Below are positions 1-64,000 of a stretch of 64,000 nt of DNA, piece by piece. The notes beneath the pieces are model-generated. The model saw only the letters and a list, made by a program, of their open reading frames with translations. It did not search any database and had not been told where the DNA came from. The DNA is from Rhizobium sp. GN54. Lineage in GTDB: Bacteria > Pseudomonadota > Alphaproteobacteria > Rhizobiales > Rhizobiaceae. The stretch's first letter is position 1; every line of letters begins with the position of its first letter. The DNA lies in contig NZ_JAJNCZ010000011.1 in the NCBI RefSeq assembly GCF_021026345.1, forward strand, positions 62,001-126,000, written 5' to 3'. Made by a program: the position numbers and the translations under genes.

Positions 1-553
1 ATTGATCGGCTAACAGGTAGAGCAGCGGCCCGCAGCCGGCGAGCACGATGCGGCCGCCGGGAATGCCAGAAGCGGATTTCAGCGCAATCTGCGCCGCGCC
101 TGCGCTCATGACGCCGGGAAGCGTCCAGCCAATTGCCGGCATAGGCCGCTCCATGGCGCCGGTCGCCAGGATGACGGCGCGGGCGGAGATCATCCGTGCT
201 GCGCCGCCGAGCGTCAGGCCGAGGGTCGCGTGATCTTCCCCGGCCGCGGCGGCATCCAAGCTCCAGACGGTGGCCGCGGCGGCATAATCGAGCGATGACG
301 CGCAGAATGCCTCGGTAATAATGCGGCCTTTCCAGTAATCCTTTCCGAGGAAATCCTGCCGTCCCTGCGTATTGCGGGTTACGGCGCGGTAAATCTGGCC
401 GCCCGGCTCAAGATTTTCGTCGGCCACCAACACGCAGGCGCCGGCCGCGGCCGCCTCGGTCGCGGCCGACAGGCCAGCCGGGCCAGCGCCAACGACGACG
501 AGATCGTAGTGCGGGGCAAGTGTGCCCGCATCGGTTATCCTGCGCATGCTCAT
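1..553 (-). CDS. opine-oxidase-like FAD oxidoreductase, subunit A (partial, N-terminal part)
   Basis: This is the N-terminal 184 codons of an FAD/NAD-binding oxidoreductase; the rest lies beyond the window edge. The N-terminus carries a dinucleotide-binding glycine motif (VVVGAGPAGLSAA) and a flavoprotein GGQIYR stretch, followed by ATGAMERPMP, the second-strand ATG motif seen in subunit A of opine oxidases and hydroxyproline dehydrogenases. The ATG at 553 overlaps the TGA of the 2Fe-2S subunit gene (ATGA), so the two are translationally coupled. With the 2Fe-2S protein and the DAO-type subunit just upstream it should form a three-part membrane-linked oxidase that cleaves an imported opine or N-substituted amino acid to an amino acid and a keto acid. 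The exact substrate cannot be read from sequence. Confidence 0.8.
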   Translation of the reverse strand, partial: MSMRRITDAGTLAPHYDLVVVGAGPAGLSAATEAAAAGACVLVADENLEPGGQIYRAVTRNTQGRQDFLGKDYWKGRIITEAFCASSLDYAAAATVWSLDAAAAGEDHATLGLTLGGAARMISARAVILATGAMERPMPAIGWTLPGVMSAGAAQIALKSASGIPGGRIVLAGCGPLLYLLADQ

Positions 554-855
554 CGATCTGCGCACCCCGTCACCAGGCGGGCGCCGAGCTGACTGTTGAC
601 CACCATGCCTTCGCGCACTTCGATCAGGCAGCTTTGGCGGTTCTGGATGCCGTCGATGGTGACGAGGCATTCGAAGCATACGCCCATCAGGCAATAGGGT
701 GCACGCGGCTCTCCGCCCACCACGCTCTCACGGAACGTATCGACACCGGCGGCAAGAAGGGCCGCAGCCAGCGTATCGCCGCGCGCTGCCGTCACGTGTC
801 TGCCATCGAAGGAGAAGGTTACCATCTCGGCGGGTTCACGAATTCTCAGAAGCAT
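550..855 (-). CDS. (2Fe-2S)-binding subunit of opine-oxidase-like complex
   Basis: The product is a 101-residue ferredoxin-like electron-transfer protein. Cysteines at about 55, 60, 63 and 76 form a C-x4-C-x2-C-x12-C pattern for a plant-type 2Fe-2S cluster, in the context PYCLMGVCFEC. I chose the ATG at 855 because a GGAGG ribosome site sits just upstream; a longer frame reaches 924 but would overlap the preceding gene further. The gene lies between the two flavoprotein genes, overlapping subunit B by 20 bases and subunit A by 4, which is typical of the oxidase modules of octopine, nopaline and hydroxyproline catabolism. It probably passes electrons between the flavin subunits or to the respiratory chain. 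Confidence 0.8.
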   Translation of the reverse strand: MLLRIREPAEMVTFSFDGRHVTAARGDTLAAALLAAGVDTFRESVVGGEPRAPYCLMGVCFECLVTIDGIQNRQSCLIEVREGMVVNSQLGARLVTGCADR

Positions 856-1960
856 GGAACCTCCGCGAGTGAAAGGGTGCGAGATCGGTCGAGAGAGTGC
901 CGGCGGCGATCTGCGGAGCGACAACCAGCGCGTGGTTGGCCGCCAGCGTCACGCCGGAATGGCAGACCACGATGAAGGCACCGGGATGAGAGGCGGACTG
1001 TTCGTAGATCGGTAGACCGTCCTGGGTCTTGACGCGGAAGCCGGCCCAGCTGCGCACCACATTGAGCTCCGCGAGACAGGGAAAGACACGCATGGCCCGA
1101 TTGGCGAGCACTGCACTGATCTCCTGTTTCGTGGCGATGGCGGAGGTGTGCGTCTCCTCGCTGTCGCCGATCATCACGCCGCCCTCGTCCGTCTGTCGGA
1201 TCGTCGCAGAGGTGTATTCGAAGAACGGGCGGCATTTCTCGGTAACCAAGATCTGGCCCTTGCTGCGCTTGAGCGGCGCGTGAAGCCCGACCATCGCGGC
1301 CAGGCGCTGGTTGTCGGTGCCAGCGGCCAGCAGGATGCGGCGGGCGGCAATCGCGCCATATGCGCCGACAAGTCGAAAACCGTTGCCCTGCGGCTCGATG
1401 CGCTCGACCGCATGACCGGAGCGGTAATCGACGCCGCGATGGCGCATGGCCGCATGCAGCGCGCGGAAGAGGCGCAGCGAATTCACATGTCCGTCAGCCG
1501 GCGAATAGGCCGCGCCGACGACATCGGGGCCGACAAGCGGCAGGTGCCGACGCGTCTCTTGCGCGGTGAGTATTTCATAAGGTGCAGCCGCGCCACCGGT
1601 CTCGATGGCAATCTGCTCAAGCTCCGCCGCTAGCCCATCAAGTTCGCCCAGAGAGAGCGCAAAGGAAAAGGCGCCGCGCTGGCTGAGCGCCACATCGATG
1701 CCGGTGTCTTCGGCAAGCGCGGCGGCGAAGGCCGCCCAGCGCTCCGCCGAAGCTTTGGACCACAGCGCGTAGTGGGGCGCATGCAGACCCTTGCCCTGTA
1801 CCCAGACGAGGGCGAAATTGGCACGCGACGCTCGCGGATCGAGATCCGCTCCGTCCAGAACCATGGTCTTCAGGCCGGCGCGGGCAAGCCCCCAAGCCAG
1901 CGCAGCGCCGACGAGTCCCCCGCCGACGACCGCGATATCGCTTTTGTCCAATAAAGGCAT
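836..1960 (-). CDS. DAO-type FAD oxidoreductase, opine oxidase subunit B-like
   Basis: This 374-residue protein belongs to the D-amino-acid oxidase (DAO) family. A Rossmann motif (AVVGGGLVGAALAWGLA) sits at the N-terminus and the C-terminus ends in the family pattern WAGFRVKTQDGLPIYE followed by CHSGVTLAA. Length and neighbours fit subunit B of opine oxidases, which carries the substrate-oxidising flavin. The ATG at 1960 is preferred over the GTG at 2011 because it lies just before the Rossmann strand, although no strong ribosome site is visible. It follows the binding-protein gene and precedes the 2Fe-2S gene on the same strand. Sarcosine or hydroxyproline oxidation is an alternative role. 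Confidence 0.8.
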   Translation of the reverse strand: MPLLDKSDIAVVGGGLVGAALAWGLARAGLKTMVLDGADLDPRASRANFALVWVQGKGLHAPHYALWSKASAERWAAFAAALAEDTGIDVALSQRGAFSFALSLGELDGLAAELEQIAIETGGAAAPYEILTAQETRRHLPLVGPDVVGAAYSPADGHVNSLRLFRALHAAMRHRGVDYRSGHAVERIEPQGNGFRLVGAYGAIAARRILLAAGTDNQRLAAMVGLHAPLKRSKGQILVTEKCRPFFEYTSATIRQTDEGGVMIGDSEETHTSAIATKQEISAVLANRAMRVFPCLAELNVVRSWAGFRVKTQDGLPIYEQSASHPGAFIVVCHSGVTLAANHALVVAPQIAAGTLSTDLAPFHSRRFHASENS

Positions 1961-2028
1961 CAGAGAATGTCCGTTTGCGTGCGGCGTACGGCGCGACCCC
2001 GAGGGCCGCACCGGTTCGCATCAGAACG

Positions 2029-2877
<849 letters not shown>

Positions 2878-2926
2878 TCACCTCTGGTTTGGTTTTGCTG
2901 CTAGAATGACCGCTGGCCTTGCGGCC

Positions 2927-3709
2927 TTAGGTGTTTTCCCGCGAAATGAACTGGCTGAAGCGCTCCGATCGCGGGTTCGAGAACACTTCCGAAGGCGGGC
3001 CCTCCTCCTCGATCCGGCCCTTATGCAGGAAGATCGTGCGGGTGGAGACGTCGCGGGCGAAGGCCATTTCATGGGTGACGATCAGCATGGTGCGGCCTTC
3101 GGCTGCGAGATCGCGCATGACCTTCAGCACCTCGCCGACAAGTTCGGGATCGAGCGCCGAAGTCGGCTCGTCGAACAGCATGATGCTCGGCCGCATCGCC
3201 AACGCCCGGGCGATCGCGGCACGCTGTTGCTGGCCGCCGGACAGATGCGCCGGATAGCTATTGCGTTTGTCGGCGATGCCGACGCGATCCAGCAGCGCCA
3301 CGGCCTCGGCCAGACAGTCCTTGCGGTTGCGCTTCTGCACATGGACTGGCGCCTCGATGAGATTTTCGAGAATGGTCAGGTGGGACCAAAGATTGAAGGA
3401 CTGAAACACCATCGCCGCCTTGGCGCGCAGGCGGTTGACCTGAGCGTTGTCGCGCGGACGCGGAGTTCTGCCCGGCGTCTGGTCGAGCGCGATCGCCTCG
3501 CCTTGGATCGCAACAGAACCGCCATTGGGGACTTCAAGCATGTTGATGCAGCGCAACAGCGTCGATTTTCCCGAGCCGGAGGAGCCGAGGATGGAGATCA
3601 CCTCCCCTTCCCGCGCTTCGAGCGATACGCCATGCAGCACTTCAAGCGGGCCGTAGCTCTTGCGGATGCCGGACAGCGCGACTGCGGGTGTGGCGGTGGC
3701 ATCAGGCAT
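2927..3709 (-). CDS. polar amino acid/opine ABC transporter ATP-binding protein (OccP/NocP-like)
   Basis: This 260-residue ABC ATPase energises uptake of the ligand bound by the adjacent periplasmic protein. Walker A (ILGSSGSGKSTLL), Q-loop (MVFQSFNLW), signature (LSGGQQQRAAIA), Walker B (IMLFDEPTSALD) and H-loop (VTHEM) are all visible in order. The start at ATG 3709 is supported by a GGAGGAAC ribosome site and overlaps the stop of the permease gene by 8 bases; a longer frame reaching 3793 would run deep into that gene. The family is the HisP/GlnQ-type ATPase of polar amino acid importers, and the gene order regulator-Q-M-P-T is that of occ and noc operons. Confidence 0.93.
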   Translation of the reverse strand: MPDATATPAVALSGIRKSYGPLEVLHGVSLEAREGEVISILGSSGSGKSTLLRCINMLEVPNGGSVAIQGEAIALDQTPGRTPRPRDNAQVNRLRAKAAMVFQSFNLWSHLTILENLIEAPVHVQKRNRKDCLAEAVALLDRVGIADKRNSYPAHLSGGQQQRAAIARALAMRPSIMLFDEPTSALDPELVGEVLKVMRDLAAEGRTMLIVTHEMAFARDVSTRTIFLHKGRIEEEGPPSEVFSNPRSERFSQFISRENT

Positions 3710-4409
3710 GGTGTTCCTCCGGCCTTCTGGTCTCCGGCGACACGGTGTATTCGAGCCAGGCAAAAAGCCGGGCGACCAGGAAATTGATGGCAAGATAGAT
3801 GGCGCCGGCGCAGACGAAGACTTCCACAGTGCGATAGCTTACGGATATCAGCTTGGCCGCGATGCCGGTGATTTCAAGAAGCGTGATGGTCGAGGCAAGC
3901 GCCGTCGATTTCACCATCAGAATGATCTCGTTACTATATCCCGGAAGCATTTGCCGCAGAGCCAACGGCATGACGATCCGGCGAAACAACAAGTGACCGG
4001 ACATACCGCAGGCGCGGGCTGCCTCGATCTGGCCGGCCGGTACCGAAAGCAGACCACCACGGATGATTTCCGCGCTGTAGGCAGCGGTATTGAAGGCCAG
4101 CGCCAGCACCGCGCACCAATAGGCTTCGCGCAAGAAAGGCCAGAGCAGGCTGTGACGCAGCATCGGAAACTGGCTGAGGCCGTAGTAGATGATGTAGATC
4201 TGAACCAGGAGCGGTGTGCCGCGGAAAACGAAGATGTAGAACTGCGCCGGCGCGTCGAGCCACCACTTTCCGGAAATGCGCATGAAGGCGAGCGCGAAGG
4301 CCAGGAAGCCGCCCGCAATGACGGACAAGGCGGCCAGCTGCAACGTAAGCGGAATGCCCCTGAGCAACGCCGCGAAGCTTTCGGCGAGAAAGGGAAGATC
4401 GAAGGGCAT
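3702..4409 (-). CDS. ABC transporter permease (OccM/NocM-like)
   Basis: This 235-residue inner-membrane protein is a HisM/GlnP-type permease. It has about five hydrophobic segments and the EAA loop that docks the ATPase (AARACGMSGHLLFRRIVMP). The segment VFRGTPLLVQIYIIYYGL is typical of the family. Its start codon shares one base with the stop of the second permease (TAATG), so the two are translationally coupled. It pairs with that permease to make the heterodimeric channel of the opine-like importer. Confidence 0.92.
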   Translation of the reverse strand: MPFDLPFLAESFAALLRGIPLTLQLAALSVIAGGFLAFALAFMRISGKWWLDAPAQFYIFVFRGTPLLVQIYIIYYGLSQFPMLRHSLLWPFLREAYWCAVLALAFNTAAYSAEIIRGGLLSVPAGQIEAARACGMSGHLLFRRIVMPLALRQMLPGYSNEIILMVKSTALASTITLLEITGIAAKLISVSYRTVEVFVCAGAIYLAINFLVARLFAWLEYTVSPETRRPEEHHA

Positions 4410-5122
4410 TAGGCAACCCTCCGTATGCCGCGCATCGCCCGCTGTTCGGCCAGCCGGAAGCCCCGCCCGGAAATGAAGCTGATGAGCAGATAGAGGGCGC
4501 CTGCAGTCAGATAGAAGCTGAAGGGCTGGCGCGTGGAGCCGGCGCCGATCTGTGCCTGCCGCATCAATTCCACGAGACCGATAACCGATATGAGCGCCGA
4601 TTCCTTCAACACCAGCTGCCAGACATTGCCGACGCCGGGAATGGCGAAGCGGGCGGCTTGCGGCAGGACGATACGGCGAAACAGCAGCAATGACTTCATG
4701 CCATAGGCGCGCCCGGCCTCGATCTCGCCTTTCGGCAGCGCCAACACGGCGCCGCGAAAGACCTGCATCTGGTAAGCGCCGGAGACGACGCCGATCGCCA
4801 GGGCACCCGTCAGGAACGCGGGAGCACCGACAAAACCTTCAGCGCCAAACAAAGCCCCGACCGTCGTTAACAGCGAACTCGAGCCGAAATAGAAGAGATA
4901 GATGACCAGAAGATCGGGAATACCGCGCAGTAGCGTGGTGTAAACGTCGGCGGCCCAGCGGAATGCGCGCAAGCGCGAGAAGCTTGCCGCCGCGCCAAGA
5001 CAGCCGAGCACGACTCCTACGAGGAAGCCGCAGAGCGCGACCGCGACCGTCATCGCGGTGGCCGTGAGCAGGCTGTATCCCCATCCACCGGGCCAGAAGC
5101 CCATGAGCCGCACATAGTCCAC
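4409..5122 (-). CDS. ABC transporter permease (OccQ/NocQ-like)
   Basis: This 237-residue membrane protein is the partner permease of the opine-like importer. It shows the family segments TTLLRGIPDLLVIYLFYFG and an EAA loop (EAGRAYGMKSLLLFRRIVLP). It is the first gene of the minus-strand operon and diverges from the LysR regulator gene, so its promoter lies in the roughly 225-base gap between them. The order Q-M-P-T after a divergent LysR gene is the arrangement of occ and noc loci on Ti plasmids. Confidence 0.92.
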   Translation of the reverse strand: MDYVRLMGFWPGGWGYSLLTATAMTVAVALCGFLVGVVLGCLGAAASFSRLRAFRWAADVYTTLLRGIPDLLVIYLFYFGSSSLLTTVGALFGAEGFVGAPAFLTGALAIGVVSGAYQMQVFRGAVLALPKGEIEAGRAYGMKSLLLFRRIVLPQAARFAIPGVGNVWQLVLKESALISVIGLVELMRQAQIGAGSTRQPFSFYLTAGALYLLISFISGRGFRLAEQRAMRGIRRVA

Positions 5123-5323
5123 CCGCCCAGCCTTTCATTTCCGATGCGTGATTGCGCGCGTCATCGCGCCGACGCACGAGGCGGCCGGTTCTTAGCGCTT
5201 TCTTGTCCGGAGAGACTGTCTTGCTGCCGTGAACTCAGAAGGCCTCGGAAGCTTGCCCCTTCTATTGACAGAAGGGATCGCACGGGCCCACCATGCGGTC
5301 AAATTCAAAAAAACGGCACAAGA

Positions 5324-6242
<919 letters not shown>

Positions 6243-6910
6243 CGTTGTGAGGCGGTCTTTTTAGCATCAAAGGAATGTAGGCCCGAAGTCCTGCGGTAAA
6301 ACCACTACCTTGCACGCGCTTGCAGAAGCGGCCCATCCCCATTGACCGTAGCTGGTGCGTGGTAGGTCTACAGCGAGGGTCTCCACCTCGCCGAGATGTT
6401 CGGCGAGATCGAGAGTTCAAATGAATGCTAAAATTGTTCCGCTGCCCTTGTCGATACGCGTGCTTTCTGCGCGGACGCCGAGCTGACCCTTGACTTTTTG
6501 CCGCCTGCCGAAAGGCATCGCTTTCCTCTCGTCGTGAGGCACATAGATTATCGTGATACTGGACATGCTTTGTCCGAGCTTGACGATTTCAGAGCGCGTC
6601 GCCCCGCGCAAAGCTATCTTGAGATCCTTCAAGGGATCGTCGAAAAGAATTGTCGGGATTGCGCCACACCCCATCACTGTCTAGGGCGCGAGCAGTACTT
6701 GCCATACATTCGCCAGCGCCGCAACATCCCTCAACTCGCCGGTTTCCCAGCCGTTTCACCTTTCGCTATCGTACAAGGAGGATCCCTCGGGATCCCCTTG
6801 TAGCGCCGCGTCGAAGGTTCGCATAGGCATGCCATCGCTGAAACTGGCACACGATCTGCGACCGCCGATCCTGGCCAGAACGGGCGCGTTGGTCTGGAAA
6901 GACTATCGCC
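6243..6910. other. 668-base region with gene debris only
   Basis: No intact gene is visible between the LysR gene and the DAO-type oxidoreductase. The stretch holds the ABC-ATPase remnant listed separately and an imperfect inverted repeat at 6773-6801 (ACAAGGAGGATCCC, TC, GGGATCCCCTTGT), which could form a hairpin but lacks a following T-run. The rest shows no motif that I recognise. Confidence 0.5.
6417..6677 (-). pseudogene. remnant of a sugar-type ABC transporter ATPase
   Basis: An 86-codon frame keeps pieces of a UgpC/MalK-type ATPase: ILFDDPLKDLKIALRG matches the Walker B and D-loop pattern LLFDEPLSNLDAALR, TIIYVPHDERKAMPF matches TTIYVTHDQVEAMTL, and QLGVRAEST matches the C-terminal LGVRPE. 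Walker A, Q-loop and signature are absent and the D-loop and H-loop neighbourhoods have drifted (DEP to DDP, VTHD to VPHD). This looks like a decayed, internally deleted fragment, not a working gene. Confidence 0.6.
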
Positions 6911-8041
6911 TTATTGTGATGCGAAGCGCTCAGGACGGAACTTTGCGAGCATCGGATGTTCCGCTCCAGTCGCAATCTCATAGGCGAGCAGTTCGCCGAC
7001 GATGAGACCGAGCGTGGCACCGCTGTGGCTGAAGGCGATATAGTAGCCGGGGATGGCCTTGAGAGCGCCGATCACCGGCTCCCCATCGCCGGGGATCGGT
7101 TTTCCGCCGATGCCGATGGAGGCAATCTCAAGCTTCGGATTGCCATGCATCACCCTGCTCGCCTCTGCCATCAGCGCCTCCAAAACCGCATCATCGATTG
7201 CGTAGCTGCCATCGGGGTGAAGCGTCACGCCTTCGTCGGCGGCCCAATCGGCGTCCAGTGAAAAGGTCCCGCCGGGCGCTGGGCGGACGGCAATGCGCGG
7301 CGTGTTAAGCACGGCGCGCAGCGGATGATCGAGCGGCTTCGTCTGCACCAGAAGCGCAATCGGCGTTCCGTCGCCGATGGTCTCCCCACTCTCCGCCACC
7401 ATCTTCGGCACAGCCGGACCGGTGGCGACCACCACGGCATCGGCCTTGAAACGATCGCCGCTTGCAGTCTGCGCGCCGGTGGCGCGGCCATCTTCGACGA
7501 TGACCCTCGCGGCCCCCTGATCCGTCACCAGCACGCCTCCGAGAGCGGACAACTCCTTCAGAAGCAGGCCGATCAGGACGGGCAGGTCCACCCAGCCCTC
7601 GCCGGGATTGAAGATCGCGCCCTGCGGGGTAATCGCGCGTGCATCGAGGCCCGGCGTGACGCCCGCTACCTCGCCGGCGGCCAGGTGCTGTGCATCATAA
7701 GCCAGCGAAACCTCATGGCGATAGGCAGCGGCGATCTCGTTGCCCGCATCGTCGGCATCCCAGGTGAGACCGCCGTCAAAACGCAGCCAGTCGGTATCGG
7801 GATTACGCGCGAACAGCGTGCGATAGCGGTCGATGCCGGCCATGCGCAGCCGGTGATAGGGTTCAGAGCGCATGCGCGACGAGTTCAGCCAGGAAAGCGA
7901 GCGGCCCGATGCGCCGTTGGCCGCCGGGCCATCATTGAGAATGGTGACGCATATGCCGCGCCTGGCAAGCTGAACGGCGGTGGAAACGCCGAAAATGCCG
8001 GCGCCGATGATAACGGCAGAGGAGATGGTCTTGTCTGTCAT
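6911..8041 (-). CDS. FAD-dependent oxidoreductase, DAO family
   Basis: This 376-residue protein has an N-terminal Rossmann motif (AVIIGAGIFGVSTAVQLARRG) and the DAO-family C-terminal pattern (YIAFSHSGATLGLIVGELLA). Such enzymes oxidise secondary or primary amines, N-methylated or D-amino acids, with FAD. It lies 56 bases after the Gfo/Idh/MocA gene on the same strand, so both probably form one catabolic operon under the LacI regulator. The substrate cannot be determined. Because an opine oxidase lies nearby, a role with amino-sugar or sugar-amino acid conjugates is possible but is only inference. Confidence 0.85.
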   Translation of the reverse strand: MTDKTISSAVIIGAGIFGVSTAVQLARRGICVTILNDGPAANGASGRSLSWLNSSRMRSEPYHRLRMAGIDRYRTLFARNPDTDWLRFDGGLTWDADDAGNEIAAAYRHEVSLAYDAQHLAAGEVAGVTPGLDARAITPQGAIFNPGEGWVDLPVLIGLLLKELSALGGVLVTDQGAARVIVEDGRATGAQTASGDRFKADAVVVATGPAVPKMVAESGETIGDGTPIALLVQTKPLDHPLRAVLNTPRIAVRPAPGGTFSLDADWAADEGVTLHPDGSYAIDDAVLEALMAEASRVMHGNPKLEIASIGIGGKPIPGDGEPVIGALKAIPGYYIAFSHSGATLGLIVGELLAYEIATGAEHPMLAKFRPERFASQ

Positions 8042-8097
8042 GGTCTGTCTTTCAGTCGGTTTGTGATGTTCATCAGGTGCGGCAGGGATTGGTCGGG

Positions 8098-9105
<1,008 letters not shown>

Positions 9106-9217
9106 GTTGCCCCTTATCGATTGTGATGGAGGAAGACCAATGTTGGAGAAAGTATCTGGTTGATACGCAGTAGCGCCAACCGTGGTGCCCTAGTCGATGT
9201 GTCGTGTGTTCCGGAAA

Positions 9218-9250
9218 GAGACCGGTTTCATCAACAATGAGACCGGTCTC
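9218..9250. promoter_or_regulatory. twin LacI-type operators
   Basis: GAGACCGGTTTC (9218-9229) and the perfect 12-base palindrome GAGACCGGTCTC (9239-9250) lie between the divergent Gfo/Idh/MocA operon and the lacI gene. Their centres are 21 bases apart, two helical turns, so two dimers would sit on the same DNA face. The central CCGG with flanking GA/TC arms matches operators of LacI-family sugar regulators. The two copies can also fold into a hairpin followed by TTTTT, so a terminator role is an alternative. Confidence 0.7.
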
Positions 9251-9318
9251 TTTTTGTTGGCTGGTTATTTAGCCTTCGAATTGCTAGACGTCAATATCTC
9301 CTATAAAGGCGAGGCGTC

Positions 9319-10392
9319 ATGAATCAAAACCAAGCTCGAAACACCCCAGTTACAGTGGCCGACGTGGCGCTTAAGGCAGGCGTATCAAAGGCCACGGCCG
9401 CTCGAGTTCTAGGCGGATATGGAATCGTCAGCGATCGAACTCGCGAAGCTGTTGCTGCAGCTGCGCGCGCGCTTGACTACCACCCTAACGAGCTTGCTCG
9501 TAGCATGACCACGGGGCGTTCCGGCACGATCGGAGTCGTGGTCGGCGATATAGAGAACCCCTTCTTCAGTCTTGCTATGAGGGGGATTAACGATGTAGCG
9601 CGGCAGGCCGGCTTCACCGTCGTCCTCATCAACTCCGGCGAGGACGCGGAAATCGAAAAGGATGCGGTCCGCACTTTGCTTACAAAGCGGGTCGATGGCC
9701 TGATCGTTTCGCCCGCAGATGTAAACGATATCGAACATCTCAGGCAAGTCGCCCGCTCCGGTAGAGCGCTAGTGCTGCTTGATCGGGCCAGCGAGGTGGT
9801 AGAAGTCGATACGGTGGTCGCCAATGACCGCCAGGCGGCTGAGGAGATCACTCGCTGGCTGATTAGGCTAGGCCATCGTCGCATCGCTTATATTACGGGC
9901 TGCGGCGACCCAGGCCAGCGGTTTCACACACCGACCGATATAACTACCGGTTCGGTCCGCCGGCGCATCGAGGGATTCCTCGATGTCTGCCAAAAAGAGC
10001 ATCTTGAATTGACAGAAGACTCGATACAAATAGGTGCTGCAACCCCAGACCATACCCGCCGAACGATCACAAACATGCTTACCTCGTTGCAGCGCCCGAC
10101 CGCAGTCATTGCGTCGGACAGCGTTATCGGACTCGAAGTTTTCAAGGTGTGCCGAGAGTTACGGGTTCGCATACCGAAAGACCTATCGTTGGTGTCGTTC
10201 CATGATGCCGATTGGACGTCGGTTACGTCTCCCCCTGTCACAGTCGTTCGCCAGCCTGTTTACCAGCTCGGCGAGATGGCTGCCTCTATGCTGGTTAAAC
10301 GCCTGAATGGAAGCAGTGGCCAACCAAGTTGCATCGTTCTGGAAACAGAGGTAGTCGAGCGCGCCTCAGTTGCTAGGCTTGAGCAATCTTAG
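9319..10392 (+). CDS. LacI-family transcriptional regulator
   Basis: This 357-residue regulator has an N-terminal LacI helix-turn-helix (TVADVALKAGVSKATAARVLGG) and hinge helix (YHPNELARSMTTGR), then a ribose-binding-protein-like sensor domain. Specific C-terminal features are the TAVIASDSVIGLEVF and DLSLVSFHDADWTS segments. The start has a GAGG ribosome site. The divergent oxidoreductase genes and the two CCGG-centred palindromes between them suggest local repression relieved by a sugar or sugar-like ligand. Confidence 0.93.
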   Translation: MNQNQARNTPVTVADVALKAGVSKATAARVLGGYGIVSDRTREAVAAAARALDYHPNELARSMTTGRSGTIGVVVGDIENPFFSLAMRGINDVARQAGFTVVLINSGEDAEIEKDAVRTLLTKRVDGLIVSPADVNDIEHLRQVARSGRALVLLDRASEVVEVDTVVANDRQAAEEITRWLIRLGHRRIAYITGCGDPGQRFHTPTDITTGSVRRRIEGFLDVCQKEHLELTEDSIQIGAATPDHTRRTITNMLTSLQRPTAVIASDSVIGLEVFKVCRELRVRIPKDLSLVSFHDADWTSVTSPPVTVVRQPVYQLGEMAASMLVKRLNGSSGQPSCIVLETEVVERASVARLEQS

Positions 10393-10820
10393 AACTGTCG
10401 CCAAGCCGGTAGAGCATACGGCATGGCCGCATGAACCGAGCGGCTGCTGACAAAGTTGCGGATTCAATGGGGGAGAACTGCTTACCCGCAGCGGCGTCGG
10501 GCCGATCAGGCCTTCGCTAGTTGTGACACCGTCATTTGCAAAGCCCGGCGCAAGGCTTCGAAGAGGTCGTTCACCGCACCGTGCAATGTTCGACAATGGC
10601 CTGCGCACAGGTTTCAGGCATTTCCCGGCCGGTTTGCAGCACCACCTCGCGCTGCATGCGCCTGCGTAACGCCCGCAATATCGACTAGCCCGACATTTGT
10701 TGAATAAGTAACCTGGTGTCGCGGCATCGGCGATCTTGGTGGCGTGGATAACCTGCGGCCCCGTTTCTCGTTGAACACTCACTAGCTCCGTCGACACGGT
10801 GCTACTACTCCCGATGACCT
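10393..10820. other. 428-base gap between lacI and trbI, no gene seen
   Basis: Both strands were read. Frames are open for up to about 240 codons on the minus strand, but the translations are arginine-, cysteine- and proline-rich without family resemblance. In related plasmids this side of trbI may carry traR or traM; I see no recognisable trace of either. The stretch may be decayed sequence left where the conjugation module joins the catabolic region. Confidence 0.4.
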
Positions 10821-12137
10821 TCACTGTAGTCGATAAGCGCCCGGAAACACAATGTCTTGATCGACGAGGATGTTCAGCTGGTACCCCGCTCGGACTTCGA
10901 GCGTGGGCTGGACGCTGAGATTGCGGCTGATGGTTTGTTCGGCGATGCGGCCAAAGCTCTCGGCGAAATTCCGCCTCGCCGCATCGGAGGCCGTATCCTG
11001 GGTGGCCAGCGTCGAACTTTCGGGTATGGACGCGTCGACCCCGGTTCCGATCAGAGCGATCAGTGCCGCCGAGCCGAATGTTCTCCAATAGTGGTTGTTC
11101 ACCTTGTCTTGGAAACCGCCATAGCCTTGTGCATCCGTTCCCGCCATGCCGCCAATCTGCAGCGTGGAGCCGTTTGGGAAGATGATATCGGTCCAGATGA
11201 CGAGAACTCGGCTTTGACCGAACGATACCTTGCTGTCGTAGCGCCCGAATAGCTTCGCTCCTTGCGGGATCAGCAGGCGATGCCCGGTCGCACTGTCGTA
11301 GACGTTTTGACTGACCTGGGCTGTGATACGACCGGGCAGGTCCGAATTGATGCCTGATATCAACGTTGCCGGAATGACCGAACCCCGCTTTAGTTCATAC
11401 GGCGACTGCTGCGGCACGACACGATTTGGGAGATATCCGAGTTCCTTGAGATCGGCGTTGAAGAAATCCTCCTTGGAGGATTGTCCGTTCGGATCGGCAT
11501 TCTGCCCGCCGAGACCGGCCCGCAACGCGGCGGCATAAAGATCAGAGGTAGCGCCGGCGGTCGTTGATGATGGCGTGTTTGTCGTCGTTCCGGCTGAGGT
11601 GATCTCGTCAGCTCTCGCTTCGAGCTTGCTGCGATCGATGGCAAGCGGCGCGTCATAGGCTGCGTCATTCGCCTGCAGCCGGGCCATGCGCTGGCGATGC
11701 CGCTCACGCAGATACTGCTCCTGTTGTTCGCGCTCGAGCCGTGCGCGCCAGACCTCTTCGTTTTCTAGTTCCTGCCCGCGCTGCTGTTCCTGGTTTTGTC
11801 CCGGTTGGGGCGTGAAGGGATTGTTCGCCTTCTCTTCCTGTTTGGTCTCGGTGGGTGTCGCTTGGAACGTGGTCTGCTGTTGCGGCTCGCCGATGATGCC
11901 GTCGGTTACGCCGCGCTTGATCTGATCGGCGAAGGTCGATGCCGGATTACCCGAACTTGTCTCCGGACCGCTGTCCTTTCCGAAATAGAGTCCACGGGAG
12001 GAGAGCCCGTAGAAAATCACGCCCAGGAAAGCGATGACTAGCACCATCACCACGACAATCGGCAGGCGGTTGATCCGCTTGAGCCCAGATTCGGCTTCGG
12101 CATTTGCGGCGCCGCCAAGTTGCAAGGATTGGACCAT
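10821..12137 (-). CDS. trbI: conjugal transfer protein TrbI (VirB10-like)
   Basis: This 438-residue protein is the VirB10-type inner-to-outer membrane core component of the mating-pair channel. A single membrane helix lies at about residues 26-46 (PIVVVMVLVIAFLGVIFYGL), followed by a long low-complexity, Gln/Glu-rich periplasmic region, and the C-terminal TrbI/VirB10 domain (KRGSVIPATLISGINSDLPG ... GYQLNILVDQDIVFPGAY). Length matches TrbI of Ti plasmids. It is the last gene of the trb operon, 11 bases after trbH. Confidence 0.95.
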   Translation of the reverse strand: MVQSLQLGGAANAEAESGLKRINRLPIVVVMVLVIAFLGVIFYGLSSRGLYFGKDSGPETSSGNPASTFADQIKRGVTDGIIGEPQQQTTFQATPTETKQEEKANNPFTPQPGQNQEQQRGQELENEEVWRARLEREQQEQYLRERHRQRMARLQANDAAYDAPLAIDRSKLEARADEITSAGTTTNTPSSTTAGATSDLYAAALRAGLGGQNADPNGQSSKEDFFNADLKELGYLPNRVVPQQSPYELKRGSVIPATLISGINSDLPGRITAQVSQNVYDSATGHRLLIPQGAKLFGRYDSKVSFGQSRVLVIWTDIIFPNGSTLQIGGMAGTDAQGYGGFQDKVNNHYWRTFGSAALIALIGTGVDASIPESSTLATQDTASDAARRNFAESFGRIAEQTISRNLSVQPTLEVRAGYQLNILVDQDIVFPGAYRLQ

Positions 12138-12148
12138 GATGCTTCCCT

Positions 12149-12625
12149 TCAGCCACGTCGCATCAGCGAGAGCGCGCTTGCCGGCGCAGCACCGCTGGCA
12201 GTCACGGTGTAGGCCCGGCCGAGCTCGACGCTATCGGTCGAAAGACGCGCCAGCACTTGTCCGTCGAAGAGCACGATCACATAGGCGAGCGGGATGATCT
12301 TCGTTCCGTCGTCCGTCTTCTGGTCGGTAACGACGGCATAACCCCATCCTTTGAGTGCTGCTTCGAGCGCCTGCCCGAAGGGCGAGGCGTCCGCCTTCAG
12401 CCCAACTGTCGCCTTGCCGGGTCCGATCTGCTCGGCAAGCCGGCTGACCATATCGTCGGCAATGGCGCTTGCCGCCGGGCCGGAGATTTCCGGCGGCGCG
12501 TTGCTGGCGACGAGACCGTCAGTTCCCATAGACTGGCATCCGGAGAGGAGGATGGCGAAGGTGCCGGCTGCGGCAAGGGCGCGGATGGGGCGCAAGAGGA
12601 GATTGTCGGCAAAGGTTCGCATCAC
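12149..12625 (-). CDS. trbH: conjugal transfer lipoprotein TrbH
   Basis: This 158-residue protein starts with a lipoprotein signal peptide with lipobox LSGC (Cys about 30), so it should be an outer-membrane lipoprotein of the mating channel. The start overlaps the trbG stop by 4 bases. Position between trbG and trbI and size fit TrbH of repABC plasmids. Little else is conserved enough to annotate by motif. Confidence 0.9.
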
Positions 12626-13476
12626 CGTCCTCCCCTTCTGATCGTCACCTTCTCCTGTTTCCAGCCCACGCCCGAGACGAGCACCGCGCGATCGATGTGA
12701 TAATCGACCACCATCATGTCGTTCTTCATGCGGTAGTTGACGATCCGGTTCTGGCCGCCGGATGTCACGAACAGCACCGGCGCATCCTGGCCGGAGATCG
12801 AGCGCGGAAACTGGATGTAGGTTTTCAGGCCGTCGGAATAGACCCGTGACGGCCGCCAGCCCGCTCTTCCCGAGACCGAATATGAGAAGTTGAGCTGCTC
12901 GGCTGGCACGCCGGCGCCTGGAATGGTGCTCGCCTCGAGACGGGCATTGATATCGGCGAGCTTCGCCGAGACGTCCTCCGGATACTCGAAACCGACACGG
13001 GCCATATATTGGCTCGAATGCGACTTGAGCTGGATATGGTAGGTCCGCCGCGACGTCGTCACCACCATCGAGGTGACGAGACCGGGCTCAGACGGCTTGA
13101 CGATGAGGTGGATCGCCTGGCCGTCCGCCGCACCTGATGTCGCCGGCTCGACCTTCCACCGCACAGTGTCGCCAACGAGTACGTCGCGAACGACCTCGCC
13201 TCCCTGAAGCTCGATGTCGCAGACCTGCAGAGGTGAGCAGACGACCGACGGTTGAACCTCGCCGTAAAGAAAGATCACCTTGCCGTCGGCGCCCTTGGTC
13301 ACGAGACCACGCGATCCGCGCCACTGGCCGGAGATGCTCACGCCCTTCGCCTCATTGGCTGTGACGCCGTCGGCCGCAACGGCATCGAGAGGTGCAAGGG
13401 CGGAGAACGCCAGCGCCGCTGATATGATGGCGCTGGCAGTCAGCATGGCCGAATAGTTCTCAAGTCGGATATTCAT
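12622..13476 (-). CDS. trbG: conjugal transfer protein TrbG (VirB9-like)
   Basis: This 284-residue periplasmic and outer-membrane core protein carries an N-terminal signal peptide ([12 protein letters not shown]) and a VirB9/CagX-type C-terminus with [22 protein letters not shown] and [23 protein letters not shown] chose the ATG at 13476, 16 bases after the trbF stop with an AAGG site; a longer frame to 13527 would overlap trbF. It forms the outer-membrane core complex with TrbI and TrbH. Confidence 0.93.
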
Positions 13477-13492
13477 GTTCGGGCCATGCCTT

Positions 13493-14170
13493 TCAAAGCT
13501 GCGCAGTCCAGTCGAAGTCCCTGACATAGAGACCGATGGGGTTAAGACGGATGACCCCCTCGTCCTGCGGCGGCGTGAGGGTTACGGTGGCGATGCCGCG
13601 AAAGCGGCGGGTGGCTGTCTCCTTGCCGCGGCGATCGCGCTCGAACTCGGTCCAATCGACCTGATAGGACTGGTTCGAGAGCGCGACGATATTGTTGACC
13701 TCGACAGCGACCGTGGCGGCCTTCGCCATCTCGAAGGGCGAATTGGAGCGGAACCAGGCATTGACCTTCTCTGTCGCCGGATCCGAGGTCCGGAGCAGGC
13801 CGTAGGTCCGGTCGATATATTGCTTTTGCACCACCGCATCCGGCGTCACGCTCCGGAAATTCGAGACGAAGCTGCCGAGCGTGGCGCGCACCACACGCGG
13901 ATCGGCATATTCGATCTGCTGCGGGAAGCCGGCATCGGAGGCCGTTCCGAGCTTGTCGACCTCGACGATATAGGGAACGAGTTTCACCTGCGTGCTTTGG
14001 TAGAGCGCGTAAGTGAAGCCGATCACTGCCATCACCATGCCGGTGACGCCGACGATGCGCCAGGCCGCGGCCGCCTTCACATAGGAGCCATAGCGCTCGT
14101 TCCATTCGTTGCGCGCCGCGAGATAGGGATTGGCAATATAGGGATTATCTGGCGGGTTGCGTCCAGCCAT
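13493..14170 (-). CDS. trbF: conjugal transfer protein TrbF (VirB8-like)
   Basis: This 225-residue bitopic inner-membrane protein has the conserved N-terminus [18 protein letters not shown], one membrane helix ([16 protein letters not shown]) and the NTF2-like VirB8/TrbF periplasmic domain. VirB8-type proteins organise the assembly of the mating channel. It follows trbL directly in the operon. Confidence 0.95.
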
Positions 14171-14184
14171 GCGTTCTCAGCCTT

Positions 14185-15381
14185 CTACTTGGTGTCGTTG
14201 ATGGGTGGGGGCGGAGGTGACGGTGTTGGTCGGCCCGACTGACGCGACTGGTCGAGCTTGGCGTTGGCAAGGCCGAGCAGCGACCCGGCATAGGCACCGG
14301 GAGACGCGATCGCCTTTTCCTTGGCTGCCGATCCGGCAGCCCATCCCGCGCTTCCAATGCCGGACGCCATACCGCGAAGTGCCGCTCCCGCCATCGAAGA
14401 GCCCCCTGCCCGCGCCGAGCTTGCCGTCTGCGCCCCTTTCGTTGCAGCACGTGCGCCGAGGAACGCCCCGCCGGCTGCAAAGGTCGCGGCTTGGCCGCCG
14501 TGGCGGATCGCTTCCATGCCGCCGGCGATGGAGGCGCCCTGGACCACGCCCTGCAGGATCGGCGGCACATACATGGCGATCACGAAGACCACGACTGAGA
14601 TGCCAGCGATCGCAAGTGTGGTGATGAACTGCTCGGATGTGGCCGTCGGCGCCTCGGCCAAGCCCAGCAGAATGTCGGACCCGATTTTGGCGATCATCAC
14701 CAGTGCCATCAGCTTCATGCCGACGGAGAAGGCGTAGACCAGATATTTGACGGAAAAGTCCTTGGTGAAGGACGAGCCACCGAGACCCAGCATGATCATT
14801 CCGGCAAGCAGGCCGACATACATCTCGACCATGACGGCGACGAAAATCGCGGCGACCAACGAGAAGCATACGACGACCACGACCATGGCGAAGACGGCGG
14901 CGATCGCCAGAGCATTGTCCTCCCACAGACCAAACTTTGCCTGTTCGGACATCTTGGTCGCGACCCGGATGCCCGCGTCGAAGATGTTTGCCGGTGAGGC
15001 CGAGCCACCGCCGGCGCCAATTTGGTAGAGGCTATCGACCACGGCTTTGGCGAAGGACGGCCCCTGGTCCAGGATGAAGGCGAAGAGGCCGATGAACATG
15101 ATCCTCCGCACGAGCTCGGCAAACCAGCTGTCGAGCGAGGCCGCGTTGATCGCCAGCCATACCGCGGCAATCCCGATCTCGATGCCGGCGAGGATCCAGA
15201 ACAGCGAACGCGCCGCGTTCATCACAGTCGTCTCCCAACCTTTCGCGGCCGTGACGACAGAGTTTTCCAGTGTGGTCAGAACCGAACCCTGTTGGGCAAG
15301 GGCCGGTGTCGTCGCCAGCAGGATGAGGCCGATCGAAATGAACGAAAGCTCCAGCTTCCGGGAGGGGTGGACGATCACCAT
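14185..15381 (-). CDS. trbL: conjugal transfer membrane protein TrbL (VirB6-like)
   Basis: This 398-residue polytopic protein has a signal-like N-terminus (LLATTPALAQQG), several hydrophobic segments in the middle, and an Ala/Gly-rich tail ending in a run of prolines. This matches TrbL, the VirB6-type inner-membrane channel component. Its start overlaps the end of trbK by 7 bases. Confidence 0.94.
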   Translation of the reverse strand: MVIVHPSRKLELSFISIGLILLATTPALAQQGSVLTTLENSVVTAAKGWETTVMNAARSLFWILAGIEIGIAAVWLAINAASLDSWFAELVRRIMFIGLFAFILDQGPSFAKAVVDSLYQIGAGGGSASPANIFDAGIRVATKMSEQAKFGLWEDNALAIAAVFAMVVVVVCFSLVAAIFVAVMVEMYVGLLAGMIMLGLGGSSFTKDFSVKYLVYAFSVGMKLMALVMIAKIGSDILLGLAEAPTATSEQFITTLAIAGISVVVFVIAMYVPPILQGVVQGASIAGGMEAIRHGGQAATFAAGGAFLGARAATKGAQTASSARAGGSSMAGAALRGMASGIGSAGWAAGSAAKEKAIASPGAYAGSLLGLANAKLDQSRQSGRPTPSPPPPPINDTK

Positions 15382-15605
15382 CGCGGTTTCATCTCCTGCC
15401 CGCCACGGACGTTGCGATCCGGATCACCGCTGAAGAACTTTTCCCGATGTTCACGGCGTTCCACATCGGAGGTGGTTCGCGTAGCGGCTGCGCCGGATCC
15501 GGACACGGGGGCCGGGCGGAGTTGGACCATGTTCCAGGTGACGATGCCGGCGCCGAGTGCGGCCAGCCCCGCCAAGACGAGGATGATAATCAGACGCGGG
15601 CTCAC
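15375..15605 (-). CDS. trbK: TrbK-like small protein (entry exclusion)
   Basis: This 76-residue protein has a single N-terminal hydrophobic segment (LIIILVLAGLAALGAGIVTW) and a short polar tail. It sits between trbJ and trbL with 4- and 7-base overlaps, the place of trbK in Ti and symbiotic plasmids, where the product contributes to entry exclusion. Its tail (REKFFSGDPDRNVRGGQEMKPRW) resembles the tail of TrbJ just upstream (REQFFNGTERDIRGGQTMEPRW), suggesting a local duplication. Confidence 0.85.
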   Translation of the reverse strand: MSPRLIIILVLAGLAALGAGIVTWNMVQLRPAPVSGSGAAATRTTSDVERREHREKFFSGDPDRNVRGGQEMKPRW

Positions 15606-16411
15606 CAGCGTGGCTCCATGGTCTGGCCGCCGCGGATGTCACGCTCGGTCCCGTTGAAGAACTGCTCGCGACGCGCCTGGGCCAAGTCCTTCTGTGCCTG
15701 CTCGGACTGAAACCACGTTCCCATCATGGTCATCTGCTGTGAGACGAGGCCCCGCAACTTCTGCATCTGCGCAACCTGTTGGGCGGCGATCTGGTGTCCG
15801 ACCTGCAGCGCCTTCATCTGGCCATCCGCCGACTCCGACATCGAGCGCAGCGACGACATCGCGCTCTCCTCGCTCGAGAACTGGTCGGCGGTCAGGTTCG
15901 CTGCCTTCAGCGTCCCGGCGATCGTGTCGCGGTTGGTGTCGGACCAGTTCTGATAGGTCGTGGAAAAGCTCGCCCCATCCGGCAGATTGCTCTTCATCTC
16001 CGAGAAACTCTGGAAACGCTGCTTCAGCACGTCATCGATATTGCCCATCGAGAAGGCGACGCCCTGTCCCTGGGCCACGACGTTCTGCAGGCTTTTCAGG
16101 TCGCCTTCGACCTGGCCCCAGATATGGTTCGGAAGCTGGGCCGTGTTCTGCAGGAGATTGTTGTAGATGTTGAGTTGGTTCTGGATCTGCTCGGCAAGCT
16201 GGGAGATCTGGGTGATCTGGTTGTTTACCTGCTCAGCCGATTTGCCGACCAGCGAGACGAGTTCGGCATTGTTGGCGAGCTGTGTCCACTCGGTCGCCTG
16301 CCCAGTGACGCCGCCGGCCTGAGCCCGGACAGGCAGTGTCGTGGAGAGGATGATGGCCGAGATAATTGTGGCGCACGCCATCTTACTTGGCCGGGAAGAA
16401 TGGTTCGGCAT
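15602..16411 (-). CDS. trbJ: conjugal transfer protein TrbJ (VirB5-like)
   Basis: This 269-residue exported protein has a signal peptide ending near LPVRAQA, then long Gln/Asn-rich helices (QVNNQITQISQLAEQIQNQL) typical of TrbJ/VirB5, a minor pilus component. ATG 16411 follows a GGGGGA ribosome site and lies inside the last 29 bases of trbE; a longer frame to 16459 is less likely. Confidence 0.94.
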   Translation of the reverse strand: MPNHSSRPSKMACATIISAIILSTTLPVRAQAGGVTGQATEWTQLANNAELVSLVGKSAEQVNNQITQISQLAEQIQNQLNIYNNLLQNTAQLPNHIWGQVEGDLKSLQNVVAQGQGVAFSMGNIDDVLKQRFQSFSEMKSNLPDGASFSTTYQNWSDTNRDTIAGTLKAANLTADQFSSEESAMSSLRSMSESADGQMKALQVGHQIAAQQVAQMQKLRGLVSQQMTMMGTWFQSEQAQKDLAQARREQFFNGTERDIRGGQTMEPRW

Positions 16412-18851
16412 GGGCGATCCCCCTTTGCTGGAGCCAAGGACAAGGCCATGCGGCCCCATGTTCGGAATGCAGGGCGCGAATGCGCTTCAGATCTTCCTTG
16501 CCGGATGCCCCGACGAAGGAGCGCGCGATGGGCCCGAGCGCCATGTCGAAGAGCCTGCGGCCCTCGGGCGAGACGATGTAGTATTCGCGCTTTGGAAGCG
16601 CCGTCGCGACGATCTCGATCTGCCGTTCGTTGAAGCCGATGCGCTCATAGAACTCTCGCGTGCCGGGCTCGCGGGCAGCTCCATTCGGCAAGCATATTTT
16701 GGTCGGGCAACTCTCCTTCAGCACATCGATGATGCCGGAGCGCTCCGCATCCGAGATCGACTGGGTGGCCAGAACCACGGCGCAATTGGCCTTGCGCAGA
16801 ACCTTCAGCCATTCGCGGATCTTGTCGCGGAAGACGGGATGGCCGAGCATGAGCCAGGCCTCATCGAGGATGATCAGGCTGGGTGCGCCGGTCAGGCGTT
16901 TCTCGATGCGACGGAACAGGTAGGTCAGCACCGGCACGAGATTGCGCTCGCCCATGTTCATCAGTTCCTCGATCTCGAAGCACTGGAACGCGCCGAGCGC
17001 CAGACCATCCTCTTCGGCATCGAGAAGCTGACCCATGGGGCCGTCGACGGTGTAGTGATGCAGCGCGTCCTTGATCTCACGCATCTGCACGCCCGACACG
17101 AAATCCGACATGGACCGCCCGCGCGATTCCGCCATCAGCCCGATCTGCCGGGAGATGGCGTTGCGATGGTCCGGTGTGATGGTCACGCCCTGAAGCGCCA
17201 CCAGGGTCTCGATCCATTCCGACGCCCAGGCGCGGTCGCCATCGGTCGTCAGCTCGGCAAGCGGGCAGAAGGCAAGCGCCCTCCACTCTCCTTCTGCCGA
17301 GGATTCGATATCGCCGCCGATCTGGTAGTGATCGCCATTGACTCCGAGCGTCAGCGGCAGCATCGAGCCGCCCTTGTCGAAGGCGAAGACCTGGGCTTGG
17401 CTGTAGCGCCGAAACTGCGCGGCGGTCAGTGCCAGCAAGGTGGATTTGCCTGAACCGGTCGGCCCGAAGATCAGCGTGTGCCCGACATCATCGACATGCA
17501 GGTTCAGCCGGAACGGCGTCGAGCCACTGGCCACCTGCATCAGCGGCGGCGAGCCAGGCGGATGGAAGGGGCAAGGCGCCGTTGGGCTTCCCGACCAGAC
17601 GCTATTGAGCGGGATAAGATCGGCGAGATTGCGCGTATTGATCAGCGGCTCGCGGATGTTGGCATAGGAAACACCCGGCAGGCTGCCGAGAAAGGCGTCG
17701 GTTGCATTTAGCGTTTCGATCCGTGCGCCGAAACCTTCCGCCTGGATCAGCCGGCGGATCGCCTCGCACTTCTCTTGGCAGCGAGACTGGTCCTCGTCGA
17801 AGAGGACGATGACCGGGGTGTAGTAGCCATAGGCAACGAGTTGTGATGACGCTTCGGCGATCGCGTCCTCGGTCTCCGCCACCATCTGCATGGCGTCCTG
17901 ATCGACGGAGCGGGATTGGGTCTGGAAGAGCTGATCGAAGAAGGGCCTGACTTTCTGCTGCCATTTCTTGCGGGTGCGTTCCAGCTTTCCCCTCGCCTCC
18001 TCGGTATCGAGGAAGACGAAACGCGACGACCAACGATAGGTGAGCGGCATCACGTCAAGGCTGTTCAGGATTCCCGGCCAGCTTTCTGCCGGCAGGCCGT
18101 CGATCGCCACGACACCGAGAAAGCGGTTTTCGACCAAAGGCGTGAGACCGTGCTGCAGCTCGGCCGTCACCAGCCAGTCGAGATACATCGGGATCTCGGG
18201 CAGGCGCACCGGATGGTTCTCGCCGGTGATGCAGAAGCGGATGAACTGGAACAACTCGTCATAGCGGGCGACCCGGAAACCGCCGCGCTCTGTAGTCTCC
18301 CGTGTCATCATCCGGCGGATCGACACGACATTGGCGAGATATTGCTCGACCTCGCGGATCGAGGTCAGAAATGTCTCGAGCGCCTTGTCGGCATAGGTCG
18401 CGGAACGGCTGGTCGCATCGGAATAGACATAGCGCGTGAGCGCCGAGCGCCGCGGCTCGGGCGGCCGCCAGGTCAGGATCATTGCGTGCCGGCTCTCGAA
18501 ATGCCCCCTCTCTTTCTGGAAATGGGCTCGCCGTTCGGCGTCGATCGCCCGCGTGACCAGATCGGGGAAGTGGCAATCGTCCTCGGCCGGATAGTCTCCG
18601 GTCGGAACCCTGATGGCCTCGACCTGGATCATCCAGCCGGAGCCGAGCCGCGACAGGATCGCGTTGATCTGCCGTGACACCTCGTTGCGCTCGGCGTCGG
18701 TCGAGCTCTCGCTGTCCGGCCCTGCGAAATACCAGCCGGCCATCAGCGAGCCGTCCTTGAGGAGGATCACGCCATTGTCGACTAGGCCGGCATAGGGCAC
18801 CAGATCGGCAAAGGACGGACCGGAATGACGAAATGATTTGAGGGCAACCAT
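16383..18851 (-). CDS. trbE: conjugal transfer ATPase TrbE (VirB4-like)
   Basis: This 822-residue cytoplasmic ATPase powers the mating channel and pilus assembly. Walker A (IFGPTGSGKSTLLA) lies near residue 462 and Walker B in SLIILDEAWLMLGHPVFRDK, followed by the VirB4 sensor-like VLATQSISDAERSG. Full length matches VirB4/TrbE proteins. It is 9 bases downstream of trbD. Confidence 0.97.
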   Translation of the reverse strand: MVALKSFRHSGPSFADLVPYAGLVDNGVILLKDGSLMAGWYFAGPDSESSTDAERNEVSRQINAILSRLGSGWMIQVEAIRVPTGDYPAEDDCHFPDLVTRAIDAERRAHFQKERGHFESRHAMILTWRPPEPRRSALTRYVYSDATSRSATYADKALETFLTSIREVEQYLANVVSIRRMMTRETTERGGFRVARYDELFQFIRFCITGENHPVRLPEIPMYLDWLVTAELQHGLTPLVENRFLGVVAIDGLPAESWPGILNSLDVMPLTYRWSSRFVFLDTEEARGKLERTRKKWQQKVRPFFDQLFQTQSRSVDQDAMQMVAETEDAIAEASSQLVAYGYYTPVIVLFDEDQSRCQEKCEAIRRLIQAEGFGARIETLNATDAFLGSLPGVSYANIREPLINTRNLADLIPLNSVWSGSPTAPCPFHPPGSPPLMQVASGSTPFRLNLHVDDVGHTLIFGPTGSGKSTLLALTAAQFRRYSQAQVFAFDKGGSMLPLTLGVNGDHYQIGGDIESSAEGEWRALAFCPLAELTTDGDRAWASEWIETLVALQGVTITPDHRNAISRQIGLMAESRGRSMSDFVSGVQMREIKDALHHYTVDGPMGQLLDAEEDGLALGAFQCFEIEELMNMGERNLVPVLTYLFRRIEKRLTGAPSLIILDEAWLMLGHPVFRDKIREWLKVLRKANCAVVLATQSISDAERSGIIDVLKESCPTKICLPNGAAREPGTREFYERIGFNERQIEIVATALPKREYYIVSPEGRRLFDMALGPIARSFVGASGKEDLKRIRALHSEHGAAWPCPWLQQRGIAHAEPFFPAK

Positions 18852-18860
18852 CGAAAACCC

Positions 18861-19160
18861 TCAGAACTTGCGCCAAGGCGACGACGTCGCGCGATAGAAC
18901 GTCTTGTGAGAGATATGGCGGACATAGACCCGCCGCATCAAAGGATCAGCTTTCGCCATCATGCGCAGTGCCGCGACGGCAATCATCCAGATCGCGAGGC
19001 CGAAGAGCGCCGCGTACCAGGTTAGAACGACGAAGATCAGGATGACGGCGGCAAGGGCAGTCAGCAGCACGAGTTCGCGGTCCGCGCCCATCAGCAGGTT
19101 CGGACGCGATAGCGCCCTGTGTACAGGCGAGCGGGAAAGGTTGGAGCCAGGTTCAGCCAT
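18861..19160 (-). CDS. trbD: conjugal transfer protein TrbD (VirB3-like)
   Basis: This 99-residue inner-membrane protein has a hydrophobic hairpin ([29 protein letters not shown] in two segments) and the family start [25 protein letters not shown] 19160 overlaps the trbC stop by 8 bases; a longer frame to 19304 would lie within trbC. It probably helps TrbE dock at the membrane. Confidence 0.94.
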
Positions 19161-19557
19161 GCGCTCCCTCCCCTTCTCTTGAACGTGCGCGCGTCGGCGT
19201 AGCGATGTCGGTCGCTGACGTCGTGTCGACTGCTCCAATTGATGCACCGGTTGCGCCGAACAGGGCGACGATCTGTGTGGAGCCGAGCAGGATCCCGCCG
19301 ACAAGGGCGATGAAGCAAAGTCGCCGCGCGAAATCGTTGAGTTCGCCGCCGAAGATCAGCATGCCGCCGGCGATGGCGACGGCTGCCAGGGCAATAAAGC
19401 CGGCGACGGGTCCGGTGATCGATTGCTGGATCTGCTGCAGCGGCGACTCCCATGGCAGGCCGCCGCCGCCCGAGGAGGCCAGTGCCGGTTCTGCAAGGGT
19501 TAATGCGATGGTGGCGAGGCTCAGGGTGGCGAGTTTTATCCTTGTCTCATGCGGCAT
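19153..19557 (-). CDS. trbC: conjugal pilin TrbC (VirB2-like)
   Basis: The product is a 134-residue propilin with a long signal peptide ending near [10 protein letters not shown] and two hydrophobic helices ([19 protein letters not shown] and [21 protein letters not shown]), the standard VirB2/TrbC layout. I preferred ATG 19557 because an AGGAC site lies 7 bases upstream; ATG 19569 is an alternative. The start lies within the end of trbB. Confidence 0.93.
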
Positions 19558-20518
19558 GGCTGTCCTCATCAATCTGGGCGTAGTGTTCGGTCCGGTAGCG
19601 GGCATTGCTGAATCCCTCGACATGGATCACGTCCCGGACCCGTCTGCCCTTGCCCGTGCGCTCGATGGAAACGACAAGATCGACGGCTTCGCCGATCACC
19701 TCCTGCATCGGCTGCTGGCTCGCTTCCGCCGTCAGCTGCTCCAGCCGGCGGAGTGCTGACATTGCCGTATTGGAATGGATGGTGGTGACGCCTCCGGGAT
19801 GACCGGTATTCCAGGCCTTCAGCAGCGTAAGAGCCGCGCCATCGCGAACCTCGCCAACGATGATGCGGTCGGGTCTGAGACGCATCGTGCTCTTCAGGAG
19901 CCTCGCCATATCGACCGTGTCGGTGGTGTGCAGCGATACGGCATTTTCGGCCGCGCACTGGATCTCGGCGGTATCTTCCAGGATGACCATGCGGTCGTTG
20001 GGCGCCGTTGCGACAATCTCGGCGATCACGGCATTGGCGAGCGTCGTCTTGCCCGATCCGGTTCCGCCTGAAATGACGATGTTCATGCGCGAGGCGATGG
20101 CGCTTCGCAAAACCGATACCTGCGCTTCGGTCATCACCTTCGACGTCACGTAGTCGCCGAGCGGGATGAGCCGCGATGCTCGCCGCCGGATCGTAAACGC
20201 TGGCGCCGATACTACGGGCGGCAGCAACCCCTCGAACCTGTGACCACCGATCGGCAATTCGCCTGAAATGATCGGCCGTTCATCGTCTGCTTCCGATTGC
20301 AGCGCATGGGCGACGCTGCCGATGACGATTTCGGCCGTGGCAGCGCTCATGGCGCCGGCCGGAGCGACCCCATGCCCCAACCGTTCGATGAATAGCCTTC
20401 CGTCGGGATTGAGCATGATCTCGACGACCGTTGCATCGTCGAGTGCGACGCAAAGCTGGTCTCCCAGGGCGTCCTGGAGTTTGCGCACGAGGCGGGGATG
20501 GGAGCGGAGTTGGGTCAC
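19547..20518 (-). CDS. trbB: conjugal transfer ATPase TrbB (VirB11-like)
   Basis: This 323-residue hexameric traffic ATPase carries Walker A ([16 protein letters not shown], near residue 151), the Asp box ([17 protein letters not shown]), a Walker B-like stretch ([16 protein letters not shown]) and the His box ([14 protein letters not shown]). It works with TrbE at the base of the mating channel. The start overlaps the traI stop by 4 bases. Confidence 0.97.
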
Positions 20519-21150
20519 GCGGCGCTCCTGAAGGGGCCGGAACCGTTGCGCACGATTGCCGAGCGGTATCCTGGCGGGCAGACCTGTTCGAAGCTGGCGC
20601 GATCAGCCGGCAGACTGCCCGCGACGGCGACGGTGTTCCCGATCGCAACCGGATTGCCGACGCGGTGCATTGGCCAGCCCGCACGCTTCAGGATACGTTC
20701 AAAACGAAGATCGGTCGCGGTGACGATCTCGCTGTAACCATTCGCCATCGACCATTCGATGATGCCGGCGAACATGGTGAGCGTGACCTGATGGAGGCTA
20801 CCTCCCCTCCCCGCTTTAAGCGACGTGTCGACGCAGAAGCGTGAGCTCTCGGCCATTGCGGCATGGGGGTCGAGCGAACCGCGCTCCAGCAGTTGTGGGA
20901 ATGTCTGCTCCAGCATCGTCGGGCCAGATGCAGGCAGCAGGCGCGCGCAGCCGACGACTTTCTGGTCGGCTGAGATCGCCAGGATGTAGGTTGGGTAGAG
21001 ATCATCGTACTGATCCCGCTCTCCCTGGTCCGTAATCGTGACATCCCATTCCAGGCGGTCGCCAAACACGGCGGCCCGAAGACGGTGCATCTGGTTCAGG
21101 TAGTTGTGGTTGCTTGCGTAGTGGTCGGCCGAGACGCTCAGAATCTGCAT
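20515..21150 (-). CDS. traI: acyl-homoserine lactone synthase TraI (LuxI family)
   Basis: This 211-residue enzyme makes the quorum signal (3-oxo-C8-homoserine lactone in Agrobacterium) from S-adenosylmethionine and acyl-ACP. LuxI invariants are visible: the N-terminal R-x2-F/W region (RLRAAVFGDRLEWDV), the D-x2-D pair (DQYDDLYPTYILA), VGCARLLPASGPTML and ESSRFCVD. Its place as the first gene of the trb operon, beside repA and with tra boxes upstream, is that of Ti and symbiotic plasmids. The regulators TraR and TraM are not in the window, so they must be elsewhere or absent. Confidence 0.97.
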   Translation of the reverse strand: MQILSVSADHYASNHNYLNQMHRLRAAVFGDRLEWDVTITDQGERDQYDDLYPTYILAISADQKVVGCARLLPASGPTMLEQTFPQLLERGSLDPHAAMAESSRFCVDTSLKAGRGGSLHQVTLTMFAGIIEWSMANGYSEIVTATDLRFERILKRAGWPMHRVGNPVAIGNTVAVAGSLPADRASFEQVCPPGYRSAIVRNGSGPFRSAA

Positions 21151-21208
21151 TGTGATCTCCGCATGAACTGGTCAGGCGAAGGAAGATCATCTCGTGCTGC
21201 GTGTGGCT

Positions 21209-21226
21209 ATGTGCAGATTTGCATCC
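21209..21226. promoter_or_regulatory. tra box 1 (TraR-type operator)
   Basis: ATGTGCAGATTTGCATCC is an 18-base element close to the Agrobacterium tra box consensus ATGTGCAGATCTGCACAT, with one half intact and the other degraded. It lies 59 bases upstream of traI, the position expected for activation of the traI-trb promoter by a TraR-like regulator with the acyl-homoserine lactone. Confidence 0.75.
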
Positions 21227-21297
21227 GGTGATTCTACCGAATCGGCGCTATACGTCTCAAACGCCGGTTGGGAACCGGGTTCTAGGATGTTGATAAG

Positions 21298-21315
21298 AGG
21301 TGCAGATCTGCATTT
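21298..21315. promoter_or_regulatory. tra box 2 (TraR-type operator)
   Basis: AGGTGCAGATCTGCATTT contains the perfect 12-base palindrome TGCAGATCTGCA (21301-21312), the core of the tra box. It lies between traI and repA, facing both, so quorum sensing may raise both conjugation and plasmid copy number, as known for octopine Ti plasmids. Confidence 0.8.
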
Positions 21316-21404
21316 CTCTGTCAGTGGTGCCGGCGGACAAAGCTGGGCTAACATGCGGAAGTCTTTGGATGAATCGATATTATGTCAGCCACTCCTGGAG
21401 TTCC

Positions 21405-21421
21405 GTTAACTACTTGTTAAC
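21405..21421. promoter_or_regulatory. GTTAAC-N5-GTTAAC element upstream of repA
   Basis: Two copies of the self-complementary hexamer GTTAAC are separated by TACTT about 105 bases before repA. The 17-base element is both a direct and an inverted repeat. It could be a RepA operator for autorepression or a parS-like site, but it does not fit the GTT-N2-C-N-GC-N-G-N2-AAC pattern that I recall for repABC parS. Confidence 0.35.
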
Positions 21422-21525
21422 TTTAAATCTCTTGCGACGATGCCGGAATCGCAGGATAGTTTCGCAAATGATGGCGTTCGAGCCATTTTTTCGAAACTGA
21501 CGACCTCCGGGAAATAGTTCGCAAA

Positions 21526-22716
21526 ATGAGCAATTTGCTGCCCAACAGATTTGATATTGAGATTGCCGAGCAAGGGGCGAAGATCTCAAGCGCGTTGCAT
21601 ATGTTGCGCAGCCAGCAGTACCCGCCTGATGCTCGCAAGGGATTACGCAAGTTTCAGCTTGCTGAAGTTGCAGACTTCATGGGTGTCACCCAGACGCACC
21701 TGAGGCAACTCCATTCTGACGGGAAAGGACCGGAAATCGAGTCCATCGGTGGACGCCGATATTATACTGCTGACCAGATGCTCGAGCTCCGGGATTATCT
21801 CGAGGCCAACAAGAAGTCGGACAAGAGATACTATGTGCCGAGGCGTAAAGAAGGAGAGCCGATGCAGGTCGTATCGGTCGTCAACTTCAAGGGCGGAAGC
21901 GGCAAGACCACCACTGCCGCGCATTTGGCGCAGTATCTCGCCCTCACCGGCCATCGTGTGTTAGCGATCGACCTTGACCCGCAGGCTTCCCTGACTTCGC
22001 TTTTCGGGATCCAGCCGGAGCTTGATGATACTGCCTCTCTTTATGAGGCTCTTCGATTTGACGACGAACGGAAGTCAATCGCTGACGTCATCCAGCCGAC
22101 CAACATTCCTGGACTGGATGTCGTGCCCGCTAACCTGGTTCTGCAGGAATACGAATATGACGTGCCACTGGCGATTTCATCCAAGAAGGGGGAGGATGGC
22201 CGACTCTTCTATATGCGGATCGCCAGCGCTCTGAAGCAGGTGGATGACAAGTACGATGTAGTCGTCATCGATTGCCCGCCTCAACTGGGCTATTTGACGA
22301 TTACCGCCCTCATGGCTTCCACCGGGATCCTTATCACCATTCATCCTCAGATGCTGGACATCATGTCGATGAGCCAGTTTCTTATGATGCTCGGGGGGAT
22401 CATGGGGCCGGTTGCGGAGGCCGGGGCCGAAATGCGTGTTCAGTGGTTCCGGTATCTTATCACCCGCTTTGAGCCCACGGATATTCCGCAGGCCCAGATG
22501 GTCGGATTCATGCAGTCGATGTTCGCACAGCAGATGCTGAGAAACCACGTTCTGAAGTCCACTGCGATTTCCGACGCGTCCATCAAGAAGCAAACCCTGT
22601 ACGAGGTTGAGCGGGGTGAATTTGTCCGGGCAACCTATGACAGGGCCATGGAGAGCTTGAATTCTACCAACGCCGAGATCGTGGAGCTCATCCATGGGGT
22701 TTGGGGGAGAAAATGA
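21526..22716 (+). CDS. repA: plasmid partitioning protein RepA (ParA ATPase)
   Basis: This 396-residue protein has an N-terminal DNA-binding region (LRKFQLAEVADFMGVTQTHLRQL) followed by a ParA/MinD-type ATPase with the deviant Walker A (FKGGSGKTTTAAHLA), and DLDPQASLTSLFG and VIDCPPQLGYLT motifs. It segregates the replicon together with RepB and represses the operon. Full length. The repABC order and the divergent traI gene show that this is a plasmid or chromid replicator. Confidence 0.97.
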   Translation: MSNLLPNRFDIEIAEQGAKISSALHMLRSQQYPPDARKGLRKFQLAEVADFMGVTQTHLRQLHSDGKGPEIESIGGRRYYTADQMLELRDYLEANKKSDKRYYVPRRKEGEPMQVVSVVNFKGGSGKTTTAAHLAQYLALTGHRVLAIDLDPQASLTSLFGIQPELDDTASLYEALRFDDERKSIADVIQPTNIPGLDVVPANLVLQEYEYDVPLAISSKKGEDGRLFYMRIASALKQVDDKYDVVVIDCPPQLGYLTITALMASTGILITIHPQMLDIMSMSQFLMMLGGIMGPVAEAGAEMRVQWFRYLITRFEPTDIPQAQMVGFMQSMFAQQMLRNHVLKSTAISDASIKKQTLYEVERGEFVRATYDRAMESLNSTNAEIVELIHGVWGRK

Positions 22717-22719
22717 GCA

Positions 22720-22740
22720 ACTTGTCAGCCGTTTTTTTCG
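22720..22740 (+). repeat. 21-nt repeat, copy 1 (repA-repB gap)
   Basis: ACTTGTCAGCCG followed by seven T and CG lies just after the repA stop. The same sequence with eight T occurs after repC. The spacing around the replication genes suggests a function in cis, but I do not recognise it. It is not a clear hairpin. Confidence 0.7.
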
Positions 22741-22800
22741 CCAATTGTTCTAGCTTTGCCAGTCCCTTACCGGCGTTGACGCAAGATTTGGAGTGCGCCC

Positions 22801-23796
22801 ATGTCCCGTAAAAATCCGTTCGCCAATCTGGATATGGACGCAATCTCGGCGAGCCAGACGCCGACAAAGCCTGGTTATGGCATGACAGGCGCCGCCAAGA
22901 CGGTTGTTCGCTCCATTGAAGATATGGCCGAGAACACCAAGAAGCTCATGGAAGGCGAGGTGATCGTCGACCTCGATCCACACTTGGTCGACGTGTCCTT
23001 CGTATCTGATCGTCTTTCAGATGATGGAGAGGAGTTTCAGGAGCTGCTCGAGGCGATCAAGGGATCGGGTCAAACGACGCCTATTCTGGTTCGCCCAAGC
23101 TCGACAGATGCCAAGCGTTATATGGTGGTGTTCGGTCACCGTCGTCTCAGGGTCGCTCGTGAGCTTGGAGTTCCAGTCAAGGCTATTGTCAAGAAGCTCG
23201 ATGATATCACTTCGGCGATCGTGCAGGGTCAGGAAAACGCGGCCCGCTCGAACCTGTCGTTCATTGAACGCGCCTATTTCGCCCAGAACCTGATCGCGTC
23301 TGGAATGACCAAGGAAACTGTTCGGTCATCGCTCGCCATCGACGAGGCGATGCTCTCAAAGATGCTCGCAGTCGTCGAAGCGGTGCCAGCCTCCGTCATT
23401 CAAGCCCTGGGTGCATCCAAGAAGATTGGCCGTGACCGATGGCTCAGCCTCCGGCAGTTGATCCTGGCCCCTGCCCTCTCGAAGGCCGCTGCTGAGCATG
23501 CAGCATCGGCCGAATTCCAGAAGGTCCCCGAAGCCGAGCGGTTCGATGAGCTTCATGATTACGTGAAGCGGTACAAGGCCAAATCGGCTGCGAAAAAGCC
23601 CAAAGCCGATACCGCAGCAAAAGGCTGGGTATCGTCCGATCGCTCTCTGAATCTCGCGATGACCGCCAAAGCAAAGAAAGTTGCCATCGAGCTCACGAAT
23701 GTCGAAGCCAAGCCCTTCAGCGAATGGCTGTCTTCTCGCATGGACCGCTTGTACGAGGAGTACAAGGGGTCGAAGAACGAAACCAACGGAGACTGA
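22801..23796 (+). CDS. repB: plasmid partitioning protein RepB (ParB)
   Basis: This 331-residue centromere-binding protein starts MSRKNPFANL and has the ParB/Spo0J N-terminal domain (GQTTPILVRPSS, YMVVFGHRRLRVARELGVPVKAIV, ENAARSNLSFIERAYFAQNLI) and a helix-turn-helix region (MTKETVRSSLAIDEAMLSKMLAVVEAVP). It binds parS and works with RepA. It lies 84 bases after repA, the gap holding copy 1 of the T-tailed repeat. Confidence 0.97.
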   Translation: MSRKNPFANLDMDAISASQTPTKPGYGMTGAAKTVVRSIEDMAENTKKLMEGEVIVDLDPHLVDVSFVSDRLSDDGEEFQELLEAIKGSGQTTPILVRPSSTDAKRYMVVFGHRRLRVARELGVPVKAIVKKLDDITSAIVQGQENAARSNLSFIERAYFAQNLIASGMTKETVRSSLAIDEAMLSKMLAVVEAVPASVIQALGASKKIGRDRWLSLRQLILAPALSKAAAEHAASAEFQKVPEAERFDELHDYVKRYKAKSAAKKPKADTAAKGWVSSDRSLNLAMTAKAKKVAIELTNVEAKPFSEWLSSRMDRLYEEYKGSKNETNGD

Positions 23797-23805
23797 ACCG
23801 CAAAA

Positions 23806-23858
23806 GAAAAAGGCCCCCGAACGGCGAACCGTGGAAGCCTCTCTCGTCATCTCTAGCA
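23806..23858 (-). ncRNA. counter-transcribed antisense RNA (ctRNA, incA/repE)
   Basis: The 156-base repB-repC gap carries, on the minus strand, TTGACT (23893-23888) and GATTCT (23870-23865) with a 17-base spacer as -35 and -10, then about 50 bases ending in an ACGG-TTCG-CCGT hairpin with flanking GC pairs and TTTTTCTTTT (down to 23802). This is the layout of the small antisense RNA of repABC plasmids, which binds the repC leader and limits RepC synthesis and copy number and sets incompatibility. Ends are estimates from promoter and terminator. Confidence 0.75.
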
Positions 23859-23952
23859 GGATCGAGAATCGCATTTCCCGGAATCACAGTCAAGAGTCTT
23901 GGCGCCGATTTGGTGAGCGGATTTCCTTTGCCTGAAGCAAGGTAAGAGAAAA

Positions 23953-25197
23953 ATGCAGACGGGACATGTGACGACGCCCTTTGGGCGGCGGCCGATGTCG
24001 CTCGCCTTGGTACGCAGCCAAATGGCGATCGAGAATCCGCGGCCGGAAACGAGCATCGAGAAGTGGAAGGTCTTTCGAGACGTATGTGAGGCACGGGAAC
24101 GGCTGGGAATCCAGGACCGGGCACTCGCCGTCCTTGATGCCCTGCTGACGTTTCACCCTCACGCGGAACTCGATCCGAGCCAGGGCCTGGTCGTATTCCC
24201 ATCCAACGCCCAGTTGTCAGTGCGGGCTCATGGAATCACCGAGACGACGCTACGCCGGCAACTCGCCGCGCTTGTCGATGCCGGCCTTATCCTGCGGCGC
24301 GACAGCCCGAACGGTAAACGCTACGCGCACCGCAACCGGGATGGCGAGATCGAACAGGCCTACGGGTTTGACCTTACGCCGCTGCTGGCTCGTGCCACGG
24401 AACTCGCCTTGATGGCACAGGATGTCGCCGCTGAGCGCGTGCGCTTTCGTAGGGCAAGGGAAGCGCTGACGATCTGCCGTCGCGATGTGCGCAAATTGAT
24501 CTCGGCCGCGCTGGAAGACGGCGCTACGGGCAATTGGGATCAGGTGGAGTCCGAGTACGTCAGCATCCTCGCACGCCTCCCGCGCTACCCGAACCGGTTA
24601 CAAGTTGAGACCACGCTCGACGAAATGCAGCTCCTACGGGAAGAGGTGCTCAACATCCTGGAAATGCAGCTTAAAACAGATGGAATGCACGGCAATGCCA
24701 TTCAGGATGACCGCCACATACAGAATTCAAATACCGAATCCATAAATGAACTTGAACCTAGCTCTGGAAAAGAGCAGGGCGGAAGCCTCGGGTATAAGCC
24801 ACAAGCTAACAGCGCGCCGATCGAGCGGGAGAAGGCGAAGCCTGAACCGATAAAGGCTTTCCCGCTTGGAATGGTTCTCCGGGCCTGCCCCCAGATAACT
24901 GATTATGGGCCCGGCGGGCGCATCGAGCACTGGCGCGAACTCATGAAGGCGGCCATCGTTGTGCGCTCAATGCTCGGCGTCAGCCCCTCTGCCTACGAGG
25001 AGGCGTGCAACGCCATGGGACCGGAAAATGCCGCGGTGGCGATGGCATGTATTCTCGAGCGGTCAAAATTCATAACGTCGGCAGGCGGCTATCTGCGGGA
25101 TCTTACCAGGCGCTCTGAGCGCGGCGAGTTTTCCCTTGGGCCTATGTTGATGGCTCTGATGAAGGCAACTGACCAAAGAGACCAAAGAACTGCGTGA
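23953..25197 (+). CDS. repC: replication initiator RepC
   Basis: This 414-residue initiator of repABC replicons starts MQTGHVTTPFGRRPMSLA and has the N-terminal winged-helix region (ALAVLDALLTFHP, ITETTLRRQLAALVDAGLI) and the conserved C-terminus (RACPQITDYGPGGRIEHWREL, ECILERS-like MACILERSKFITSAGGYLRDL). It binds the origin inside its own gene. Expression should be limited by the antisense RNA just upstream. Full length. Confidence 0.97.
   Translation: MQTGHVTTPFGRRPMSLALVRSQMAIENPRPETSIEKWKVFRDVCEARERLGIQDRALAVLDALLTFHPHAELDPSQGLVVFPSNAQLSVRAHGITETTLRRQLAALVDAGLILRRDSPNGKRYAHRNRDGEIEQAYGFDLTPLLARATELALMAQDVAAERVRFRRAREALTICRRDVRKLISAALEDGATGNWDQVESEYVSILARLPRYPNRLQVETTLDEMQLLREEVLNILEMQLKTDGMHGNAIQDDRHIQNSNTESINELEPSSGKEQGGSLGYKPQANSAPIEREKAKPEPIKAFPLGMVLRACPQITDYGPGGRIEHWRELMKAAIVVRSMLGVSPSAYEEACNAMGPENAAVAMACILERSKFITSAGGYLRDLTRRSERGEFSLGPMLMALMKATDQRDQRTA
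24690..24770 (+). other. likely oriV inside repC
   Basis: The segment around 24715-24760 (ACATACAGAATTCAAATACC and following) is clearly more AT-rich than the rest of repC and codes for a poorly conserved linker. In repABC plasmids the origin maps to an AT-rich stretch in the middle of repC, so this is the likely opening site. Boundaries are approximate. Confidence 0.5.
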
Positions 25198-25258
25198 CGA
25201 TGGAGCGACGCAGCGGGCCGACAAGCGGCGAAATCCGCTCCCGAGCCTTCAATAGGTC

Positions 25259-25280
25259 ACTTGTCAGCCGTTTTTTTTCG
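25259..25280 (+). repeat. 22-nt repeat, copy 2 (after repC)
   Basis: ACTTGTCAGCCG plus eight T and CG, 61 bases after the repC stop, is identical to the copy behind repA except for one extra T. An inverted repeat ACTGGC-N7-GCCAGT follows at 25308-25326. Confidence 0.7.
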
Positions 25281-25345
25281 TGATTTTCTTTTCTGATACA
25301 GGGAGTTACTGGCACTGAACGCCAGTTCTGAGGGGTCGCCAGCCT

Positions 25346-26644
25346 ATGTGGAAAGCAAAGGAAAAGCAGATCGGCGTCGAGCAGATCAACGGTCATGTGC
25401 CCAGGAGGAACCGCTTGATCACCGGTCGAGCGCCGGAGAATATCGAAATGCTGTTCACACCCGCCGAGCTGTACGGTGCGATGGCGCAATGCTCCAGCAG
25501 GGCGAAGATGGACCAGCGCGCCGCGAGGGCTCAGGTCCAGATGTGCCGACACCTTATCGCCCGGCACGTTGATGACAAGAATGAGCGCTTTGCGTTGCTA
25601 GATACTGCCCGGACCCTCAAGGACTACGTCGGAAAGACGATGACCGGCCTGGTCGGCGACGGCATTGCCTACCTCCAAGATGGTCCGGGATGGATACCGC
25701 TGGATGGATCATTTCGAAAACCATGAAGTCCACGGCAAACGTCCGACCACTCGTTCTCCGGATTACGTCTTCAGCCGTTCGGGGGATATGTTTGTCGCCC
25801 TTGCGGAGTCGAAAGCGACCAAGGGAGCGTCCAGGGCAGCTTTCACGAAGACTGTCAGGGAAGGCTACAAGGAGCAGGTCGAGCCTTATCTGGGTCGCAA
25901 AATCGGTTCCTGGGTAGCGTCGCATGGCTATGCGGTCGGCAGCTGGATGAAATCTGTAAAGAAAGCGGAGATATTCATCGACCACACGGCACATGATGGA
26001 CTACCCCCCGGGACAAGGACGACGGCCCCTCCGAACGCTCTGATCCAGGAGACGTGCTGTTTGGCAGCTATTGCGGTGTGCTGACTCTTCTCTTCGGGCC
26101 CGAGGTCGGGGAGGCTGCCCGCGATCGTACCTGGAAACCTTCGGAGCAGAGCTTTACCACGGTTGAATGGCTCGGCCGAACCTGGATTGTTGGAGAAGAC
26201 GCAGAGTGGGAGCCGCTGGTCATCACCGCCAAAGAGCACTTGATCTTCAGGTCAGGACCGGTGAGGCTCGTGAATGGCATGGCGCTGGATCTGGAAATTG
26301 CTCAGCGCATCTTTACCTTCATCGAGTCGAGCCAAGTCGGGATCGACCTCATGGCAGAACTTCCAGAGTTTCCGACGGATATCGTCGAGGCAGCAAAGCG
26401 ATCCGGAGGAGCAATCTTTCCAGACGGATTCGCGGTCTTGGGTCGCGACGAGGATCTAATCCTCTATTCGACGATATTGGTGAAGCCGCCGGCGCAAGCA
26501 GAGCCTGCCTTGGTCGAACGCGAGCCAGAGGCAGAAGGCCTTTTCGCCGAGGGAATTTCGGTGATCGATGCTCGCTCGTATGCTGCCCCTCATACTGAAG
26601 TCGCTGAGGACAAGCAGACGCTGCTTTACATCACTCGGGACTAG
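25346..26644 (+). pseudogene. frameshifted gene for a PD-(D/E)XK nuclease-like protein
   Basis: Three consecutive reading frames together make one coherent protein of roughly 430 residues: frame A 25346-25726, frame B to about 26004, and frame A again from about 26009 to 26644. The second switch falls on a C6 run (26004-26009), a typical indel site; the first lies near 25695-25720, where GGATGGAT occurs twice. The middle part holds SPDYVFSRSGDMFVALAESKATKG, a D...ExK nuclease-like pattern, so it may have been a restriction or defence nuclease. The C-terminal part (WLGRTWIVGEDAEWEPLVITAKE) is unrecognised. The two shifts compensate, so a sequencing error, recent decay or recoding are all possible. 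It is the first gene after repC. Confidence 0.55.
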
Positions 26645-26883
26645 GGGTGGAATTTGCCCGGCCACTTATGCTTGAAGTCGTCGCTTGCCCCAACTAAGAA
26701 GCCCGGGATCGGCTCCTCGGAGAAGGATTGTCTGACCGTCGTCGCCTTCTGTGTGCTTTCGAGGATCCGGCGAGCTCCTGTTCCATGGAGCCGGCCGCGG
26801 CGAACCGCAGACACGGTCTGCAACGTACTAGCGCAGATGAAGAGATGAATTGACACAACAGGTTCTCGGACCCGGAAGAACTC

Positions 26884-27942
26884 ATGCCGCTCCTATTTTG
26901 CAATATCGCCTGGATGAAGAATTATGCAGGCCGCGATGCCAAGGACCCTCCGAAAGGTGGGGGTGGCTACGTAGTCTCCGAGGGAAGAGCCGGGGAGGAA
27001 TTGAACTTCGTTGAAGCCGACGATGGCTATGTCTACGGCCACTTCGAAACAATCAAGAACGACGTCGATCGCGATGTAAAAATCGAGAGATTGGGGGCGT
27101 CGCCCTCAGCCGAGTTCATCGATGGTGTCGATGTCGTCTGGACTGCCCCTGTCGATGGAAGGGATCCGCGCTGCGTAATCGGATGGTACAAGAATGCGCG
27201 AGTCTATCGTAAACGCCAGAGGTTTGATGGCGTATACCCTTCCGGCCAGCATGAGGATGATGAAGTCCTGAGCTTCCGGGTACGAGCGCGGGCCGAGGAC
27301 GCGCATCTCATTCCCGTGAAAAAGCGTGATGAAGGCCTTTACCTTGAACGTGGGAAAGGCTGGAGCGGGCAGGCGAGCTGGTGGTATGCGGATGACACGT
27401 CTGACCCGGCGGCAAGGAGCTTTGTAGAAAATATCCGCGCGATCATTGGGGGGGAATTGCCCGCTTTTGATCGGCCACCCGCGCGCAGTAGGGTGAAGCA
27501 TCGGGCGGGTCAAGCAGCGGCTGACGGTTACACCAGGTATGTGAAACGTCATGAGGTGCAGATCAGCCCCCGGCACAACAAACTCGAAAGGCTACTTAAA
27601 GACTATCTGCAACGGACAATCCCTGGTGTTCAATTTCTTCCTACCTTTTGCGACGACATGCGATTTACAGATGGGAAGAGCCTGGACGTGATGGTCGAGG
27701 TCAAGCCTACCGAGACATCAATTGTTCGGTTTGCTATCCGCACAGCGATGGGACAGCTACTCGACTATCGTCAACAACAACGGTGGGAAGGGAAGCAACT
27801 GATCGTGGTGGAAACTGAAGTGACCAAAGCCGACGACAGAGCCTTGGCGCTGGAGAACGGCTTCGGTCTCGCCTGGCCTTCTGGCAAGGGCGATTTCAAG
27901 ATCCTCTGGCCTCCCGCACCGAAATCAGCTGAGGGTTGGTAA
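26884..27942 (+). CDS. putative restriction-type protein: N-terminal reader-like domain and nuclease-like C-terminus
   Basis: This 352-residue protein starts MPLLFCNIAWMKNYAGRD with GGGGYV, NFVEADDGYVYGHFE and VVWTAPVDG, ending the first domain in VIGWYKNARVYR. I recall this N-terminal module in front of HNH or other nuclease domains in restriction proteins, where it may read DNA. The C-terminal part contains YVKRHEVQISPRHNKLERLLKDYL and SLDVMVEVKPTE with LIVVETEVTK, a D...ExK-like nuclease core. A GGAAG site precedes the ATG. It converges on the zinc-ribbon nuclease gene 100 bases away. Role in defence is inferred. Confidence 0.5.
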   Translation: MPLLFCNIAWMKNYAGRDAKDPPKGGGGYVVSEGRAGEELNFVEADDGYVYGHFETIKNDVDRDVKIERLGASPSAEFIDGVDVVWTAPVDGRDPRCVIGWYKNARVYRKRQRFDGVYPSGQHEDDEVLSFRVRARAEDAHLIPVKKRDEGLYLERGKGWSGQASWWYADDTSDPAARSFVENIRAIIGGELPAFDRPPARSRVKHRAGQAAADGYTRYVKRHEVQISPRHNKLERLLKDYLQRTIPGVQFLPTFCDDMRFTDGKSLDVMVEVKPTETSIVRFAIRTAMGQLLDYRQQQRWEGKQLIVVETEVTKADDRALALENGFGLAWPSGKGDFKILWPPAPKSAEGW

Positions 27943-28041
27943 AGCCGTAGGCCGGCTGAGGGCGAAGGATCGGCCTAGCAGATGGAGCTTGTCCGGACAT
28001 CAGTTACGTATCTTTCGAAGATCAAACGCCACGCGCAAAGA

Positions 28042-29685
28042 TCAACGCCGATTTCGTGGTGGTCTCAGAGCGGCTTTCTGTTGCCGTTTTCGGATCCTTT
28101 TACAGCCGCGACACGCCACCCCATTCTTCTCGAGATTAGAAAACGTAGCTGAGTAGAGACCTTCTTCACAGTCCGGAAGGCAGCTGAATTTGTAACGCGT
28201 TTTCGTCGCGTTGATGTAGCTTGGGCCTAAGAAAGTCACGCCATACTTTGCTGCTTGAGCAACCATTTTTGCGGTCTTCTCTTGTGCGATTTTCTCTCGC
28301 CGGCATCGAGGGCATAGACCGGGTGACCCATCCGCGGTGCGGCTTTTGTGCCTCGCAAGCTTCTGAACAAAAGGACCGAGCGGCACCTTAGCAAAATGCT
28401 GGCAGCCCAAATACTGAATCGTGAACCTGTTCGTTCTAATTTGCTTGTCTGGCCCGCGCGAAGTCGTCGGACGATCTTGGCCCAACGCAAGGCGGATGCC
28501 ATAGGCTTCTAGAAAGGCGCGATGTTTCGAAATAGTTTCTGCGACACGGTCGCGGCGCTTGTCGTATTCGATCCTCTTCGCGTCAACGACGACAAGTCCG
28601 TCTAATAAGCGTCCGGCTATATAGTGGCGCCTACCAGTCGCAACTCGTCCAGTCGATTTCTCTTTGACCTTTACCTCTACATTGCCTGGTCCGGAAACCG
28701 GGCCAAGAAGGACATATCCGTGGTCGGCGCAAAGCTCTTGGAAGGCAGCCCATCCAGCGTCGCTCCGTTCTGCGGACAACTGGTCGAGGACGATGCTCCA
28801 GCAGTTGGCGCAGCCCGATCGGCCGCGAGACCATCCCCGGCGCAGTTGGCTTAACGAGCTTCTCCAATCATGCCCACAACTTCGGCACGTCACCGCTAGG
28901 TCGGTGAGGCCCAACCAAGGACCGGAGCGCAACGCCAGACCGTTCTCGTCAAGTAGTGCTGAGGTTCGCCGGGCTTCGCTGAAACCAGAGAACAACTCCT
29001 CAAATCCTGGAAGCGGTCGGCCCGGGACTTCAACATTGCTGTCGGCAAGGGATTCGAAGAAGATTCTGACGATTTCCTGAATTGGATCGACTCTTTCATT
29101 CACGGCCCTTTTGACGACCTTGCTTACCTCCGCAAGTTCCAGCCACAACTCGACATGCCTGTAGTCCTTAAATCGTGAGTGCGTCGAACTCAGCGCCCTC
29201 TTGAGCTCGTCGCGTCGGACGATTTCGTCAATTGGTGTTTTCGTCGCGAGACCCTGCTTCGGTGCGTCGGGATCGTGCAACGAGCTTTGGCACTCTACCG
29301 TGATCCGGTGGTGGTCAGAAACCAGATCAATCTCAAGCCTTAAATCAGGATTGTCAGGGTCAAAGCCTTTTTCGCGAACCTTGTGCCATTTTCCTTCTGG
29401 GAGGTAGTAGTTGAATAGTGCGCGAGCAAGCCGTTCACCGTAACTCAAGGCTGGACAATCTGGACATCTGCGATGACGCTGCTCCCGCCAAGATGCTTGG
29501 AATTCGTGCCCTTCGCTGCACCGCCAACCGATAACGTCGCTCGCTGTTACGTCGCGATCTATGATCGGAACGAAGCCAATCACGGCCGCCTTTTGGACGA
29601 GGACAGATAATGGGATTGCGTAACGATCCCGCAACTCTTCAGCGTCAGTCCCGCCGATGTCACTCTCAAACAGCGTCTCGAACAA
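28042..29685 (-). CDS. zinc-ribbon protein with Vsr/PD-(D/E)XK-like nuclease region
   Basis: This 547-residue protein has repeated zinc-ribbon motifs: WRCSEGHEFQASWREQRHRRCPDC near residue 54, CRSCGHDWRSSLSQLRRG ... CANC near 265, YLGCQHFAKV ... CPRC near 435, and CLPDCEEG ... CRGC near the end. After the first ribbon comes YGERLARALFNYYLPEGKW, LRLEIDLVSDHHRITVECQSS, an E...D...ExQ arrangement like Vsr-type nucleases. This architecture resembles phage and mobile-element endonucleases with arrays of treble-clef or ribbon fingers. It begins at TTG 29685 with a GGAG site. Target and role are unknown; it may be a defence or homing-type nuclease. Confidence 0.55.
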   Translation of the reverse strand: MFETLFESDIGGTDAEELRDRYAIPLSVLVQKAAVIGFVPIIDRDVTASDVIGWRCSEGHEFQASWREQRHRRCPDCPALSYGERLARALFNYYLPEGKWHKVREKGFDPDNPDLRLEIDLVSDHHRITVECQSSLHDPDAPKQGLATKTPIDEIVRRDELKRALSSTHSRFKDYRHVELWLELAEVSKVVKRAVNERVDPIQEIVRIFFESLADSNVEVPGRPLPGFEELFSGFSEARRTSALLDENGLALRSGPWLGLTDLAVTCRSCGHDWRSSLSQLRRGWSRGRSGCANCWSIVLDQLSAERSDAGWAAFQELCADHGYVLLGPVSGPGNVEVKVKEKSTGRVATGRRHYIAGRLLDGLVVVDAKRIEYDKRRDRVAETISKHRAFLEAYGIRLALGQDRPTTSRGPDKQIRTNRFTIQYLGCQHFAKVPLGPFVQKLARHKSRTADGSPGLCPRCRREKIAQEKTAKMVAQAAKYGVTFLGPSYINATKTRYKFSCLPDCEEGLYSATFSNLEKNGVACRGCKRIRKRQQKAALRPPRNRR

Positions 29686-29865
29686 TCACTATCGCTCCGG
29701 TTGTCGACATCTAATCGACCACGATTACGATCAACGATGTTGCAATAGCTTTAAGACGGGAGAAAATGAGGCCTTTCAGTCCTCGAGCTTCACAAAGTGC
29801 GGGCAGCTTATGTCTGCGACGAGTACGCCCCGGCAGGAAAAGTACGCGTCGGGCCGGCTGCGCGG

Positions 29866-31014
29866 TTAGAGAAGCCGTGCTGCCCGACCACTTCGCCGGG
29901 CCGCGCTGTTGTAGTAATCTGAAGCCTGTTGGACGGAACGGTGACGCGACTGTTCCATTGCCTCGGGGAGGGGAATGCCACGGTTGGAAGCTTCGGTAAG
30001 ATACCCGGACCTTAGCCCGTGCGCAGAAAATTCTCTCGGATCCAGCCGCGCCAACTCCGCTCGCTGCTTCAGGATCGCATTGACCGACTGCGGATCGAGC
30101 GCCCGCCGCGAGACTGTTCCCCACCTGCCGATCGCCCGAAACACACTGCCTTTGTCGATCTTCGCCGCGGCCAGCCAAGCATTCAACGCCTCGACAGGCC
30201 GACCGGTGAGATAGACGACGTCATCACGCTCGCCGGTCGAGGTCTTGGTGCGGCCGAGATGGATGGCTAGAGAGGGGAGGGGAGGGCCGCCCGGCACTTC
30301 GATCGGCGGCTCGGCGACCAGTTGCTCGCACCGCAATCCGGCGACCTCACTGCGTCGGCGGCCGCCTGAGGCAAAGGCGACCATAAGGATCGCTTGGTCG
30401 CGGATATCGCGCAGACCGTCGGTCGCGCAAGTCGCAAGTAGTTTGGAAAGCACGTCGCCGGTCACGGCCTTTGCGCTCTTGCGGCGCCGCTGACGTGGGA
30501 CGGCGCGCACGGCGAGGCGGATGGCGGACTTGAGGGCAGGGGAGGCGAAGGCGCCGTCGAGTCCGCGCCATTTCGTCAGGGTCGACCAGTTCGCCAGGCG
30601 CCGGCGTACCGTCGCCGGCGCGTGCGGACCAACCGATTTGAGAAAACCCTGGCGACGCAGTTTTTCGTCGACATCGGCTGGCATGCCGTGATCGGCATCA
30701 GTCTCACGCCGCTCCGGGTCCCAGAGGTGATGGGCGACGAATTTGAGCAGCAGGGCTTCCGGCGCTGGCCAGGGCAGCGACTTTCTGGTCGCGGCCAGTC
30801 CCCAGGCTTCGAGATAGGCGAGATCCGAGGTCAGCGCCCGAAGTGTGTTGTCGCCCATGCCCTGGTTGACGAGATGGCGTAGAGTCTCGACGTCGTGGTC
30901 GTTGAGCAGCTCGGCCAGCTCGTCGCGGCGCTCCATCGGCAGCACGGCGGCGATGGTGTCGAGCTCTTCGGCGCGTCGCTCGACGGCGGTGAGTGATGTT
31001 TTGGCTTTGGCCAC
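29866..31014 (-). CDS. tyrosine site-specific recombinase (integrase)
   Basis: This 382-residue protein has a SAM-like N-terminal half (TLRALTSDLAYLEAWGLA) and a C-terminal catalytic domain with all tyrosine-recombinase residues: first Arg in FASGGRRRSEVAGL, HGLR in EFSAHGLRSGYLTEA, a second His in QSRHRSVQQ and the nucleophile in ASDYYN. GTG 31014 follows a GGAG site. It could be an island integrase or a plasmid resolution enzyme. It diverges from the DUF1612-type gene, so the AT-rich gap between them probably holds both promoters. Confidence 0.9.
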   Translation of the reverse strand: MAKAKTSLTAVERRAEELDTIAAVLPMERRDELAELLNDHDVETLRHLVNQGMGDNTLRALTSDLAYLEAWGLAATRKSLPWPAPEALLLKFVAHHLWDPERRETDADHGMPADVDEKLRRQGFLKSVGPHAPATVRRRLANWSTLTKWRGLDGAFASPALKSAIRLAVRAVPRQRRRKSAKAVTGDVLSKLLATCATDGLRDIRDQAILMVAFASGGRRRSEVAGLRCEQLVAEPPIEVPGGPPLPSLAIHLGRTKTSTGERDDVVYLTGRPVEALNAWLAAAKIDKGSVFRAIGRWGTVSRRALDPQSVNAILKQRAELARLDPREFSAHGLRSGYLTEASNRGIPLPEAMEQSRHRSVQQASDYYNSAARRSGRAARLL

Positions 31015-31103
31015 GGACGCTCCGAAATCGCTGTATTCGGCGGCCTCCAGGGCCGTGATTTGCCCCGATTCTTGCTGATTTGCGTCTCCAGATCAACTAC
31101 CAT

Positions 31104-31122
31104 CGATAAGCGATAGTTATCG
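31104..31122. promoter_or_regulatory. inverted repeat between integrase and HTH gene
   Basis: CGATAA-N7-TTATCG is a perfect 6-base dyad within the AT-rich 198-base gap between two divergent genes. It is a plausible operator for the neighbouring HTH protein or a recombination core for the integrase. Confidence 0.35.
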
Positions 31123-31212
31123 GTTGTTAGAAGCCCAACCCTCAATAATACCATGTGAGGAACCACAATATTCATATAGAGTTCCGTTAGGGAATCGTTT
31201 ACCATAATATCA

Positions 31213-32343
31213 ATGGCTTACGATCTCGTGAAAACCAGCATGAGTAGCTTGATGCGGCCGGCTTTTGACGCCGGTATCGCTCTCACGCGTCTGGACGAGC
31301 GCATCGTCCGTTCGCCGGTTGGTCAGGGCTGGATCGAGCGGTCCCACTTCACCGACGCTTGCGCGTCCTTGTGGATCGGCGGTGAACTCGTTCACCTGGA
31401 GGACCTCGTCCTGCATGACGCCACCCGCGATATTCGCACGCCCACCCACGAGCTGACAATCGCCCGCGACGTGCTTCGCACCCGCCGGCGCATCGCCGGC
31501 CAAACCCCGGATTGGGCGTTCTCCGCCGACGGCATCCGCTCGCTGCGGAAAACCTCGGAGATCGGGGCGGGCGGCGCGGACGAGGCTACGACGAGCGGAG
31601 TTATTCGGCCGGCGATCGCGATCGACGCGGAGGGGGAGGGGGATGACGCCGACGACGCCCAAGATCTCCCCGGCGTCGACTATGCGGCTATCGATGCGTT
31701 GCTCGCGCGCTCTGACGCTGCGATCGAACGAGCCAAAAAGCCCGGCCGCGCCAGCTCGGCAGACAGAGACGCACTGGTCTATGATCTCGACTGGGACGAG
31801 GATGTCCGGCTCGATGAATGGCGTGGCGTGTTGCGTCAGGCCGAAAACTTGCCGGCGGTGCTGCAGGCCATCGTCGCCCTCGATGCCTGGACCGAGCTTG
31901 CCGTCTTGCAGCATGCACCCTGGCTCGGCCGGCTATTTGCCGCCTCCATCCTGCGCCAGGCCGGCGTCACCACCGGCGCGCACCTGGCCGCCATCAATCT
32001 GGGCCTCAAAACCATTCCGGTCGACCGGCGCCGGCATCGTGATCGGGAGACCCGGTTGCTCGCCATTGCTCACGGGTTCTTGGCGGCCGCCGAGATCGGC
32101 TTGAAAGAGCATGACCGACTGACTCTGGCGAAAACGATGATGGACCGAAAACTGGAGGGACGGAGGACGTCGTCAAAACTGCCGGAGCTGGTTGAGCTGG
32201 TGATGGCAAAGCCATTGGTGTCGGCCGGCATGGTCGCAAAAACGCTTGAGGTGACGCCGCAGGCAGCGCGGCGGATTGTTTTGGAACTGGGACTGAGGGA
32301 GATGACCGGGAGGGGGAGGTTTCGCGCGTGGGGGGTGTTGTAG
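31213..32343 (+). CDS. RHE_PE00001-type protein (DUF1612 plus HTH)
   Basis: This 376-residue protein matches a family that I recall only from plasmids of Rhizobiales, named RHE_PE00001, with an N-terminal DUF1612 domain ([27 protein letters not shown]) and a C-terminal helix-turn-helix ([41 protein letters not shown]). The ending fits a DNA-binding regulator. The function is not known; some homologues lie beside integrases, as here. Confidence 0.8.
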
Positions 32344-32420
32344 CATTCTTAGCGCTTCCCGGTTCATATATCCCGGGCGTTTGTCCTGTTCCCGGAAACG
32401 TCTCGCTACTCGTTGTGATT

Positions 32421-34820
32421 TCAGTTTGCCTTCTGCTTTCTTACGGTGCTGATCAACGCCTCGATCGCGGGCAGCAGTTTGTCTTTCTCTACAAATGCAG
32501 CCCAATCGGACCGGGTGGGAATTTGGTAGGAGTGGACTGTGCGGAGGGCAATCAAGGTGCGGTTCATCAGCGGCAATGATCCCTCCGCTATTATTGCTTC
32601 GATAAACTCGTCAGCTTTGTCCCACTCGTGTGAAAAAAGCCTTGCCAGTGATACGGCTGCTATTTCGATTGGACCTTGTGTTGGACAAAGGACGCGACCG
32701 AAACCTTCAATCTCGTGTTCAAGATGCCCCTCCGGGTCCAGGCTAGCACGCATCAGCGGAAATGCGCATTGCCCGACAGTAAATAGGATCTGGGCATCTA
32801 GCCTGTCGTCGATGTCGCCACCGGATGCCATCGGAAGAAGCGACAGATGCGCGAGCATCATCCAGGCCGTCGTGTTCGCTAACGTACGGGGCAGCTCATC
32901 AAGCTCGACAGGCTCACCGTAGAGGTTCCCTGCCCGGTCCGATCTCCACGCTTTACCCTCACGCACAACGAGATCAACGACCTCGCCATTCGCCGCTTGG
33001 AGCGCGATATGCCTATCTTCAAATGTGTCCTCTTGCGGTTCGATGTCGATGAGAGCCCTAACGATTTCTCGGCTGAAGCCACCCGTGGTCTCTGCAAGAA
33101 TGCGAATAGCTTGAGCACCGATTACTTCTCCAAGAAAGAAGCCTTCCAGCCGTGTTCCGAGCCAGCGCCCTCCGTCGTAAGGATTTTCGGTCACCATGGC
33201 ACTCAACATCTCGCTGGCGGCCTCCGCAAGTTCGGCTACAAACAAAGCAGGAATTGTCGGTACGACGACATCGATACGGCCGCGGCGGTAAGTCTGGATC
33301 TGACCTCTCGTCCGAAGTTCTCCCAGCGAGGCATGTGATTCTACCGATAATGCATCCCGACGGATAACAAAACCATTCGACTGCTCAAGCGCGAGATCCC
33401 CCGAAACCCTTTGATCGTCGGCAAGGGCGTCACGGGCAAGCGAGCGGTAAGCTCGCAGGAGCTCCGATTGGCCGGCAAAAGCGTTCTGCACATAGTCGAT
33501 CAAGCCTACGCCGAGCGTCGGTTGAAGCGTGACGCCCCATGTTTCGTCCTTGAAGCGCGAATTTCCCGCAACGTGATCATAGATCGTGCGCAAAATCCAC
33601 GGGACGCGATTTTCTTCGAAGAACGATGCGCCGCGGACAAGGAAGATCCGATTGTTCTCCATTATCGAGCAAGCGGCTTTGAATTCCTTGAGGTTCAGAG
33701 GACCAAGCTCAATTTCCTGGCTAAATGATCCAAGCTTGGTGACACCGCGCCCATTTCCCGTTCGCGTCAACCCCTCAGGTTGATCTGTCGTCAAGATTAC
33801 TCTGAGCCGTTCTCCGAGTCCAAGATCGGGCAGTTCTTGCAGATCCGAAGCGATCGCACTACCTGGCTTAACGCCATCGATTGCAATGACGAGAGTTGGC
33901 CCCGCGGGTCCCCTCGACATTCGGCGCAGCCAATGTCGAGCATCGTGAGGAGTCAGTGTCCACTCGAGTTCTCGCGAAAAGAGGTTCGACACGGCCTGAA
34001 AGAGGCCCGGACCACTATCCTGAAGCATCAGAACCGCCAGCTCGTCGCTCGCAGTCGTCCGCAGAGCTAACTCGCAGAGCAAGTTTGTCTTGCCACTTGC
34101 TGGTGGTCCGACCACGACAGTGAAAAGGTCGGCTCCAGTAAGCGCACTAGTTGCTTGCTCAGTGGCCTCGCGCGGAAAAATCAGGTCGCGGGCAACGGGC
34201 CGTCCTGTAGCGCCTGGCGGATCGGTCCACGTCTCGATCAATGCGGCGGTGCATTTACGAACCGCGCGCGGCCATATGTCGACCTCGCGACCCATCAACG
34301 CCTCAATCGCCCAGCGCATGTCGGCTGCGGCGACTTTACCAACATTCTCTAGCAAGTTCGTGATGGCGGCCTTGTCGTAGTCTCCAGTATCCAATCGCCG
34401 AGTGGTGTTGCTGTCGAAAAGCTGTGTGTGCTTGCCGTTGCTAACGATCAACAGAGGTGGGCGCGGCGTGAGCATGTTGGCGTAGCTTTGCGCCTGCTCG
34501 TAGTCGGTTTTTTGTAACGCGACCGTTTCCCGCTTCACTTCAAGGACAGCCAGCGGTCGGTCACCGTAAAAGATCAGGATATCGGCTCGGCCTGTCTTCT
34601 CCCAAAGTGCCGCGCTGTCGAATTCAAAGCTCTCGTGCCCGAGTCGAATTGTGAACCGTCGTTGCTGAACAAAATCGCCTTGTGAGAACGTTGGCAGAGC
34701 GGCTGCTAGAGCGCTGGTAATTCGGCTCTCTAGCTCCGCTTCAGTACGCAGCCTGCGGACATCTTGGCTTTCTACCTTCTTTCGTCGTTTCGCCGATCTC
34801 GGCTTTTTGGGTCTCGGCAT
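32421..34820 (-). CDS. P-loop NTPase with HsdR-like N-terminal nuclease
   Basis: This protein is about 799 residues from ATG 34820 (a GTG at 34865 is possible). A basic N-terminus (PRPKKPRSAKRRKK) precedes an HsdR_N-type nuclease domain with ADILIFYGDRPLAVLEVKRE, that is D...ExK. An ATPase domain follows: Walker A VVVGPPASGKTNLLCELA and Walker B TLVIAIDGVKPGS. The C-terminal half is helical without clear repeats. The nuclease-STAND-like-sensor layout recalls Avs-type antiviral NTPases, though I cannot place it in a named Avs class. It lies 112 bases after the AIPR gene on the same strand and may be the last gene of that operon. Confidence 0.65.
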   Translation of the reverse strand: MPRPKKPRSAKRRKKVESQDVRRLRTEAELESRITSALAAALPTFSQGDFVQQRRFTIRLGHESFEFDSAALWEKTGRADILIFYGDRPLAVLEVKRETVALQKTDYEQAQSYANMLTPRPPLLIVSNGKHTQLFDSNTTRRLDTGDYDKAAITNLLENVGKVAAADMRWAIEALMGREVDIWPRAVRKCTAALIETWTDPPGATGRPVARDLIFPREATEQATSALTGADLFTVVVGPPASGKTNLLCELALRTTASDELAVLMLQDSGPGLFQAVSNLFSRELEWTLTPHDARHWLRRMSRGPAGPTLVIAIDGVKPGSAIASDLQELPDLGLGERLRVILTTDQPEGLTRTGNGRGVTKLGSFSQEIELGPLNLKEFKAACSIMENNRIFLVRGASFFEENRVPWILRTIYDHVAGNSRFKDETWGVTLQPTLGVGLIDYVQNAFAGQSELLRAYRSLARDALADDQRVSGDLALEQSNGFVIRRDALSVESHASLGELRTRGQIQTYRRGRIDVVVPTIPALFVAELAEAASEMLSAMVTENPYDGGRWLGTRLEGFFLGEVIGAQAIRILAETTGGFSREIVRALIDIEPQEDTFEDRHIALQAANGEVVDLVVREGKAWRSDRAGNLYGEPVELDELPRTLANTTAWMMLAHLSLLPMASGGDIDDRLDAQILFTVGQCAFPLMRASLDPEGHLEHEIEGFGRVLCPTQGPIEIAAVSLARLFSHEWDKADEFIEAIIAEGSLPLMNRTLIALRTVHSYQIPTRSDWAAFVEKDKLLPAIEALISTVRKQKAN

Positions 34821-34932
34821 CTTTAGAGCTTCTGCAATGGTTTTAACCTTCGGAGTTACGAACACGTGCGCGCAAACGAGAGGTCGCGCAAACCTGATAA
34901 ACCGCCAGCTTCAGCGGTGGAGATTGGTGCTC

Positions 34933-37008
34933 CTATCCTGGTTCGCGCTGTGTCTCGTCGAACAAGCCGGCGGCACGCACCTTAGCAACACTCTCAAGCC
35001 CATGCTTCGCTTGTTTGATCGAAGGACGTCGGCTCCAACCCCCTGCGGCATAATTGGCCAGCGTCATGCAGATGCTGGCCAACTTGAAGTGCAGCACTCC
35101 GCTGCGCTGACCGGCCTCGGCCGCTGCCACCCAGACCGCAGATGGGATGCGCATGCATTCCTCGATCCGATCATAGTCAGCGACCTGCAGAGTCTGTCCA
35201 TGTCGATCCGTCACAGCGCCGGCCGTGCTTGGCGAGGTGCCGTTGAGCTCCGCCGGGAGCGGATCCGACAGTGTCGGAAGGTGATTGCGGACTTCAGCCC
35301 AGCAGTCTTCCTTCTTGAACCATTCCGTGGGATTGCGGCTACCGACACTGGCGCGCAGTGCCTGATCGATCATGGGTGCCCAGGCGGAGATGAGGGCCTC
35401 CATCTCGGTCGACAGCTTTTGCTGGCGCCAGACGAAGTCAAAATCGATACGACCGCCCGTGCGCTCTCCAAGCGCGGCGATCAGATATGCGACAATATTA
35501 ACGCCATACGCCGGAAACTTCATCGCTCTGACCAAGCGCTCGGTAGTACGATAGAGGATGGTTAGCGCAATCAGCCGGCGGAACCAGGCGGCGTCCGGGG
35601 GCGGAGCCGTCACCTCCTTGCGGCGCTGCATGAACGCCTGAAAGTTCTTCTGACCGCCAAAAGCGACACGCCAGGGGAAGCCGTCCCAAGCCGACAGATA
35701 ACGCGCGAGGTCGAGCTTGCCAAAGCGTCGAGCCTTTGGTGTCTGCTCCCGGAACGCGCGCTGCTCGGTGGTGCGGTATGAAGCTTTCTGCTCAGCCGCA
35801 AGCCATGATCCGCGCGCCCGCTCATAGAACCAGCGCCCGCGCCCGTTTTCGAGCCACGCATTGTTCGCCAGCGTCTCCACCTCGCGATGGAAGGGATCAT
35901 TGGCCGAGAAGTCGGCCTGCTGCACGGTATTCTGCCGGTTGGCCGCGCGAGAGATCGAGGAAACCATTTGCTCCAGATCCCCCTCTGTCACTCGGATAAT
36001 CTTGACCGGTACCTCCACCGCACCAAGCGCCACGCTTTCCTTGCGCCGGGCGCGGTGCAGCGACGCCGTCGTCTGTCCACCATTGACTATCTGCAGGCCC
36101 CGCAGACCGGTCAGGTACACCGCGCCGCCTTCACGCTCGAGTCGCACCTCGTCCGCGGTTGCAACCACGCCGTTGTTGAAAGCGAGGAACATCTCCGGCT
36201 GTTCGACCAGCGTGCGCCGCAGCTCGGCATTCACCGACTTGCGCCCGGAAAGTCCTAGAAATGCGCGCACATTCAGCTCGAGGAGATGCGTGCCGTATCG
36301 ATCGTAGATGCGCGACAGCGCCTCTCCCGGGAAAGCGGCAAGGAATGCCTCGTAATGCCCTGCGCCCGAGGCGACCGGCAGGCAAGCGATGCGATGGCCG
36401 GTCAGAGCTACGAGGTCTACGTCGATATCAGCGCGGGTCTGGCCTTCTCCAAGAACCCTATGCAACCGGACCATGTCATAGAGCTCGATCTCGACCGGCT
36501 TTCCATGACTGTCGACCGTCGCGGGGAGTGTGCCACCGGCAATGCAGTCTGTCAGCACGACGATCCGGAAGCGATCAATGCGCTCGCCAAGCACTGCCAC
36601 GCGGCGCGCCAAGTCCCCAGCTTCTGTATTGGACGGCTCGATGCGATCTGCCAAGCCACCAATGCATGCCGCTACATATGTGCCGGCTCTTTCCGCAGTC
36701 TTCAGCAGGTCCGAGGCGGGAACTCGACGCGGCGGCACGTCGCCAGAATAATGCGTTGCGAAGAGCGTCAGCTGGCCGGCGTCCTCATCGATCGCATACC
36801 CGCTGATCCGGAACGGTGACCGTCCGACCTTTCCCTCCTGGGGAAGATCAAACGCTGCCTCGAAGTGACCAATCTCCTCCAGCTCATCAATGACTAGGCG
36901 TGTGAAGAGCGCTTCGGTCGACGGGATGTCTATTGTCGGGTCATCACGAGCCTCGTCGACTTCTTCCGCCAATGCTCGAGCAAATTCCGACGTCGCATCC
37001 TCACTCAT
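34933..37008 (-). CDS. AIPR-family phage-resistance protein (Mza-like)
   Basis: This 691-residue protein shows the AIPR (abortive infection phage resistance) hallmark: GTHLLELNVRAFLGLSGRKS, VNAELRRTLVEQPEMFLAFNNGVVATAD and GLQIVNGGQTTASLHRAR. The N-terminal part (FTRLVIDELEEIGHFEAAFD) is also typical. AIPR proteins occur in restriction and abortive-infection loci with Z1 and MutL-like genes; their biochemical action is unclear. ATG 37008 overlaps the preceding nuclease gene by 8 bases, so all four core genes are coupled. Confidence 0.88.
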   Translation of the reverse strand: MSEDATSEFARALAEEVDEARDDPTIDIPSTEALFTRLVIDELEEIGHFEAAFDLPQEGKVGRSPFRISGYAIDEDAGQLTLFATHYSGDVPPRRVPASDLLKTAERAGTYVAACIGGLADRIEPSNTEAGDLARRVAVLGERIDRFRIVVLTDCIAGGTLPATVDSHGKPVEIELYDMVRLHRVLGEGQTRADIDVDLVALTGHRIACLPVASGAGHYEAFLAAFPGEALSRIYDRYGTHLLELNVRAFLGLSGRKSVNAELRRTLVEQPEMFLAFNNGVVATADEVRLEREGGAVYLTGLRGLQIVNGGQTTASLHRARRKESVALGAVEVPVKIIRVTEGDLEQMVSSISRAANRQNTVQQADFSANDPFHREVETLANNAWLENGRGRWFYERARGSWLAAEQKASYRTTEQRAFREQTPKARRFGKLDLARYLSAWDGFPWRVAFGGQKNFQAFMQRRKEVTAPPPDAAWFRRLIALTILYRTTERLVRAMKFPAYGVNIVAYLIAALGERTGGRIDFDFVWRQQKLSTEMEALISAWAPMIDQALRASVGSRNPTEWFKKEDCWAEVRNHLPTLSDPLPAELNGTSPSTAGAVTDRHGQTLQVADYDRIEECMRIPSAVWVAAAEAGQRSGVLHFKLASICMTLANYAAGGWSRRPSIKQAKHGLESVAKVRAAGLFDETQREPG

Positions 37009-37996
37009 CGCCCGTTCCTCCGAACGTATCGAATACCGCTGCCGCATCGACGGCAAATCTGACGAGCGCGCGCACCTCGATCTGATAGGTCGCCTCCGCG
37101 ATCCCGAGCGCTACATCGCTCCTTCGAAGCCGCGGGAAGCCATCGTTTACCGCGTAACAATCAATGCCCGCGAGGGCGACTCGCGGCCCGGAGTTCGTAT
37201 CGCCTCCGGGTGCAAGACCGCGACGCAAAAGCGCGTTGCGAAAAGCCCCACGCGCCCGCTCGCCATTTAGCCGCTGTTCGATCCGTGCGGTGATCTGGCC
37301 GAGCGTCTCGCCGGCAACCGACTCCACCAGACGGACGTGCGCGACGTGCAGGGAGACAAGACCGGCGTCGTCAAGCTGATCGAGCGTCGAAATATGGAGT
37401 CGCCGCGCCGCTCCCAGAGCGGTCTTCACCTCAAGCCCCTGACCCGAGAGCACAAAGTCATGTAACCCGTCATCAGGTGCCTTCCACGCGGCGACCGCTT
37501 CAGCGTTTTCATCCAGCATCCGATCGAGGACGAGGAGTTCACCGATCAGCCCAACTATTTCGTTTCTCGACAGGCCAGCGGCCTGATCGCGCAGAAACGC
37601 TCGCCACGCAGCGAGACGGGCGGCGAAGACTGTGACCAATTCAGTTTCGCCTTCATCCTCAGCGCGCAGGACGGAGCGGACGCAGTCGCTGCAGATCTCG
37701 GCGAAAAGATCACGTCGGGAGGTCTCCTCGAGTGAAAGGACCAGCAGGAAGCCACCGGGATCAGCGGTTCGGGATAGCCGCAGGCCCGCGGTCTCAAAAG
37801 AAGCAATGGAATTGCCAGCGACACCCGGCAACGCAACGAGACAAGGTGCGCCGTCAGCTTCCCGCAGACCCACGCGGAGATCGAGCTGCATCGGGCGAGA
37901 AAGCCGTCGGCTTCGATACAGCCGATCCCCCGGGGCTACGGCGGCCAGCTCGTCCCATTCCCTCAGTAACGCCGCCGCATCGGGAGTGACGCTCAT
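37001..37996 (-). CDS. DUF4420-like PD-(D/E)XK protein (Mza-like)
   Basis: This 331-residue protein contains IVGLIGELLVLDRMLDE and HDFVLSGQGLEVKTALGAARRLHIS, the E...D...ExK core of the PD-(D/E)XK motif family DUF4420. It is the expected nuclease of the MutL-Z1-DUF-AIPR set. ATG 37996 overlaps the Z1 stop (ATGA), giving translational coupling; a longer frame to 38035 is less likely. Confidence 0.8.
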   Translation of the reverse strand: MSVTPDAAALLREWDELAAVAPGDRLYRSRRLSRPMQLDLRVGLREADGAPCLVALPGVAGNSIASFETAGLRLSRTADPGGFLLVLSLEETSRRDLFAEICSDCVRSVLRAEDEGETELVTVFAARLAAWRAFLRDQAAGLSRNEIVGLIGELLVLDRMLDENAEAVAAWKAPDDGLHDFVLSGQGLEVKTALGAARRLHISTLDQLDDAGLVSLHVAHVRLVESVAGETLGQITARIEQRLNGERARGAFRNALLRRGLAPGGDTNSGPRVALAGIDCYAVNDGFPRLRRSDVALGIAEATYQIEVRALVRFAVDAAAVFDTFGGTGDE

Positions 37997-40737
37997 TGCG
38001 TCGCCCGCTGCTGGACGGTATTTTCCAAGCGCCACTCGGCCGAAGCTGTCGGGGAGGTCGGGAAACTCACGACTACACCCCAGAGCGGGATTCCAGCTTC
38101 CAGGCCAGCACCTGCCGGGTCGATCGGATAGAGAAGGAGCAGACCGCGACGCGGATCTTCACCACGGGCTCTTCGGATCCAAGGGCCGGAGGGACGGTCA
38201 GCGGGCGGCTCCCCCTCGTCGGCCAGCACCTGATCGGTATTTTCCTGCGCGCGGCGATACTGGTCGTCGCTCAGATCGATGGCCTCGTCGAGCGGGCTGA
38301 GGATCGACTTGGTGATAAAGCGCGCAGTGGTCGAACGGGCGATAGGCGAGCGACGAACGCTGCGCAGGTCGCGCCCTGCCACCTGAACATTGGCTCCGAC
38401 ACCAGCGGGTACGAACACCGCCCAGTCACTCAGTTCGCCCAGCTGAAGCTGCGTGGTGATATAGGCCGCCATACGTTTCCCATCGACGTCGCTGCTCTCA
38501 GGCGGAAACGCCAGAGCCTCAAGCAGCGCGGCGACGCGGTTGCCACGTACATTCCGCCAGATGAACCCGGCTGCCGGCGGGCGGCCTCCCGGCCGGGCCG
38601 GATCGATCTCCGGCTCTCCTAGTTCTTCGAGTAGACCGCTGACAACTGCAGCGTTCGCAATCGTAGTATCAGTGTCCCGGTATAGCACGGTCTGGATCTT
38701 GCCTTCGCCGGCATAGGTGACGGGACGGAGGGCAGCGTGTCGCCGTTTGTTCGCCGCCGTCACGTTCATAATACTATGGTCAGCGATGCTGAGACCGTAG
38801 AGTTTAGGCGTGCCCGCGGTGACGCGCATATGTGCCAGCTGCGCGCGGAGGTCTTCGTTCACCGTGGCCAAGTGCCGGAACCAAATCTCCATATCTGTGG
38901 TGGTGTACAGCCGGCAGAGATCGGCATAACCGCGCCGGTAACCGAACCAGCGCCCCATCTGCAGCAGACTGTCATACTGACGGGAGACGCGCAGGAAGTA
39001 ACTGGTCGAAAGACCTTCAAGCGTCAGCCCTCGTGACAGCTTGTCACCACCGATGACAATGACCGAGAGGCTCTGTCCGGCAGCGTCGGCAGCATCATAA
39101 TCAATGCCCGTACGGCTGCGGCCGTTGGATACCACGACCTGAATGCGGTCAGCCTCATCTCCAAGCTGTAGTGCGACCTCATCCCAGCCGACCTGTCGAA
39201 CAGAACGCGCGAATACGGAGGACGCCATTGCCTCAGTTGTCGGTTCGAAATCCTCGCACCAAAGCCGTTCAAGTTCCGCCATTTCGATCGGATCGGCCGC
39301 AGCGATAGCATTGCGGATCGAGCGAAGCGCTCCTTCGACCTGAGCATGAACCGGGTCATGAACATCCTGAAAACGCGAAACATGGACCAGCATGGTCTTG
39401 TGCGCATTGGCTTGGCCGCGGGCTGCGCGTGCCGCGCAGCAGACGACAAAGCTGCGGATCGCTTCCACGAGGCTTGGCGGGATGCGTGCCTCGCCCCGGT
39501 ATATGGGCCGCCAGTTCTTATCGTGCGGGTCAGGAATCCAGTTCTCAGCGGCCTGGTCGAGATGGCGAATGACTGGCAGCCCTACTGCTTCAGCGTCGTC
39601 GTCGCGACCGAACACCGCCAGTGGTCCGAAATAGTCGTCCGGAGCGGACAGCGACACGATGAAGGAGGAAGGAAACAGGTCGGCACCATAATCCTCAGCC
39701 GCACGCTCATCATGGATCATGATGTTGGCAAAGGGAGTCGCGGTGTAGCCGATATAGGCACTGCGCCTGAACCCGCCGAGCAGCTTGCGGATCTCGCCGT
39801 TGATGCGTTTCGGATCATAGTCTTCATCGAAGCTGCCGTCCGGGAGGAAACCCTGATCGCCGGTGTCAGGCGATGCCTGATCCGCCTCATCATCGATAAC
39901 GAGCAGTGGCGCGTTGCGCGATTCCTCGGGCAGCCGCGCGATCCACCGATTGAGGTTCCTGAGCACTGCGCCGTTCTTCTTGACGACGAACACGAACGGC
40001 CGGTTGGCCGGCGCGAAGTTGGAATTTTGCGCGACAGTTCGGTTGAAGTCGCCGTTCAACTGTGAGGTAGTCAGACTGTCCACCAGCTGTACCGGTCCCG
40101 GCAACAGGCCGACGCCGACCGGCCGGCGCCCTCCGCTTCCCGCAATGCCGGCGGTATCGAAGCCGAGAAAATCCTGGTCGAGACGCAGCTGGGTCTGGCG
40201 ACGCAGGATATTGTGCATGCCCGCCAGGACGATGATTACGCGATAGCCGGCATCAGCGGCCCGGTTGATGACCCCCGCATAGTGTGCGGTCTTGCCCGAC
40301 TGCACATTGCCGACTACAAGGCCGCGCCAATTCCATGGCACATCCCGGTTTGGATCATCGATCAGCTCGAGAACATCAGCCGTGCTTTCCTCAAGCGCCT
40401 CAATCGCACGCGGCGCCCACCCGTTCTCGCTCAATTTCTGCAGATAACGTGAGAAGAAGGCGCCCGGCCGACGGCGTTCGCCAAGATACCACGGCGGCGG
40501 CTGCGTTTCACCAAGCAGCCGGATCGACGGCCCCTGCGCAACCACGAAAAGTGCCTCTAGGTCGCGCGTCGCTGCTTGTATCTCGTCTTCGGTGAAACTG
40601 TGCCCGCTGGTCAACCCCACAAGCGGGGCCGAGGCGCACACTACGGCCATGATTTCATCCGTGCCCAGCGTGCGGTCGCCGGCTCGTGGACCAAGTGCAA
40701 CGCGGGCGGTATTCGCAAGCTGTGTGACCGGATCCAT
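37993..40737 (-). CDS. Z1-domain ATPase, helicase-like (Mza-like)
   Basis: This 914-residue protein is a Z1-family superfamily-2-like ATPase. Walker A is GLVVGNVQSGKTAHYAGVI and Walker B is PLLVIDDEADQASPDT. The Z1 region has RTGIDYDAADAAGQSLSVIV, VIGGDKLSRGLTLEGLSTSY and a motif VI-like QMGRWFGYRRGY. Z1 proteins were predicted to move on DNA for the MutL-linked restriction systems. It lies 4 bases after the GHKL ATPase gene and overlaps the DUF4420-like gene by 4 bases. Confidence 0.9.
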   Translation of the reverse strand: MDPVTQLANTARVALGPRAGDRTLGTDEIMAVVCASAPLVGLTSGHSFTEDEIQAATRDLEALFVVAQGPSIRLLGETQPPPWYLGERRRPGAFFSRYLQKLSENGWAPRAIEALEESTADVLELIDDPNRDVPWNWRGLVVGNVQSGKTAHYAGVINRAADAGYRVIIVLAGMHNILRRQTQLRLDQDFLGFDTAGIAGSGGRRPVGVGLLPGPVQLVDSLTTSQLNGDFNRTVAQNSNFAPANRPFVFVVKKNGAVLRNLNRWIARLPEESRNAPLLVIDDEADQASPDTGDQGFLPDGSFDEDYDPKRINGEIRKLLGGFRRSAYIGYTATPFANIMIHDERAAEDYGADLFPSSFIVSLSAPDDYFGPLAVFGRDDDAEAVGLPVIRHLDQAAENWIPDPHDKNWRPIYRGEARIPPSLVEAIRSFVVCCAARAARGQANAHKTMLVHVSRFQDVHDPVHAQVEGALRSIRNAIAAADPIEMAELERLWCEDFEPTTEAMASSVFARSVRQVGWDEVALQLGDEADRIQVVVSNGRSRTGIDYDAADAAGQSLSVIVIGGDKLSRGLTLEGLSTSYFLRVSRQYDSLLQMGRWFGYRRGYADLCRLYTTTDMEIWFRHLATVNEDLRAQLAHMRVTAGTPKLYGLSIADHSIMNVTAANKRRHAALRPVTYAGEGKIQTVLYRDTDTTIANAAVVSGLLEELGEPEIDPARPGGRPPAAGFIWRNVRGNRVAALLEALAFPPESSDVDGKRMAAYITTQLQLGELSDWAVFVPAGVGANVQVAGRDLRSVRRSPIARSTTARFITKSILSPLDEAIDLSDDQYRRAQENTDQVLADEGEPPADRPSGPWIRRARGEDPRRGLLLLYPIDPAGAGLEAGIPLWGVVVSFPTSPTASAEWRLENTVQQRATQ

Positions 40738-40741
40738 AAGC

Positions 40742-42232
40742 TCACTTCTCCCCCAATTTTCGGATAACTGCGGCGCGAAGCGCGGGCTGCATGATCCCTA
40801 GGGAGCGCAGCACCGAGTCGAGTCGGTCTCCAGTGTCGTCCATGTTATCCATGCTGCGTACCAGGGTTGCAAGCGGTGCTGCGAGTTCTGCAATCTCCGT
40901 AGCTGCCGGTTGCACAAACTCTGCGCCACCCTGCTCGGCCACATCCAACCAAATACGTTCAACCGGAACGGTAAGCTCAAGGGCAGAGAGCAGTCCTTCG
41001 AGCAGCTTCGATTCGGAACCAAGCGCCTGCGCCACAGCAGAAACTGCAGGATGGTCCCGCCGTACGCGATACCGTGGTATAGCTTTGGCGCTGCGCGCCT
41101 CCCATGGCCATGCTTCCCCGTCAGCGCTGCTCCGGCGGCCTTTGCCAACCGCCCCGACACCGCGCCAGGCGAAGACCTCGCGAGCGCGCCTCCGGCAGTC
41201 TGTACCAAGACCTGCTAAGCGCCCCCGAGCCCACGCGGGCGGTCGAGCAACAGATTTTCGGATATCGATCCGCCAAGCCTCATCCATTGAGGCGGGGAGG
41301 TCTAGTGCGATGCGGGCGAGGCGGCTCGATTCCTCGCGGGTCCAAGCCCGAGCGCCCCCGAGCCCAAGCCAGCCGCCGGCCGAGACGAGACGATCGCCCC
41401 GGTAAACGTAAAATCCCTGCCGTTCGACCCAACCGCCCGGCCCACCAGCATCTTCCCATTCACGCTCGCTGGTGAACCGGTCTCGATGAGGGAGAATATA
41501 GGGCCGTGCTGTAATGCTGCCGTCAGAACCGCGAATGATATCACGTGGCATTGCTATGGTTGCATCATGCCATCTGCAAAAGGGATCCCAGGCGGCGAGT
41601 GGGCGGCCGTTGACACTGATGGCCAGTCGCCGCGCCTCGCCGCTCAAAAAACGGTGAAAGGTCATCGCGAGATGCGCGCATATGTTAGATATCCTCTCAT
41701 TAAAGGTATCGCGATCGAGGCCCCAAAAGCCACCGAGTCGGTCCATTCGACTCCAACTCACCAGAGTGCCACTGCCTGTCGACTGGAATTCGGTCGCCAA
41801 CGTACCCGACGGCGATGCATCGGGCGCCGCAGCGGACCATCCCTGGCTAACGCGATCGACATCCCAGGTCAGCCGCGCGACAAAGCCTTCGCAGCGAGAC
41901 GCCACGGTCAGTTCCCGACACTGCGAGAGTGAGGCGGTCTTCAATCCGAGTCCGAACCGGCCGAGATCGCCAGCCTGCCGTTGGGCGTCGGGTCCAGCAC
42001 CCCCAAAGCGCATTGCCTCAACGAGTCGGTCGAAACTCATTCCGACACCATCGTCGAGAATTTCAACGAGCGGATTGCCATCGCGCCAATCTAGGTGAAT
42101 GCGGACCTTTCGCGCACCAGCGGCGAGCGAATTGTCAACCAGATCAGCGAGCGCTGTCTCCGGGGAATAGCCAAGACCCCGTAGAGATTTCAGTAATGCA
42201 TACGGTGATGGCGTTATTTCGATAGTACGCAA
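40742..42232 (-). CDS. GHKL ATPase, MutL/MORC-like (Mza-like)
   Basis: This 496-residue protein has the GHKL fold signature: N-box ETALADLVDNSLAAGA, G1 box VEILDDGVGMS and G2 box DLGRFGLGLKTAS. Related bacterial proteins are the group from which eukaryotic MORC ATPases were proposed to derive. It probably couples ATP-driven dimer closure to DNA recognition by the downstream nuclease proteins. TTG 42232 is supported by a GGAGG site 7 bases upstream. It leads the minus-strand operon and diverges from the regulator and methylase genes. Confidence 0.9.
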   Translation of the reverse strand: MRTIEITPSPYALLKSLRGLGYSPETALADLVDNSLAAGARKVRIHLDWRDGNPLVEILDDGVGMSFDRLVEAMRFGGAGPDAQRQAGDLGRFGLGLKTASLSQCRELTVASRCEGFVARLTWDVDRVSQGWSAAAPDASPSGTLATEFQSTGSGTLVSWSRMDRLGGFWGLDRDTFNERISNICAHLAMTFHRFLSGEARRLAISVNGRPLAAWDPFCRWHDATIAMPRDIIRGSDGSITARPYILPHRDRFTSEREWEDAGGPGGWVERQGFYVYRGDRLVSAGGWLGLGGARAWTREESSRLARIALDLPASMDEAWRIDIRKSVARPPAWARGRLAGLGTDCRRRAREVFAWRGVGAVGKGRRSSADGEAWPWEARSAKAIPRYRVRRDHPAVSAVAQALGSESKLLEGLLSALELTVPVERIWLDVAEQGGAEFVQPAATEIAELAAPLATLVRSMDNMDDTGDRLDSVLRSLGIMQPALRAAVIRKLGEK

Positions 42233-42388
42233 CAGACAGCCTCCGGTGGCAGACGGTGGAATGCATTTATGCCGACGCGCACCAAGTCGGAAATGCTGAG
42301 AGTAAGCCCGACAGAGCGAAACTGCGATTTTCGCCCTTTGGAAGCCAGCTTGGTGACTTACTCAGATCCTGTACAACTGCGTCCTTCG

Positions 42389-42428
42389 TGGTGAAAAGTG
42401 GTGCATATTGGTGCAATCTGATGTAGCC
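42389..42428. promoter_or_regulatory. four phased 10-bp repeats, probable RHH operator
   Basis: TGGTGAAAAG, TGGTGCATAT, TGGTGCAATC and TGATGTAGCC follow each other with an exact 10-base period, ending 22 bases before the ribbon-helix-helix gene, in the gap between the two divergent operons. RHH proteins commonly bind cooperatively to such closely phased direct repeats, so this is the likely switch for the methylase operon and possibly for the nuclease operon. Confidence 0.6.
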
Positions 42429-42450
42429 TAGACGTCCAGGGAGTATCTCA

Positions 42451-42636
42451 ATGTTGGCAACAGGTAAGACCGTCCGCACTACAGTGTTATTGCCGGAAGG
42501 CGTTTATCGCCAAGTGCAGGCGCTGGCCGTTACCAATGATGTATCAGCTGCCTGGGTGATTCGGCAGGCAGTTCTACAATATCTTGCCACGAAAGCCGGC
42601 CAAGCCGAGCTGCCGTTTGGAAGTGATCGGTCATGA
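42451..42636 (+). CDS. ribbon-helix-helix regulator of the restriction locus
   Basis: This 61-residue protein has an RHH/CopG-type fold: beta strand KTVRTTVLLPEGVYRQVQALA, then VTNDVSAAWVIRQAVLQYLA. A GGGAG site precedes the ATG, and its stop overlaps the methylase start (ATGA). It probably acts as a controller that times methylase and nuclease expression, the role C proteins play in other restriction systems. Confidence 0.8.
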   Translation: MLATGKTVRTTVLLPEGVYRQVQALAVTNDVSAAWVIRQAVLQYLATKAGQAELPFGSDRS

Positions 42637-44150
42637 GCATTGATCCGAAAGTTATCCGCCAGAAAATTCAGCGGTTAAACTCCGGCGCGCGCCCTCGTGT
42701 GCTTGATCTTTTCTCAGGCTGTGGTGGGATCTCGCTTGGTTTTCAGTCGGCGGGTTTTGAGATCGCCGCAGCGGTCGAGAATGATCCCGACGCGGCCCGC
42801 TCGCACGGACTCAACTTCCATCATGGAGAGGACCGCCATAGTATCCCACGTGACATCACCGCAACGTCGCCAGCTGCCCTTGCCACGGCGCTCGGCCTTG
42901 GCCCTGCGGCAGGCGCGTTCGATGTGATCGTGGGCGGCCCTCCCTGCCAGGCATTTGCGCGTGTCGGGCGCTCAAAACTGCGCGAGATCGCCGAACATCC
43001 GGAGGCCTTTAGACATGATTCTCGCGCCCGGCTCTATATTGAGTATCTGACCTACGTAGAAGCTTGCGCACCGCTCGCCGTGGTGATCGAAAACGTACCG
43101 GACATGCTCAATCATGGGGGACACAACCTCGCGGCAGAGATCGGTGAGATCCTAGCGAGCAAGGATTATGTCGTTCGCTACACGCTGCTCAACGCAGCGT
43201 TCTACGGTGTGCCACAGATGCGTGAGCGGATGATTCTCATCGCAATCCGAAAAGAACTTGCGGACGATGTCGAATTTCCCGCGCCGACACACTGGATTGA
43301 ACTACCGTCCGGCTATCAGGGTTCGCGCGCTGTAGCGCTTAAACTGGCCACAGGAAGGGATCTGCTCACCGAAGCAACCGGCGGCAGCGCATACAAGGCC
43401 GCTCCGGAGGCTGTTGAAACCCTGACGCCCGCCGTCTCCACCCAACAGGCCATCGGGGATCTTCCGGAAATAATGGCGCGGGAATTACTTGCCGAAGGGG
43501 CGCTTCGGCGTGGCACGCGTCGTCTTGACGCGATGCTTCCTTATGGCGGGCATAATCAGCAGAACGACTATGTGAAGGAGATGCGAACCTGGCCCGGGTT
43601 CGAGGGTAGCTCGCATGTGCGTGACCATGTGATCCGATATCTCCCGCGCGACTATCGTATCTTTGCTGGCCTGAAGCCGGGCGATCAGTATCCTGAGGCA
43701 CGTCGCTATGCGCTGAGTCTCTTCGAAGCCGAGCTCGAACGACTTCATGCCCAGGGTAAACGCCCCGAAGACGGCAGTTCCGAATGGGACGCGCTCAAGG
43801 CAGCTTTCGTGCCTCCGTACGATGCGGGGAAGTTTCCGAACAAGTGGCGCAAAATGGAAGCAATCACGCCTGCCCGCACCCTCCTCGCGCATCTCGGCAA
43901 GGATGGCTACAGTCACATTCATTACGATAGCCGGCAGGCGCGGCCGATCTCGGTACGCGAGGCAGCGCGCTTGCAGTCGTTTCCTGATGGCTTTCGCTTT
44001 GCCGGAACGATGAACCCTGCATTCCGTCAGATTGGCAACGCGGTCCCGCCGCTGCTCGCTCGCGCGATCGCTCTGACCCTGCGCAGTCAGCTTGTCCGAG
44101 GAGTGGCGACAGAGGACCTGCCGCGCGTGATAGGTGCAGGTCGCTTATGA
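42633..44150 (+). CDS. C5 cytosine DNA methyltransferase
   Basis: This 505-residue enzyme methylates cytosine at C5 in a specific DNA site. Motifs are visible in order: I (VLDLFSGCGGISLGF), IV with the catalytic Cys (GGPPCQAFARVGR), VI (VIENVPDM), VIII (VPQMRERMILIA), IX (PISVREAARLQSFPDGF) and X (QIGNAVPPLLA). A long segment between VIII and IX holds the target recognition region. The neighbouring Vsr gene fits, as Vsr repairs T:G mismatches that arise when 5-methylcytosine deaminates. The target sequence is unknown. Confidence 0.97.
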   Translation: MSIDPKVIRQKIQRLNSGARPRVLDLFSGCGGISLGFQSAGFEIAAAVENDPDAARSHGLNFHHGEDRHSIPRDITATSPAALATALGLGPAAGAFDVIVGGPPCQAFARVGRSKLREIAEHPEAFRHDSRARLYIEYLTYVEACAPLAVVIENVPDMLNHGGHNLAAEIGEILASKDYVVRYTLLNAAFYGVPQMRERMILIAIRKELADDVEFPAPTHWIELPSGYQGSRAVALKLATGRDLLTEATGGSAYKAAPEAVETLTPAVSTQQAIGDLPEIMARELLAEGALRRGTRRLDAMLPYGGHNQQNDYVKEMRTWPGFEGSSHVRDHVIRYLPRDYRIFAGLKPGDQYPEARRYALSLFEAELERLHAQGKRPEDGSSEWDALKAAFVPPYDAGKFPNKWRKMEAITPARTLLAHLGKDGYSHIHYDSRQARPISVREAARLQSFPDGFRFAGTMNPAFRQIGNAVPPLLARAIALTLRSQLVRGVATEDLPRVIGAGRL

Positions 44151-44728
44151 GCCGGCGCGAGGAGATAATCGTCGTCAGGTCACTTGCGGAATCGGACCTG
44201 GGTCTCTTCTCGGCGCACCGCTTGAGCGCCACCAGTAAGCAGCGCGCGATCGCACTGACCACACCTGTGGCGCGAAAGCTCCTGAGCGCGCAGTTGTTTG
44301 AAAAAGGCGGCGCGGACATGGATTTGATCTGTGTCTATGGCGGCTACGGAAACCGGGAATTCAGGAATATCGGCAAAGTCGGCAAGAACTGGCGCTTGGG
44401 CGGCCGCAAGATCACAGCCAACGCTTGCGCCTTCCTCGACAGCAAGGATTTCGTGCTGCTGCGGTCCGTTGCGGGAAATGACGGCGTTCAGCCGATCCTG
44501 ATGACGTTCATCGGCCGTCAACGCGAGCGTCTTCTCCACGCAGGGATCGTTGCCAGCCTTGTCGATGAATTCCGGGACAGCGTGGCCATGGTTTCAGCAG
44601 GGTCGGATGCCTTCAACGCACTCTCAGCGGCCTTTCCTGCCGTTCCAGCTGATCTAGCGATTGGAGCGCCCCTGGCTGAGGTCGATGTCGTACCCCAGGA
44701 GCAGGCTGCTGGGAGCGATGGCCGATAG
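44147..44728 (+). CDS. unknown protein between methyltransferase and Vsr
   Basis: I do not recognise this 193-residue protein. It begins MSRREEIIVVRSLAESDLGLF, overlaps the methylase stop by 4 bases, and its end overlaps the vsr start. It contains FVLLRSVAGNDGVQPILMTFIGR and a run of aliphatic strands. The tight coupling suggests that it serves the restriction system, for instance as an effector or specificity partner, but nothing in the sequence shows which. Confidence 0.7.
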   Translation: MSRREEIIVVRSLAESDLGLFSAHRLSATSKQRAIALTTPVARKLLSAQLFEKGGADMDLICVYGGYGNREFRNIGKVGKNWRLGGRKITANACAFLDSKDFVLLRSVAGNDGVQPILMTFIGRQRERLLHAGIVASLVDEFRDSVAMVSAGSDAFNALSAAFPAVPADLAIGAPLAEVDVVPQEQAAGSDGR

Positions 44729-45200
44729 ACTTACCCCGGAGCAGCGCCGGCTCAATATGAGCCGCATCCGCGCGAAGAATACAGCGCCAGAATGGACAAT
44801 ACGTCGGCTTCTGCACAGCCGGGGCTTTCGATACCAGCTTCATCGAACGGAGCTGCCGGGCAAGCCTGATTTAGTTCTTCCACGGTTTCGAACGGCGGTC
44901 TTTGTGCATGGCTGTTTCTGGCATGGTCACGCCTGCTCGTTGTTTCGCATGCCGGCAACTCGCACGGAGTTTTGGTCGGCGAAAATCGCTGTCAATCGTG
45001 AGCGCGATGCCGCTGCAATGACCGCGCTCAAAGATCTCGGCTGGCGCAGCCTGTGGATTTGGGAATGCGCGCTCAAGGGCCGCGGCCGGCTGCCGGAAAG
45101 CCAGCTCGCGGAGCAAGTAACAGCCTTCTTGAACAGCGATGCCATATTTAAAGAGATTGCGGAGAACCGAATTTCACCATCAGCGGAGGAGATTTTATGA
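44718..45200 (+). CDS. vsr: very short patch repair endonuclease Vsr
   Basis: This 160-residue protein is a Vsr endonuclease: it nicks next to T:G mismatches from deaminated 5-methylcytosine. It shows MADRLTPEQRRLNMSRIRAKNT, GKPDLVLPRFRTAVFVHGCFWHGH (catalytic Asp and zinc and active-site His), WSAKIAVNRERD and WRSLWIWECAL. ATG 44718 follows GGGAG and overlaps the upstream gene by 11 bases; a longer frame starting at 44661 is less likely. Confidence 0.95.
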   Translation: MADRLTPEQRRLNMSRIRAKNTAPEWTIRRLLHSRGFRYQLHRTELPGKPDLVLPRFRTAVFVHGCFWHGHACSLFRMPATRTEFWSAKIAVNRERDAAAMTALKDLGWRSLWIWECALKGRGRLPESQLAEQVTAFLNSDAIFKEIAENRISPSAEEIL

Positions 45201-45706
45201 GTGAAGTCCTGCCGGTTCCGGCAGCAGATCCGTCGGACGCTCTTGGTGACCTGAGCGATATCGCGCTGCTTCGATTGCGCGGTAGGGTCGCGGCGGAGCT
45301 CAAGCGACGCGGGCTGGCGTCGAATGTCGGGCAGGTCGCGGAAAGCCTTGCGATTGCCCTCTATAACGCCACGCCGGGCCGTCCCAATCTTCAATCTGCG
45401 CCGACGGGCACGCAGAACGTCGACGCCCTCTCACGGCGCGGGGACCGCTATTCGATCAAGGGCGTGCTCGATGCGCGTAAGACCGGCACTGTCTATCCGG
45501 ATCGCGATGACCCGGAAAAGCAGCTGTTCGAATATTTGCTTGTCGTGCGGATTGATTCCGATTGGCAACTGCTCGCAGTCTACGAGTTCGATTGGAAGAC
45601 GTTCTGCGAGGTGCGCAGCTGGGACAGACGGATGAATGCCTGGTATGTGGGGCTTGCAGCAAAGACCCTTTCGCGAGCGACGCTGTTCACGCCCCAGCCA
45701 GAATAG
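45197..45706 (+). CDS. restriction-endonuclease-like protein of the Mza/RM locus
   Basis: This 169-residue protein has VAESLAIALYNATPG, a DALSRRGDRYSIKGVLDARK core and EYLLVVRIDSDWQLLAVYEFDW. The E...D...xIKG pattern resembles restriction-endonuclease-like domains (DUF6998 type, as far as I recall). Its start overlaps the vsr stop by 4 bases, so it is the last gene of the plus-strand operon. It could be the cleavage partner of the methylase; this is inference. Confidence 0.6.
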   Translation: MSEVLPVPAADPSDALGDLSDIALLRLRGRVAAELKRRGLASNVGQVAESLAIALYNATPGRPNLQSAPTGTQNVDALSRRGDRYSIKGVLDARKTGTVYPDRDDPEKQLFEYLLVVRIDSDWQLLAVYEFDWKTFCEVRSWDRRMNAWYVGLAAKTLSRATLFTPQPE

Positions 45707-45804
45707 TGCTTCGCCATGAGCTTCCGAAACTCATTGCGCCTCGTAGTCCTAGCCGCGACCGAGCGACGACCTTGCGGCCTTTGTGAAGCATGTGCGGCAG
45801 GAGT

Positions 45805-46641
45805 TCAATCCGCGCTGTGAATGTCGCGAAAACTTGTGATTGCTGCGACGAGATTGGCATGAACCCAGCCGGCCTTCTCGTCACCAGTGAAAAGTCCGTC
45901 GAAGTACGTGGCATACACAGCGAAACCGAGATCGATGAGGTCATTGCTCATTCGATCCATGCGCACCACCACTTGACTACCGCCCCGGATCCACCAGAGC
46001 AGATTGATCACTATGCCCAACGCATACCGAAAGAGATAGGCCCGGCATACGACGGTTTCGTCGAGGCCCTCCCACTCGATTTCATAATGGTCTGCCAAAG
46101 TTTCCCAAATCTGCAGCGCGGCGCCGAAGATGGTGAGGATCATCTGTTCGGTGTACTTGCCGGCCGTCCTGATAATCCGAATCTCCTTATGATTGAACAT
46201 TTGCTCCTGCATCTCAGGAAAAGACACGGCGATGTCCGTCGCGCCGTCGATCAACGAAGGTTGCAGTGTTCGTGCCCAGTCCCATAACGAGGTCAATCGA
46301 GCCGCCGCCAGATCGCCCATTGGTTCGTCAGATCTTACAAGGCGAACAAGTTCGCCGATCTCGCCTTCATGTCCGTTGAAGACCAGTCGGTTCAGATCCT
46401 CAGCGACCGCCGGATCCAAGCGCGATATATGGCCGCCGGACCGAAGGAGGATCACCTGCTCAGGATGATCGCCGACGACAGATAGCCCCAATCTCAGCCC
46501 TTCCAAGGATTGCTGCTTGTAGAGTTCGTACCACGCGAAATCCGGGAGTATAGCCAGATTGCCGCTTTCTTCCGTAAAGTAGCGGCGGAGTTCGTCCGAC
46601 TGCAGCATATTGCTGTCGATCACGTAGGCTTTCATTACCAT
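45805..46641 (-). CDS. PIN-like domain protein
   Basis: This 278-residue protein begins MVMKAYVIDSNMLQSDELRRYF, with the first acidic residue of a PIN ribonuclease fold (VIDSN), an ILPDFAWYELYK segment, and a C-terminal block LIDLGFAVYATYFDGLFTGDEKAGWVHANL resembling the last PIN acidic cluster. ATG 46641 or 46635 may be the start. It lies 4 bases after an HNH-type gene on the same strand, so the two form a pair, possibly an effector module. It converges on the end of the plus-strand restriction operon. Confidence 0.6.
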   Translation of the reverse strand: MVMKAYVIDSNMLQSDELRRYFTEESGNLAILPDFAWYELYKQQSLEGLRLGLSVVGDHPEQVILLRSGGHISRLDPAVAEDLNRLVFNGHEGEIGELVRLVRSDEPMGDLAAARLTSLWDWARTLQPSLIDGATDIAVSFPEMQEQMFNHKEIRIIRTAGKYTEQMILTIFGAALQIWETLADHYEIEWEGLDETVVCRAYLFRYALGIVINLLWWIRGGSQVVVRMDRMSNDLIDLGFAVYATYFDGLFTGDEKAGWVHANLVAAITSFRDIHSAD

Positions 46642-46645
46642 CTCG

Positions 46646-47473
46646 TTAAGCGCGTGCTAATGTCTCGCGCTCCCAGCGCGTCTCGGTAGCGAGATACTCC
46701 CATACGACAGTCTTCACCGTCACGGCATCGGACCAGTCTATAGAATAGCGGTAGCGACCCGGCTCGACCGTAATCCAGCCGCCGACCATCGCTTCCTCGT
46801 CGAGCAGTTGGACGGACATGCGACTTCCGACTTCTGGCCAGACTGAGAGTTCTGTACCGGTACCGACAGCCTCGAAGGCGTCACGCTGCTCTCGACTCAA
46901 CTGCTCCAGCGGTAGGAATGCCACGTGATCAGGCGCGTCGAGCAGCGGCTCGCCGATCTCGTGATAGGCGTGGCCCCGAGCGTTCTTTACAATGACGCGC
47001 CGTATCTTGTTGGTGTCGGGAAAGAGGGTGAACGGCTCGAGGTTTTCGAACAAAAGAAGCTGTCCGTCCGGCCTTCTCTTCAGGGATCGGACTACGTGCC
47101 GGTTGCTCCGCAGAATAGTCGCCGCTTCGGGATATTTCGTCGGATCGGGGTAGAGGCTTCCAGCCATAACCGCGTGAAGCACGCAGAGAAAGTAGTTCTC
47201 GTCTGGTGAGAAGCTGGAATTGCAGCGCCTACAGACGATAACCTGTGGCAGATAATCCATTTGATCCCCGGCGCCGCTGTCATAGTCAGCGCCTCGTTTT
47301 TGGAGTGTCTTCGTCAGGAGCGACTTGGTCGGAACATGGTCGCGATTGCTTTCGATGTCGGCAATTACCGCGCCACAATGGATGCACCACGCCTTCAGCC
47401 GATCGTCAGTGAAATCCTCAATTTCTCGCACCCGGCGGATCCTTCGTTGTCTGTCTTCAGGGTGGGCGATCAC
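46646..47473 (-). CDS. HNH-type nuclease-like protein
   Basis: This 275-residue protein has CIHCGAVI at about residue 30, NRDHVPTKSLL and VIVCRRCNSSFSPDENYFLC: two CxxC knuckles framing DHV and N residues, the usual HNH/treble-clef endonuclease layout. The C-terminal half is unrecognised. The predicted GTG start has no clear ribosome site, so it may be shorter. It precedes the PIN-like gene with a 4-base gap. Confidence 0.6.
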   Translation of the reverse strand: MIAHPEDRQRRIRRVREIEDFTDDRLKAWCIHCGAVIADIESNRDHVPTKSLLTKTLQKRGADYDSGAGDQMDYLPQVIVCRRCNSSFSPDENYFLCVLHAVMAGSLYPDPTKYPEAATILRSNRHVVRSLKRRPDGQLLLFENLEPFTLFPDTNKIRRVIVKNARGHAYHEIGEPLLDAPDHVAFLPLEQLSREQRDAFEAVGTGTELSVWPEVGSRMSVQLLDEEAMVGGWITVEPGRYRYSIDWSDAVTVKTVVWEYLATETRWERETLARA

Positions 47474-47931
47474 TTGAACGAAGGCAAGGGCCCTCGTAAA
47501 AACCGAATGCTGCGAACCCCTTTCGGCGCATAATCAGTCACTCAATTAAGGTCGAGCCGATTGTGCCATTGATTAATTAGCGGCGAAGGACCTTTGTAAT
47601 AACAAGGCCGCAGATTCAAATCCCTTCACATCAACCGATCTGATTTCGTAAGGTGTGGTCTGCAGTTCAAAGAAACATCGAAGCGAAGTGCGGGTACCGG
47701 CGTCTTTGCGCCTCCTTCGCGGACCTTCAGCTAGACTCTGCCATCACCAAGAAGCGGCCGGCTCGTACTTTGCGACGCTGACCGCGTGGCACTCACCGGT
47801 TCTGGCATCTTGGGGGCTGCTGGCGGAGGCTTATTACCGCCGCGCGACTCACCCCGATCAAACCTGCGACACTTGTGCCCATGAAGTCCTCACGTCATGA
47901 TTGAGGTGGGCAGAAATGGGGGGTGTCTATT
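47474..47931. other. 458-base intergenic stretch
   Basis: This gap lies between the divergent HNH and ATPase genes. It contains an AT-rich part near 47545-47605 (ATTGATTAATTAGCGG) fitting promoters, and no credible gene on either strand. Short open frames at 47655-47900 have no family resemblance. Confidence 0.5.
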
Positions 47932-50688
47932 ATGGCTGTACAGGCAGCGGCCTTCGCATTCGACGAGAATGCAAGTCTCGATGACAATCTATCCGCGTTC
48001 GGAAACTATATCGACCAGATGGACGCCGTGCTGGGAGCGGATATGCGAAAGCAATTTTCGGCGCTTCTCGAGGGGAGGTACAAGGCGGATGAAGTCTGGG
48101 ATCGGTTGTTCGAGATTTGCACCGCGCCGCCCACCGAGGACAAAAACACAAGCGAGGCAGAGGTCGTGGCAGCGCCCGCCAACGCGGCTATCGCCCAACC
48201 ATTGGCCGCGCCCTTGCCGCCAGTGACCGGCTGGTTACTTGAAGGCGTTTCGATCGAGGGCTTCAGAGGCGTGAACAATGAGGGGCACCCCCTTGAGCTC
48301 AAACTGCAGCCCACCAAGGTCAGCAGTATCTCTGCGGTGAACGGGGTCGGCAAGACATCCGTTTACGACGCTGTGCGTTACGCGATCACCGGAAAGCTAC
48401 CCTGGCTAGATGAACTCCCAGCCGCCGAGCGGGACAAAGACTACTACCAGAATCGATTCCACTCGACCGGTCAGTCCACTATAAAGCTCCTGCTCGTCGC
48501 CGAACCCGGCGGAGAAAGATGCACGATCACCGTCAGCCGGACCACGCTGGGCCTTCGCTCGGTCGCAGCCACTCCGCCATGGGATGCCAGCGCGATTCTG
48601 ACCGCGCTCAATCGCGAGTTCGTATTCCTCGATGGACCGACATTTCAGAAGTTCATCACTGCGGCGCCACTCGTACGCGGACGTACCTTTTCCGGGTTGC
48701 TGGGGCTATCGGCATACAGCGACCTTCGCCAGGCTCTCGCGGGTCTAGTGAATACGCGCGCGTTCAACAATCACTTCAGCGTTGCCGCCCATGCACAAAA
48801 CAAGACGCGCGAGGAGCGGACCGCCGGTGAGCTGTCAGCAGCAATTGCCAAGGACTACGAGATTCTAGTTGGCGCGGCCATTGGAGAGTTGAATGCAACG
48901 GCGGCGAAAGAGAAGTGCCAGGACGCGCTGGCCCAGATCGCGCCGCTGAAACCTGTCTGTGAAGGAAAAGCATTCGGAGCCATCGACATCGACGCCTGCA
49001 TCGAGGCGATCAAGGATGCCGAGGGCGGGCCGAAACGCGAGCGCCTTGGCACCTGCATCCGAGAGCGTGGTGATCTCGCTAAAGTTAATCATGAGGCTCC
49101 AACTGCGGAGCGGGCCGCGCAACTGACCACGCTTGCCGCCGAGCGGGAGGACGCGCTGGCAAGGACCGCCGGCGATCTGATGCTCCAGCTTTATCAGGCA
49201 GGCTCGAAGGTTGTGGAAACCGAACAGTGGGAGGATCCGCATCTTTGCCCGCTTTGCGATGGGACGGGAACTCACAGCCTGCGGGACCACATTGCCTCCA
49301 AGCTCTCCGAGTTCGAGGCCTTGGATAAGGCGGCTACGGCGCTGGCGACGGAATGGAGCGAGTCCGGGTGGACTGAGCTTCTTCAACTGGAATCCACGAT
49401 GGAGCCCACCGCCGAAAAACGCCTGCTCGCCGCCCGGCATACCCGAGCCGCCGCTGGCTCGATCACCAAGGCGGAAGCCGAGGCGTTGGTGGAACATCTT
49501 GCGGCGCTGCGCGCCAAGGCTGGCGAGATCGATGCGCAGTTGGCAGCAGAGCAGGCCCATCTCGAGAAAGAATTGCCGCCGTCGTCGGTCGAGGTGACCA
49601 AGAAAGTGGAGACCGCGCGGCGGTTGCAGGATAGCTGGAATAAGCTCGAGCGATCCCGGAATGTGATTGCGGAAGAAGCCGCAAGAGACGCCTGTGTCGA
49701 TCGGGTTCGTGACTTTCTTGTTGATGCATCCAAGACCTTCGCGACGGCGGAGGCAGGTATGAGCAAGGCGCGCCTTGCTAGAGTCGAGCCCGTCTTCAAG
49801 GACTATTTCAAGAAGATGTCGTTTCACGGCGTCGAGCCGGGGGTTTCCAAGAAGGCAGATAGCGAGGAACTGCGCATCGGCCTTACCCAATTCTACGGGC
49901 TAACGAACGTCTCACCTCAGGCGCTTCTCTCCGAGAGCTTCCGCAACGCCTTCGCGATCTCGCTCTATCTGGCGGCCGCGTCTCTCTACGGCGGACTGCC
50001 GAAATTCGTGGTTCTCGATGATGTGACGTCCAGCTTCGACGCCGGGCACCAGCACTTTCTCGTTGAACTCATCAGAACCACCTTCGCGAGGCCTGGAAAC
50101 GCGACAGGACCGCAGGTGATCCTGTTGAGCCACGACACGATGCTCGAAAAGCTGTTCAACAAGCACAGCGGTTCGGGAACGTGGTGGCACCAGCGCCTCG
50201 AAGGATCGCCGCAGGTTGCCGTCCTGCCGCAGGCTGGAGCGGTCAACAAGGTGCGCGACCGCACCATTTCGATGCTTCAAGCCGGTCAGGTCGACTCCGC
50301 AAAGGAAGGCGTGCGGCAGTATTTGGAATATCGATTGAGCGATCTTATCAGCAAGCTTCGGATCCCGGTGCCGGTGGACATCGCCTTCAACGACGACAAG
50401 CAATTGTCGAGTGAATTCCTCAAGGCCATTGAGGCGGCCGTCAAACTGCACAAGGCCGGCAACAGCCTCGAACTCGACGCGGCCCAGCAAGCCGGTTTGA
50501 ACACCAATATGGTGACGATCGTTGGAAACTTCCTAAGCCATTGGGGCACCGGCCAGGCAGCGGCATTCTCCGGCCCATCCCTGCTCGGCGTAATGCAGGC
50601 GATCGATGACTATTGCGATTGCTTCACCTTCGAGCCCACGCCTGGCTCGGCCAGGATTTACTACAAGTCACTATCGCAACGACAGTAG
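47932..50688 (+). CDS. SMC/Rad50-like ATPase
   Basis: This protein is 918 residues from ATG 47932 (GGGGGG site upstream). After an Ala/Pro-rich N-terminal extension come GVSIEGFRGVN, Walker A AVNGVGKTSVYDAVRYAITG and, after a long coiled-coil region with a CPLC zinc-hook-like motif near 435, Walker B FVVLDDVTSSFDAGH and H-loop LLSHDT. It ends in a C-terminal extension not seen in SbcC. It should bind DNA ends or structures in an ATP-dependent way. Such ATPases often act with a nuclease gene in defence systems, and a nuclease-like gene follows on the same strand. The precise family is not known to me. Confidence 0.8.
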   Translation: MAVQAAAFAFDENASLDDNLSAFGNYIDQMDAVLGADMRKQFSALLEGRYKADEVWDRLFEICTAPPTEDKNTSEAEVVAAPANAAIAQPLAAPLPPVTGWLLEGVSIEGFRGVNNEGHPLELKLQPTKVSSISAVNGVGKTSVYDAVRYAITGKLPWLDELPAAERDKDYYQNRFHSTGQSTIKLLLVAEPGGERCTITVSRTTLGLRSVAATPPWDASAILTALNREFVFLDGPTFQKFITAAPLVRGRTFSGLLGLSAYSDLRQALAGLVNTRAFNNHFSVAAHAQNKTREERTAGELSAAIAKDYEILVGAAIGELNATAAKEKCQDALAQIAPLKPVCEGKAFGAIDIDACIEAIKDAEGGPKRERLGTCIRERGDLAKVNHEAPTAERAAQLTTLAAEREDALARTAGDLMLQLYQAGSKVVETEQWEDPHLCPLCDGTGTHSLRDHIASKLSEFEALDKAATALATEWSESGWTELLQLESTMEPTAEKRLLAARHTRAAAGSITKAEAEALVEHLAALRAKAGEIDAQLAAEQAHLEKELPPSSVEVTKKVETARRLQDSWNKLERSRNVIAEEAARDACVDRVRDFLVDASKTFATAEAGMSKARLARVEPVFKDYFKKMSFHGVEPGVSKKADSEELRIGLTQFYGLTNVSPQALLSESFRNAFAISLYLAAASLYGGLPKFVVLDDVTSSFDAGHQHFLVELIRTTFARPGNATGPQVILLSHDTMLEKLFNKHSGSGTWWHQRLEGSPQVAVLPQAGAVNKVRDRTISMLQAGQVDSAKEGVRQYLEYRLSDLISKLRIPVPVDIAFNDDKQLSSEFLKAIEAAVKLHKAGNSLELDAAQQAGLNTNMVTIVGNFLSHWGTGQAAAFSGPSLLGVMQAIDDYCDCFTFEPTPGSARIYYKSLSQRQ

Positions 50689-50970
50689 ACACGCTTCTGC
50701 CACCGCTGATTGCCGATGCTTATCGCGTTCATGAGTCTACACAGGCGGTGTTTCTGCACGCCCGACAAGCTTTGCCTGCTCATACCGATCCGGTCTCATG
50801 CGGCCCCCGCCTAGTCTAAACGGCAGCTAAAACTTTACAGTGGGCCATCGAACGGCAATTTGGGTTGATTGTGTCTGGCAACAAGGTGAGGTCTCACTCC
50901 ATTGTGCGGAGAAATTAGGACTAACGTCTTCGCCTCGTTTCTTACTTCTTTCAAACACTGGAGGCTAGGT

Positions 50971-51999
50971 TTGAACCAGGATCAGAAAAGCGTAGCCGAT
51001 CAAGATATTTCAGATATTTCGAAAATTCTCGCCGACCGGTATCGTGCCGGCGTCGATGGCCGAACCCATTGGCTGACCTATCACCTTAACAAAGCTCGCG
51101 TAACGGATTTTGGCGAAGCGCTCATGTGCGCTTTGGCTTCCTGCGAGTATCGATTACCTGGTTTGGGCGAACGCCTTGTCGATGAGCTGATCGGTACGGG
51201 GTACACCCCTGCGGCGCAGAACCCTGGGGCATGGAGAGCGGGCTTCCAGCAACTGCTGCAGAAGTTCGCCGAAATCTTGGTGCTTAGGGTGTTGCTCGAA
51301 GCACCTTGGCCCGCAGGCGCACAATTCCAGCATGAACCAGCCAATCCCACCACCGGTCGTCGGCCAGAACTCGCCGTTGAACTCGCAGAGCGTGTCTATC
51401 TATTCGAGGTCAAATGCCCCTCCCTCGTCGATCATCAGGCAGCACGGGGAGCGAATCCGCGACAGATCCCCGCCCGTTCCAAACTGGGAGATACCCTTCG
51501 CGCGAACCCGAACCCGAACGAGCCCGTCACTTGGCCGCGTGACAACGTCCTGAAGGATTTTCTCGAAAGCGCCGATGACAAGTTCTCGGGCTTCTCCGCA
51601 AAGGAGACGATTGGTGTGCTCGTCGTTTTCTGGGACGCCTATATGTATGAACCCATTTCGGCTCTAACCTACCCGCAATCAGGTCTACTGACCGAGCACT
51701 CCTTTTATCAGTTTAATAGTGTGCGTGTTCCGTTCGATTCTGTCGACGGGGTGATCATCATGAATCATCTCGCAGTGCTCCATGCCGGCGCGCAGGAGCG
51801 GGGTCACGCGCACAGGCCTGGCTTTTTTCGGCTCGATCATGTTAATGGAGGCCTGCCGAACGTCTGGTGTCAGAATATCGGCGGCACGCAGCTCGATGCT
51901 TTCCTGATGGAAGCGCTCGACGCCATTCCCATTGAAGACGCTAAGCAGGTTGATTATCAGCCTCACGAGTTCATTGTGTGGATCAACCTACCCGATTGA
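50971..51999 (+). CDS. PD-(D/E)XK-like protein following the SMC-like ATPase
   Basis: This 342-residue protein contains RRPELAVELAERVYLFEVKCPS, a P-E...EVK pattern of PD-(D/E)XK nucleases, within a mostly alpha/beta protein that I do not otherwise recognise. I chose TTG 50971 because GGAGG lies 6 bases upstream; a longer frame from TTG 50902 lacks a site. It lies 282 bases after the ATPase gene. Together they could form a two-gene ATPase-nuclease defence module; this is inference. Confidence 0.6.
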   Translation: MNQDQKSVADQDISDISKILADRYRAGVDGRTHWLTYHLNKARVTDFGEALMCALASCEYRLPGLGERLVDELIGTGYTPAAQNPGAWRAGFQQLLQKFAEILVLRVLLEAPWPAGAQFQHEPANPTTGRRPELAVELAERVYLFEVKCPSLVDHQAARGANPRQIPARSKLGDTLRANPNPNEPVTWPRDNVLKDFLESADDKFSGFSAKETIGVLVVFWDAYMYEPISALTYPQSGLLTEHSFYQFNSVRVPFDSVDGVIIMNHLAVLHAGAQERGHAHRPGFFRLDHVNGGLPNVWCQNIGGTQLDAFLMEALDAIPIEDAKQVDYQPHEFIVWINLPD

Positions 52000-52636
52000 T
52001 CGAAGGAATCCCCACGGGCCATTATCTTCCACTAGCAGGGGTCGCCTTAGACTCGCGTACCCTAGTCGCGATCCTACCCACGTTGCGAACGTCTATAATG
52101 GGGCAGTTGAACGAACGTCGGCTTTCCCAGTTTCCGGACCAGAACCGGACAGTTCGCTCACGGCCCGATATAAGCCATTCCCGAGGGCAAGTAGTTGCCC
52201 CTATACTGAAATTCAGCGCGAACTTATCGGCCAAATAACGGGGTCGGCGGTTCGTATCCGTTCAAGGCGTTCACATCTAACGCGCCGAAAGCGCCACTGC
52301 GGCGGTCGCTGGTTTAAGAGTGGCCCCGCGCGCCGGGGGCTGTCGGTCCCGGTTCCCGGCCTTTTGCCGGCGCTATGCTGAACCTCCTGCGGCAACCCTT
52401 TTAACCGGTCTTGCGGGAGGCGAACGGCTTTTGCGGTTCCCGCTACAGCTGGTATGCCCATTCACATCTTGGGCGCTGCTGCCCGACGACCCAAGAGCTG
52501 CCACTGCGTGAAACCGCTCGATTCTAAGCCTTGGTCGCCAGGTTGGCGGAAATCGCACACCCACCAACACGGTTGATCTGCCGATCATGCCGTGTTTTGA
52601 AGGTGGCACATTGGCGCCGGGGATTTGACAACAGGA
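52000..52636. other. 637-base region without a gene
   Basis: No credible gene is seen. At 52236-52260 TAACGGGGTCGGCGGTTCG followed by TATCCG resembles the variable loop and T-arm of a tRNA, but the invariant A58 is a T and the acceptor end is missing, so it is at most a remnant. The stretch separates the defence genes from the repair genes and may mark the right edge of the island. Confidence 0.4.
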
Positions 52637-53617
52637 ATGGCAGAACAGTTCGATATGTTTTCGGAAGAGGCTTCGCGCGATCGGGTGATCACGCGTGCCG
52701 CCTCCGGCGTCGTCAAGCTCGAACAACCTACCATCCCCATGAATGAAGAGGACATGGTTCGGTATCTGTCGGAGACAGGTCGATATCGGATCTTGCGGCA
52801 ACTCGTGCCGCGCGCAATCGCGCCATTCCCACGCCCGGAGTACTCCCTCAAGGGCATCATTCTCGATACCGAGACCACGGGCCTCAATGCGCGCAAGGAT
52901 GAGATCGTCGAGATTGGCGTGATCGCTTTCACGTTCGATGCCAAAGGAAACATGGGTGACGTCACCGGGATATACGGTGGACTTCAGCAGCCGAGCGTTT
53001 CGATTCCTTCCGACATCACCAAGCTCACCGGCATCACCGACGAGATGGTGGCCGGACAATCGATCGATATGGCTGCTTTAAAGTCGCTGATCGAACCAGC
53101 GGATCTGGTGATCGCCCACAATGCCGGTTTCGACCGGCCATTCTGTGAGGCATTTTCTCAGCTGTTTTCTGGCAAGGCCTGGGCGTGCTCCAACTCCGAG
53201 ATCGACTGGTCGTCGCGTGGCTATGAAGGGACCAAGCTCGGCTACCTGATCGGGCAGACGGGCTACTTCCATGACGGTCATCGCGCGGTCGACGACTGTT
53301 TCGCGCTCCTGGAGGTCCTCGCCCGAGAGGCTGGTGGATCGGCTTCCACCGCGTTCGCGGAACTCTACGAAGCAAGCCAACGGTCGCGTGTCCGGATATT
53401 CGCGGAAAACAGCCCCTTCGACATGAAGGATCATTTGAAGGGGCGAGGCTATCGCTGGTGTGACGGAAGCGATGGCCGCCCGAAGTCCTGGTGGATCGAG
53501 GTGGGCGAGGAAGCGCTCGATGATGAGCTTCGCTATCTCAGGGCCGAAATCTACCGCTATCCAGACGCCGATCCTCCAATCAAACGCCTCACCGCCTTCG
53601 ACCGGTTCCGGGCCTGA
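52637..53617 (+). CDS. DnaQ-like 3'-5' exonuclease
   Basis: This 326-residue protein has an N-terminal extension and then the DEDDh exonuclease fold of DNA polymerase III epsilon: Exo I GIILDTETTGLNARKDEIVEIG, Exo II VIAHNAGFDRPFCEAF, and Exo III GHRAVDDCFALL with the H-x4-D pair. The C-terminal KGRGYRWCDGSDGRPKSWW resembles a short region often attached in these proteins. ATG 52637 or TTG 52625 may be used. It probably trims DNA 3' ends in repair and stands near the mutagenesis genes. Confidence 0.85.
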   Translation: MAEQFDMFSEEASRDRVITRAASGVVKLEQPTIPMNEEDMVRYLSETGRYRILRQLVPRAIAPFPRPEYSLKGIILDTETTGLNARKDEIVEIGVIAFTFDAKGNMGDVTGIYGGLQQPSVSIPSDITKLTGITDEMVAGQSIDMAALKSLIEPADLVIAHNAGFDRPFCEAFSQLFSGKAWACSNSEIDWSSRGYEGTKLGYLIGQTGYFHDGHRAVDDCFALLEVLAREAGGSASTAFAELYEASQRSRVRIFAENSPFDMKDHLKGRGYRWCDGSDGRPKSWWIEVGEEALDDELRYLRAEIYRYPDADPPIKRLTAFDRFRA

Positions 53618-53787
53618 TAGCCCCCTTCAGCTCATCTCTGATTGGACCCATGCCTTGAGCGCATGGCCGACCTGAGACCTTGTGTCTTATCGATGAGCGC
53701 CCAAGAGCCTATATTCCAACCATCGAAACGACGTCGGAACTGAAGCAAGGTTGCTGGCGTCAAGAGACCTCACGAAAGGGGATCATC

Positions 53788-53934
53788 ATGAACGTAGCAC
53801 GCTCTTTCAATAACTGGCGCAAGTATCGTCAGACCGTTACCGAACTCGGCCGCATGAGCTCGCGCGAACTGCAGGACCTCGGTATCAATCGCGCCGACAT
53901 CCACAGCGTCGCTCGCCAGTCGGTCGCTCGTTAA
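53788..53934 (+). CDS. DUF1127 small protein
   Basis: This 48-residue basic protein, MNVARSFNNWRKYRQTV ... SRELQDLGINRADI, is a typical DUF1127 protein. The AAGGGG site confirms the start. DUF1127 proteins such as CcaF1 of Rhodobacter bind RNA and are co-transcribed with CcsR RNAs whose loops carry CCUCCUCCC. Here the same motif occurs four times just downstream, so this gene probably works with that RNA. Confidence 0.9.
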   Translation: MNVARSFNNWRKYRQTVTELGRMSSRELQDLGINRADIHSVARQSVAR

Positions 53935-53966
53935 GCGACTTTTTCCTGCCCATGCCTATTGAATCT

Positions 53967-53990
53967 ACGCCCGCTGATGACGCGGGCGTT
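53967..53990 (+). terminator. rho-independent terminator after the DUF1127 gene
   Basis: ACGCCCGC (53967-53974) and GCGGGCGT (53982-53989) form an 8-base-pair stem with a 7-base loop, followed by TTCTGTAT, 33 bases after the stop codon. The T-run is weak, so some read-through into the downstream RNA is possible. Confidence 0.7.
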
Positions 53991-54120
53991 TCTGTATCTG
54001 GCCTGGCACGAAGCACTGAGTTAGGGGGTACTTTTGCCAGGAAGATGACGAGCATTTTCGCATAGCTGCACTGCAGCAAAGTCTATTTAATGTGCGGCGA
54101 GAATGGGTATCTTGGTTTCA

Positions 54121-54275
54121 TCGAAGCGATGCACCTCCTCCCGCAGAGCTTCGAATTCAGACGGCCCACTCCTCCTCCCAGGGGCGTCTGTCGGAACGGC
54201 GGCACTCCTCCTCCCAGTCGCTGTTCGGTTCTTTTCGAAAAGCCTGCCGCACCTCCTCCCGCGGCAGGCTTTTTC
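54121..54275 (+). ncRNA. four-hairpin anti-Shine-Dalgarno sRNA (cuckoo/CcsR/alpha-r14-like)
   Basis: Four hairpins follow each other, each with CCTCCTCCC in the loop (54134, 54171, 54207, 54252). The stems are TCGAAGC/GCTTCGA (54121-54127/54148-54154), CAGACG-CCC/GGG-CGTCTG (54158/54190), GAACGGCG/CGCTGTTC (54194/54226) and AGCCTGCCGC/GCGGCAGGCT (54241-54250/54261-54270), the last with TTTT behind it as a terminator. CCUCCUCCC is complementary to Shine-Dalgarno sites and marks the cuckoo RNAs, CcsR1-4 of Rhodobacter and the rhizobial alpha-r14 (NfeR1) family. The upstream TATTTAAT at 54084 may be part of its promoter. The 5' end is not known. Confidence 0.85.
54241..54274. terminator. bidirectional terminator of the sRNA and dinB
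   Basis: The 10-base-pair stem AGCCTGCCGC/GCGGCAGGCT, extended by A/T pairs, ends in T-runs on both strands. It ends the anti-SD RNA on the plus strand and lies 20 bases after the dinB stop on the minus strand, so it can serve both. Confidence 0.85.
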
Positions 54276-54293
54276 GTTTTCAGGACCGCCGTC

Positions 54294-55457
54294 TCAGAGT
54301 TCGAGAGCGAGCTGCGGTTCCTGGCCGCTCTCTTCGGTGTTCAGCGATGACAAGGTGATCCCAAGCAGCCGCACCGGATGTTTGAACGGGAACACCGAGG
54401 CGAGCAGGGTCTCTGCTATCTCCAGGATCATCTCGATGTCCGAAACGGACCCTGACACTGTTCTGCTGCGTGTCGCCTGACTGAAATCCGAATATTTGAT
54501 TTTGACGGTGATCGTCTTTCCCGTGATGTCATGGGCCTCGCAATAGCGCCAGACCTTCTCGGCCAATGGCCGCAACTCGGCTTTGGCAAGATCGAGATTG
54601 CCGATGTCCTCAACGAACGTGTCTTCGGCGCCAACAGACTTTCGAATGCGATCGGGTCTCACCCGGCGTTCATCGATCCCACGGGCAATGCCGTAAAAAT
54701 ACGGGCCGGACTTGCCGAAGTGCTGCTGAAGGAAGGCCAGTGATTTCGATTTGAGATCGAGCCCCGTCTCGATTCCATGCCGTTTCATCCGCTCGGCCGT
54801 CGCCGGCCCCACGCCATGGAATTTCTTGACGGGGAGGGCCTCGACAAAACCCGGGCCGTTCTTTGGCGTGATGACGGCCTGGCCGTTTGGCTTGTTCAGG
54901 TCGCTCGCCATTTTGGCCAGGAACTTGTTGTAGGAAATGCCCGCCGACGCATTGAGGCCGGTGACCGCCTTGATCTTCGCACGGATCTCCAGCGCAATCT
55001 CGGTGGCGATCTCCATGCCCTTCAAATTCTCGGTGACATCGAGATAGGCCTCATCCAGTGACAGCGGCTCGATCAAAGGTGTGTACTCGGCAAAGATTTC
55101 CCGGATCTGCTGCGAGACCTGCCGATAGACGTCGAAGCGCGGCGGCACAAAAATCAGATCCGGGCATTTGCGCTTGGCGGTGACCGACGGCATGGCCGAA
55201 TGCACACCAAAGACACGCGCTTCGTAGCTTGCGGCGGCCACAACGCCGCGTGCCGCCGATCCACCGACCGCCAATGGTCGCCCGCGCAGGTCCGGATTGT
55301 CGCGCTGCTCGACCGACGCATAAAATGCGTCCATGTCCACATGGATGATTTTGCGCACGGGTTGCACGCCACCCATTCCGTCAGTTTTCAGGCGGTAAAC
55401 CGGCATTTCGTGAACGGGCATCTGACTGCACTGGTCGTGCTGAGTGCTGGTGATCAC
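54294..55457 (-). CDS. dinB: DNA polymerase IV (DinB)
   Basis: This 387-residue Y-family translesion polymerase has the catalytic motifs IIHVDMDAFYASVEQRD and IEPLSLDEAYLDVT, the finger segment VVAAASYEARVFGV, the helix-hairpin-helix region KKFHGVGPATAERMKRHGI, and the little-finger domain. Full length with a C-terminal tail (GQEPQLALEL), possibly a beta-clamp binding motif. ATG 55457 overlaps the SRAP gene's stop (ATGA), so the two are one operon. Confidence 0.95.
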   Translation of the reverse strand: MITSTQHDQCSQMPVHEMPVYRLKTDGMGGVQPVRKIIHVDMDAFYASVEQRDNPDLRGRPLAVGGSAARGVVAAASYEARVFGVHSAMPSVTAKRKCPDLIFVPPRFDVYRQVSQQIREIFAEYTPLIEPLSLDEAYLDVTENLKGMEIATEIALEIRAKIKAVTGLNASAGISYNKFLAKMASDLNKPNGQAVITPKNGPGFVEALPVKKFHGVGPATAERMKRHGIETGLDLKSKSLAFLQQHFGKSGPYFYGIARGIDERRVRPDRIRKSVGAEDTFVEDIGNLDLAKAELRPLAEKVWRYCEAHDITGKTITVKIKYSDFSQATRSRTVSGSVSDIEMILEIAETLLASVFPFKHPVRLLGITLSSLNTEESGQEPQLALEL

Positions 55458-56131
55458 AGCAACAGACCTTCTTCGTCCGGCTTCGGTTTGGCCTGTGGCG
55501 GCACGATCACCAGCATATTGCCCGGTAGCGGACGTTGTAGGTGGCGGGCTTCATCCCACGGTGCTGTCAGCCAGGTGTCGACCTCTTCCGGCGTGGTCAG
55601 AATCGACGGCATAGCCTTTTCATGGATGGGAGAGACGACCTCGTTCGGCGATGTCGTCAGAAATCCGAACAGCTCGTATTCCTGCTCGCCATCCCTGACT
55701 TTGCGCACGCCCTTCCACGGCGTCCAGAAGCCGGCGAAAAACATCAGCGGCCGATCTTCGCTGCCCGCGAACCAGGCATTAGGCACCCGTCCGCCCTCAA
55801 TCTTGCTGGCTGGATCCGGTTCGGCAAAAGACGTGAACGGAACCACGCAGCGGCTGGTTGGTCCGAGCCAGCGCCGCCAGTGCGGCGAACTTACATTGCG
55901 GATATTGGTGACGCCCGGATCGTAGTTTTTCACATAAGCTGGCGGCGAGGGCATTCCCCAGGTCGCCCGGGCAATCTCGCGCTGTCCGTCCTCGGCAACG
56001 CGGACAATCGGCGCCTGATAACCTGGATAAACATCGAATGAGGCTTCATTCCAGCCGGCTCGATCCCGGAACGCCTTTGTATATTGCAGAACCGCGTCAC
56101 GCGTGGTCGTCACATTATAGAGATTACACAC
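55454..56131 (-). CDS. SOS response-associated peptidase (SRAP/YedK family)
   Basis: This 225-residue protein is a SRAP/HMCES protein that forms a covalent link to abasic sites in single-stranded DNA. I chose GTG 56131 because a AGGAGG site lies upstream and the second codon is Cys (MCNLYN), which is the catalytic residue after Met removal; a longer frame to 56236 would bury this Cys. Also visible are TNIRNVSS, CVVPFTSFAEP (Glu) and SPIHEKAMPSIL (His). It is coupled to dinB and fits the mutasome neighbourhood. Confidence 0.93.
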   Translation of the reverse strand: MCNLYNVTTTRDAVLQYTKAFRDRAGWNEASFDVYPGYQAPIVRVAEDGQREIARATWGMPSPPAYVKNYDPGVTNIRNVSSPHWRRWLGPTSRCVVPFTSFAEPDPASKIEGGRVPNAWFAGSEDRPLMFFAGFWTPWKGVRKVRDGEQEYELFGFLTTSPNEVVSPIHEKAMPSILTTPEEVDTWLTAPWDEARHLQRPLPGNMLVIVPPQAKPKPDEEGLLL

Positions 56132-56213
56132 TACCAGTCCTCCTATCCAATGCGTGTCAAGGCGAAGTTTCCGACTCTTTCGGAATGCAACCAAGCTTTG
56201 AGAGCTCCAGCGA

Positions 56214-56474
56214 TCACGTGGGCTTTTGCAGCTCAAGAACTACGGCCGCCTCCAGCAAACAGGGAAATCCCGTCCCGCATCTATCCTGGCCGTCAGAACA
56301 ATGCATCTTGTCGCAACCCATCGCCATGCGCCGGCGCAGATCCACAAAACGCATGCTGGCGCCGAACTGTTTCACCAAAGCCTTGCGATCAAGCTCACGC
56401 TGTTGCCCGCACGGTTTGCATTCGACGGTAATCACCGGTCCCTTGAAATCTCTAAGCGTCAGCAGGTCGGGCAT
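56214..56474 (-). CDS. small conserved protein with cysteine pairs
   Basis: This 86-residue protein, MPDLLTLRDFKGPVITVECKPCGQQRELDR, has a CxxC pair and two further Cys (MGCDKMHC), consistent with a small zinc-binding knuckle. Similar short proteins occur in rhizobia, but I know no function. It lies between the SRAP gene and the SOS box and may share the divergent promoter region of imuA. Confidence 0.55.
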   Translation of the reverse strand: MPDLLTLRDFKGPVITVECKPCGQQRELDRKALVKQFGASMRFVDLRRRMAMGCDKMHCSDGQDRCGTGFPCLLEAAVVLELQKPT

Positions 56475-56617
56475 ATTTCTATTTTCTCATCTACGATATT
56501 TTTCGTCACATTCAGCATCGAATTGAATCTGCTTGATGAATCGATTGAGCAACAGCCGTCTCGTGATGCCGGCTGCAGTCCACCCGATTCTTGCCCGTTG
56601 ACTCATCGCTGTTTAAA

Positions 56618-56632
56618 GAACAAAAACAGAAC
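56618..56632. promoter_or_regulatory. SOS (LexA) box of the alphaproteobacterial type
   Basis: GAAC-AAAAACA-GAAC, read as GTTC-N7-GTTC on the other strand, is the direct-repeat LexA box of alphaproteobacteria. It lies 50 bases before imuA and about 145 bases upstream of the minus-strand small gene, so DNA damage should induce the imuA-imuB-dnaE2 cassette and perhaps the divergent genes. Confidence 0.85.
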
Positions 56633-56681
56633 ATATCAGCTTTTCTTGGCTATGCAAATGCACTCTTGACGTTGGAAACCG

Positions 56682-57437
56682 ATGCCAATCACTGCCGCCA
56701 ACCCCGTCATTTCCGAGCTTCAGGACCGCATCCGGCGGCTTGAAGGCGGAGCTGCGCGCAAGGGCGAGGTGCTGTCGTTCGGAATTGCCGAGATCGACGC
56801 AAAGCTACCCGGTGGTGGGCTGGCCCGCGGCGCCCTGCATGAGGTGGCCGGTGGTGGCGCCGATGCCGTACATGGCGCGGCCGCCGCTCTGTTTGTCGCC
56901 GGAATCGTTGCGCGCACCAAAGGCGACATCCTCTGGTGTCTGACACGGCCGGATCTGTTTGCGCCGGCATTGGCACAGGCGGGCCTTCACCATGATCGGG
57001 TGATCTATGTCGAGGCCGACCGGGAAGAGGACGTGCTCACGAATTTCGAAGAAGGACTGCGTTTCGGCGGGCTTGGCGCCGTCGTTGCCGAGCTCGTACG
57101 TCTGCCGATGACCGCCTCACGGCGGCTGCAGCTGGCCGCCGAAGCTTCAGGAACGATTGGCATTGCGCTTAGACGATGGAGGCGCCCGACAGAGGCCGCT
57201 GATTTCGGGCAGCCGACGGCGGCCACGACACGATGGCGCATCAGCGTCCTGCCTTCCGAACCGCTTCCCGTGCCGGGCATCGGGCGGGCGCGGTGGCTGG
57301 CGGAATTGATCAGAGCAAGGGCGGGAGAAGCCGCAGAATTTGAAATAGGTGCCTGCGATGCCACGGGTCGTATCAGTCTTTCTCCCCACGCTCGCGACGG
57401 ACAGGATCAGGCGCGCCGATCCCAGAATTTCGGCTGA
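56682..57437 (+). CDS. imuA: mutasome protein ImuA
   Basis: This 251-residue protein is ImuA, a RecA-like or SulA-like partner of the ImuB-DnaE2 mutasome. It has a RecA-fold layout (SFGIAEIDAKLPGGGLARGALHEVAG, ILWCLTRPDLFAPALAQAGL, VIYVEADREEDVL) without a full Walker A. It is preceded by the SOS box and overlaps imuB by about 80 bases, as usual for these genes. Confidence 0.93.
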   Translation: MPITAANPVISELQDRIRRLEGGAARKGEVLSFGIAEIDAKLPGGGLARGALHEVAGGGADAVHGAAAALFVAGIVARTKGDILWCLTRPDLFAPALAQAGLHHDRVIYVEADREEDVLTNFEEGLRFGGLGAVVAELVRLPMTASRRLQLAAEASGTIGIALRRWRRPTEAADFGQPTAATTRWRISVLPSEPLPVPGIGRARWLAELIRARAGEAAEFEIGACDATGRISLSPHARDGQDQARRSQNFG

Positions 57438-58869
57438 AACACCTGTTGTGGTTGTTTCCCGCAGTGGATCAAAACGCACCGTCTCTGCAATCGACGCTGC
57501 GGCCTTCAAGGCCGGCGTCCGCATCGGCATGCCCGCCGCCAAAGCCCAGGCGATGATATCCGGCCTGCACATAGTCGATGCCGATCCGGGCGGCGACGCC
57601 TTGGCGATCGAGCGCCTAGCGCTGTGGATGCTGCGCCAATATACGCCGATTGTTGCCGTGGATCTTCCCGACGGGATAGTCATGGACACGGAAGGTGCCG
57701 ACCATCTGCGCGGCGGCGAATTGCCAATGCTGACCGGTCTGGTCAACGCCTTGCGCGACCGCGGCCTTCAAGCACGTGGCGCCATCGCCGACACCTGGGG
57801 CAGCGCCCATGGCATTGCCCGTGCCACGCGGCGCGAGGTGATCATCGTCCCGGTTGGTGAGACCGCCAGAGCCGTCGTCAACTTGCCGATTTCCAGCCTT
57901 CGTCTGCCTCCTGACATCATCGGCGGCCTCGCCGTGCTCGGGTTTCGCACCGTCGGCGAACTGTCGGCAACGCCGCGGGCGCCTTTGGCGCTGCGTTTTG
58001 GGCCGGAGGTCGGCCGCCGGCTCGATCAGATGTTCGGGCGACTTGCTGAACCGATCGACCCCATTCGCACCGCGGACCTGATCGAGGTGGTCCGGTCGTT
58101 CTCCGAGCCGATCGGAGCGGCCGAAACCATCGCCAAATATATTGGCAAGCTGGTGGTCGAACTCTGCGCCGCTTTGGAGACGCGCGGGCAGGGCGTTCGC
58201 CGCGCCGATCTGATTGTCTACCGCGTCGACAACACCTTGCAGTCCCTGCGTGCCGGCACGGCAAAGCCGGTGCGCGATATCCCCCATCTGACAAAGCTTC
58301 TCTGTTCCAGCATCGAGAGGATCGATCCCGGTTTCGGTATCGAAAAGCTGTCCCTTACTGCTACCATGATCGAGCCGTTCGAAGAAAAGCAGTCGATCTC
58401 CTCACTGGTCGAAGAAACCATCGTCGATGTCACACCGCTGCTCGACAGTTTTGGAAATCGCGGCCAACGCATGTACCGGCTGGCGCCGGTTGAAAGCGAT
58501 GTTCCGGAGCGCAATGTCGGGCGCGTTTCTCCCATTGCCGCAAAACTCGGTCAGGCCTGGCCAACCCGCTGGCCCCGGCCAAGCCGGATGCTGGCGCACC
58601 CGGAACGGATCGAGGTGATTGCGCTCACGCCCGACCATCCACCAGCATCCATGACGTGGCGGGGAAAACGCCGGCGCATCAAACGTGGTGACGGGCCGGA
58701 ACGGGTGTTCGGCGAGTGGTGGGTGCGTTCCTCCGAGATGGAAGCGGTCAGGGACTATTATTCCGTCGAGGACGAGGACGGCAATCGCTTCTGGGTCTAT
58801 CGCTCCGGCGATGGCGTAGATCCCGCGACCGGAACGGCCAAATGGTTCCTGCACGGGATCTATGGCTGA
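57358..58869 (+). CDS. imuB: mutasome protein ImuB (Y-family-like)
   Basis: This 503-residue protein starts [19 protein letters not shown], the Y-family fold in which the first catalytic acidic residue is missing, so it is not a polymerase but a beta-clamp adaptor. [21 protein letters not shown] and AIDAL-like blocks follow, and the C-terminus has [26 protein letters not shown] 57358 follows AGG; the stop TGA overlaps dnaE2 (TGATG). It bridges ImuA and DnaE2. Confidence 0.95.
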
Positions 58870-61800
58870 TGCGCTACGCCGAGCTCCAGGTCACCAGTCA
58901 TTTTTCCTTTTTGCGCGGTGCGTCAGGCTGCGATGAGCTGTTCACTACCGCCAAGGCACTCGGCATCGAGGCACTTGGTATCGTTGATCGCAACAGCCTC
59001 GCCGGGATTGTACGCGCCTGGGAAGCGGCGAAGGAAACCGGTGTCCGCCTCGTCGTCGGCTGCAGGCTCGATCTGACGGACGGCATGTCAATACTGGTTT
59101 ACCCGATAGACCGGGCTGCCTATTCGAGGCTTTGTCGGCTTCTGTCGCTCGGCAAAGAGCGGGGCGGCAAGGGCAATTGCATCCTCGATCTGTCGGATGT
59201 CGCCCTTTATGCAGAGGGACTGCTCGCCATCCTGATCCCCGACGAGGCTGATGATGCCTGCGCTGTCCAGCTGCGAAAAGTGAGGGATATCTTTGGCGAC
59301 CGCGCCTACATGGCACTGACGCTGCGCCGGCGTCCGAACGATCAGCTGCGCCTGCATGGGCTCAACACGCTGGCGATCCGGCACAAGGTTCGGCCTGTTG
59401 TTACCAACGACGTGCTGTTTCACGAGCCGGGCAGGCGACAGCTGCAGGATGTCGTCACCTGCATTCGACATCGCACGACCATCGACCAGGCCGGATTCTT
59501 GCGTGAACGGCACGCCGATCGCTTTCTAAAACCGCCCGAGGAGATGCACCGGCTGTTCAGCCGCTATCCGGAGGCGCTCGCCCGTACCCGCGAGATTGTC
59601 GACCGCTGTCGCTTCGACATGAGCGAGCTGACATACCAATATCCGGAGGAAGCGATCATCCCCGGGCTGACGGCGCAGCAGTCGCTGGAGAAATTTACCT
59701 GGGAGGGCGTGCGCGATCGCTACCCCGAGGGTGTTCCGGATGATGTGGTGAAGACCCTCAACCATGAACTCGATCTGATCCGCAAACTCGACTACGCGCC
59801 GTATTTCCTGACCGTCTACAGCATCGTCCGCTTTGCGCGATCTCAGGATATTCTCTGCCAGGGTCGGGGAAGTGCTGCCAATTCCGCCGTCTGTTATGTG
59901 CTGGGGATCACGGCAATCGATCCGGCCGCCAACGATCTGTTGTTTGAGCGCTTTATTTCGGAAGAGCGCAACGAGCCGCCCGATATCGACGTCGATTTTG
60001 AACATGCCAGGCGCGAAGAGGTCATCCAGTGGATCTACAAGACCTACGGCCGGCAGAAGGCTGCCCTCTGCGCGACCGTCACCCGCTACCGCGCCAAGGG
60101 CGCCCTTCGCGATGTCGGCAAGGTGCTCGGCCTGCCCGAAGACATGATCACGGCGCTGTCGGCCAGCGTCTGGGGCTGGAGCAAGGAGGGCGTCGGCGAA
60201 AAGCAGGTCAGCGAGTTGAATATGAACATGTCCGATCGCCGCCTGCGGCTGACAATCGAGCTGGCGCAGCAGTTGATGGGGGCTCCGCGTCATTTGGGCC
60301 AGCACCCCGGCGGTTTCGTCCTGACCAATGACCGCCTCGACGAATTGGTGCCGATCGAGCAGGCCCGCATGGAGGACCGCCAAACGATCGAATGGGACAA
60401 GGACGATATCGAGGCGCTCAAGTTCATGAAGGTCGATGTGCTGGCCTTGGGCATGCTGACTTGCATGGCCAAGGGTTTTGCCCTTCTGGAAGAGCACAAG
60501 GCAGTGAAGCTGGATCTGGCGACAATCGAGCAGGAAGACCCGGCGACCTATGCGATGATCCGAAAGGCCGACACGCTCGGCACTTTCCAGATCGAGTCCC
60601 GCGCGCAGATGTCGATGTTGCCGCGGCTGAAACCCCAGACCTATTATGACCTGGTGATCCAGGTGGCGATCGTTCGTCCCGGTCCGATCCAGGGGGATAT
60701 GGTCCATCCATACTTGAGACGGCGCGAGGGCAAGGAGGCAGTGGTTTATCCGAAGCCGGAACTGGAGGCCGTGCTTGGCAAGACGCTGGGCGTGCCGCTG
60801 TTTCAGGAGAGCGCGATGAAGGTGGCGATCGTCTGTGCCGGTTTTACCGCCGGCGAGGCCGACGCACTCAGACGCTCGATGGCGACGTTCAAGTTCACCG
60901 GCGGGGTCAGCAAGTTCAAGGACAAGCTTGTCCAGGGCATGGTGAAAAACGGCTACACTGAAGAGTTTGCCGAAAAGACCTTCTCGCAACTTGAGGGTTT
61001 TGGCTCCTATGGCTTTCCGGAGAGCCATGCTGCGTCCTTTGCCCTGATCGCCTACGCCTCCTCCTATATCAAATGCCACTATCCGGATGTGTTCTGTGCC
61101 GCCCTCATCAATGCGCAACCGATGGGGTTCTACGCGCCGGCGCAGATTGTTTCGGATGCTCGGGCCCACGGCGTTGCGATCCGGCCGGTCTGCATCAATC
61201 GTTCGCGGTGGGATTGCACGCTCGAAGAGATCAGGGGATCCGATGACCATGCCGTGCGGCTCGGTATGCGCTTGGTAAAGGGGCTGCCTGAACAGGATGC
61301 GGCAAAAATCGCGGTGGCGCGTGGCGAGGATCCGTTCGTTTCCGTCGACGATCTGTGGCGGCGTGCCGGCGTTTCGTCGGCCTCTCTGGTCAAGCTCGCC
61401 GAAGCCGATGCGTTCCGGCCCTCTCTCAAACTTGAAAGACGCGATGCGCTATGGGCGATCAAGGCCTTGCGCGATGAACCGCTTCCACTATTCGCTGCTG
61501 CTGCCGATCGTGAGCGGGCGGTGATTGCCGAACAGCAGGAACCGGACGTGACGCTTCGGCAGATGACGGAGGGCGCCAATGTCGTTGAGGACTACGGGCA
61601 TACGGGTGTCACTCTACGAGCCCATCCGGTCAGTTTCCTGCGGGAGGATCTCGGCCGCCGAAACATCGTCACCTGCGCCGAGGCGACAACGGCTCGTGAC
61701 GGGCGATGGTTGATGACCGCTGGCCTCGTCCTCGTCCGACAGAAGCCAGGTAGTGCCAAGGGCGTGATGTTCATGACTATCGAGGATGAAACAGGTGTCG

Positions 61801-62132
61801 CCAACGTTGTCGTCTGGCCAAGCCTGTTCGAAAAGCAGCGTCGCGTCGTGCTCGGATCCTCAATGATGGCGATCAACGGCAAGATCCAGCGCGAGGGCGG
61901 CGTCGTGCATCTGGTGGCGCAACGGATGTTCGATCTGACCACAGATCTGGCAAGCCTTGGCGAGCGGGATGGTTTCCGCCTGCCGTCAGGCCGGGGCGAT
62001 GAGTTTGCCCATGGTTCACCAGGCAGCCCGGATAGCCGCGAGCGGCCGTCTATGGGTGTGAAGTCGAGGGATTTGTTCGTCCCCGATCTCCATATCGACA
62101 CGCTGAAAGTGAAGAGCAGGAATTTTCACTGA
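58869..62132 (+). CDS. dnaE2: error-prone DNA polymerase DnaE2
   Basis: This 1087-residue C-family polymerase performs damage-induced mutagenesis. It begins [20 protein letters not shown] with the PHP domain; catalytic Asp residues are in [14 protein letters not shown] near 372, with [18 protein letters not shown] and [18 protein letters not shown] (palm and finger segments), and an OB-fold at the C-terminus ([18 protein letters not shown]). ATG 58869 overlaps the imuB stop; a longer frame from 58716 would lie in imuB. Full family length. Confidence 0.97.
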
Positions 62133-62172
62133 AAAATGCTCAAACCGGGCGTGTCGAGGGAGCGCATGCACC

Positions 62173-62991
62173 TCAAAAACCGCTTTGATCCTCAGGCGTA
62201 GAGACTTGGGATGCGGCGGCAATAGTTTTCGGCGTTGCCTTCGGAAAAGGGTGAGCTGGAACTGGAAGCGAAGCGAGGCGCGCTTCTGTCTCCGGCGAGA
62301 CGTGACAGCGCAGACCTGAGACTGGCCCGATGCCATACCGGGCAAAGTAAGGCCTTATGAGGTCGTAGCCACGCTGGTCGCCTGACTGAAAGTGACGGAA
62401 AATCCAGTAGGCGATCAAATCCGCCATCTGAATCAGGCGCGATGCCTTCGAATCCAGAAAAAGCGGGACTTCAGCAAAGTTGCGAAGTTGGCCGTTGGCA
62501 TGCCCCACGTGCTTAAACACATGAGAAAGGGTTTGGATTTTCTCCTCATAGTTGCTCTTGTCGAGGATGACCAAGCCGCGCTGGGGGTTCTTTTTCTTAT
62601 AAAGCGTCTTCAGATAGTCATCAAAACACGAAGCCACCTCTTCGAAGCTCCGAGCCAGAATATCGTTCGGAGAGAAGAGCTTCTTTTCGATGACGCAGGC
62701 ATAGACCTTCAACTGCAATTGCTTGTCTGCCAGTAGCGACAGGATATCGACGACGGCTTGAACTCTGTCGTTGGGAGGCACACCTTTCCAGGTACCGTTG
62801 CCCGAGCGCATTGGGTTTCCATGGAACTCGATTTCTCGAGGATTGGTCGAGCTGAAGCGCGCCGCTACAGGATCTATCTGGGCTTCCAGCCAATGCGTTT
62901 GGCGCTCGAATATGCTAAAGCCTGCAAGGACAAAGAAGTCGGAGCTTGGATCATGCGAGTGACCAGACTCGTCGAGATATAGTAGATGCAA
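62173..62991 (-). CDS. DUF3800 protein
   Basis: This 272-residue protein has the DUF3800 start HLLYLDESGHSHDPSSDFFVLAG, with Asp and Glu in an RNase-H-like fold, GLVILDKSNYEEKIQTL and DSKASRLIQMADLIAYWIFRH. I chose TTG 62991 because an AGGGGG site lies just upstream and because the ATG at 63024 falls inside a terminator palindrome. DUF3800 proteins are common in mobile regions and some belong to defence loci; the activity is not established. Confidence 0.85.
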   Translation of the reverse strand: MHLLYLDESGHSHDPSSDFFVLAGFSIFERQTHWLEAQIDPVAARFSSTNPREIEFHGNPMRSGNGTWKGVPPNDRVQAVVDILSLLADKQLQLKVYACVIEKKLFSPNDILARSFEEVASCFDDYLKTLYKKKNPQRGLVILDKSNYEEKIQTLSHVFKHVGHANGQLRNFAEVPLFLDSKASRLIQMADLIAYWIFRHFQSGDQRGYDLIRPYFARYGIGPVSGLRCHVSPETEARLASLPVPAHPFPKATPKTIAAASQVSTPEDQSGF

Positions 62992-63005
62992 CGAATCCCC
63001 CTGAA

Positions 63006-63034
63006 ACGAAAAAGCGGACCGCATGCGGTCCGCT
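63006..63034 (-). terminator. minus-strand rho-independent terminator
   Basis: The perfect 22-base palindrome AGCGGACCGCATGCGGTCCGCT (two halves of 11; 63013-63034) is followed on the minus strand by TTTTCG and TTTC. It would end a transcript entering from 63129-63326 and isolates the DUF3800 gene. Confidence 0.8.
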
Positions 63035-63128
63035 CCAATTCGGTAAGCCGAGTGAAACAATCGTTCAACGCACCGACGGATCAGCGCTCTCGACTATGCT
63101 CAATATATATCGGTTACGCGTCGGCTTT

Positions 63129-63326
63129 TCAAGAGGCGGCTCCGCATGGCTCACAATCGCAGACGTCCAGCATTTGCGGCCTCACCTCGTCTGTGATCCG
63201 CCTCCAGCAGTTATGGGCATCGAGTCTGACCTGATGACCGGATCGAAAAGAAGATAGCATCAGGTACCCGAAGGCTACAAAAAGTTCCGCATCAGCACGA
63301 TCGTTGTTTGTCGAAGGCAGGTCCAT
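63129..63326 (-). CDS. possible small protein (65 residues)
   Basis: A frame beginning MDLPSTNNDRADAELFVAF and ending DVCDCEPCG has protein-like composition and is followed by the strong terminator at 63013-63034. No ribosome site is clear and I recognise no family. A longer version to 63482 has an Arg/Ser-rich start that looks less natural. Confidence 0.35.
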   Translation of the reverse strand: MDLPSTNNDRADAELFVAFGYLMLSSFRSGHQVRLDAHNCWRRITDEVRPQMLDVCDCEPCGAAS

Positions 63327-63519
63327 CGAGGCGTCCCAATCCCGCTCTTGATGGATGGCTTCCTGGTCCGGCCCCGGATCTCCGTCGATCAACCCGCTGA
63401 CGGGGTCCGCTAGCAAGCTGCCGCCGCTTCGGCTTTGCCTTCGCGGTGATCGCGACCGGTTCCGGACACTGACGGGAGCCATCGAGCGGGAATGGCCCGC
63501 TCCAAAGATGGAGCCTCAG

Positions 63520-63696
63520 ATGAACACCGATCTTTCTCTTGCGCAAAACCACGCCTTCCAGCTTTCCCGCACCCTGATGGTTCCGGTCACACTGTTCAGG
63601 TCCGGCGACGAGTTCGGCGTTCTGCCGAGCGACGAACTCGACGATGAAGACGATCTGGAGATCGTGCATGAATTTCATCCCTGGCCGGCTCATTGA
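63520..63696 (+). CDS. small acidic protein (58 residues)
   Basis: The frame MNTDLSLAQNHAFQLSRTLM ... VTLFRSGDEFGVLPSDELDDED codes for a small acidic protein. GGAG lies 6 bases before ATG 63520. The composition and the ribosome site support a real gene; the family resembles short plasmid-borne proteins of rhizobia but no function is known. It precedes the DUF3991/Toprim-like gene. Confidence 0.7.
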   Translation: MNTDLSLAQNHAFQLSRTLMVPVTLFRSGDEFGVLPSDELDDEDDLEIVHEFHPWPAH

Positions 63697-63916
63697 GCCG
63701 GCATTTTCCTCTCCTTGATGCCGCTTGCGCGCGGCAGGCGACAAGGGAAGCTTCGCCGCGCCGTGGCACCGACAGGAGGTGCCAAGCTGCAGATCAGCAG
63801 GTTGCCATGGCGCGCCCTTGCCTCCTTTGCTCTTCGCGGACCGCCGGGAACGGTCCGCAAATTGCGGGAAGAATGGATCTGGAGAGAAGGGCGGCGCCAA
63901 GAGCGCCGGGAAAATA

Positions 63917-64000
63917 ATGGAGAAACAGAAACTGGAAGAACTTCGGGACCGTGTCCCGTGCGCAGCCGTGTTGGAACAGTCTGGCTTTTCCATCGATGTC
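63917..64000 (+). CDS. start of a DUF3991/Toprim-like protein (partial)
   Basis: Only 28 codons are visible: MEKQKLEELRDRVPCAAVLEQ followed by SGFSIDV. This start resembles DUF3991/Toprim-domain proteins common on rhizobial plasmids, which are primase-like and act in plasmid DNA metabolism. The gene runs past the window edge, so the call rests on the first residues only. Confidence 0.6.
   Translation, partial: MEKQKLEELRDRVPCAAVLEQSGFSIDV

Follow-up and report, generated by a model that had tools for sequence, protein, structure and literature searches.

An Mza-related, probable restriction locus of Rhizobium sp. GN54 with a divergent methylating arm that carries a BisI-like nuclease

Organization of the locus

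The window, a 64,000-nucleotide stretch of the Rhizobium sp. GN54 genome, harbors a group of genes for which an earlier note had proposed an expanded Mza-like defence locus. All the genes named there are present and were correctly identified. The stretch probably encodes a bacterial anti-virus system composed of a known ATP-driven DNA-cutting arm and a DNA-methylating arm. The conserved unit spans 34933-45706, with GHKL, Z1, DUF4420 and AIPR genes on the minus strand facing RHH, C5 methylase, orphan, Vsr and nuclease genes on the plus strand:

32421-34865, minus strand: nuclease-NTPase with HsdR_N and P-loop (HsdR_N/STAND), outside the conserved unit
34933..37056, minus strand: AIPR protein, MzaE-like (Pfam AIPR 5.4e-81, AIPR_N 1.2e-33; PADLOC MzaE 1.3e-98)
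37001..38035, minus strand: DUF4420 PD-(D/E)XK nuclease, MzaD-like (Pfam DUF4420 2.8e-58; PADLOC MzaD 9.5e-28)
37993..40737, minus strand: Z1-domain SF2 helicase-like ATPase, MzaC-like (Pfam Z1 1.2e-71; PADLOC MzaC 2.9e-164)
40742..42232, minus strand: GHKL/MutL-like ATPase, MzaB-like (Pfam HATPase_c_3 1.1e-28; PADLOC MzaB 3e-106)
42389..42423, plus strand: candidate RHH operator, four TGRTG units with a 10-bp period, beginning 62 bases before the RHH start
42451..42636, plus strand: 61-aa ribbon-helix-helix (CopG-type) regulator (Pfam RHH_1 3.3e-5)
42633..44150, plus strand: C5-cytosine DNA methyltransferase (Pfam DNA_methylase 1.5e-54; NCBIfam dcm)
44147..44728, plus strand: 193-aa orphan protein, no family match
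44661..45200, plus strand: Vsr endonuclease (Pfam Vsr 4.2e-31; NCBIfam vsr 143.9 bits, above cut-off)
45197..45706, plus strand: 169-aa BisI-like PD-(D/E)XK nuclease, resembling the 5mC-dependent type (PADLOC mREase_II 8.8e-49)

The minus-arm genes are tightly coupled, as had been claimed, with a 4-base gap between GHKL and Z1 and longer overlaps between the listed ORFs of Z1 and DUF4420 and of DUF4420 and AIPR. Overlaps of 4 bases occur at the RHH/methylase, methylase/orphan and Vsr/nuclease junctions. The arrangement is that of two divergent gene sets, and not the joint operon that had been described. The nuclease-NTPase was found where it had been reported, but it is rejected as a member of the unit: a search of all fetched loci gave a match in L001 only (to residues 7-331 of the 814 and to a tail of 25 residues), the close relative L006 being uninformative on this gene because it ends 247 bases beyond AIPR. 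An SMC/AAA ATPase, another defence-like gene, also lies near the locus in the window.

The GHKL protein carries the motifs DLVDN, DDGVGM and GLGLK, and its matches to PDB sequences (phmmer) are weak and include both MORC2 and MutL, the best at 5.8e-4. The Z1 protein has a Walker A motif (GNVQSGKT), DDEAD and TATP, and the DUF4420 protein an E...D...EVK pattern; Z1, AIPR and DUF4420 had no match among PDB sequences at the limits used. No PLD domain was found by Pfam in the ten window proteins scanned. The methylase, with motifs PCQ and ENV, scores 171 bits against NCBIfam dcm (cut-off 100.65) and also matches PADLOC DrmMII at 8.9e-64, among 60 methylase-type models. Vsr contains HGCFWHGH; its longest ORF starts with TTG, although a 160-aa plasmid homologue (annotation of L097) suggests an ATG start at 44718. 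The orphan gene sits between the methylase and Vsr genes in 12 of the 12 loci where it was seen. GKNWRLGG is invariant across eight aligned homologues of its product, down to 45% identity. Searches of Pfam with eight members at E up to 10, of PADLOC and NCBIfam, and of the PDB with a profile all came back without a match to the protein. Its structure prediction was useless (pLDDT 31).

Homologues of the RHH protein on plasmids are annotated as CopG family regulators. The conserved TGRTG array before the RHH gene is a new observation: it matches at 20 of 20 positions in eight of the nine near-identical loci and at 18 of 20 in L002, against 14-17 for the best of 300 mononucleotide shuffles per locus. 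It is absent upstream of the RHH gene in L102 and L108 and upstream of the methylase gene in L107.

Conservation and co-occurrence of the two arms

The nine genes of the unit keep their order in L001, L003-L006 and the annotated plasmids L097 and L098, while in L002, which has a broken Vsr gene and no nuclease gene, seven remain. Against L003, L004 and L006, dN/dS is 0.03-0.23 for the nine genes (27 comparisons, two of them, RHH and Vsr against L003, without usable dS), with dS of 1.25-3.4, near saturation throughout. The orphan gene gives 0.05-0.09, and an out-of-frame control on the orphan and nuclease genes showed the opposite pattern, with dN above dS.

Among 44 more distant Z1 loci, a C5 methylase was found at 41, Vsr at 37, DUF4420 at 43, GHKL at 35 and AIPR at 33; GHKL is missing at 9, AIPR at 11 and the BisI-like gene at 43, and some of these absences may be false because certain loci (e.g. 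L029) end at contig edges. Of the 44, two are on plasmids (L099 and L100) and the others are places in 40 genomes, sampled at the level of class (13), phylum (17) and family (12). They include neither the window nor the eight near-identical loci (L001-L006, L097, L098) nor G515; the window does enter the tree comparison and layout count given below. Genes were called with iterated profiles built for this work (E 1e-4), and six loci stem from one peptide-pattern scan, which finds close relatives only. Plasmid neighbourhoods cover 4 of 30 records with Z1 and 5 of 8 with a BisI-like gene (L097, L098, L101-L103). Z1, orphan and BisI-like hits were likewise found on a third plasmid, from R. hidalgonense.

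Vsr lies within 10 kb of Z1 at 36 of 43 places (41 genomes), where about 0.27 would be expected from uniform placement in 4.2-Mb genomes. Rather than the independent occurrence that the earlier note had named as the contrary outcome, comparison of loci thus revealed that methylase, Vsr and Z1 arm occur together far beyond chance.

Relation to known systems

The proposed match to Mza (Gao et al. 2020) stands in part. Homologues of MzaB, C, D and E are adjacent and in the same order as in mzaABCDE, and the PADLOC models recover all four with the E values listed above. Unlike Mza, the locus has a methylase arm and no MzaA on its contig, and all four NCBIfam equivalog cut-offs are missed (MzaB 418.8/850, MzaC 658.9/1500, MzaD 147.6/420 and MzaE 448.8/1050 bits). 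It is therefore a relative of Mza and not Mza itself. The window lies on contig 3, where the MzaA model NF041931 gave no match; its sub-cut-off matches elsewhere in the genome, on contigs 27, 23 and 22, probably represent ordinary sigma factors, since it also matches in 10 of 14 control genomes. Sigma-factor-like ORFs of L068, L069, L072 and L086 gave phmmer values of 2e-13 to 7e-5 and no PADLOC match, and were rejected as MzaA. The comparison with Mza relied on the PADLOC and NCBIfam models and on the description in the relevant sections of Miller et al. 2022 (PMC9523054).

The neighbourhood is of the type described by Iyer et al. 2008 for MORC/paraMORC restriction-modification, with members that include GHKL, an SFII helicase with the motif DThhQXuRhFG, a restriction endonuclease (RE)-fold nuclease, AIPR, a cytosine methylase and Vsr (PMC2292703). 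Their type-3 GHKL neighbourhood shares with this locus the GHKL protein, the helicase motif (residues 589-599 of Z1, DSLLQMGRWFG, depart from it only by T to S), the RE-fold nuclease, the cytosine methylase and Vsr. The sections of that paper used here make no mention of a BisI-like nuclease, the orphan or an RHH gene, and the whole set cannot be claimed for a single one of its loci, because its Figure 2 is a union of many. The predicted type II system of Miller et al. has a core of Z1 (925 aa), a PD-(D/E)XK DUF protein (printed DUF4220) and a cytosine methylase, with AIPR, a MORC-type protein and a putative regulator as extras; it is said to resemble mzaABCDE, with MzaA in few cases only, and they connect their type I with DNA repair endonucleases (PMC9523054). 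Compared by description, the present locus shares Z1, the DUF4420 nuclease, the C5 methylase and AIPR with type II, while Vsr is not named and the BisI-like and orphan genes are not mentioned in the passages on that type. Also published is an island of Corynebacterium that has a Z1 helicase together with DUF4420 and a Dcm-like methylase (PMC5379612, in the part consulted). Therefore the view that methylation beside a Mza-like set is non-standard is rejected on the precedents of Iyer et al. and Miller et al. and on the methylase at 41 of 44 Z1 loci: the pairing is not new.

In CglI/NgoAVII, a Z1-domain SF2 ATPase likewise acts with a C5 methylase, and cleavage requires ATP hydrolysis in vitro. 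Unlike the present locus, those systems have a PLD-B3 nuclease, and GHKL, DUF4420 and AIPR do not figure in the three-gene description as given in the cited sections (PMC4267653). Our literature search found no mechanism studies of GHKL-Z1 restriction systems. What is new here is the BisI-like nuclease, the recurring cassette, the mismatch between effector and methylase/Vsr trees, and the TGRTG array.

The BisI-like nuclease

The earlier note had called the last plus-strand product restriction-like; its likeness to nucleases holds, but its resemblance to BisI-family 5mC-dependent nucleases, which makes it the most unusual gene of the locus and an odd neighbour for a C5 methylase, went unrecognised. 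A profile of 12 homologues matches Eco15I at E 6.7e-5 over positions 10-156 and NhoI at E 0.2, and a single-sequence search reaches E 0.07. As judged by these alignments, the kinship is homology over the catalytic domain, remote and not close. The protein shares with the family its size, the (H/R)(V/I/T/M) motif and, apparently, the E/D/K residues. E49, D76, S86-x-K88 and R145 are invariant in the 12 homologues, residue 146 being M in 11 and T in one; R145-M/T146 aligns with HV of Eco15I, although a motif of two residues has limited weight. The D-x9-SxK spacing equals D69-x9-QxK of Eco15I, but the HMMER alignment has a gap in this stretch and sets D76 opposite a nearby Asp. The structure model is poor (pLDDT 50). 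Foldseek returned nothing below E 0.001 with it, the top five being Eco15I and NhoI chains (E 0.04-0.6, TM 0.19-0.30), a ranking that, given the poor model, gives no more than mild support and partly reflects sequence.

Two differences from the family stand out: the gene is encoded with a C5 methylase and Vsr, and all 12 aligned homologues have Ser where QxK has its metal-binding Gln. In addition, the stretch of the Eco15I pocket arginine (Arg98) contains no conserved Arg in the 12, in an uncertain alignment. The protein could therefore be inactive or altered. According to the sections consulted of the BisI family papers (PMC11347163, PMC4926085, PMC8281217), the Q72A mutant of Pam7902I retained partial activity, while all active-site changes in Eco15I, Q79A included, abolished it. 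Most BisI homologues have no adjoining methylase, so that methyl dependence could be lost in this nuclease; exceptions are B. subtilis T30 and four other Bacillus genomes, in which BisI has a C5 methylase gene as its neighbour, inactive in T30. Group I BisI enzymes need just two 5mC to cut GCNGC, so a methylase of that motif could prove lethal to a cell that has such an enzyme. In viral contigs, pattern-based scans left no confirmed relative of either the orphan or the BisI-like protein, and no BisI-like protein was present in phage records.

Proposed mechanism

The analysis shows what the genes are, how closely they are packed, that they are conserved and co-occur, that modules are exchanged, and that the repeat array exists. 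The locus is most plausibly read as a restriction system that depends on ATP and is guarded by methylation, such as Iyer et al. 2008 described and Miller et al. 2022, in the sections considered, predicted under the name type II; this explanation is likely, though well short of certain. The plus arm would provide the self mark, with the C5 methylase marking host DNA at a short motif, Vsr repairing the T:G mismatches that arise from deamination of the resulting 5mC, and the RHH protein binding the TGRTG array to limit its own operon. In the minus arm, DUF4420 or a partner would find unmarked sites, the Z1 ATPase would translocate on DNA in the manner suggested for its CglI/NgoAVII counterparts, the GHKL protein may loop or clamp DNA like MutL, and DUF4420 and/or AIPR would either cut or bring the infected cell to a halt. 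The BisI-like nuclease would perform the opposite test and cut DNA with more, or differently placed, 5mC than the host mark, so that a phage escaping the first arm by heavy C5 methylation might still be attacked. Every enzymatic step, the regulation and the recognition motif are predictions in this model, which also postulates that the BisI-like nuclease is not triggered by the host mark. The loci without GHKL (9 of the 44) or AIPR (11) count against the model, as does the orphan protein, for which it does not account.

Cassette exchange, tree comparison and alternative explanations

The methylase-orphan-Vsr-BisI-like cassette recurs in two other settings, one in which it follows a DISARM-like arm and one in which it lacks the orphan gene and adjoins a McrBC-like arm. 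The methylating arm looks like a plug-in common to other defence systems.

It could be argued that the locus holds two complete, adjacent systems. One would be a classical Type II R-M cassette of methylase and Vsr, with RHH as the control protein and the BisI-like protein as the ordinary methylation-blocked cognate enzyme, the other a methylation-independent Mza-like system. In favour of this, genes of R-, M-, V- and C-like type are all present in the plus arm by itself, L107, L102 and L101 have the cassette or most of it but no Z1 arm, and the tree correlation between the arms is weak. It is also in favour that the BisI-like gene adjoins a C5 methylase in 12 of the 13 fetched loci that have it (the window, L001, L003-L006, L097, L098, L081/L108, L107, L101 with a methylase fragment, and L102). 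The exception, an Exiguobacterium homologue (L103) with no annotated methylase in the 16.5 kb fetched, counts against it. Since 41 of the 44 distant Z1 loci have a methylase and 43 of the 44 lack the BisI-like gene, the Z1 arm keeps a methylase neighbour independently of that gene. The (H/R)(V/I/T/M) internal-methyl contact motif, which PvuII is said to lack in the cited parts of the BisI papers (PMC11347163, PMC4926085, PMC8281217), is moreover kept as R(M/T) in 12 of 12 homologues. Overall, two separate systems seem unlikely.

The trees raise another alternative. Those of the effector genes agree with each other (r 0.78-0.91; 0 of 500 permutations each) and correlate weakly with those of methylase and Vsr (r 0.08-0.37; Z1-methylase 0.19, 17 of 500 permutations; Z1-Vsr 0.08, 90 of 500), with distances near saturation for many pairs (about 30% identity). 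Such a weak fit is unexpected if DUF4420/Z1 specificity matched one methylase. Methylases are known to serve as recognition subunit or licence, as Mod does in Type III and HsdM in Type I systems. The methylase could have this role for the effector arm here, which would then have no fixed specificity and accept any C5 methylase. This would accommodate a methylase that is nearly always present and variable in position (same strand upstream at 25, opposite strand downstream at 10, opposite upstream at 5 and same downstream at 2 of 42 loci, the window included). However, methylases of differing sequence can share a motif, saturation weakens the comparison, GHKL-methylase and AIPR-methylase correlations still reach 0.37, and the CglI/NgoAVII R protein has, in the sections cited, its own DNA-binding domain beside a methylase active alone (PMC4267653). 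This role, too, is improbable. That the methylase-Vsr arm is a passenger brought near Z1 loci by defence-island clustering, as the nearby SMC/AAA gene and the mobility of the cassette between defence arms might suggest, is very unlikely, since such clustering lifts chance above the uniform value but hardly to the 84-93% observed for Vsr (36 of 43 against about 0.27) and methylase (41 of 44).

Building on the methylation-guarded restriction model, it may tentatively be proposed, as a rather doubtful extension, that methylase, orphan, Vsr and BisI-like nuclease form a portable two-sided checkpoint. The methylase would set how much 5mC counts as self, the motor arm (Mza-, DISARM- or McrBC-like) would destroy DNA with too little and the BisI-like nuclease DNA with too much, the orphan protein would keep the nuclease off the host's own mark, and the effector arm would draw its specificity from whichever methylase is plugged in.

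Significance

The comparison of effector and methylase trees yields a testable claim on where specificity resides in GHKL-Z1 restriction systems. Should neither this claim nor methylation dependence of the nuclease hold, what remains is a published system in a well-conserved form. A methylation-dependent BisI-like nuclease would mean that a single operon both writes 5mC and cleaves DNA bearing it, which would offer a direct way to ask how a cell limits its own mark, at its upper as well as its lower bound.

Gene content and neighbourhood of the locus

The locus at 34933-45706 is made up of two divergent, tightly packed gene sets, an effector arm on the minus strand and a methylase arm on the plus strand, whose last four genes are referred to here as the cassette. 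The family motifs of the GHKL, Z1, DUF4420, methylase and Vsr proteins were found in their sequences; in Z1 the string QMGRWFG is present, though a simple pattern for helicase motif VI gave no match.

34933-45706, minus-strand genes: GHKL ATPase, Z1 SF2 ATPase, DUF4420 PD-(D/E)XK nuclease, AIPR protein
34933-45706, plus-strand genes: 61-aa RHH regulator, C5 cytosine methylase, 193-aa orphan, Vsr, 169-aa nuclease-like protein
42389-42423: array of four TGRTG units with an exact 10-bp period, upstream of the RHH gene
32421-34865, minus strand: gene with an HsdR_N nuclease domain and a P-loop; the STAND NTPase match is weak

The gene at 32421-34865, taken in the earlier note for a nuclease-NTPase member of the system, is a neighbour and not a component: its sole relative among all fetched loci is a shortened copy directly behind AIPR in L001, a near-identical locus. 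Further neighbours in the window are the following.

45805-46641, minus strand: protein without a confident family, convergent to the cassette
46646-47473, minus strand: adjacent protein, likewise convergent and without a confident family; sub-threshold HNH_5 match
47923-50688, plus strand: 921-aa SMC/RecF-like AAA ATPase (AAA_23 over cut-off, AAA_13 below)
31213-32343, plus strand: relative of the 'RHE_PE00001 family' gene
29866-31014, minus strand: recombinase-like protein, from reading of the sequence
28042-29685, minus strand: 547-aa protein, zinc-ribbon-like on visual inspection, containing several CxxC pairs

The first two have copies of ~90% identity in L001 and in L097 and L098, near-identical loci on rhizobial plasmids, and gave no match in the near-identical loci L002-L006. 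The SMC/RecF-like ATPase is possibly a further defence gene of the island. Relatives of the genes at 29866-31014 and 31213-32343 adjoin the Mza-like locus of a Rhizobium sp. B230/85 plasmid (L099), hinting at a common insertion site.

Conservation among close relatives

The species-genome collection was scanned once with a peptide pattern for close relatives of Z1, which gave six loci, from Rhizobium, Pinisolibacter, Sphingomonas (two), Sphingobium and Nguyenibacter. The order of the nine-gene set is identical in five of the six, the exception being L002, which has a broken Vsr and lacks the last gene. The full set of nine also occurs on the rhizobial plasmids pRmeGR4a and p42f. The dN/dS against three relatives is 0.03-0.23, a rough range, with dS near saturation and two comparisons without dS. 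The values of the orphan (0.05-0.09) and nuclease (0.04-0.10) genes against three relatives are equally rough for near-saturated dS; read out of frame, both genes have dN above dS.

Co-occurrence of the two arms

The more distant Z1 loci number 44, of which 42 come from 40 genomes (13 at class, 17 at phylum and 12 at family level) and two from plasmids. DUF4420 is found at 43 of the 44, the C5 methylase at 41, Vsr at 37, GHKL at 35 and AIPR at 33, and RHH, the orphan and the BisI-like gene at one each, always L081, a locus of genome G429. When the effector set of four genes is complete (31 distant loci), the methylase accompanies it at 29 and Vsr at 26. A Vsr-family search of 41 genomes, including the window's own, placed Vsr within 10 kb of Z1 at 36 of 43 Z1 places, against about 0.27 expected under uniform placement in 4.2-Mb genomes; of the 51 Vsr places that passed the cut-off, 36 have a Z1 nearby. 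These counts make methylase and Vsr the norm for the Z1 family within this sample, and the two arms are found together well above chance. The methylase lies upstream on the same strand at 25 of 42 loci (window included), downstream on the opposite strand at 10, upstream on the opposite strand, as in the window, at 5, and downstream on the same strand at 2; three loci beyond these have no methylase. The face-to-face layout is one of the less common arrangements.

Tree agreement between the arms was assessed by correlating patristic distances from trees of 31-45 loci, with 500 permutations. Effector genes among themselves gave r of 0.78-0.91 (0/500 each), and methylase with Vsr 0.43 (0/500).

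Correlation r between the arms, weakened by saturated distances and the short Vsr (permutations out of 500 in brackets)
Effector gene: with methylase; with Vsr
Z1: 0.19 (17); 0.08 (90)
GHKL: 0.37 (0); 0.19 (19)
DUF4420: 0.14 (21); 0.23 (6)
AIPR: 0.37 (1); 0.32 (0)

With raw identity, the values against Z1 are 0.82 for GHKL, 0.73 for AIPR, 0.66 for DUF4420, 0.16 for the methylase (47/1000) and 0.04 for Vsr (252/1000). It follows from this pattern that the effector genes move as a block and that the methylase arm is swapped more often, with some common signal left.

Relation to published systems

By its sequence the minus arm is Mza-like. The match to Mza drawn in the earlier note stands as far as homology of the minus arm to MzaB-E; however, the scores of this arm reach only ~1/3 to 1/2 of the NCBIfam cut-offs, and the window's contig carries no MzaA.

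The joining of methylation to such a set, regarded earlier as a novelty, has already been described, since published precedents link a methylase with GHKL or Z1 genes. In Iyer et al. 2008 (PMC2292703), GHKL proteins are described together with SFII helicases, RE-fold nucleases, cytosine methylases, Vsr and AIPR, and DNA is proposed to loop between the site of recognition and that of cleavage. Miller et al. 2022 (PMC9523054) predict a defence system with a core of Z1, DUF nuclease and cytosine methylase, whose type II adds AIPR, a MORC-type protein and a regulator and is 'reminiscent' of mzaABCDE, few members having MzaA. A Corynebacterium island holds a Z1 helicase, DUF4420 and a Dcm-like methylase (PMC5379612), GHKL-type genes are linked to C5 methylases and Vsr (PMC8011034), and Z1-domain ATPases power cleavage in R-M systems that include a C5 methylase (Zaremba et al. 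2014, PMC4267653). In the accessible portions of the open-access literature, no description was found of a BisI-like gene with Vsr or with a GHKL-Z1 arm, nor of swapping of the methylase-BisI-like cassette between defence arms.

The cassette in other defence contexts

The cassette is portable between defence arms and rare, the DISARM-like and McrBC-like contexts having been seen once each.

L107 (genome G796, same family as the window genome), 9124-19037: cassette and DISARM-like arm of NERD-UvrD helicase, DrmB and split DrmA
L102 (Rhizobium leguminosarum plasmid), 4257-10507: RHH, C5 methylase, Vsr and BisI-like gene with a McrBC-like pair

In L107, methylase, orphan, Vsr and BisI-like nuclease stand directly behind the DISARM-like arm, and Z1, GHKL, DUF4420, AIPR and RHH are unmatched within the 20 kb fetched. 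In L102 the orphan gene is missing, and the nuclease, with 85% identity to the window copy, lies on the strand opposite to RHH, methylase and Vsr; the partners are an AAA-type protein (Pfam below cut-off, PADLOC PDC-M26A 1.8e-43) and a DUF2357-PDDEXK_7 (McrC-like) protein. In L101, from Rhizobium sp. T1473, the orphan, Vsr, a methylase fragment and a nuclease whose C-terminal end differs lie amid transposases. In L081/L108 (G429) the complete cassette is turned towards a Z1 arm; identity to the window there is only 31-35% for Z1 but 68-75% for the methylase. With the nuclease profile, matches came from 3 of 198 genomes at family level and 2 of 396 at phylum level, the own genome being part of both counts; with the orphan profile the own genome alone matched, out of 362 at class level. 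Of the plasmid records, 8 matched the nuclease and 5 the orphan.

The TGRTG array, which resembles RHH operators, is perfect in eight of nine near-identical loci, and the ninth keeps 18 of 20 positions; shuffled sequence scored 14-17 at best (300 shuffles per locus). It was not found upstream of the RHH gene in L102 (13/20) or L108 (12/20), nor upstream of the methylase gene in L107 (15/20).

The BisI-like nuclease

The last gene of the cassette matches the PADLOC mREase_II models at 8.8e-49. Eight of its 12 homologues have weak matches to Pfam DUF6998 (best 2.5e-6), the window protein itself staying below cut-off (0.011), and the 12-homologue profile finds Eco15I (E 6.7e-5) and NhoI (E 0.2), BisI-family enzymes whose substrate is GCNGC with several 5mC, according to the BisI papers (PMC11347163, PMC4926085, PMC8281217), on which the statements on this family below also draw. 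E49, D76 and K88 do not vary among the 12 homologues. The nuclease has the D-x9-(Q)xK spacing of Eco15I, though HMMER puts a gap at this point and aligns D76 with an adjacent Asp; the Gln of Eco15I and NhoI is Ser in the homologues; the (H/R)(V/I/T/M) methyl-contact motif of the family is R-M or R-T in 12/12; the pocket arginine is without an evident counterpart. A Gln mutant of Pam7902I retained partial activity, and Eco15I lost activity in all active-site changes. A homologue of 38% identity is encoded at 7995-8513 of L103, an Exiguobacterium plasmid locus with no annotated methylase within the 16.5 kb fetched.

Next to a C5 methylase, an enzyme dependent on 5mC would attack the DNA of its own cell unless the host mark lay outside the requirement of the enzyme. 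From known GCNGC-type methylases at most two methyl groups per site are expected, overlapping sites excepted (BisI structural paper), but some BisI enzymes cleave already at two 5mC, so that the safer guess is a host methylase motif different from GCNGC. BisI shares its host with a C5 methylase of different specificity, the C5 methylase gene adjoining the BisI gene itself is inactive, and the majority of BisI homologues have no nearby methylase.

Judged from sequence comparison, the locus is probably a conserved member of the published methylation-guarded GHKL-Z1 class; its methylase cassette is unusual, and the BisI-like nuclease and the orphan protein in it merit testing.
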